This document shows positions 1 to 36,485 of a DNA stretch of 36,485 bases, in pieces. Every line of letters starts with the position of its first letter. Positions within the stretch are counted from its first letter, which is position 1. The notes under the pieces are model-generated. The model was given only the letters and a program-made list of their open reading frames with translations, did not search any database and was not told where the DNA came from. A program made the position numbers and the translations under genes. The DNA is from Chromera velia (taxonomy: Eukaryota > Sar > Chromeraceae). The stretch spans positions 1 to 36,485 of the forward strand of contig JAHBMJ010001057.1 of assembly GCA_018398765.1 (NCBI GenBank). Reading direction: 5' to 3'.

Positions 1-252
1 AGCAACGTTTGTCAGGTTGATAGAGAGAGCCTCATGGCGGTGCCTCTCTCTAGAGAACAAGTCGTGGCTGGACGTCCCAGACACCGCCATACAGAATGTA
101 GAGAGCACCCTAATCAGGCAAAGTGTTATGCTCCATACAGCACGGATTGTATAGAGAGACTTGCGAAGCCGAAGGGGAAGCCAGGAAGGAAGAAGAAGAG
201 GTGTTGGTGTGGAAAGCTTGCCTTAAGGGAGAAATGCCACTGCCCTCAATAA
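1..252 (+). CDS. Possible 3' end of an upstream gene (Cys/Lys-rich tail)
   Basis: The frame is open from base 1 through a TAA stop at 250-252, so it may continue upstream of the window. An ATG at 34 is the first in the window, but nothing shows that it is the real start. The tail is basic and ends in a cysteine cluster (CWCGKLALREKCHC) after a Lys/Arg run, which could bind zinc or nucleic acid. AT-rich sequence follows the stop, as expected for a 3' UTR. I do not recognise the family. A decayed transposon ORF is an alternative, because basic and Cys-rich C-termini are common there. Confidence is low since only about 84 codons are visible. Confidence 0.3.
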   Translation, partial: SNVCQVDRESLMAVPLSREQVVAGRPRHRHTECREHPNQAKCYAPYSTDCIERLAKPKGKPGRKKKRCWCGKLALREKCHCPQ

Positions 253-718
253 AAAACAGGAAATCAGACTTAGAGATTAAGTTATAAACTATATTTACTA
301 TCTAGTATATTGAAAATCATAGAAAATGGCCACAAATTAATGTCCAGGGTATGCGCGTCTCCGACGCGGACAAGTTAATTCATTCATTCAGACTGAACGT
401 ATATATACACAAGGATCAGACTCATCTGACAGAGCGATACTGCGACCGAAATTACAGCTCGTCCACGTGGTTCACTGCCAGTCTTGCGATTTTGAGGAGA
501 GCAGACTTTTCAAGCTGTTTGGATAGAAATTGAGTCTCTTATTTAAGCTGGGGCAAAGGTCAGGCAAGGGAGGCTTGCATGATGATCACCGCACGGCAGC
601 CACAGTCAGTGCTCTGCAGAGCAGCGACTTGACTCGTCTTCGTTACCCTGGGAAAGAAGTGTGTTTTTCCTATTTTTCTTTTGAGTTTAAAGATTTCTTG
701 TCGCGGGAGACAGGAGAA
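253..718. other. Intergenic and presumed 5' region of the giant gene
   Basis: An AT-rich stretch (about 253-345) passes into more balanced sequence. Short ORFs here resemble nothing I know. The reading frame of exon 1 is open back to about 530, so the coding start could lie further upstream. A TGCAG at about 614-618 could be an acceptor for an unseen upstream exon. No repeat or RNA gene is visible. Confidence 0.4.
400..407 (+). promoter_or_regulatory. TATA-like run
   Basis: An eight-base alternating TA run lies about 310 bases before the first in-frame ATG of the giant gene. It is the only TATA-like element between the upstream stop and that ATG. Whether this organism uses TATA boxes is unknown, so this is only a candidate. 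Confidence 0.15.
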
Positions 719-1132
719 ATGAAGGAAAGTGGTCACCCTTCCCGTCTCCTTCAAAGCAGGGAGACGGGAACTGTGAAAATGAACCCGAGCAACCTGGCTG
801 ATCGTCGCACGGCTCGCGTTCACCTGCTTGTCGAGCACCCACAGGAGGTTGCCTCTGTAACACTCTGTCTTGAGGGGGAGCACCATGAACTGAAGAAAGA
901 AAGCTCCCACGCTTCCGGGGTGTTCTCTTTGTTCTCTTCCTACCTTCCCGTCTCCTCTGAGAGTGGCCCCACAGAAGTGATCGCAGAGTTCTTTGAGGAG
1001 GGACAGAAGAAGACGAAAGGGGGCCACGTCGAGAGGAGACAGTCAAAGAAAGTGAAGGGATATTTGGAATTGGAGACCCTCACTTTTTGGCATCTGGTTG
1101 GAGACTGCAAGGCAACGACGAGACTCGTGAAC
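719..1132 (+). other. Exon 1: beta-rich N-terminal domain
   Basis: From about residue 25 the sequence alternates hydrophobic and polar residues (VHLLVEHP, ASVTLCLEG, EVIAEFFEEG), as in a small beta-sandwich. The strand pattern recalls carbohydrate-binding (CBM20-like) or immunoglobulin-like folds, and vertebrate RNF213 carries a CBM20 near its N-terminus. No diagnostic residue is visible, so the fold is inference only. The exon ends with donor GTCAGT in phase 0. ATG 719 and ATG 779 both have A at -3. Confidence 0.35.
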
Positions 1133-4100
1133 GTCAGTCTGTCCCTGCTTGTCCCTTGACTGCACCAGCAAATCCAGATTATCGGCACAGCCTGTCCTTT
1201 CCCCGACTTCTCTGTTCGTTTCGAGACTCTCATTGGCCTGCATCTTGTCCGTTTCGTGTCTGCTCGTGTTTGCCGATATTCTCCCTCCCTCCCCCTGCCT
1301 CCCTCTTCCTCTCATAGGTTGTCGGCGAAGTCCCCCCTGAGTTGATCACTCTCCTTCGAGACAGCAGGGGGGACTCTCTAAAGGAGAAGACAGAGAGCAT
1401 CAGGCAACTTCAGAAGAGAGACGCGACTCTGAAGGGAGTCATGCAGGAGGCTCTGTGCGAGAATCTGGGGCAGATTCCGTCGTTCGACGCCGCCTTGCTC
1501 GTTCTCTTTTGGATAGGGGAGATGCACTCAAAGAAGAGAAGAAGCCTGCCTTCCGTCAGTACCTTCAATTGTGTGAAGTGGGAATCGTTGCGAACTTCTG
1601 CAGGTGTTTCTCGGCCTCTCTCTCTCCCTCAGGACCGGCCAGCCTCTCTGTTCGGGTCCTCCTCCCCCGTCTCTTGTCTGTCCTTTTCCCCCCTCTGCTC
1701 ATGCCTGCATACCATCAAAGGAAGTCCAAATGCGAAGCCCCAGTGGATCATGTGTGATTTTCTCTTGAATGTCTAACCACCAGGAGGTGCTCGGGAGTGA
1801 TTGTCCAGCCATCCTAGACTGTCGGCCTTCTTTCATCTCCTCTGCATGTCTTTGCCACAGAACGTCTTGTCTCTTCTCCCTTCTTTTTTGCCCTTCCCGT
1901 CTGTCTGGGTGCAGGACATCTTCTGTGCCACTCCGGAAGAGATCAGAAGGGCTGGTGAATTGGAATGGCCGAGTACGTCCCTTCTGGCTGCCTGCTTGAG
2001 GGGGAAAACGGGACGCTATGCCATAAAGAATGCCCTGAGGTGCATTCCCGGAACAGATGCGCAGGACGAGGATGAAGGGGACCCGACCCAGAGGGCTGTT
2101 GCAAAGGGGTTTCAGATTCTGTTGGTGCAGGAGGCCCTCAGACCATCCTCTCTTTCTTCCAACGGCACCTCCCAGACGGAGACAGACGCAGAGAGGGCGA
2201 AGAGGGGCCCTGTGTGGATGCAGGCACTGGAGGTTCTCGTTCCCTTCGTCAAGGGTGGGAGAGGGGACTTGCGGGGGGCGGAGGCAGTGAAGAAGTTGGT
2301 GTCTGATCTGGTCAGGGAGAAGGCAATAGCGGTTGAAGAGAAGGTGGAGCAAAGGACACGGGAGACCTCGACGTCATCTGCGGACACAGAGACGGTGGGT
2401 GAAGTTGGGGGCCCCCAGTCGGAGTGTCTCGCATCCCCCTCTCGTCTCCTGGCAGGTCTCTCGAAAGCTCGTCGTCTTGTCGACCTTCTCTGCACTCCAG
2501 GTTTCTCGCTGAGTTCTGAAGAGAAGGACGAAGGAGGAGAAGAGAGAGCTGGGGGTGTGCGAGTTGGGAAGAATGCAGATGAGCGTCAGCGTTCCTCTGC
2601 CTATGCGACTCGAGTGTTCAAACAGTTCGGTTTCGTTTCGAGAAAGACGGACAGAGGTGCTACAGAAGGGCAGGAAAATGGGAAGAAGGTCGCTGAAGAA
2701 GAGGACAGGGAGCTGTCGAAGGGGGGGTTGAAAGAGAAAGAGGGCAAGAAGATGGGAGACCTCGAAGCCCCAGGGATGGGGGAGAAGACGGGGAAGGAGG
2801 CTGTTTTGAAGGTGGACGGGGGTGTCTTGACGTTGGGAGACGGCTCTGAGGGGTCCAGAGAGCGCAAAGGCTCCTCTGACTCTCTGTCTTCTGTCTCTGA
2901 TAAAACAGACGACAGCACGATGGAACTTCTCCAGAATCTCCGTCAACCTCTCTTCGTCTCCCTCTTCTCCCTCGTGCTGCTTCATGAGATGGAAGCCTCA
3001 TTCGACTCATCTCCGAGAAAAAAATCCCTCCCCTCTCCTGCCCCACTCGGAGCAAGATGGACCCTCTCGTGGATCTCTGTCATAAGTTCTCTCGGCCTCA
3101 CACCTGATGAGGTGAGGGACGTTTTCAAGTGCGTTGCCTGCAAGGGCCCTTCTCGGAGCCCCTATGAGAAGCGGGCGGCTCCAGAACGTCACAGCAAGTC
3201 TGCTCCTTTCGGACTCTTCCCCGTGTCCGTTGAGAGCGTCGTCACACAAGAAGGAGAGGAGAGGGGGCAGAGGAAGGGGGAGCAGAAGACAGAGACAGTC
3301 ACATACAGACTCGAGACGTGTGACTTTCTTGTCGAAACCATTCGGAAGATTCCTCCAGAGATGCGACAGCTGCCGATGGTTCAGACGATTCTGGAAGCGA
3401 TGGGAACACGTGAGGGGTGGGGGGGGTTGTTGTCCATCTCCTTCCTTCACAATCGGTTTGTGTTTGTGTCTGTTCCATCCTACCTTCGTTTGATCCTTCA
3501 CTGCTTTCTCATTCAAGAAAATTCCCCTTTTGTCCTGTCCCCAGTCAGCATAGACCGATCTTCTCGATAATTCTGCCAACCGCTTTCTACCCAACTGAGC
3601 TCTTTAATTGGGGTCTTTGAGTGATTCTCTCTCTTTGGACTGGTTGCAGAGTCCGCGGACAAGCTTCAGCTGGCATTCACAGAGCTCCGACTCTTCCACG
3701 AAGACGAGAGAAGGCTGGCGGAGGGGAGAGAAACGGAAGATGAGAGAGAGAAAGAAAGAGCCTGCCGGAATACGAGCGCACGGGGGAATTTCGGGGAGAA
3801 GGTCGGATGTGAAGACAATGAGGAGGGAGAGGCGGCAGGGGTGACAGAGGAGGGGTCAGAGACTGAAGGAAGGGACTTGACGGAAAACGAGACCTCCTCT
3901 TCCAAAGAAGGTACCGCAGCTGAAGTGCAGAAACAGAAGAACGAGAGTCTCTCGAAAGACGAGGGGCACACGGAAGAGCAGGCTCAGTCTGATGAGGCAG
4001 GAAAGATCGCGTTTGACGGATTCCAGGCGCCCTCGAAGAAGAAAAAAGAAGATGATGCCTGTGCCCTCACCACCGCCCCCCCAACAGGCCGCCATCGCAC

Positions 4101-7100
4101 TTCCGAAAGTGACGACCGCGACCTTCCCATCGAGGGAGCTCGATGTTTTTGGCTTGCCCACACGCCCCTTTTCTCCGACTGCCCCTCTGCCCGTGCTGTG
4201 TCTGAGGGCGGCTCAGAGGGCCCCTCCCCGCCTATGGGGGAGACGGGTGCTGTCTCTGACTTTCCTTTGCCGTCTCCTGTCGAGGGTCAGTGCCCCCACT
4301 CTGAAGCGGCACGGGGAGGCGCGGATTCCGGCGAAGGGCCGGACGCACAGGAGTTCAAGGGTATGAGTTCACCCTCAGACACTTCTGCTGATCCGAAGTC
4401 AGCGGTTGGTGCTGCGATGATCACACCTGATGAGGAGGAAGAGATCGAGGCGGAGGCCCTGTTCCATCATGCCCTCAGATCTGTTGCGTCGCTTCTGCGG
4501 CTGCTCCCGAGAAGCACAAATCTATTCGAGGCTTTCTGTGATTTGCATTCAGGACTTCAGAGAGAGAGCCGGCTTCCCGTTGCACATCTGACTGCATTCC
4601 TTGCCTCTCGGTCTGAAGTTTCGTTGGCCTCAGAAGGGCTCGAGGTGGAGCTGGAAGTTGCTGAGACTCTGCTCTCTCGATGTGAACCGCAGAAGAAGTG
4701 GAGCGAAGTCCCGAGAGAGGTGAAAGAGGGTCAAACCGAGACCAGAATGCACATGAAGATCTGCAACTTTCTTTCCACAGGAAGCTTCGTCCTCTGGATC
4801 TTTGACGCTTTTCTGGAGATCTGGGGAGGGGGAGCGGAGACCGAGGGTCTGGAAGCGTCCCTCCCCAAACTGACGGACTTGGTGTGGGAGAGCCTTCGTG
4901 CTGCCTTACGGTCGCCCTCTGAAAAGGTCTTGCGGCACATCTTCAACGTCCTGTCTGATGAGATGACTGAAGACAGACTGACCAGCCGAATGGCTCACCT
5001 TGCAATCCTGGCCTCCCCTCTTCTCTCGAAAGAGAAACAGAGAGAAGTCTTCCAGCAGAACGAGGCGCAAGCAGAGCGGCTGCATCTGGGATTGTCAAGG
5101 CTGATGCGGAGCCCCTCAGCTCTCCATGCCGGTGGAGTATCAGAACTGGGAGGGGGCACGGAGAGGAGAGACAGGGACCGCCTGGACGCCCTGCAGGAAG
5201 CGCTGGACGCCAGCTGTGAAGTTCAGCCTTTTGGGGAGGGCAAGAAAAAAGGAAGCGACACGAGAGAGAGAAGTGCGGTTCGCTTCGTTTCAAGGTTGGT
5301 TCGTCTAAAAGTCTGACAGATGATCATTAGACAATCTGTTTTCGGACCATTCTATGGCCTGTTTATGGAAGCATGAGTACTCTGCGCGGCTCTCTTCTCG
5401 ATTGAATCAATGAAGTAAGTCCCTCTCCCTCTGTCTCTTTTCACGTCTCTTGCCTCCCTTCTCCGCCGCGTCTCTCTCTGCAGCCTCCAGGTGAGCGCGA
5501 TCGCCGCTCTTTTCGAAGGGGCTTGTGAGATCGCAGACTTCACATATTTGATTGGAGAGTCTCAAAAGGCCACGGGGGCGCGCTGCTGGGTGCAGTTCCT
5601 CAAGGGAGCGTGCAACGTCGCATTGCGGGTTCTCAAAGACAGGGACGACGAGTGCTCTCTGCCTGCAGCCATTTTCGGTCAGGCGGACACCGAGATAGAG
5701 AACGACACGGATGAAACGCCCGAGGCTCGGTCACAGGGACAGAAGACGACCGTGCGTGTGTTTCGCTCGATCTCGCAGAAATTCAGCGACAGTCGAGCAT
5801 GGAAGGTGGCCACCGATTTTTCAGAGAAGCTCGGTCAGAAGAAGTTTACAGTCGGTGAGGCGTCGAAGCTCTGTCGAGAGAGTGTCAGTGGGGGTGTAAG
5901 TTGGAAGCAGATTTTTCGACTCGCGCTGACGGGTGAACTTCTGAGAAGCGCCTCCCTCGCTGCTGCTGTGTCAGAAGATGATGATGACTGGGAAGACAAC
6001 GGATCCTATTCAGCATCTGCAAACGAGGCACTCACCTCATGGGATGCACTGGTACCTGCATTGGAAGCGGCGGCCAGAGAAGCCGAACAGCGGCTGTCTC
6101 TCTGGAAGTGCCTTGATGCGGACGCAGAGACTGTGTGCGAGCTCCTCGAGAGACTCGATGTGGAGGACAGGGAGGTCAGTCGGTCGGTTTGAGAGATGGG
6201 GAGGTTGAATGGAGACCCTAGTCCTCATTTTTCTGTTGGTGACCACCTCTTTCCGATCTGTGCTCAAGATGTCTTTCTGTTCGGGAATGAATACAAGCGG
6301 GACTGTGTGCGGTCCCGCCAGTCTGCTGATCTTTCCCGCGCTAGGGTGCCTCATTAGCTTATCCCCATCGAGAGGAGAGGAAAGAGAATGACGCATGTCT
6401 CCGTGCCGTGTTCGTTTGTGCATTCTCCGCATGGTCCTCTAGACGTGAAAGGAGAAGGTCTGCATGGCATTCTAATGGGCAATGCAGTCGATCGGAAGAA
6501 ATCTGACTGTGGTAGCTACACAGATATGTGCGAGATCCCCCCTGTGTCTTCGTCTGCAGGTGTGTGTGCTTGAGATCTCTGCTCTCCGTGACGCCACGAC
6601 AACCCAGAACGCGTCCCTCTGGGGCAGAGACGGCCTGCTTGACAGAGAGGTCCTTCCTTCTCGATTCAGGAACGCCCTGGAGAAGGCATTCGCAGTTGAA
6701 GACCCTGCGGGTGTGTGTGCGCAGAAGCGGTTGAAGAGAGGCATAGATCTGAGTGCTGAAAGAGGGTCGCTTATCTCTGCGGCTTGTGCAAGCAAGGCTT
6801 TTCTGAGGAGACTCAGGGCTGCTGCCGTGATGACCGCAGAACGACGACGGGGCCCTCGCCCAGTCGCGGCACGTCGTGTGATGAAAAGCCTTCCGCGTCT
6901 CGTGCGCCCTCCTGAGTCCGCACTGGAGGAATCCAACAAGAGGGCGCAGATGCAGGCATTCTTCGACGAGGAGCTTCGGCAGAAGAGAAAAGAGCCGCGG
7001 AGGGCCTCACCGTTGGACCACCAGGAACGATCTCGTCTGCTTCCAGAGGCTCTTTTCGATTCGCTTAGCGAGATCGGAAGTGACGAGCCTGGAGGGTTCG

Positions 7101-10100
7101 CGCAGAATGAAAAGTCGCCGGATGGGGAGAAAGCAGCGGAAGAGATTGAGGCTGAGGAACAAGGCGATGTTGCAGACGAAGACGCACAGCCTGAAGCTGC
7201 AGACAGAGTTGTGATGGATGCAAGGTTCAGCGCAGAGGATCTTCTTTGTTCAGTCACTGACTCTCTAAAGGAAGTGATTGACGATGTGCGGACTGTTCAC
7301 AGAAGCCTCGTGGAGGGGGGAGGGAGTGGGGCAGAACAGTGGAAGGCACTGGTGAGGCTCCTCGGGGGACGCTCGGCATTTGACTCTCAGGATCCTGCCG
7401 AGCTATGGAGGTCAGAGGCTGGCGAGGTGAATACCATTTTGGCGTATGGGGGGAGTCGTCTGAGTGAGTTGGGTGACGGTGAAATCGGAGGGACGATAGG
7501 GGTCGCACTGTGCTGTTTGAAGGTGGCGCGTTTCGTCGAGAGCGTCTCTAGAGTTTCCTTCAGGTTTTTGGACACTGTTTTGAATTGGGATCTGTTTACC
7601 CATTGTGCTTTTGAGGAGGAGTGCACTCTTCTTCGGAAGATCCTGAGGGATTTAGAGGCCCCAGAGGGGCCCCTAGGAGAAATCGAGAGACGGGAGTCGG
7701 ACAGAAATCACTCAGATCCACTACCTTCTGCACTCCTTGGAGACTCCCCTCCAGGTGTGGGGGTAAGTATGAGGGAGAGTGTGTATGACCGGACCGCAGT
7801 GGCTACCCTGGGGGAGACTTCAGAGGCTGTGGCAACAGTGCTGTGGGGCCTTTTCCACTCAGGCCACGAGGAGAAAGTCGGGGTGGCGTTTGACACCTCG
7901 ACCGTGATGAAAAGAGTCGGGAGTCTCCTGCCGTTGTGCGGGGCCCTGGAACGCAACGCTGAACATTTGCGTTCTCTGTTGCCAGACAGCAGATTGGATG
8001 AGGACCTCCGAACCCTCGAGGGGGCGGTTGAGGAGGTCAGGGGTGTGGGCGAGATTGGGACGGGGGGGGAACCACGGCGGGCAGTAGCAAATGACTAGTG
8101 ATGGATGGATAATTCCGATTATTTATCACTCGAGAGATGCGAAAAGGAAGGGTGGAATTTCTGCCCAAGCTTGCTGCTGTAGATCCACTCAAATCAATGT
8201 TGGAACGATTAGCCATTTTCTCCCACTCATTGCGGGTGTTTGTTGTTTTTCTTTTTGCCGTTTCTGGCAGTCCTGTTGTACGCATAGTTCACGGTAGTTG
8301 TCTGGAACGGGGAGTGATTCCAAATGTGTACGTGGGGAGTTGAAAGAAAATCTAGGGTCGAGATCAAAGTACTCATGCATGCTCTGGACGGGGAAAGAGC
8401 CAAACTTATTTGTTTTGTCAATCTGCAAGGCATTCTGTCTTCTGGTTGTGCATGCGTGCGTGCAGACTGGAGATGACTTCATTCGAACCGACACAGTGAG
8501 CAGCCTGACGGAGGCACAGAGGTTCCTCAGACCGCTGATCAAACACGTCAACAGCAAAATGGGGGCTCCGAGCAGGTTTGTGTCCCTCCTCGAAAATCAG
8601 GCGACAAAATATGCAGAAAACTTTAGGAAGAGCAGGGGGGCAGACGGGAAAGATCTGAAGTCGGCGACTGCGGACCTGTGTGGTCATCTGGATACGTGCG
8701 GACAGAATTGGATGGCCCTGGATCGGCTCATCTCGAGCGTCTCAAATAGATCGGTGAGGCAGCTAGGTGTCTGTCTCTTTGCTTCCTTCTCGGTTTGCAT
8801 GTTGCGTTCTTTCATGTTTGTCCTCTCTTTTCTCTTTTACATTCCTTTTCTGAATCTGAGCAACTGGAATGGAGAAATTTGTCAGAGTCCAGAGAGACAC
8901 ATTGCTTCCTCACTCTGCAGGCACCACAGGCTGCTTCCTCATTGAAGCGTCTGTTTGTTTTTTGTTGGTCTCGCCTCCTCCATGCCTTAATTCATGCAGG
9001 CCACATTGGCAGAGAGGGTGGAGAGCTTCATGCTCAAAGGGGGGGTGATGTTGTCAGCCAAGAGGGGCGACGAGCATGTGACTGCGGAGGGATACTTCCC
9101 CGACCCTATCGAGCGCGACAGGTGGGAAGTGCCTGAATGTCCTTTTTTCCTTCTTGTTCTGTTTCGCTTTGCTCAGTTGACTCACAAGCCCACTGTAAAC
9201 GACCGTGCACTTGCTGTCCTGAAATTTGTCTTCTATGAGAAATGTCCTTTTTGTTTTTCACCAATTTTGTGGCGGTCATCTTATCTGGTTTTTGAATGTA
9301 CTTTTTTGTTCGACCGTCTTTGAACCTGTGCGCAGAACGTGGGTTCTCTCCATCGACGACCTCACAGACCTCAGGTCTCGCATGTTCCTAAAGGTGGGTC
9401 TCTTGTATGTCAGTCGTGTTGGAGGCGTCGGAGTGCTCCTTGGAATTCATTCAAAAAGACAGGGGAGGGTGAGAGGGGCAGATAGACTGGCAAATGACGA
9501 ATTCGTTCATGCATGTGTCTTTTCGTCGGAACAGGCATGTCATTGCACGACAACAGGGGACTCGGAGGGAATTGAGATGGATGAAAGAGGAACAAGAGAA
9601 TTTCTGGCTGGGAAGTTCGAGATAGATCGCAAAAGGGACAATATGGGAGGGAGCAAGGAAAGGGCTGCAACTGCAACGCAAGCTGAAAGAGAGCGGGGCA
9701 GAGAGAGAGATGAAGAAAGTACAGCGAAATTCCGCCTGCCGTTCTTCGTCTACCTGTCCTTCGCTGTATGCAGCACGCTCAAGCGCCCACAAAGACCGGG
9801 GTGCCATCCACGGAGGAGGAAGAGGAGGAGGAGAAGGATCAAGCGGGTATCAACGAGAGCGCTCGAGCGGAGAGACAGAGAAATTTCATCGATCTCGTCA
9901 ATGCTCTTGTCACAGCGGCCAAAAATCTGGAAGAGTTGCGGGATGCAGGACACATCCTCATCGTCAGCGTATCTGAAGTGTATGCCAATCCGTCAGCTCT
10001 GGGCCTCTTGGGGCAGCTGAACTCCTGGCTGGAAGTGATGCTCGTCGACTGGAAGGCCAGCCTGAAGAGGGCCTGGAAAGAACACTACGAACTGACACTC

Positions 10101-11646
10101 TTTTCTGCAAGGCAGCTTTGGGTCCTCGATTCTTTTCTGGAATCAAAATTGGAGAACAAGAAAAAGGAGTGCGACAAGACAAGTGAGGAGTGGGAGTCTG
10201 TCCAAGAGACTTGCGACCTTCTACAGCTTCTCGGCGTGTCCGCAGAGACGGCAAAACGAGCGTCAGAGTCCTTCCCAGTCGAGAGCACGGAAGGCGGGAA
10301 GGACGTCGATGGTCGGCTGACACGCCTTGGACTGTTTCTTGCCTTCTGCAGGTTAGTAGAGATATGCATGAACAAGACATCTTCCCTGCCCTATCCCGGT
10401 CACTCTCACTCTGCCTCCCGCGCTCTCTACGCGTGTGTGTGTGTGTGTGTCTGTGTGCGTGTTGCACCACGAGCCAATCTGTTTCAAAAGAATCAAGTGG
10501 GTTTTCTGAAGAGAAAACGACTATCAATAGTTGAGATTCAAAATGAAACTTCAAGTCTCTCGGTCCTGTCTCTGACTGCGGTGGCAGGCGGCAACAGCCC
10601 GTGCTTTTTCTTACATTTCAACCGCACTGTGTAAGAGAGCCTGAGTCCCTCTTTATGTTCGTCCAAAATATCTCTCGCTCTTGCTCCGGACCCTTTTCTA
10701 CGTTTCTCTCATGCACATTGCAGAGTTGGTGGAACCTGTCCCCCCAGATCCCGTGTTTCTCTTCCGCCTCTCGTAACTCTTGTCCAGAAAGACGTCGTGC
10801 AGATGGTCAGTCTGTTGAGCACTGGCTTTTGTCTGTTGTTTGTTCGACTCCTCAAGCGTTTCAATTGGCAAAATGCTGGGGGGGCAGATGTTGTTTGCAC
10901 ATTTGGTCAACCGAACGCTGGAAAGGAGAAAACGGAAAGCCTGATTTTTTTTTGCAGAGGGCTTGGTGCTTCGACCCGTCTTCCTTTGATTTCTAGCCCC
11001 AGATAAGAAGTCGGTGCCCTCTGAACAGAGAGAGATGTATGTCAGTCAGTGCTTTTGCATTTGCTCTCCACTCCTCCAAGCTCCAATTTGTGCACCGGTG
11101 TTGTCTTGAATCAATTGCAGGGAAAGCCATGCGTGTTTGAGGTCGACAATGGGAGTCAGATGATCCGACTGGTCCTCTCCCTGTTCGCCAACTTCAAGAC
11201 CACCCCTGCTGACTCGAACCTCCTGTTCTGCTCTGCGGACACCTCAGCTGCAGACATCGAGGCGTTCCTCGCGCGTTGTTTCCTCAGCAGGGCCGCAGGT
11301 GGGTTGATGGGTGGGTGAGGGCTGCAGAAAGGATCTGAGCATGCATGAGGCTTTTGATGCTGAAATTCGATTGGATGCCTTTTCGCGCGATTCCCTGGGG
11401 TGTGCGACCAGAAGGGCAGAGCTAAAGGGATGAAGCTTGAAAGATCTTAGTTGTCCACAGAAGGGGTCCGGACAAAAAGAAAAGAAGCGTACTGGAAGAA
11501 GGGACGTGAGGTGTTGCCTCTGATCCTTTGGACCTGTCGCGGGAGTTTTTTGACACTCTGGCCGTTTGTGCGTGTGTGTGTGCGCGTGTCTATGCGTATG
11601 CGTGTCTTGTGTTTTTGTTTGTGTGTGTGTGTGTGTGCGTGCGCGC

Positions 11647-11677
<31 letters not shown>

Positions 11678-14600
11678 TATGTGTTTGTGTGCAGGATTGT
11701 CGGAGGCCGACCACTTGTTTTGTGTGGTGCGTGTGGAGGCGCTCCCTTTCGCCCTTCAACAACTCCTGGCTGAGGGGGTCCACAGGTGGAGGGAGGAAGA
11801 GGGGGACAAGTTCTTTCTTGCGTTCGTCGTTGTCAGAGAAACAAGAGAGGTCAGCTGAGAAATCGAGATGGAATTTCTGATCGACTTTCTCTGCATTTCA
11901 AAAGGGAAATTAAGCAACATGGTTTGTTTGAACCCGCTGTGCATCGCACATTTCTGTGTCCAAAACAAACACCCAGCACGGCAAACCAATCATAATATGT
12001 CCTGATTTGTTCTTCATGACCATTGACAGTATTTCTTTGCTTCATTTCTGAATCTATCTGCGTGCGTGCAGTCGGTTTTGTTGGAGTCCTTCGCAGGGAG
12101 CGGAGAGGTGGTTCGCTCCCAGGGTCTGCCTCGAGGTGATGCAGAGAAAGTCTTGAAGGCGATGGCACAGGAATGCGTCGTCGTCAGAAGCCACAGACCT
12201 GGGTGTGGCAAGACAGAAAGGGTGCGTTGCTTGCTTGCAAGGGGATGTGAAGCGGATGGGAGGACTGGGCAGTCTTGGGGTTCACAAAGATTCATGCATG
12301 CATGCAGGCATTCTTCAATCTGCCCTTTTTCAGGATTTCATCAAAAGTTCACTCTCAGAAGGGAAAGTCTTCAGTGGTGCTAAGTGGTGATCTTTGTATT
12401 TGCATTTTGTAGACCCGTCTTTTCTTGCATGTGTGTGCTTGCTTGCGCAGATTTTGAGAGAGTGTCGCAGTCGCGGGCTTCTGGCTTTGACGTTTCCCGG
12501 AACAGAGAGGTTTCATCGGAGGGAGGTGATTCGGTCTCTCCGGGGGCGTCTCTCGGATCGGACAAAGAGACGAGAGGAGACGGCAGCCCGCCTAGGAGGA
12601 GAAGAGAATCTTCCTGACTGGGCTCTCCATTTCGACCTGGCACCTGTGAGAAGACCGGAGGAGCTCAGTGACTTTCTCTTCCAGTTGCTGGCTCTAAAGG
12701 TGACTTCTGCAGGGGGGGCGGTTCTTCTGAATCCCTTCGCCGCCTGTTTTCTGGAAATCCCCAACGCGCACGCTCGAGACCTGATCCGGGAGGTCCCCAT
12801 CCTCTCCCTGTTGCCCGTCCGAGAGTGTCTGTTCAGGATTGAAGACTTCGTTGTCTCCCGGAACCCTGCATCCCCTGAGCAGGTGGTTGCCAAGTATCTC
12901 GACGCTCTGAACGTGCAGCCCCTTCACGTGCAAAGTGCCGGTGTGGAGCAGGACCAGTCCATAGAGAGACGGGATGTGCAACTGATCGGTTTGGGCTCCT
13001 CCTCCTCAGAAGGTACTGCTTCTTCAAGTCCTCTGAGTGACATGAGAGTGCGGTCTCTCCTGAACCGGTTCGTTCTTCAGAAGGGAGAGCTTCAGAAGGT
13101 CATGTCCTTCTCCCTCCTCCGAGCATGCCTCCGTTGTTTGGCTGAGCAGTTTGCCTCCATGAGCGCAAGCTCCTTCTTCTCAACAGAGACCCTCCGCGTT
13201 CTGAGAGTGGACCCGTCTGTAAGGAGAATGCTGGTGACATCCATTCTCGACACCTCTCTCAGCAGCCTCACAGACAATGTAGTGGACATGCGAAAAGAGA
13301 GCAGGAAGGAAGCAGAAGACACGGGAAAGGTGGAAGAAATTCCAAAGGGTGAGTGCCTTGCACAGCACACTCTGACCCGCATGGCAAAGTGGGAGGATCG
13401 GAACCAGTTGATGTGTCTCTTCCATCGATCCGACAGATCCACTCTCAGTCTGCTCTACAGAGACGCTTCCCTGGTGCTCCCGGAATTGCGGAACCTGCTC
13501 TCCTCCCAGGAACTCTCAGCTGCTCAGTGCCAGCATGCCTCTGCGGCGTCAGGGCAACGGCCTTTTGCCTTCTCTGTGATGGGACCCCGCCCTGTTGCTC
13601 CCCGCGCACCGTTTGTCGACTACAAATCTCTGTCTTCTGACCATTTGAAGGCGCGTCTCTCTCGCATTGTTTGCACCTCTCTGCATTCTCTGTCGTCTGT
13701 TGATGCCGGGATTCTCCGACAAGGAGCAGCGGAATTCTGTGGGTATGTGATGACAGTCGACAACTTCCTGAAGATGGTCCTGATTGCCCTCCGCCTCAGC
13801 AACCGCATTCCGGTCTGTGTGATGGGGGAGACGGGGTGTGGGAAGACGAGCGTTGTCAAGTATCTGGCCGCAGCGAGCGGCGTCCACTTCTTCTGTCTGA
13901 ACGTCCACGCAGGAACGACAGAGGATCGGATCGACACGTTCATGCAAGAGGTCATCCACAAGGCAGAGCTGCAAGAAGAGGAAAATGATGACGAAGGCCT
14001 TGGGGAAGAGTATCACCAGAGATGGTTGGAATTTTATGACCAGGTGATGCGATACGTGTCTCAGGGAGTTGGTAAGGGCAGTGAGTTCTATGAGAGATGG
14101 AACGATTACCGTCGGCAAATTGCTCGTTTCATCGAATCCTGGTCGATCCCTGGCTCACGGTATGGTCAGCAGTGGACGGACTACCATGAGGAAGTGAAGG
14201 CATTCATCAGGGACATGGATGGGAAGGAGCGCGGCAGTGAGTGTCATCAGAGATGGACCGCATACCACAGAGAAGTTGTCCGTGCGATCAAGGAAGGCAG
14301 CACGCACCTTCCGACGCGGCTACCTCCGAAGCCGAAGCGGACGAAGAAGAAAAAGAAAGAGAAGAAGACACAATACCAAAGCGGAAAACAAACCGTGTGG
14401 GCGTTTTTCGATGAGATCAACACGTGCGACCATCTGTGGCTCTTGTGTGAGATTCTCACTCGGCACTCTTTTCGTGGAACACCTCTTCCACCGAATCTGG
14501 CGGTGCTTAGTGCGTGCAATCCCTACAAGTTCCGAGAAACTGGCAGATGCACAGAGCGTGTGGGGCTGGCGTTGGACACCCGTCAGGGTTTGACGGTGAG

Positions 14601-17600
14601 AGAGGGGAACGCTGAGCGAGGGCAGGGAGAGAACCTTGCGTCGGCTTCGAAGGCAGCAGCCGCAGCGGTGCTGCACCGTCCCCGTGTGTTGAAGTACAAG
14701 GTCCACCCTTTGCCTGAGAGTCTCTTGGACTTTGTTTGGGATTTCGGATCGCTGGATGGACGCCAGCAGAGGCAGTACATTCACAGCATGGCTGAACAGA
14801 CTCTGGAGCGTGCAGGCAGCATCTACTCAGGCCGTTGGGCTCATGTGTTTGCCGAAGTGCTTTGCGAGGCCCAGAGGCAGAGTGAGTATCTTCTGCCGGA
14901 ATCCTCCGTGAGTCTGCGAGACGTGAAAAGGTGTTGCGATTTGTTCATCTTCTTCAGGAATGGAGAACTGAGGGCGACAGCGACTGAGGTCTCTTACTTC
15001 ACACAGCCCAATAAATTTGACGTCGCGCGCTCAGCCCTCGAAGTCCCCTTCCATAACCTGCGGGCGTTCTTCCTGTCCCTTTCGGTCTGCTACATCTGTC
15101 GAGTGCCTGAGGAAGAGGGTTGGAGGAAAATTTCAGCTGCAGTCTGTCAGAAGATCTCGAAGGCTGTGCTCAAAGCCTGGGAACAGTCCGCAGGTTCTCG
15201 TCAGTACTGCGCAGAGCGTGAGGCTCTTGGTCGTTTAATGCAGGTGGGAAAGGCGTTTGCCAAGATGAGGAACATACGGAACCTCACGGATCGGGACTCG
15301 GACAGGCTGACGGAGTTGGGATTTCTCAGCATTGTGCAGGCAAAGAAGACTGCACTTCTGGTCAGCCGGGTAGAGGGGAAAGCACAGAAGTAGAGAGACG
15401 TGAGAAGTGCATGAATAAGCAGTAAAGAAAGAAAAAGAAAGAAAGAAAGAAAGAAAGAAAGAAAACATTCGGCCCTGAAGGAGCCTGTAGATTGGTTGAT
15501 ACGGTTGATCGGCAAACATTCCTTGTGGTTGACCTTGGCCCCTCATGGATTTGGCGTAGCCGAGTGGATTGCGTGAATGCAGCAAGCAAGCAAGCAAGGG
15601 ATGGACTCTGTGTGTGTCCCTCTGTATGTTCATGCGTGCGTGGCTGCATGCATGCAGGATCAAATGGATCTTCCTCCCGGGATTGCGAAGAACCGCTCCC
15701 TCCAGGAGAACGTCTTTGTTGCCCTCACCTGCGTCCTCAACCGGATCCCCCTGATGATGGTGGGGAGGCCTGGAGAGTCCAAGACGCTCTCTGTGCAGCT
15801 GCTGCACGCGAACATGAGGGGGCAGGACTCGAAGAGCGAATTTTTCCGGGAACTTCCGGAGGTCCGTCGATCGGGGGGGNGGGGGGGGGGGGGGTTGCCT
15901 GTGGGCATAGGAATCTGGTAGTCAGACTGATCGACAGTGTCAGTGTGTTTTTGCGTCTTTGTGTGTGCTCAAACGAGACAACAGTCTGTCTGTCTGTGCA
16001 TGGAGTCAACGAGTCAAGGGCGTCTGCAGCCGTCGCTGCTTCGGGTGTTCACCTGGCCCTTTGGGGCGCCTTGTTCTCAACGTACTGTCTTTTTCTCAGC
16101 TTGTATCCATCACGCCTTTTGGCCTTTTTGCCTGAGGGTACACGTGGATACACTCTTTCCTCCATCCATATTAAAGCTGTCGGACACGTCTACATGAACT
16201 TTGCCGATTCCCCACCCTTCTTTCCTGCAGCTGCGTACGACATTCTTCCAAGGCTCCGAATCCTCGACATCAGAGGGCATCGAGAAGGTCGGTAGGTTGT
16301 TCATCCAATGAATCAGATTCAGTCTTTCTAATGTTGATGGGTTGATTTACTTCATTGCTGACTGACTGATGGATATGACTGGCTGACTGATTGACAAAGC
16401 CAGCTGACAAGAAAATCTCTTTGATTCCTTCACTCATTCAATTTCCTTCATTCATTTTAATTTAGTTTGCAGACTCACTTATTCGCTCTCCTCCAGACTG
16501 GGCCCCACAACTATCCCTCACTTCTACCTCCATACCCTACCAAGGCTGAGCTATCTCTCTGTTATCCCTGTGCTACCCCCCAGTGCTACCACAGTGCTAA
16601 GCCCCAGTGCTACCCCTGTGCTATCTTTGTGCTAATTCAGTGCTACCCCTGTGCTACCTCTGTGCTACCTCTGTGCTACCCCAGTGCTACCCCTGTGCTA
16701 CCTCTGTGCTACCCCAGTGCTACCCCTGTGCTACCTCTGTGCTACCCCAGTGCTACCCCTGTGCTACCTTTGTGCTAATTCAGTGCTACCCCTGTGCTAC
16801 CCCTGTGCTAGTGAACAAGACACACATTCCAGGAATGCTCAATGAAATCACGTCACACTTCTGCAGGAAGAATCATGCATTCCTCCGTACAGGGGTAGAA
16901 CTCAATTAGCCTTAAAGGTAGCACAGGGGTAGCACTGAATTAGTTCTGCTCCAGTTTGTGGATTGTTGTTGCACCTCATCCTCTGTTTTTTCTCAGGTTT
17001 TCCAGCGTGCCCTGGTTTCGCAGAAGAAGGAGAAGGGGGCCCGTTTTTGCGTTCTTCTGGATGAAATTGGACTGGCAGAACAAAGCGTCAGTCTGTATGC
17101 AATGAATTGCGTGGTCAAACAGGAAGAAAGCATACTGCGAAGGAAGAAAGTCGCCATCCACAGTGGAGGGAGCACTTCCCTGTGAAGACCACCCGCTCAC
17201 TACCTCTTCCAAGCCGCTCTCCCTGCTAGTCCCTCTCAGGCTCTCCTGATTTGTTTTTCGATTCGTGCCTCCTGAAGGCTGTCCTTTTAAAGGAACATGA
17301 AGTGCAAGGCGTTTTCCTCTCCCCTGCTCTCCCTCAATTTGATTGAAATTCGCCTCCCCCCGTATACTCTGTGCTGCAGCCCCACAACCCCTTGAAGGTT
17401 CTCCACTCCCTCCTGGAACCAGATTACCCGAAGGACAGACCTGAGGTGGCAGTGATCGGTCAGTCACTGCAGAGATCGAGGGGCACATTCATGATTTTTC
17501 GTTTTGGATGCATTTGACGTTCAGAAATGATCCATTCTGCTTCATGCGCGTTGGTTCACACATGCGCTTCTTTTGAGGCTTCCAAAGCACCAAATTTGAT

Positions 17601-20600
17601 CAACATCCATCCATTTGTTCTGCCTTCCTTCGCTCGGTGCTCTGATCGATCTCTATCACCATGCACGTGCAGGGATTTCCAACTACGAGCTTGACCCCGC
17701 CAAAATGAACCGTGCCATCCATCTGATGCGCCCAGGTTAGCGTTTCTTGGGTTTCAGTTTTTTGTCTCGCTTTTTCCTTCTTCGTCAAACCTGGCTGAAT
17801 GGCACCTTTTTTACGCCTTGCGAGAGCGACAGAGCTCTTCTATCTCTTGTGGTGTGGTGCCCCTCCTGTCTTTTTCCTCCCTCCCTTGTGTAGCCACCTA
17901 TTTCCTTGCATGAAGATCCTCTCGAACATCAACACCAGTGTGTCCCATGAAGACTGTGATGAGATGGTTTGTTGCTCCTCCTGCAGCCCCTATGGCTGGC
18001 GTCTTGAAGGACACCGCCCGGACGATCGCCAAGTCCTGCAGCGACGCCGTGATGGAGGAGGAAGCGAAAAGAAATGGGCGTTCCTCGACTTCCTCCCCCT
18101 TCTCTGAGGCTAAACACCTGGTGCATAGACTCCTCAGGGCCCTCTGTGACGCCTACGAAAAGTATATCCGCAAACAGCCCCTGAGGGACTTTCACGGTCT
18201 CAGGGACTTCTACTCTCTCGTCAAGGCCTTTGCGAGGGCAGCCGTTGAAGCAGAGAAAGCGGAGGCGAAAACGTCATACGTGGTAGGTCAAGTCATTTTG
18301 AATAAAGGGACAGCACTGGCAAGCATGTGTCAAAATTGTCGTCGCTGCTTGCGTTTCAGTGCCCTACCTGGCCTCAAATATATGCAGACTTTCTGATCCC
18401 CTCCTGCGACCGAAGTTGCACAATGACGTTCCTTCTTCTTCTTCTTCTTCTTCTTCTTGATCTTCTTCTTCTTGATCTTCTTCTTCTTGATCTTCTTCTT
18501 CTTCTTCTTCTTCTTCTTCTGCTTCTGCTTCTTCTTCTTCTTCTTCTTCTTCTTCTGATCATTTGAATTGATGATGCAGAGACTCATGGCGATGGCTGTT
18601 CAACGGAACTTCGCGGGCGTTCCCTTCAAGCCCCCAAAGCTCCCCCTGATGCCTCCACTGCCAGAGGCGGATGCCCAGGCAGAATCTCAGGAGCACTCGC
18701 ACCAACAACATCTGCATTCTCAGAACGGGTGCCAAGTACAGCCAGGCAGAGATCGACCCGCATGCTCTCTCGACCCTGTCGGTTTGCGCGGCGCTCCTCA
18801 GCAGGCCTCCCTTACCCCTGCAGAAAGATTCCAGAGGGAGCCTGAGGGAAGGCTGCGAGATCTATCTGGAGAGACCCGAAGACGATTCAGAGAGCCTGAA
18901 GGGGGGAGTGCAACCATGATGGCGACTCTGATCTCGAGAATGAAGGGGGAACACTGGAGAGAAGAGGACTACGCAGAAACGCCTATCGCAGAGCTCATCG
19001 CTGCCAATTTTGCCGATCGATTCGCTCGGTGGGTTGGGACAGAGATCATGCAGACAGGCGGAATTATTCTTGTCATGCAGGAAATCACAATTCTCCTCTC
19101 TCGTTTCACAGTTGGAACCGTCGAATGTTTGACGAGTTTCTTTCCTTTTCTTTCCGGCAAATAAACAAATCTTTGGATAAGGTTACCAGATTTCCTCCAA
19201 AGTGCCGAGACGCTTCTCTTCTCTTTCAAAAGTCCCCATGCCTCTCTTCTCTTTGACGTTCTCTCTATGGACAGGTAGTCTGCTTTTGGTGTCGTTGCTA
19301 GACACTCATTCATTCTGGTTGAATTCCCTGTTTGTGCAGGAACCTGCTTCTCGTGCTGCGAGGGTCCGACGAGGGTGCCATCGAGGTCATTCGGGTTGCC
19401 GCGAAGAAAACGGGGGGGAGGCGGGTGGAGGTCCTGATGGGAAGTCCATTTCCTGGAGACACGAAAGACAAGGTCGGTCAGGGGTGGGGCTGCTGCTTCT
19501 GGGAAGTGGTTGGTTGTTCGACCTGTCAGAGGGGCCTTTTGATGGATTGGAGACCGAAAGAGCCGGCTGCAGTTCTGAAGCGTTTTTCCTGTCTGTGAGC
19601 TCGTGGAGTTTGAGGAGAAACTGTCTTTGCACTCCTCTAACTTATTTGAGTGCAGGGGTACGAACGTTATCAGTACGTGACGCTGAACAAGATCATTCTC
19701 CACATGGAGCAGGGGGGGGTCCTCGTCCTGAAAAACCTGGTCGGTCGGTCAGCTAGTCGGGCAGATCAAGAATTAAGTCAATCTGTCCCGTGTGGGATCT
19801 GCAATGCATATCCCCGAGGAACATACAAAATGCAAAGTGAGCATCAGAAAATGTCTTTGAAGATTCTTGAACCTCCTGCTGGGTGAAGTTCATCTCTTCC
19901 TGATGTTCCTGCCTGAAGTGGGCTTCGTCCATTTCTTTCGGGACATAAAATAGTGGTTGCTTGCTTGCTTGTTTGTTTCTCTGGTTTTGACTTTGTGTGC
20001 GTTTTTGCTTCATCGGTTCTTTGTGTGTCTGTGCATGTCTATTTCGCTCTGTCTCTGTGCAGGAAAACATTTACGGCGCCCTCTACGACATGCTGAACCA
20101 GAACTACCAGGTCTGTCGCAGTCGACGGTTGTGGGGGGAGGGCTGGTGGGTCTTGGGCTGTCGGACTTCCTGTCAACGTTGCCTCAGGTAAGCAGAGGGC
20201 GGAAAGCAGCTTCCGGGGAAGATGAAAGAGCGGGTCTCAGATGTCGTGTAGACAGACAGATCGAGAGTGAAACAACAAACTTGATTGAGTCTTTTGCGGT
20301 AGTGCCAGTCTCCTCGTCGTGTGTTTCGGGGCCGAGTACGTTGGTGTTCCAAACGACGGAGCTGCAAGCAAAGATCCGTCCCCTCTGTGATGGATGTGCA
20401 GGTCTCGTGCGGAAAGCGTCACTGCAGGATTGCCCTGGGGCCTTTCAATAACCCGATGTGCCATGTCAGTCTAGCTCAAAACGCATCTCGCTTTTTCTCT
20501 CTGTGGTTTCTGCCCCTTACTTGGCTTTGGTTTCTGGAGGAGAATCCTCGAATTTCCTGTGTGTGTGTGTGTGTCTGTCTGTCTGGTAGAACTACTGATA

Positions 20601-21369
20601 CGGCTGGCTTCTTCTGGCGTTTGCCATTCTTATCAGCTGTGGTGGCCACAATGTCTCTCGATGCTTTTGTTTTCTCGTTCTAAGTGGCCACGTGCGCTCT
20701 TTGTCCCTTTCCTCCCCCTGCAGGTCCACGAAGACTTCCGTTGCGTCGTTCTACTGAGTGAGGACGCCCTCTGGAAGGCCGACCCTCCTTTCCTGAACAG
20801 GTCGGTCCTTTGCTTTTGGGCATCATTTCTGTGTTTCTTTTTTTCTTTCTTACAGACCCTCATCGCCATGTGTGGAAGCTGGAGAGTCGTTAAGTCACAG
20901 GCCGGCCTGGCTGCACGCAGATTTCTCTTTTTCCTTTCCAGAACAGGTCGGATGGTCTTGCTGTGTTGCACCGGATGACGGTACTGAGTGACAACGTTTG
21001 TATGCTCTTTGTCTCCGGTCTGTGCAGGTTCGAGAAGCAGGTGCTGGAGGTGGGAAGAGCAGGAGGCGCTCGTGATGCGCGCTCCCACTGTGCCCGGATC
21101 GATGCGGTTGTTCATGAACTGTCTTCGGTCTGTGGCGATACAGGTCCTCTTCAGGGTCAGTGGGAACTTCTCCGAATTAAAGAAATGGCTGCGCTGAAAT
21201 AACAAGATCGGTGTTGTTTCAGCTGAAGACCCGTGGATACGTTTGCAGACGCAAGGGAATGCAAAAGCTTCCTTTTCTGTGGGGACATAAGCGAGGCTCG
21301 CACAAGATAGACCAACACTCTGCTTCTCGGAGGTTTTGCTGAACTACAAATAACTGCCAGACTCACGTG

Positions 21370-21402
<33 letters not shown>

Positions 21403-22794
21403 TGGTTTTTTGTGCAGGCCCTTCTTCCCTGTCTGCCCGCTTCCATCCCCGCCATCTGATCCCCGGATTCTCCAATGAGACCACCGCCCTGATAGAGGAC
21501 ATCATCAAATCCCGACTGGAGGGAAGAATTCCGGACCCTGTGGAACTTCAGGCGATTGAGCAGACAGCGGAGGACGAAGTGTTCAGACTTGCAACCCCTG
21601 AGGGAATGCTGAGGATTCGGGGTGCACTGGGTGTGAAGGGCGGAGGAGGGGTCGGAGAGGCAGTGGTGTCTCGTGTGAGGGAGATGCCCCGTCGTGACCT
21701 CTCAGATTACCTCTCTGCTCTGTTCAGAGACGATGAGAGTGTTTGGGGGTTTGAGGAAAGACTTGCCCTTGCGTGGGCCCGTGCTCAAGGAAAACAGAAT
21801 GCAGAGAAGGGAGACGCACGGAGACCGTCTCCTGCCATCATCACCAAGAGTGCACTAATTGCCGTCTCAGGCAACTTCTTGGGTCAGTCAGTCAGTTGGT
21901 CGGGTGACAAGGATTTGTTTATTACTTGTATCTGGGTTGTGGGTGACAAATGGGGATTCTCTTTCTGCTGAGCTGACGCGCTGCGCTATTCTTCTTTTGT
22001 GTTCACCTTGAGCTTTGCACATGGTACTGCCATTGAAGAGAGCAGACCTCTTTTTGGCCCACTTAGTCTTTCCTTGCTTCTTCCTGCCTCACACACATCA
22101 ATGCACAAGATCGTTCTTGCCTCTGTCTGCAGATCTTGAGGAGATCTCAGCGCAAGCGTCCCCTTCTCCTTCCTTGGTTCGAGTCTGCCACCTCGCTGCC
22201 TTCTCGACCGAGATGGATCTGGAGAGAGAGCTCCGCGTGTTTCTGGCAGACAGCGAGAAAGAAAGAGACGGCAAAGGAGAACAAGAAAGCGAGAAAGACA
22301 GGAACGATGCCACATCGTCAGAGGATGAGGGTCTGTCTGCAGTCACGGAGAGCTACCACCTCCTTCTTCTGGTGTGCAGCCCCAGGTCCGAACTTCTCAC
22401 TCACTGCAAGAACCACGTCGATACGGCTGTCAACGACTACATGCAGGTCCAGTCTCACAAGACGAACGAAACAGATCAACAGAGACCGACAGCGCGAAAG
22501 CACGTGGTTGTCCTCTTGCTGGGTCCTCGCAGCTCCCTCACCTCCTCTGACTACATTCACCAATTCCCTCTCGGAGGGGGCTGGGGACAGATGCACCTCG
22601 AGAGCGTGACTCCCCAGGTTCCCCCCCTGGAGAGCCTTCTGGTCCCTCGTCTCGTCGATGTCCTCCATCATCTGTCCACGAGGGAAACGGGAACGCCTCC
22701 TCCTCCTCCTCCTCTGCCATTCAAGGAAGCGATCAGAGAGATCATCCTGCCCTGCATGTCGGTCGGCCTCCAGCTCTCTTTCTCCTTCCTTTCC

Positions 22795-22862
<68 letters not shown>

Positions 22863-23139
22863 GCTGGGCGGTGTGTGTTAATCAGCAGAAGGGCAGGTGA
22901 CGCACGCAATCGAAACGCTCATTCTTCAACAAGTCGTGCCGTTTTCTGATTGACAAAGGGCCGAAGGAGTCTGACTGGGGTTGTTTCAGCGTCCTCATTT
23001 TCTTCACAACCTGAAACATTCGCTTTTCGCTTTTCTCCCTATTGAAGAGTACAGGTGGTGCATTGTTGACGCATCCTTTGAAACCATAGACGACAATTTC
23101 CTCGATCCTGCCTTGAACATTCTCATGTGTCCCGTGTGC

Positions 23140-23197
<58 letters not shown>

Positions 23198-24153
23198 GTG
23201 GTACATGAGATACCCCCAGAGCCTCTCGGCGGTTCGGTATGTGATGGAGACGGCGGAACACATTCGGAGCAGCACATTTCTCTGCAGTCAGTCTTGCGGG
23301 AAGCGAAAAGGAAAACAATATCTGATGGTTTGCCTCTCTCCGTATGAGACCAGAAAGGCACCAACACCCGCGTTTCGCTTTTTCTTTCTCTCTGCACTGA
23401 GAATTAAGGCTCCGTTGGAATTCTGTCTCATGAGAGTCGTGGCCGTGCGCGTGCTCGGTTGGTCTGCTTTGCTGCTGTCGCATTTGTTTCGACTCTCTCT
23501 CCTCCTCCAACTGATGTGCTTGCAGATGAGATTCTGTGGATGGCTTGCAAGGAGGACCCTCAGCTGAGGGGACCTATGAGGGATGAGGGTATCGTTTCGG
23601 CTGCCCCCTCTGTGGGGGGGGGGGGCCCTCCCTGGTGGTGGGCTGTGGTTGCAGGGGAGGGTAGGAGTGGGCAGCATCGACTGGGAGACGGGGAGACTGT
23701 GCACGCCTCTCTGGTGGCCTTCGTGAGAGAGAAGCTCCGAGTGCCCCTTGCAAAGGCCCTCTTCCTGTTGGAGAAGAACGGGGCTCTGGGATCTGTGGCG
23801 GCTCTCGTTGACGCAACGTCTGCCGCTACTTCGGAAGGAGAGGACTCGCAGGAGGCAGAGGGCCTGGCGCGTCTCCAGTCAATTTGGAGGCGCCACGCTC
23901 AGCTATACAACGACATTTCCACGTCAGTCGTTTTAGGAATATGAAGTGGAGGCAGTCACAAAAATACTTTTTGATGGTCACTCTTTGATGATTGCTCGCA
24001 AAAGGGCTGAAAGGAAATTCAACCAAGCTTTTCGACGCAGAGAAAGTCATCACAATAATCTCTGAAAAAACACATTCTCTCTCTCCCTTTGGTGCGCGCT
24101 CTCCCCCCCGCCCCCCCCTCTCTCTCTGCCTCTGTCTCGCTGCGTGCGTGTGC

Positions 24154-24197
<44 letters not shown>

Positions 24198-27100
24198 TGT
24201 GTCCATCTGGGGTGCTCCCCTCGCGGCTGCGCGACTTCTTGCCTTTAGGACGGGAACCTTCTGCGGGCAGACTACACGCGCCAAAAAAATGTATGGATGC
24301 ACATTCCCAGAAAGGAATACATGTGTCATGCATGTATTACTGTGTCCACAACTCTTGCAGAGTGCCGACTCCCGACCGGCAAGAGTTCTTTCAGGTCCCC
24401 GTCAGTATCGGACACGTGCAGCTTCCCTTCAGCAAAATGGCGGCAGAGCGAGTCCTTCAGGAGACGGAAAGCTGTCTTCGGAAATTGACGCACGGGGGAA
24501 ACCACGATCTCGTGTCTGTTTTTGAAGGGGCGCGGACGGAAATTCTCTCACAGCTCCGGGATGGCCGTTTCCCAATGGCACTTGAGGATCTCGACTTGTC
24601 AGTCAGTCCGTCCGTTCGGAGGTGATCAAATGACGACGTCTCTTTTTCTCCTCCTCTTTCTCTCCCTCTCTCTCTTTCCCGGTTTCTGCGCCTCTTTTTG
24701 TGTACCTTTGGAAGCGGTACCCTGTTGTTTGTTGGCTTCGTGTCTGCCCTTCCACCTAGCTCTCGTCCCGGTGTCCTGACTGCAGCTTCTCCACGGCATT
24801 CACAAGCGACCTCACCCGCGTGAAGTTCAGTGACCTCTCAGGCGACCCGACACAGAAAGAGAAGGTCATCGGTGCTTGCCTGGGCAGACTGAGGCCCCAC
24901 GCGTTCTCGAAAGGGGGGGGTCGGAAAGCTGCATGGGGACTGAAGGTAGAGTGTGCAACAGCAAAGGACACAGGGGGGCCCATGAAGATTCCCATCTGGA
25001 TCGACAGGGCCATTCTTCTCGTGTACTTCTCCAACTTTCTCCGCCCTCTCCTCACTGCGACCGCACTCTGTCCCCGGAGCCACAAAATCGAGGTTTCCAT
25101 TCAGAGGAGACTGACCAATCCTCTTCTCCGGAGACGTCCGTCTCTGGACGAAGAGAAAGCTTCCATCCAGAAAGAAGTCTTCGTCTCCTGCTGTGAAGCT
25201 CTGATGCCCTGTGTGAATGCCTTTGCCCTCCCTCTGCCGGAAGGAATCTTCGGAGCGACGCAAGTGTCGCGTGGCAATGGAGGAGTGAAACCGATGGCTG
25301 TCAGGAGAGAGGGCGGCCTGCAGCGGTGGGTGAATGCCATCGTCTCCCTCTTCCAGTGCCTCCATGCGCCTCTCAAGCTCTTCATGCAGGAGGCCGCAGA
25401 GACGCAGAGCTTCGATGAGACCCCAGTGAGCCTCTCTGTCCTCCAGGGGGCCGTTTCTTTTTTCATTAGAGACGCTGCGGGTCTCCAGCAAGAGGTGGCA
25501 TCACAGTCAGAGACTGCTGGCAACTCCTCCTTGAAGATGTGTGACAGAGGCATCAAGTCACCTGTGGAAGTACTGGAGGGTCATTTGGTAGAGACAGTCA
25601 TTCCGACGGCTTGGCGACTTGCGGATTTGGACGGTGGAGAGGGGGAGGAAGAGGAGCAAGCGGAGAAGAGAGACGGTCGAGAGACCGCACCCCAAGGTCT
25701 GAAGTTGAAAGACTGGCTGGAGTGTCTTCTGGGGGCACAGTTCTTGTCGGTACCGCGGGAGTGGTCGGACCTGCTCTTCCGAAGTTCTATCCTGTCGGCA
25801 ATTCATTTCGGCACCCTTTCCGCCCTCCCTCCGAAACTGATCGATCTCCGCATCGGCTCAGACCCACCATCAGTCCCCCTGTTTGCGTCTCTGTTCTCCC
25901 ACGCACATCCAGTTGACATTCGGGACCTGATCGTGAACGTCCTCGACCGGTTGCCTTCTGTTCTCGTGGACGCAGAGGGAAGCCGTCAGCCCTCTCAAGC
26001 GTCCGGTGAGTCCAAGGGGTATATCCGTGGGGCTGCGTTGATGGCTTGCCTCCGGATGGACGCAGACAGCGGGCACAGGTTTGAGCTAGCTGGTGAGAGC
26101 GCGACAAGCGGGCAAAGGCTGTTGGAGGCCCTCTGTCGGTCTATCGAGCTTGTGGGAGAAGAGGAAGGTGGGGGAGAGGGATTCTCTGGTGGGTTCTCTG
26201 AAATTGGCAGCGTTGTTGGGAGTTTGACGGTGGTGGGATGTCAGGCACAAAACAGACGCAGCTCCGGATTCGTGCGCACTGCAGGCAAGGTCGCTGCGAT
26301 GGCGACGGTGGTGGACGCCCTTGACTTTGCAGCACTAGGAGGCAGGAGTCTCGAGAGACCGCAAGAGAAGAGAAACTCCATCTGCCCTTTCTTCAATTGG
26401 GATCTCCTCACACAGCAGCCAGGGGAATGTGATCCCTATCTCAAATCGCTATTCACGCAGGCAGTCGATTTTGCCCTCTGGAAGTTCTGCCGGATGATGG
26501 AGAGGGTTCAAGACCTGGAGGGTGAAGAGGGGAATGTGGAGGATTTGGGTGAAGATAGACGCCCCTCTCGGGTGTTTTGCGACTTCTCTGGTCTGGCTTC
26601 TGTGGCAATCCTCAGGTGGGGTCCTTCCTTTCTCATCGCGAATTTTGTATATTCCGAAGAGTCCTATCTGCCTTGTGGTTTTCCAATCAGGTGAGAAAAC
26701 AAATTCACGTGTGAGAAAAGCGACAGAAAGAAACACCTAATTGATCTCGTCGAAAGTGGTGATTCCTGATCGAATGCCACTCTTCCCCGCTTGTATCCCA
26801 CGTCTATTTTTCTCTTCGAAACCTCCCCGCGTGTCCCTCTCCTCCTCCATTGCAGATGGTTCGTCGGGTCCCTGGCGGCCGCTGTTGCTGCTCCTCTGGC
26901 TGCTCTCTTCGCTGACGAGGCAGATGCAGATGAGCAATCGCACAAGGAGACACAGAGAACACGCCCGAGCGCAGAAACCAAATTCAAGCAGCTGTCTGAC
27001 TTCCTCAAAGGCCTCGATCTCCAACGCCTCCTTCAGCCGAAGCCTCACCTCTCGGCTGTAGTCCAAACTCTCCGTCTCTTCTTCCTTCGGCAACTGCGAG

Positions 27101-30100
27101 TCTCCTTCAGCAGAGATGCGCTGCGGAGAATTTTCGGGGCCCGCCCAGAAGGCAAATCCCCCATGAAGATTTTGAGGGAAGCCCTGCCGTGGCTCCATGA
27201 CTTCTTCTGGCCCCCTCCGTGCGAGAGACCATCCATCGCGGGGTGTCTAGACTTCTGCCCTGTGCATTGGGTCTGCACGCTTCCTTGCTTCCGTCTCAGC
27301 GATGATGCAGCAGGAAGCGGCAATGGTGAAGCTCCTGCTCGCACGTCCGTGATGGACACCCTCAGCAGGTATTGCGTTGACCTCATGACAGACTCTGCCG
27401 CCCTCCCGGGTCCATGTGTGGCCGCTCTAGAGGCAGCGGGGGGCGTGCGTCAGGGGGAGAGGGAGACTGTGAAGAGCCGCCTGCTTCGGGCTCTGTCGAT
27501 TCCTGAAGTTCTCGGAGGCGTGTTTGTGTTGCGCCTCTGGGAAGAACGATTGACAAGCTCAAGTTCAAATTGCAGCAGTGTCAGAGAAGGATGCCTGAAG
27601 GGCCTGGACGCAATTCGCAGTGCGTGGGGGGCAGTTGGACGGACGGTGACGAGGGAGGGGAGGGGACTGCGGCATCCGATTGCCACAGCGTTTGTGCATT
27701 TTCTTTTAAGGAAGGGGGAGGCTGGCAGTGTACTGAGCACCGCTTTCCGCAACAGCCTGAAGAAGATGAGTGGGGAGAGGGGTGTGAACAGAGCACACGA
27801 ATTGACGGAGAGTCTGGTCCTTCAGGTCGGCTGCGCTCTCTCAATGGCTGAGGCCCTGCCGCATCAATCCAACGCTCTGTTCCCGTTCGTCGCTCTTCTC
27901 AGAACTCTCATGAGAGGAGAGGAGGGCAGGGACACAGAGCGTGACAAATCGAGTGGAAGCAAGCAAGAGGGGTTGAAACTAGAGGCAGGCATCTCTGTGG
28001 TTGCAGCTTCATTTCTCCCCGGAATGCCCGTAGAGGAGGGGACTCACGCGGCTGCAGCTGTCAAAGAGAGTGCCACGAGACACACCTGCAAATGCGGAAT
28101 TGAGTCAGTCAGGGAGTCACTGTGTGTTCTCTGCACCTGTCTGTGTCTGTCTCTCTTCATTCGACTCCTTTTCATTGTGTTGGACCCGAAGCCTGCATGT
28201 CTCCAACAATATTCTGTTGTGATGGTTCCGTGTTGGTCTTTCTTTCTGGACCGTTTCCATGGATTCATTTTGGTTGCAAATCCCCCGATTTTATTAATAT
28301 GACGATCAAAAAGAAAAGTTCTCGAGCGGTTGTGGGCATGAATGGTGTCTCTGCACTGTTTTTAATTAATGCTCATCTTCTGTCGTGTGGTGCGTGCAGA
28401 CTGTTTGTCAGAGATGGCCAGAACCAAAAGGAGACCCACAGAAAGTGTAAGTTTAGTTGCTTTTTCGACTTCTTTGATGGCCATCGATGTCTTGTCTTTC
28501 TCTACCTCCCCGCGTGCGTGAGAGGGACAGAGCATGTGTGTGTGTGTGTGTAAATGAGTGCGGCGCGTGTGGAGTGTAATTTCTGCACTTCCGTGCTTTT
28601 GAAAGGGGCACGCCGTTCTTATTACTTCCTCATCTCTCTGTGTGATATCACAACCATTCTTCTTGCAAAGCTGTCAAGTCTCGCTCGTTTCCCTTCCCTT
28701 TGACAACAGAAATCGCTTTTTCTTCATGAAAATCGACCGTTGCAGGCCCCGAGTGCGCTCGGCCGATTCCTTTGGTTGCTCAGGAGAGAGGAAACGCGCC
28801 ACCTATACCCGGAGGAAAAGCCTCGAGACACCAGATGGGGATGTGTCGAGGATACGTGCCTCTCTCTGGAAGCAGAGGAGGACTCGGGTGGATGGGTCTC
28901 GTGCCCCTGCACATTCGTCCAGAGACCTTCCGAGTCCTTCGCCTCCTCCTTCATGGTTCCCTCACAGCCGCCTTTGTCCTTCTCTTGCCGGGAGGGGGCG
29001 GGGCGTTGCGGAGATTTCAACGCGGCAGGGTTTCAGGAGAGGACAAAGCGTTGGAGGTGTCTGTGTGTGAGCACTTTGCCCGACTGCTGGGGATCTCTCT
29101 GAAAGACCCCGTCCACAGAGGTCAGATTTTGGGACCTCTGATGGGATCTGTCTCTGCGGATCTCTTGGCCCTCTCAGAGATGCAACAGGGGGCCGGGGGG
29201 GAGGGAGAGATGCACCCATCTGCTGAGAAGGTATGGCGCGCCTACCTGCGTGTGATGTGCATTCTTCGTGAGGCAGTGGGAGGTGAGGGCCTGGCAGATG
29301 AGTGTGAGGGGTGGTGTCCTCTAGAGAGAGGACTGTTCGGTTCGAGAAGCATGCGGGTAGAATGGGAACGGTCATTTGAGTGGTGCGTGATGGAGTCTGA
29401 GGGGGTGAGGGGACGTCGGGCTGTCGGGAGGATGGAGGAAGACCTCCAGTGGCGTCTTGTGGTTGGGGGACAGGTCGGTACAGTTCTCTTCGTTTTCCTC
29501 GTAGATCTGGCTTATTTCAACTCTTGTTGTTCAATTATGGTACATGGAAGCATCACTAAAACGTGTTATCTTTTTGAGCGCTGCTGCTCCTCATTTTCTC
29601 CGTTTCTATACGCCAAGCAGGTATCTTTCTGTGACACCACATTGCTGGCTGTGAGTGCAGGCATGGTCGCAGCTGGAGCGGGATGTAGAGGAAGTGGTGG
29701 AGTCACCTCTCTCTCGACCCGATGGTTTGCATCTCTCTGGGGTGTCGGATGAATGCGGGAACCCTCCTGGTGGGAGAATAGACAACCACTGCACTGACAA
29801 TTCAGGCAGTCAAGGCGACGGTGCAGAGACACAGGCAGCGTGTGTGCTGCGGGGGGGGTCTGGTGGGTCCTCTGTGGGGGGTGTTCAGAGAAACGAGGCG
29901 ACTCTCTCAGTGAGCACAGTCGAGAAGTATCTCTCTGTTGCTATCCCTGCCTCCCTCTGGCGCAGTCGCCCTCTCACAAACTCACCCGTTGCTGCACTTG
30001 AAGAAGAGATGGAAGAGCAAGAGGAAGGGGAAGAAGCTGAGGACGATGCTGAGGGCTCAAGGAGCGTCTCTTCTACCGCCTTGCAATTCCTTCGACGTCG

Positions 30101-31047
30101 GTGGAAGAGGGACCCTGAGGAAGTCCGGCTGAGATTCCCGTGGGCCGCTGCAGTGGCTCAGCATGCACAGAACTTCCACCTACGTCAGTACAATTCTGGT
30201 GTTTGCTGAACGCGGCTTTGGACAAGGTAGAGCGGAAGTGTATTAATACATCGCTTACCAACTGAATGCATGGAGTGAGCTGGTTCCCGAACACCCATTT
30301 TCGCATTCGCTTCTACTTGATACGCACCGCCTTCAGCCTGGTCGGATCCACCTTTCATTCTTTTTCCATCGTGCTTTTGTCCACGAGTGTAGCGCTGGTC
30401 TCTCACAGTGTCTCTTAGAGTTTGCATGTGTGCGCCTCTGTGTGTCTTTCTGCTTGCCTGCAGTCGCCCACGTCCCTGCTCTACTCGCCTGGCCACGCGC
30501 TCTCATTGATCGCTTCTCCCAGAAGATCTCCCGAGAAGAGGCAAAGAAAACCTCGGTGGACAGGCTCCTCTCAGGTCAGTCGGACAGTCAATCAGTCAGC
30601 CAGTCAATGGAAAGAGGGAAGCGCGTGGAGGAGACAGATGAACTCCTGTCCAATGCTGTCCATTTCAAAAAACTTATTGTTCTTCTTCATATACCTGCTC
30701 TTTCTTCGTAAAGGCGCTGTCTCGTTGCCGGCTGTTACCGCCAGTCCTCGTCTTGCAGTCATGTTGAGTTGTTGACAAGTTGTGAGTCTCTCCATATGAG
30801 GCGACAAAGGCCCTACTCTCTCTCTCTCTCTCGCTGTGTGTGTGTGTGTGTGTGTGTGTGGCTTTTTCCTTTGTCATCACAACGACACATCTTCATGTGT
30901 GCATGCAGGCATGCCGGAGAAGTTCAGCGACGTGTTCGATCAATTCTCCTCGGCCTGGAACGCTTGTGTGGCAGCTGGCTTGGCAAAGAGGTCCGTGATG
31001 GAGCTGACCTTCTGTTCTCTTGTGCTGCTCTTGTATTGCCTCTCTTC

Positions 31048-31091
<44 letters not shown>

Positions 31092-32335
31092 TTCTCCGGT
31101 TTTCCTTCCAATTCCTTCCTCCTTTCCCCATTTCTTCGTTCCTTTCTGCCTTCCTTCCCATCTCGGATCTTGCTTCCATTTCGCCTTTTGACGTGATCCT
31201 CCTGCATGCAGCAGTCAGAACGGCTCTTCGGGCTGCCCATATGGTCAGTCAAAGTGTGCACGCGCCTGAGTGTAACTTTATGCAGGAATGTAAGGGAGGA
31301 GATGAGCCCTGTGGTAATACCGAAGAGGATGAGCAGGAAGGTGCCCGTCGCGTTCTCGTGTCTGGGGAGACATCGTGAGGGCACGGGGCTTCTCCGTCTG
31401 CTGGAGGATCTGTGCGGCCTCCAGGACAACTTCCTCGACTCCTTTTGTGACAATGTCGCCGCAGCTCGGGCGCAAGAAGCCGAGCAGGAGGAGTCACGAG
31501 GGAAGGTGCTGGGTGTTTCTACAAGTGGGGAAGGGCAGGGATCAGAGAGGGAGGGAGAGGGTTCAGGAAACAGAGAGGGAGAGACCTCTCGGCAGCCTCC
31601 TTTGCCCCCTGGTCTCCTGGAAGGTGCATCTGCTCTCCGTCTCGCAGAGGCCCAGAACAGAGCTGCACTTAGAGTCGCGGTCCCGCAGAGCTCTGCGCGG
31701 GTAGTCGGCTTTATGGAAGATCTGATCAGGGAGTGCCTGGTGGGGGGACTGGGTGCTCTTCCCCCACAGCCGCAACACGCAGGGGGAGGGGGGGGACGCT
31801 GGGCGGGTGAGGGTGTTGCAGTGTTGCGGGGAGGTTTTTCTCTCCATTCGGATGTGTGGATGCTTCCCGGAAGGGAGAGAGAGCTTCACTGGGGGAGCCT
31901 GGAGGGACAGCTGCGGTCTCTGTTCGGGGGAGTGCGGCGTCTGCAGAGGCCCTTCTCTCGATCCCTTTCGGAGGAAGAGGGGGGGACGTTCAGATTCTCC
32001 GGGGATTTCTCTCAATCAAAGTACTTCCTCAAAACGTTCGCGGAGACAATCCCGCAGGTTTGTTCTCTCTCTCTCTCTCTTTCCCTCTCTCTCTCTCTCT
32101 CCTCTCTCTCTCCCTCTCTCTCTCTCTGTGTGTGTGTATGTGCGTGTGTGTTGAAGAGCTGCCCATCGATCAGCACTTGCGAGGCGGGTGGGTCAGAAGG
32201 AAGCGGGTGGGGAATGAGTCAGAATATCGAGAAAGAAGACGGGAGGGTAGTGGGACTAAGTTTCCATCAACTGGCGAAGGCAATGACGTTGCTTGAACCT
32301 TTCCGTGTGGATACTTTCTCCTTAATTCCCTATGT

Positions 32336-32369
<34 letters not shown>

Positions 32370-33460
32370 CTTTGCAGGTTCCCCTGCCCCGGGATGTTGC
32401 TGTGTTGCTCCCTGAGTGTGAGAATGAATCTCCTGCGTCGTTCTCTCTGTCCGGAGGGGGCAAGCATGGTTCTATCGTTCTCACAAAAGAGCTCGATTTC
32501 TCCTCGGTTCTCGTCTCTCATCTCTCACGGATGTTCCACGGTGACTCCAGCGACCCCCTAAGTTTGGGACCTCAGCAGAGAGGAGATGTGCTCCTGGGGC
32601 AATTTCTGGAGTCAGAGGAGGGCGCCGCGATCTGTGGTATGGTCGCCGTCCCCCCTCTCTTCGAACAGATCCAGCATCAGCTGAGGCTGAAGCACCTCGC
32701 GGCATTCCACGAATATCTGGAGCAGAGCCATGCCGAGCTAGAGATCAGAGCCCTTGTCGAAGGAGGAAGGGGAGGCAACAGAGAGGCCGTGAGGGCGTCG
32801 TGGGGTGAAGAGACGGTGGGACGACTTGAGAAGGAAATTGAGAAGGCGAGTCACGAAGTCTGTGGACAGCTGGCGGCAGACTTGCGCAGGTGAGCAAGGC
32901 GGACACCATGAGCTTTCATTCAAGAAGGAACACGAGTTTTGTACCTTTCCTTCTTTCTTTCCCTCTGTCTGTCTGTCTGCCTTTCTTTTCTTTGTTTATC
33001 TATTTATTCATTCTCATCCCATCAGTCTCCTCTCCTTTTTTTGTGTGTTTTGTTTCTCTTGTGGCATCTAGGCTTCCTCTCATCGCTTTATTGCGTGTGC
33101 AGGTTTCTTGTTCGCTTTCTGAGATCTCCCGATTCTGAGAGCCGTGACAAGCTGGTGGGGGCCTTTGCCACAACAGAGAACCTCAGGGCGGTCATCGGTT
33201 CGTGCGTCAATGGGGGGATGCGTCCGCATGAGGATCCGTCGTCTTCGTCTGCTGTTCGGGTGGCTGTTGAGCCTGACGGAGGAGACAGAGTGAGCAGTGT
33301 CGACGGGAGCGTTTCGTCTCCGACAGAGGGAGATGGAGGTTTCGACCTGCTGGTGAAGGAGATCGCAAAGTTTGGTCTCCAGGCACTGCCGTGGATTGTC
33401 ACTCAGCTGTGCGCAAAGGAAAGGGGGGGGAAAGGGAAGGGAAGGGAAGGGAGACCCTAG
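719..33460 (+). CDS. RNF213: RNF213/mysterin-like giant AAA+ ATPase and E3 ligase, 43 exons
   Basis: This predicts a cytosolic giant protein of about 6,772 residues. In animals RNF213 couples a dynein-like six-AAA ring to a ubiquitin-transfer module and coats lipid droplets and intracellular bacteria. The identity rests on family-specific motifs in the right order: an AAA2 P-loop (RPGCGKT), AAA3 Walker A (GETGCGKT) and Walker B (FFDEIN), AAA4 Walker A (GRPGESKT) and Walker B (LLDEIGLAEQS), then ISNYELDPAKMNRAI, GLRDFYSLVKAF, ENIYGALYDMLNQNY, PFLNRFEKQ, FLPGMP and an RZ-like ECARPI...APPIPGG. These match animal RNF213 as I recall it. Exon phases agree across all 42 introns and the coding sum divides by three, ending at TAG 33458-33460. 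The start at ATG 719 is a choice; ATG 779 is in the same frame, and an upstream first exon cannot be excluded. No frameshift or premature stop was found. Midasin and dynein were rejected because they lack these motifs. Confidence 0.93.
1318..9393 (+). other. N-terminal stalk region (exons 2-9)
   Basis: About 2,000 residues precede the ATPase ring, a similar size to human RNF213. Most of it is predicted helical, with leucine-spaced segments such as 5491-6170 and 7230-8035. Long charged low-complexity stretches interrupt it, notably Glu/Lys/Gly-rich sequence at about 2520-2900 and 3680-4420, which are probably disordered loops. Similarity to animal RNF213 becomes recognisable only near the end: exon 7 (EAQRFLRPLI), exon 8 (a segment ending before EGYFPDP) and exon 9 (a SIDDLTDLRSR strand-helix). 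The earlier part is assigned by position and continuous splice phase, so its exon edges are less certain than those downstream. Confidence 0.65.
10432..10462 (+). repeat. (GT)n microsatellite in intron 10
   Basis: A near-perfect GT run with single C interruptions lies in the intron between exons 10 and 11. It lies about 260 bases before the acceptor. Confidence 0.85.
11568..11690 (+). repeat. (GT)n(GC)n alternating purine-pyrimidine tract in intron 12
   Basis: About 120 bases of mostly GT, including an unbroken GC run of about 20 bases near 11641-11660, run up to the acceptor TGCAG at 11694. Strictly alternating GC/GT of this length is the classic Z-DNA-prone composition. Confidence 0.85.
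12072..13740 (+). other. AAA2: P-loop without Walker B (exon 14 and start of exon 15)
   Basis: Exon 14 ends in a clear P-loop, RPGCGKT (12195-12215), and the intron falls two codons later. Exon 15 continues with the expected HFDLAPVRRPEELSDFLFQL strand and helix, a LLNPF segment and a conserved cysteine-rich helix. I see no DE/DD Walker B pair after a hydrophobic strand. RNF213 structures show nucleotide held in AAA2 without hydrolysis, so a binding-only site is the likely reading here. Exon 15 is the largest exon (2,910 bases) and is completely open. Confidence 0.8.
13741..15360 (+). other. AAA3: catalytic ATPase unit with an internal insertion
   Basis: Walker A is GETGCGKT (13825-13848, residues about 2982-2989). 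The strand NVHAGTTEDRIDTFM matches the HGGTT element of RNF213. Walker B is FFDEIN (Asp at 14410-14412, residue about 3177). A sensor-1-like strand LAVLSACNPYKFR follows. All residues needed to bind and hydrolyse ATP are present. The distance from Walker A to Walker B is about 195 residues, against roughly 70 in human RNF213 by my count. The excess is a tandem repeat plus a lysine-rich run, annotated separately. The C-terminal part (VLKYKVHPLPESLLDFVWDFG) is the lid that follows in the family. Confidence 0.9.
14002..14394 (+). repeat. Four-copy ~26-residue coding repeat plus Lys-rich tail inside AAA3
   Basis: Copies lie at 14002-14076, 14077-14151, 14152-14232 and 14233-14313. They align without gaps over the first 19 residues as G-[SE]-x-[YFC]-x-[QE]-[RQ]-W-x-[DEA]-[FY]-x-x-x-[VI]-x-x-[FYA]-[VI]. 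Copies are 25, 25, 27 and 27 residues long. A PPKPKRTKKKKKEKK stretch follows (about 14325-14369) before Walker B. The unit looks like an amphipathic helix with one invariant tryptophan. I do not recognise it as a named repeat. It sits where human AAA3 has only a short surface connection. Confidence 0.85.
15424..15465 (+). repeat. (GAAA)n microsatellite in intron 15
   Basis: A tetranucleotide GAAA array with one longer A run near its left end sits about 60 bases after the exon 15 donor. It is purine-rich, unlike the pyrimidine tracts in the other introns. Confidence 0.9.
16569..16812 (+). repeat. 11-bp minisatellite with 33-bp higher-order unit in intron 17
   Basis: The unit is GTGCTACC[CT]C[AT]. 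Three variants (ending CCA, CCT and TCT) alternate to form a 33-base higher-order repeat, clearest at about 16670-16765. Two units contain GTGCTAATTCA instead. The array is open in all + frames only because of its period and composition; it lies inside the longest intron (16288-16996) and is not coding. Confidence 0.9.
16916..16943 (-). repeat. Inverted copy of the intron 17 minisatellite
   Basis: These 28 bases are the exact reverse complement of 16632-16659, and 27 of them also pair with 16775-16801. A diverged second inverted copy lies at about 16890-16908. The pair could fold into a long intronic hairpin ending about 50 bases before the exon 18 acceptor. Confidence 0.9.
18431..18556 (+). 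repeat. (CTT)n array with GAT interruptions in intron 21
   Basis: About 125 bases of TTC/CTT contain three GAT interruptions about 18 bases apart and a short CTG/CTT stretch. The array ends 23 bases before the exon 22 acceptor, so it forms an exceptionally long polypyrimidine tract. Confidence 0.9.
18580..21882 (+). other. AAA5 region (exons 22-29)
   Basis: Exon 22 starts with AVQRNFAG, carries a lineage-specific Pro/His/Gln-rich insertion (about 18630-18900) and ends in TPIAELIAANFADRFAR. Exons 23-27 encode NLLLVLRGSDEG, VEVLMGSPFPGD, ILHMEQGGVLVLKNL, ENIYGALYDMLNQNY, a Cys-containing strand (GKRHCRIALG), FRCVVLLSED and PFLNRFEKQ. These are the family's AAA5 landmarks. Exon 29 gives FHPRHLIPGFSNET and a helix ending in ATPEGMLRIRG. 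No usable Walker pair is present, so AAA5 is probably non-hydrolysing, as in its relatives. The exon 28 donor could lie at 21144 or 21155; both keep phase 1, and I chose 21155 for its GTCAGT. Confidence 0.85.
21370..21404 (+). repeat. (CT)n(GT)n before exon 29
   Basis: A compound CT then GT run ends 13 bases before the exon 29 acceptor. Confidence 0.85.
22801..22858 (+). repeat. First (CT)n(GT)n array in intron 30
   Basis: About 16 CT then 13 GT units lie 40 bases into the intron, far from its acceptor. A second array of the same structure lies at the intron's 3' end. Confidence 0.9.
23140..23194 (+). repeat. Second (CT)n(GT)n array in intron 30
   Basis: About 12 CT then 16 GT units run directly into the acceptor TGTGCAG (AG at 23196-23197). 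Confidence 0.9.
23526..26615 (+). other. Hinge and E3 shell, RING absent (exons 32-34)
   Basis: Exon 32 (EILWMACKEDP; SLVAFVREKLRVPLAKAL; LARLQSIWRRHAQLYND) and exon 33 (QVPVSIGHVQLPFSKM) align with the region after AAA6. Exon 34 is a single open exon of 1,830 bases. Its beginning (FSTAFTSDLTRVKF, IDRAILLVYFSNFLRPLL) matches the helical shell before the human RING. Its middle (SDPPSVPLFASLFSHAH, DIRDLIVNVLDRLPSVL) matches the shell after the RING. Between these anchors there are about 20-50 residues and no C-x2-C or C-x-H pair, so the C3HC4 RING of animal RNF213 is not encoded. The exon is uninterrupted, so this does not depend on splice predictions. Confidence 0.78.
24106..24202 (+). repeat. 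C-rich/CT/GT compound tract in intron 32
   Basis: Poly-C and CT sequence passes into about 20 GT units. It lies about 160 bases before the exon 33 acceptor. Confidence 0.8.
26856..28103 (+). other. E3 shell/core up to the RZ finger (exon 35)
   Basis: The exon is open throughout. It opens with an alanine-rich helix and then helices that I cannot align confidently (about 26940-27640). Its end is clearly RNF213-like: a helix SLVLQVGCALSMAEAL, then PFVALLRTLMR, a charged loop and the motif SFLPGMPVEEG (about 28009-28041). That motif corresponds to the FLPTMPED element just before the RZ finger in animals. It finishes with THAAAAV...ATRHTCKCGI, the first part of the zinc finger. Phase 2 in and phase 2 out agree with both neighbours. 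Confidence 0.75.
28081..28840 (+). other. RZ-type zinc finger split over three exons
   Basis: The end of exon 35 gives HTCKCGI. Microexon 28400-28446 gives LFVRDGQNQKETHRK. The start of exon 37 completes CPECARPI and continues to APPIPGG. Only donor 28104 (GTCAGTC), microexon donor 28447 (GTAAGT) and acceptor TGCAG at 28741-28745 keep all phases, and both CPEC cysteines then fall in place across the junction. The RZ finger of RNF213 and ZNFX1 reads roughly CPxGH...GECG.PM...CxxC.A.IGG. Here ECARPI matches ECGRPM and APPIPGG matches API(G)G, but the expected CxxC just before it is replaced by ERGN and CPxGH by CKCG. CPEC could instead stand for the last CxxC, in which case the GEC cysteine is the one lost. 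It probably still binds zinc. Confidence 0.65.
30815..30860 (+). repeat. (CT)n(GT)n in intron 39
   Basis: A CT run then a GT run lie about 50 bases before the exon 40 acceptor. Confidence 0.85.
31050..31088 (+). repeat. (CT)n in intron 40
   Basis: A CT-only array lies about 60 bases after the exon 40 donor, followed by further pyrimidine-rich sequence. Confidence 0.85.
32063..32152 (+). repeat. (CT)n(GT)n in intron 41
   Basis: An interrupted CT array followed by a short GT array begins about five bases after the exon 41 donor. A second, GT-only array lies at 32331-32369 just before the exon 42 acceptor. Confidence 0.85.
32331..32369 (+). repeat. (GT)n at the 3' end of intron 41
   Basis: A GT run with two A interruptions ends about eight bases before the acceptor TTGCAG. 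Confidence 0.85.
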
Positions 33461-34299
33461 CTGCGTGTGAGAGACGTCAGGCGGCCTCCAGAATCTAGAG
33501 CACTGATATGCAGGGGGTTGGAGCACGCACATACTGATCGGCAGCTTGAGTCCGAACTGAAATGTTTCAGAGCAGCAATCGGCAGGCAGGCAGGCTTTGT
33601 TCGACACAGTGGTGAAGGTTCTTTCTGTCAGTAAGAAATGAGCGGTTTTTCGGGGCGAGACACCCAGTTTTTTGTGTGCGAGTTTTGTGTCGAGTCCGAT
33701 AGGATTTGAGTGGTTTCAGATTTGTCTTTTTGGTAGCATTGACTAAGCTGTTCGGGACGCGTTTCTGTTCCGACACTTTCCTGCCTCTTTGAGGAGATGA
33801 AAGGGCAGGATGTTCATGTGCGGGCGGGAGAGAGCAGCAGCTGTGTGAATTGGCAGATCTTTGTGGCAGAGAGAATGCAGGCAGCGAAGGTCATCATCGA
33901 AGGTCCTTATGGTAGAACAATGAATGGGTGCGCGTGCGAGTGCATGCGTACCAGTAAGAATATTTAATGGAATGGGGAGGGTCACTCCGTTGAACAGCAA
34001 GTCGGTTCCCAAAGCATCTTCTCGTTTGAGTGCGCGTCAGAAGGCAAGGATGGGGCATTGGACAAGCATGCGAATTGCCACAACGTGGCAAATCGGTTCA
34101 AGACTCCGAGAATCAGGAGTGTATTTTACAGGTTGTTCTTTTGAGTGCAAGCAACAAAAAAAGCGTGAAGTGTCTGCCAAGTAATGTTGAGTAAGAAAAG
34201 TGCGTTGGCCTGTAGGTCCGAGTCGGCGAGTCCGTTCTTCAATGTGTTTTGAACTTGCTTGTAACATTCAGATGCGGCCCATTCTTTCAAGTTCTTGTA
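33461..34299. other. 3' flank of the RNF213-like gene
   Basis: No ORF here resembles a protein I know, and no splice-linked coding blocks are visible. It probably holds the 3' UTR and intergenic sequence. No clear poly(A) signal is present here; the first AATAAA is at 34520-34525, inside the AT-rich block. Confidence 0.4.
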
Positions 34300-35110
34300 A
34301 AGACTAGTGTATTTCCTTTTCAGTTTGTGAAAAGCATTAGCTGGTTGATGCTAGGGTTGATGTTGATTGAGGGAACTTTCAATTTCAAAACAAAAATGAT
34401 CGATATTTTTAATGAACTTTGTAAACTAGTTTGTAAAAGTATTTGCGCACTGTGCAACACATATAGTTTCAACTCTTTCTCATCAAATTTTATTTCTTCT
34501 TCCAATATGATAAGTCTGAAATAAATTGAGATAATCTAGGCTTTGCCTATAGGGCATTGTATATGGGGGGGGAAAAAAAATACATAAGTTTAATCCTACT
34601 ATTATTCTAGGTTTAATCCTATAGGTTTCATTGGTTTTTTTTTTTCTTTAACATTTATTTTTAGGTTTATTCAAGTTTCTAGATCTACTTCAATCGTATT
34701 CTGTAGACACTGTACAGAAACAGCTAATAATTTCTTTCATTGCCTTTTTGAGGAGTTTTGTTGAAGAAGTTCCTTGAGTTCACTAAGTTTCACTTTATGT
34801 ACTGTACAGAAAAAAAGTAAATATCTTACATAATATGTTTTTCCTTATTTGCTTTGGATGAATACAATTAAAAGTGCGCGTATGCACTGTTATCTGAATT
34901 GCTTGCATGGTCTCACAAAACAGAATTGACCCTGGCCATGCAAAATTTAAAAAGAAAGGAAAAAATATGAAATTTCGGTAAAGTTCAATCAGAAATGGTT
35001 TTTCGAGATATAAAAAATGATACACTAACTTTTAGATTGAAAAACAGATACATCACATATCATACGTAGTCAACGTCCCTGACTTTCTTAAGTAAGGTGT
35101 GATCAGATTG
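34300..35110. other. AT-rich block, non-coding
   Basis: Base composition changes sharply from balanced sequence to strongly AT-rich, with A and T homopolymers (about 34568-34580 and 34635-34650) and a twice-repeated TTTAATCCTA. The short ORFs here are low-complexity Phe/Ser/Lys/Ile strings typical of AT-rich sequence. It could be an intergenic spacer, an insertion, or an old transposon or organelle fragment; nothing decides between these. Confidence 0.5.
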
Positions 35111-35760
35111 TGCTGAAGATGTAGGGTTTAGGATTAGGTGCAGCGCAGGTGCTATCCTGAACTCGTTAGGCCGGTGTTGGTTGTAGTCGGTTGGCTGCCG
35201 CAGGCCGTGCGGTGTGGGGCCCCAACGCCGCGTGGATCGGTGGAGCGCGCGCACTGCGCGCGCTTAATTGGACTTAATTTGTGTTTAATTTGTCAATTAT
35301 CATTCTAGTGATCGTACGAGGGTCAGACTGCATGCATGCAAGAAGTAAGATACAATCCAGCTCGATGCGTTCCAAGTTGAGCTTGTCGCCTCATTTGGCT
35401 CACTTCGCTTCCGATACTTCCTTGTCTCTCTGTAGCTTTTTTACGTTTCCTCAATTAAGGTTCTTCGGTTTGTTGTGTCTTGGACCTTTGGAGACGACCT
35501 GCGTGACCAGGAGGGGCACATTTAAAATTTTGCATCTCGAAAGGTCAGTCAATATACTGAGCAATATATATACTAGCTGAGTCAGCTGTCAGCGAGCGAC
35601 CTCTCTACTTCGTAGGTGCAGCTACGCAGCTGTCGAATGAATGTGAGCCCGTTGATTGCAAAAGCTTGTCGCTGTGCGGCTCACTTTTCACTTTTGTAAG
35701 TCGAGCTCCATGAAGCTTCAAACAACAGTTGCGTCTCTGCCTCCACTTCAAGACTCATGC
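35111..35760. other. Intergenic sequence
   Basis: Composition returns to about balanced, with a small GC-rich island (35150-35265). It holds a short telomere-like string at 35122-35132 and a GC palindrome at 35244-35264. I see no gene here. Confidence 0.4.
35244..35264. repeat. Perfect 10-bp GC palindrome
   Basis: The arms AGCGCGCGCA and TGCGCGCGCT are exact reverse complements around one central C. The spacing is too small for an RNA hairpin, so it is more likely a symmetric protein-binding site, cruciform-prone DNA or chance in alternating GC. Confidence 0.8.
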
Positions 35761-35842
35761 CATGACGGTCTATCTGTTTCTTCTTTGGAAACCTACCATA
35801 CCGTCTCATTTCTTTTCATCTTTTCTATTCGTTAATGCATGC

Positions 35843-36384
35843 ATGCACAAGCGAACACAAGTGCTACAAGCGGAGCCGTTCGAGTTTTCTGGCGACGTCC
35901 CGATTTCCTTTTACTGGAATGACCAGTCACGGCGGTCAGCTTTGCGCTTCTGCCCCCTAGTTCTGCCCCACCTTGCGTGAATAGAGAATCTCCACCCCTC
36001 TTCTCGTTCTTTCAACGCATTGAGGCCGTTTGTTGCATTTTTGAACAGCGAGGTCACCATTTTGCGGCTGGTTTGGATTTCACAGATCCGCCTGTTTAGA
36101 CAGCATGGGCGGCGTGTCCGTCACTGTGTTGCTCGCATTCGGCCGACTCAACCGGGAGTATAGGTGTCCGCCTTCCAAGAGTTCTCTGCGTGCGTCAGTA
36201 GTGCGAGCGTCAATCGGCGTGGCTGAGCACCTCCACATGCTTGTATGGCACGAAACCTCCAGCAACGACAGTGGATGTGTGTCTATTGAGCCTTTAATCG
36301 TGTACTTGGTTTTGCTTTCTTGCCAATTTCTTCCGTGCAGACACGGACATGAGGCCTTCGTCCTCCTCTCTATTCAGAACAGAG
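35843..36384 (+). CDS. Possible first two exons of a downstream gene
   Basis: A block from ATG 35843 to 35934 reads EPFEFSGDVPISFYWNDQS near its end and stops at a GTCAGC donor in phase 2. A 44-base block at 36341-36384 is bounded by GTGCAG and GTCAGT, the favoured splice signals of the large gene. It is open in the phase-2 frame (HGHEAFVLLSIQNR) and leaves in phase 1. The join is phase-compatible. An in-frame ATG at 35762 would add a hydrophobic, signal-like segment. No family is recognised. A minus-strand ORF also covers 36294-36485, and the CA microsatellite just beyond would suit a minus-strand intron equally well, so this is tentative. Confidence 0.25.
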
Positions 36385-36431
36385 GTCAGTATTGTGTACC
36401 TTTGTCCTGTGTTGTCAACCCCCAGATGCTT

Positions 36432-36433
<2 letters not shown>

Positions 36434-36465
<32 letters not shown>

Positions 36466-36485
36466 TCACACACGCACACACACAC
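36434..36485 (+). repeat. (CA)n microsatellite at the window end
   Basis: A CA array with a few T and G interruptions continues to the last base. All GT arrays inside the large gene read GT on the + strand; this is the only long one that reads CA. Confidence 0.9.

Follow-up and report, generated by a model that had tools for sequence, protein, structure and literature searches.

A tandem array of four predicted helices between the Walker motifs of AAA3 in an RNF213-like protein of Chromera velia

The closest described systems include AAA+ rings that carry additional elements near helix 2 of individual AAA units. In the available text of PMC4047620, AAA+ H2 inserts sit in the middle of helix 2, and AAA3 of dynein carries a hairpin between H2 and S3, the surface of which is poorly conserved. 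For Rea1, the accessible sections of PMC6286127 describe helical bundles on helix 2 of AAA2, AAA4 and AAA6; the AAA2 bundle (AAA2L-H2alpha) fills the centre of the ring and is reported as auto-inhibitory and Rix1-binding, and its deletion (residues 692–813, 122 residues) raises ATPase activity 10–15 fold. Deletion of the AAA6 bundle, in the same sections, leaves the ATPase without drastic change, the legend giving a decrease.

RNF213 is described in the available part of PMC7311170 as an auto-inhibited dynein-like ring whose loops IR5 and IR3, the latter behind Walker B, are regulatory, and the trigger that frees this ring is there called unknown. According to the excerpts of PMC12075652 available to us, mammalian RNF213 becomes active as a ligase once ATP is bound at its AAA3 and AAA4.

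We analyzed a window of 36,485 nucleotides from Chromera velia, i.e., the whole of contig JAHBMJ010001057.1 as supplied, in which an RNF213-like AAA3 domain holds an insert built from repeats. The features on which the analysis is based are as follows.

12391–15390, + strand: open frame of 1000 codons holding the RNF213-like AAA3 (stop-free translation).
13825–13848, + strand: Walker A of AAA3, GETGCGKT, with the catalytic Lys codon at 13843–13845 (sequence, RNF213 alignment).
13915–13974, + strand: helix 2 of AAA3, TTEDRIDTFMQEVIHKAELQ, the last RNF213-matched element before the insert (RNF213 alignment to 13962; low-confidence model helix).
13975–14001, + strand: acidic leader of the insert (residue counts).
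14002–14076 (core 14002–14067), + strand: repeat unit 1, Trp at 14023 (self-comparison; helix in two models).
14077–14151 (core 14077–14142), + strand: repeat unit 2, Trp at 14098 (self-comparison; helix in two models).
14152–14232 (core 14152–14217), + strand: repeat unit 3, Trp at 14173 (self-comparison; helix in two models).
14233–14301 (core 14233–14298), + strand: repeat unit 4, Trp at 14254 (self-comparison; helix in two models).
14329–14367, + strand: basic lysine-rich run of 13 residues after unit 4, KPKRTKKKKKEKK (sequence).
14398–14415, + strand: Walker B of AAA3, WAFFDE, with the catalytic Glu codon at 14413–14415 (sequence, RNF213 alignment).
14518–14748, + strand: RNF213-matching stretch from sensor 1 (CNPY) to VWDFG, containing the IR3 signature loop (alignment; IR3 numbering from the available part of PMC7311170).
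15661–15867, + strand: AAA4 exon of the same core, Walker A GRPGESKT (E = 1.5e-8 to RNF213).

The coding part of the AAA3 frame probably starts behind a 3' splice site at about 12451, which was called by eye from a TG/pyrimidine tract with a pyrimidine fraction of only 0.55. Frame residues 450–523 and 669–915 (numbered from 12394) align with AAA3 of RNF213 in the search of PDB sequences, where nine RNF213 sequences came first among the 14 hits and five of midasin followed (best E = 6.9e-16); the top chains were 9jwg_A and 9jw1_A at E = 1.4e-27, and a second alignment to RNF213 over AAA3 gave 2e-28. With only the Walker A half as query, midasin topped the ranking (E = 4.3e-28) because several midasin AAA domains each match this segment. 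Per single stretch, the best midasin domain reached 29 bits versus 43 bits for RNF213, and midasin was rejected as the nearer family, its top rank being a sum over several AAA domains. In Pfam, the AAA3 frame matched AAA domains alone, up to E = 0.01.

The Walker A and B motifs, the sensor 1 region, the IR3 stretch, VWDFG and SLRDV all align with RNF213, and the exon with the AAA4 Walker A follows. For the Walker B of AAA4 we have a candidate, DEIGLAEQS near 17,000, picked by eye and lacking an RNF213 match in the PDB comparison. Overall, the locus contains a catalytic AAA3 and an AAA4 with Walker motifs, and RNF213 is the AAA+ protein nearest to its AAA3. Between the AAA4 exons lies a tandem array (16566–16810) in which the 11-base form of an 11-base/33-base unit (CCCTGTGCTAC family) occurs about 22 times; the array is probably intronic. 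TG, TC and CT dinucleotide tracts are numerous in the window (e.g., 11567–11691, 24144–24202 and 32064–32127).

Long + strand open frames continue over 15393–33500 (e.g., 24760–26691 and 26770–28299), and the scans made in this region identified no RING or RZ finger of the RNF213 type. Of the downstream + strand frames with at least 70 aa (n = 73), 15 were compared with Pfam, which returned no RING and only DUF4131 and HTH_AraC below cut-off, and a RING pattern gave no stop-free match on the + strand. The two + strand matches to a loose RZ-like pattern lie at 21770, outside any frame of at least 70 aa, and at 24141, in a TG tract. An RZ profile gave one sub-cut-off match in the genome (C1374, E = 0.0135), and two of 14 control genomes were matched likewise. 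As no RING was found in the scanned frames, we call the protein RNF213-like and do not assign it an E3 function.

A sequence-only reading of the window had located four repeats and a lysine-rich run at 14002–14394, between intact Walker motifs of the catalytic AAA3 of an RNF213-like core and in a connection that is short in RNF213. The site agrees with the RNF213 alignment, with a Walker motif on either side; both motifs are complete and the lysine-rich run is present behind the repeats. The repeats do lie within the extent given, and this extent has to be corrected with respect to the stretch without an RNF213 counterpart, which is ~13963–14397 (145 residues here versus 12 in 9jwg_A) and includes, besides the array, the acidic leader ahead of it and the basic tail that follows unit 4.

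The Lys of Walker A (13843) and the Glu of Walker B (14413) are separated by 190 residues, whereas the corresponding residues of human (K2426, E2488) and mouse RNF213 (K2387, E2449) are 62 residues apart in the available excerpts of PMC12075652, i.e., 128 fewer, in line with the short connection claimed for RNF213. The last RNF213-aligned residues before the gap fall in helix 2 and the next ones at the start of Walker B; therefore, the insert belongs to the helix 2–strand 3 (H2-beta3) loop. In the established AAA+ topology, helix 2 lies between Walker A and Walker B, and the alignments agree with this. It should be kept in mind that the border of the insert is uncertain by several residues, since five of the nine RNF213 second stretches in phmmer begin inside it (query residue 627). 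An extension of mouse 6tax into the insert was set aside; it looks forced and re-uses chain residues 1884–1904, which are already aligned to helix 2. In solved structures and in the human and mouse residue numbers, the repeat is absent from AAA3 of animal RNF213, where its presence would have spoken against the earlier reading.

An exon-by-exon search for paralogues across the assembly (177.8 Mb, 4040 contigs), the counts of which are lower bounds, yielded at least three other RNF213-like AAA3 domains, on C2302 (L006), C330 (L009) and C3877 (L008), indicating that the family has expanded in this genome. In the PDB search, C2302 and C3877 matched RNF213 with E = 2.5e-12 and E = 8.7e-16, respectively; C330 was recognized by its motifs and by matches to the window. 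Counted from the strand-2 motif, the Glu of Walker B lies 170 residues away here versus 37 (C2302), 38 (C330) and 34 (C3877), and the Lys-to-Glu distance in C2302 is 57. Thus, the connection is short in all three other domains, as in human and mouse RNF213, and the long connection between helix 2 and strand 3 is found in only one of the four RNF213-like AAA3 domains detected. A further weak match was seen on C3474 (L024, E = 0.05).

The array itself was recovered as first described, with four units of 25–27 residues (Trp codons spaced by 25, 25 and 27 codons). Within a 22-residue core, every unit has Gly in column 1 and Trp in column 8, column 11 is aromatic throughout (F/Y/Y/Y), and columns 4, 8, 11, 15, 18 and 19 are hydrophobic in all four, with Cys, Ala and Tyr counted as hydrophobic. 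A fifth Trp (14140), between units 2 and 3, is outside the pattern. Self-similarity at an offset of 25 residues scores 95, a value never reached by shuffles of the 160-residue region (n = 1000, mean 26.5, maximum 48). Between units, 27–40 of 60 bases and 5–10 of 20 residues are identical. Tandem Repeats Finder (minimum score 40) has no entry in 11691–15424, so that the units are well diverged at the DNA level. In agreement with the earlier reading, copies this diverged indicate that the expansion is not a recent slippage, and they permit no further dating. The array is flanked by segments of opposite charge: 13963–14001 (13 residues) has seven acidic and no basic residues, and the 33-residue tail after unit 4 has 12 basic and one acidic.

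The hydrophobic moment exceeds that of most shuffles in each of the four units (p from 0.008 to 0.036 each, combined p = 1.7e-4), and every unit is thereby predicted to be an amphipathic helix. AlphaFold, a check proposed with the earlier reading, placed four helices, one per unit, in both runs (AAA3 and insert alone). The single-sequence model of the insert alone (pLDDT 73, pTM 0.64) shows the four helices packed together and not as an extended arm; the earlier reading had suggested an arm projecting from the ring. The model of the AAA3 domain, likewise from one sequence, is poor (pLDDT 44) and yields no placement of the bundle on the ring. Judging from these models, the insert is probably a small bundle of four helices.

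As far as the available text on dynein goes, the H2-beta3 insert of its AAA3 occupies the same loop of the equivalent AAA unit; it is a beta-hairpin of 13–14 residues, whereas the Chromera insert is a predicted helical array. Rea1 AAA2L-H2alpha, in the sections at hand, is a helical bundle of similar size, likewise borne by a single AAA unit in a ring of six AAA units on one chain, and starts 33 residues past the Walker A Lys (residue 659, alignment count), compared with 40 for the Chromera insert. It differs in that it belongs to AAA2 and extends a beta-sheet within helix 2, whereas the Chromera insert follows helix 2 in the alignment. The two show no sequence similarity in the PDB sequence searches, and the accessible sections on Rea1 do not describe its bundle as a tandem repeat.

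IR3 of RNF213 is also a regulatory insertion (AAA3L; PMC7311170, available part), but it lies beyond Walker B (mouse 2487–2538, with the Glu at 2449), and the Chromera insert lies before it. The Chromera stretch containing the IR3 loop is distinct from the repeat insert; since this counterpart is present, the repeat insert is an addition to the RNF213 plan. Among the listed titles and abstract openings of papers on RNF213, none describes such an insert, which is no claim of its absence from print.

We favor a reading in which the insert is a tethered, paralogue-specific four-helix module with a regulatory or docking role in an RNF213-like AAA3, and we give this reading about an even chance. 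An RNF213-like six-AAA ATPase would have gained about 130 residues between helix 2 and strand 3 of AAA3, resulting in the order Walker A, helix 1, strand 2, helix 2, insert, strand 3 with Walker B. The central part of the insert would consist of a single amphipathic helix in four diverged tandem copies, linked by Gly-containing turns. These copies would pack around an aromatic core as a small four-helix bundle that has the acidic leader and the basic tail as its tethers and leaves the nucleotide motifs intact. Such a bundle may bind a partner or another face of the same ring, and its binding would bias the opening and closing that follow ATP binding at AAA3, in a manner similar to the inserts at or beside helix 2 of Rea1 and dynein. 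A regulatory or docking role is likely by analogy, being drawn solely from the dynein, Rea1 and RNF213 precedents.

In a bolder and only tentative form, the bundle would have arisen in place by repeated duplication of a single amphipathic Trp/Tyr helix and would be a releasable element for both auto-inhibition and partner docking, an independent counterpart of Rea1 AAA2L-H2alpha on an RNF213-type ATP sensor.

The first alternative is a near-neutral expansion, in which a helix was duplicated within a permissive surface loop and the enlarged loop has been kept simply because it folds harmlessly. The available accounts of Rea1, where loss of the AAA6 bundle has no drastic effect, and of dynein, where the equivalent AAA3 insert is poorly conserved at its surface, make a structural or near-neutral insert possible. 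Three of the four RNF213-like AAA3 domains identified in the genome lack the insert, and the copies agree at only 5–10 of 20 residues, which points the same way. Yet all four units share the six hydrophobic positions and the similarity of the units is confined to the coding frame; therefore, the fold at least appears to be selected, and we lean against near-neutrality while taking it as a serious possibility.

The bundle and basic run could also serve as an address for nuclear import or for binding to nucleic acid, membrane or another acidic surface, with no part in regulating the ATPase. The 13 residues of KPKRTKKKKKEKK, which we take to resemble a nuclear localization signal, and a tail with 12 basic residues and one acidic residue would suit such targeting or recruitment. 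The run is, however, short and located inside a folded ATPase, and lysine-rich linkers are common, which makes this explanation unlikely.

Capture of a mobile domain from another protein family would fit the abrupt insertion at a single loop and the repeat architecture of its own. Against this, no confirmed relative was found in Pfam, NCBIfam, PDB sequences, prokaryotic and viral contigs or the same genome, and we regard capture as very improbable. The profile search of the repeat unit suggested earlier matched no known family in the first three of these collections: Pfam returned solely GldM_1st at 8e-4, under its cut-off, NCBIfam had no match up to 0.1, and PDB sequences gave none below E = 0.2. 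Haemagglutinin chains (E of at least 0.22) and agarase and others (E of at least 0.48) were taken as noise in the PDB search. Among bacterial and archaeal contigs, none of the 22 pattern matches to the insert was confirmed; viral contigs had no pattern match, and the part of AAA3 after the insert had no relative in either set. Rfam was empty for the window.

In the Chromera genome, no credible copy of the repeats was found outside the array; L003 and L018 (stops in frame; E = 0.016 and 0.54) and L004 and L017 (E = 0.13 and 0.43) were treated as noise. The native helix 2 of AAA3 found no support as the source of the unit, ranking 7th among 859 out-of-array exon windows with a score of −0.5 versus 66–72 for the units. 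The top out-of-array match in the exon is a segment of the AAA3 small domain at 14815–14880 (GSIYSGRWAHVFAEVL / GSIYSGRWAHVFAEVLCEAQRQ), with a score of 18.25 (next 2.75); this score was reached by 173 of 20000 shuffles, and the segment was picked after the fact. At the DNA level its rank among 846 windows is only 14th for mean and 67th for best identity, and its RNF213 counterpart in the PDB alignment has no RW pair. The match could be chance or a hint to the source of the unit.

Several measures bear on whether the insert is coding. When the units are compared in register, the proposed frame scores 2.295 BLOSUM units per residue and none of the remaining five frames exceeds 0.47, which favors a selected protein and disfavors an intron. 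Third-position GC in the insert (0.62) falls within the range of the flanking exon pieces (0.44–0.70), and first-position GC (0.53) is slightly below theirs (0.59–0.64). Changes between units show a weak third-position excess (55, 55 and 63 of 120), which is expected under saturation and is no proof on its own. Usable GT/AG dinucleotides exist in the insert (e.g., GTAAGG at 14072), and the pyrimidine fraction upstream of the AG at 14331 is 0.60 versus 0.55 at the sole reference acceptor examined, so that acceptor strength does not exclude an intron. Nevertheless, a stop-free intron that is spliced out and contains the repeat by accident is hardly credible given the frame-specific likeness of the units, not expected of an intron, the observed score of 95 against a shuffle maximum of 48, and a base composition that resembles the flanking exon at third positions, if slightly lower at first positions.

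Taken together, what is known is that six-AAA rings carry inserts at or beside helix 2, and what is new here is a paralogue-specific insert of unusual tandem-repeat origin. A predicted helical module added in AAA3 of a natural RNF213-like protein provides a testable case of ring regulation, and it also points to a repeated gain of such modules in the H2/beta3 region of six-AAA rings.
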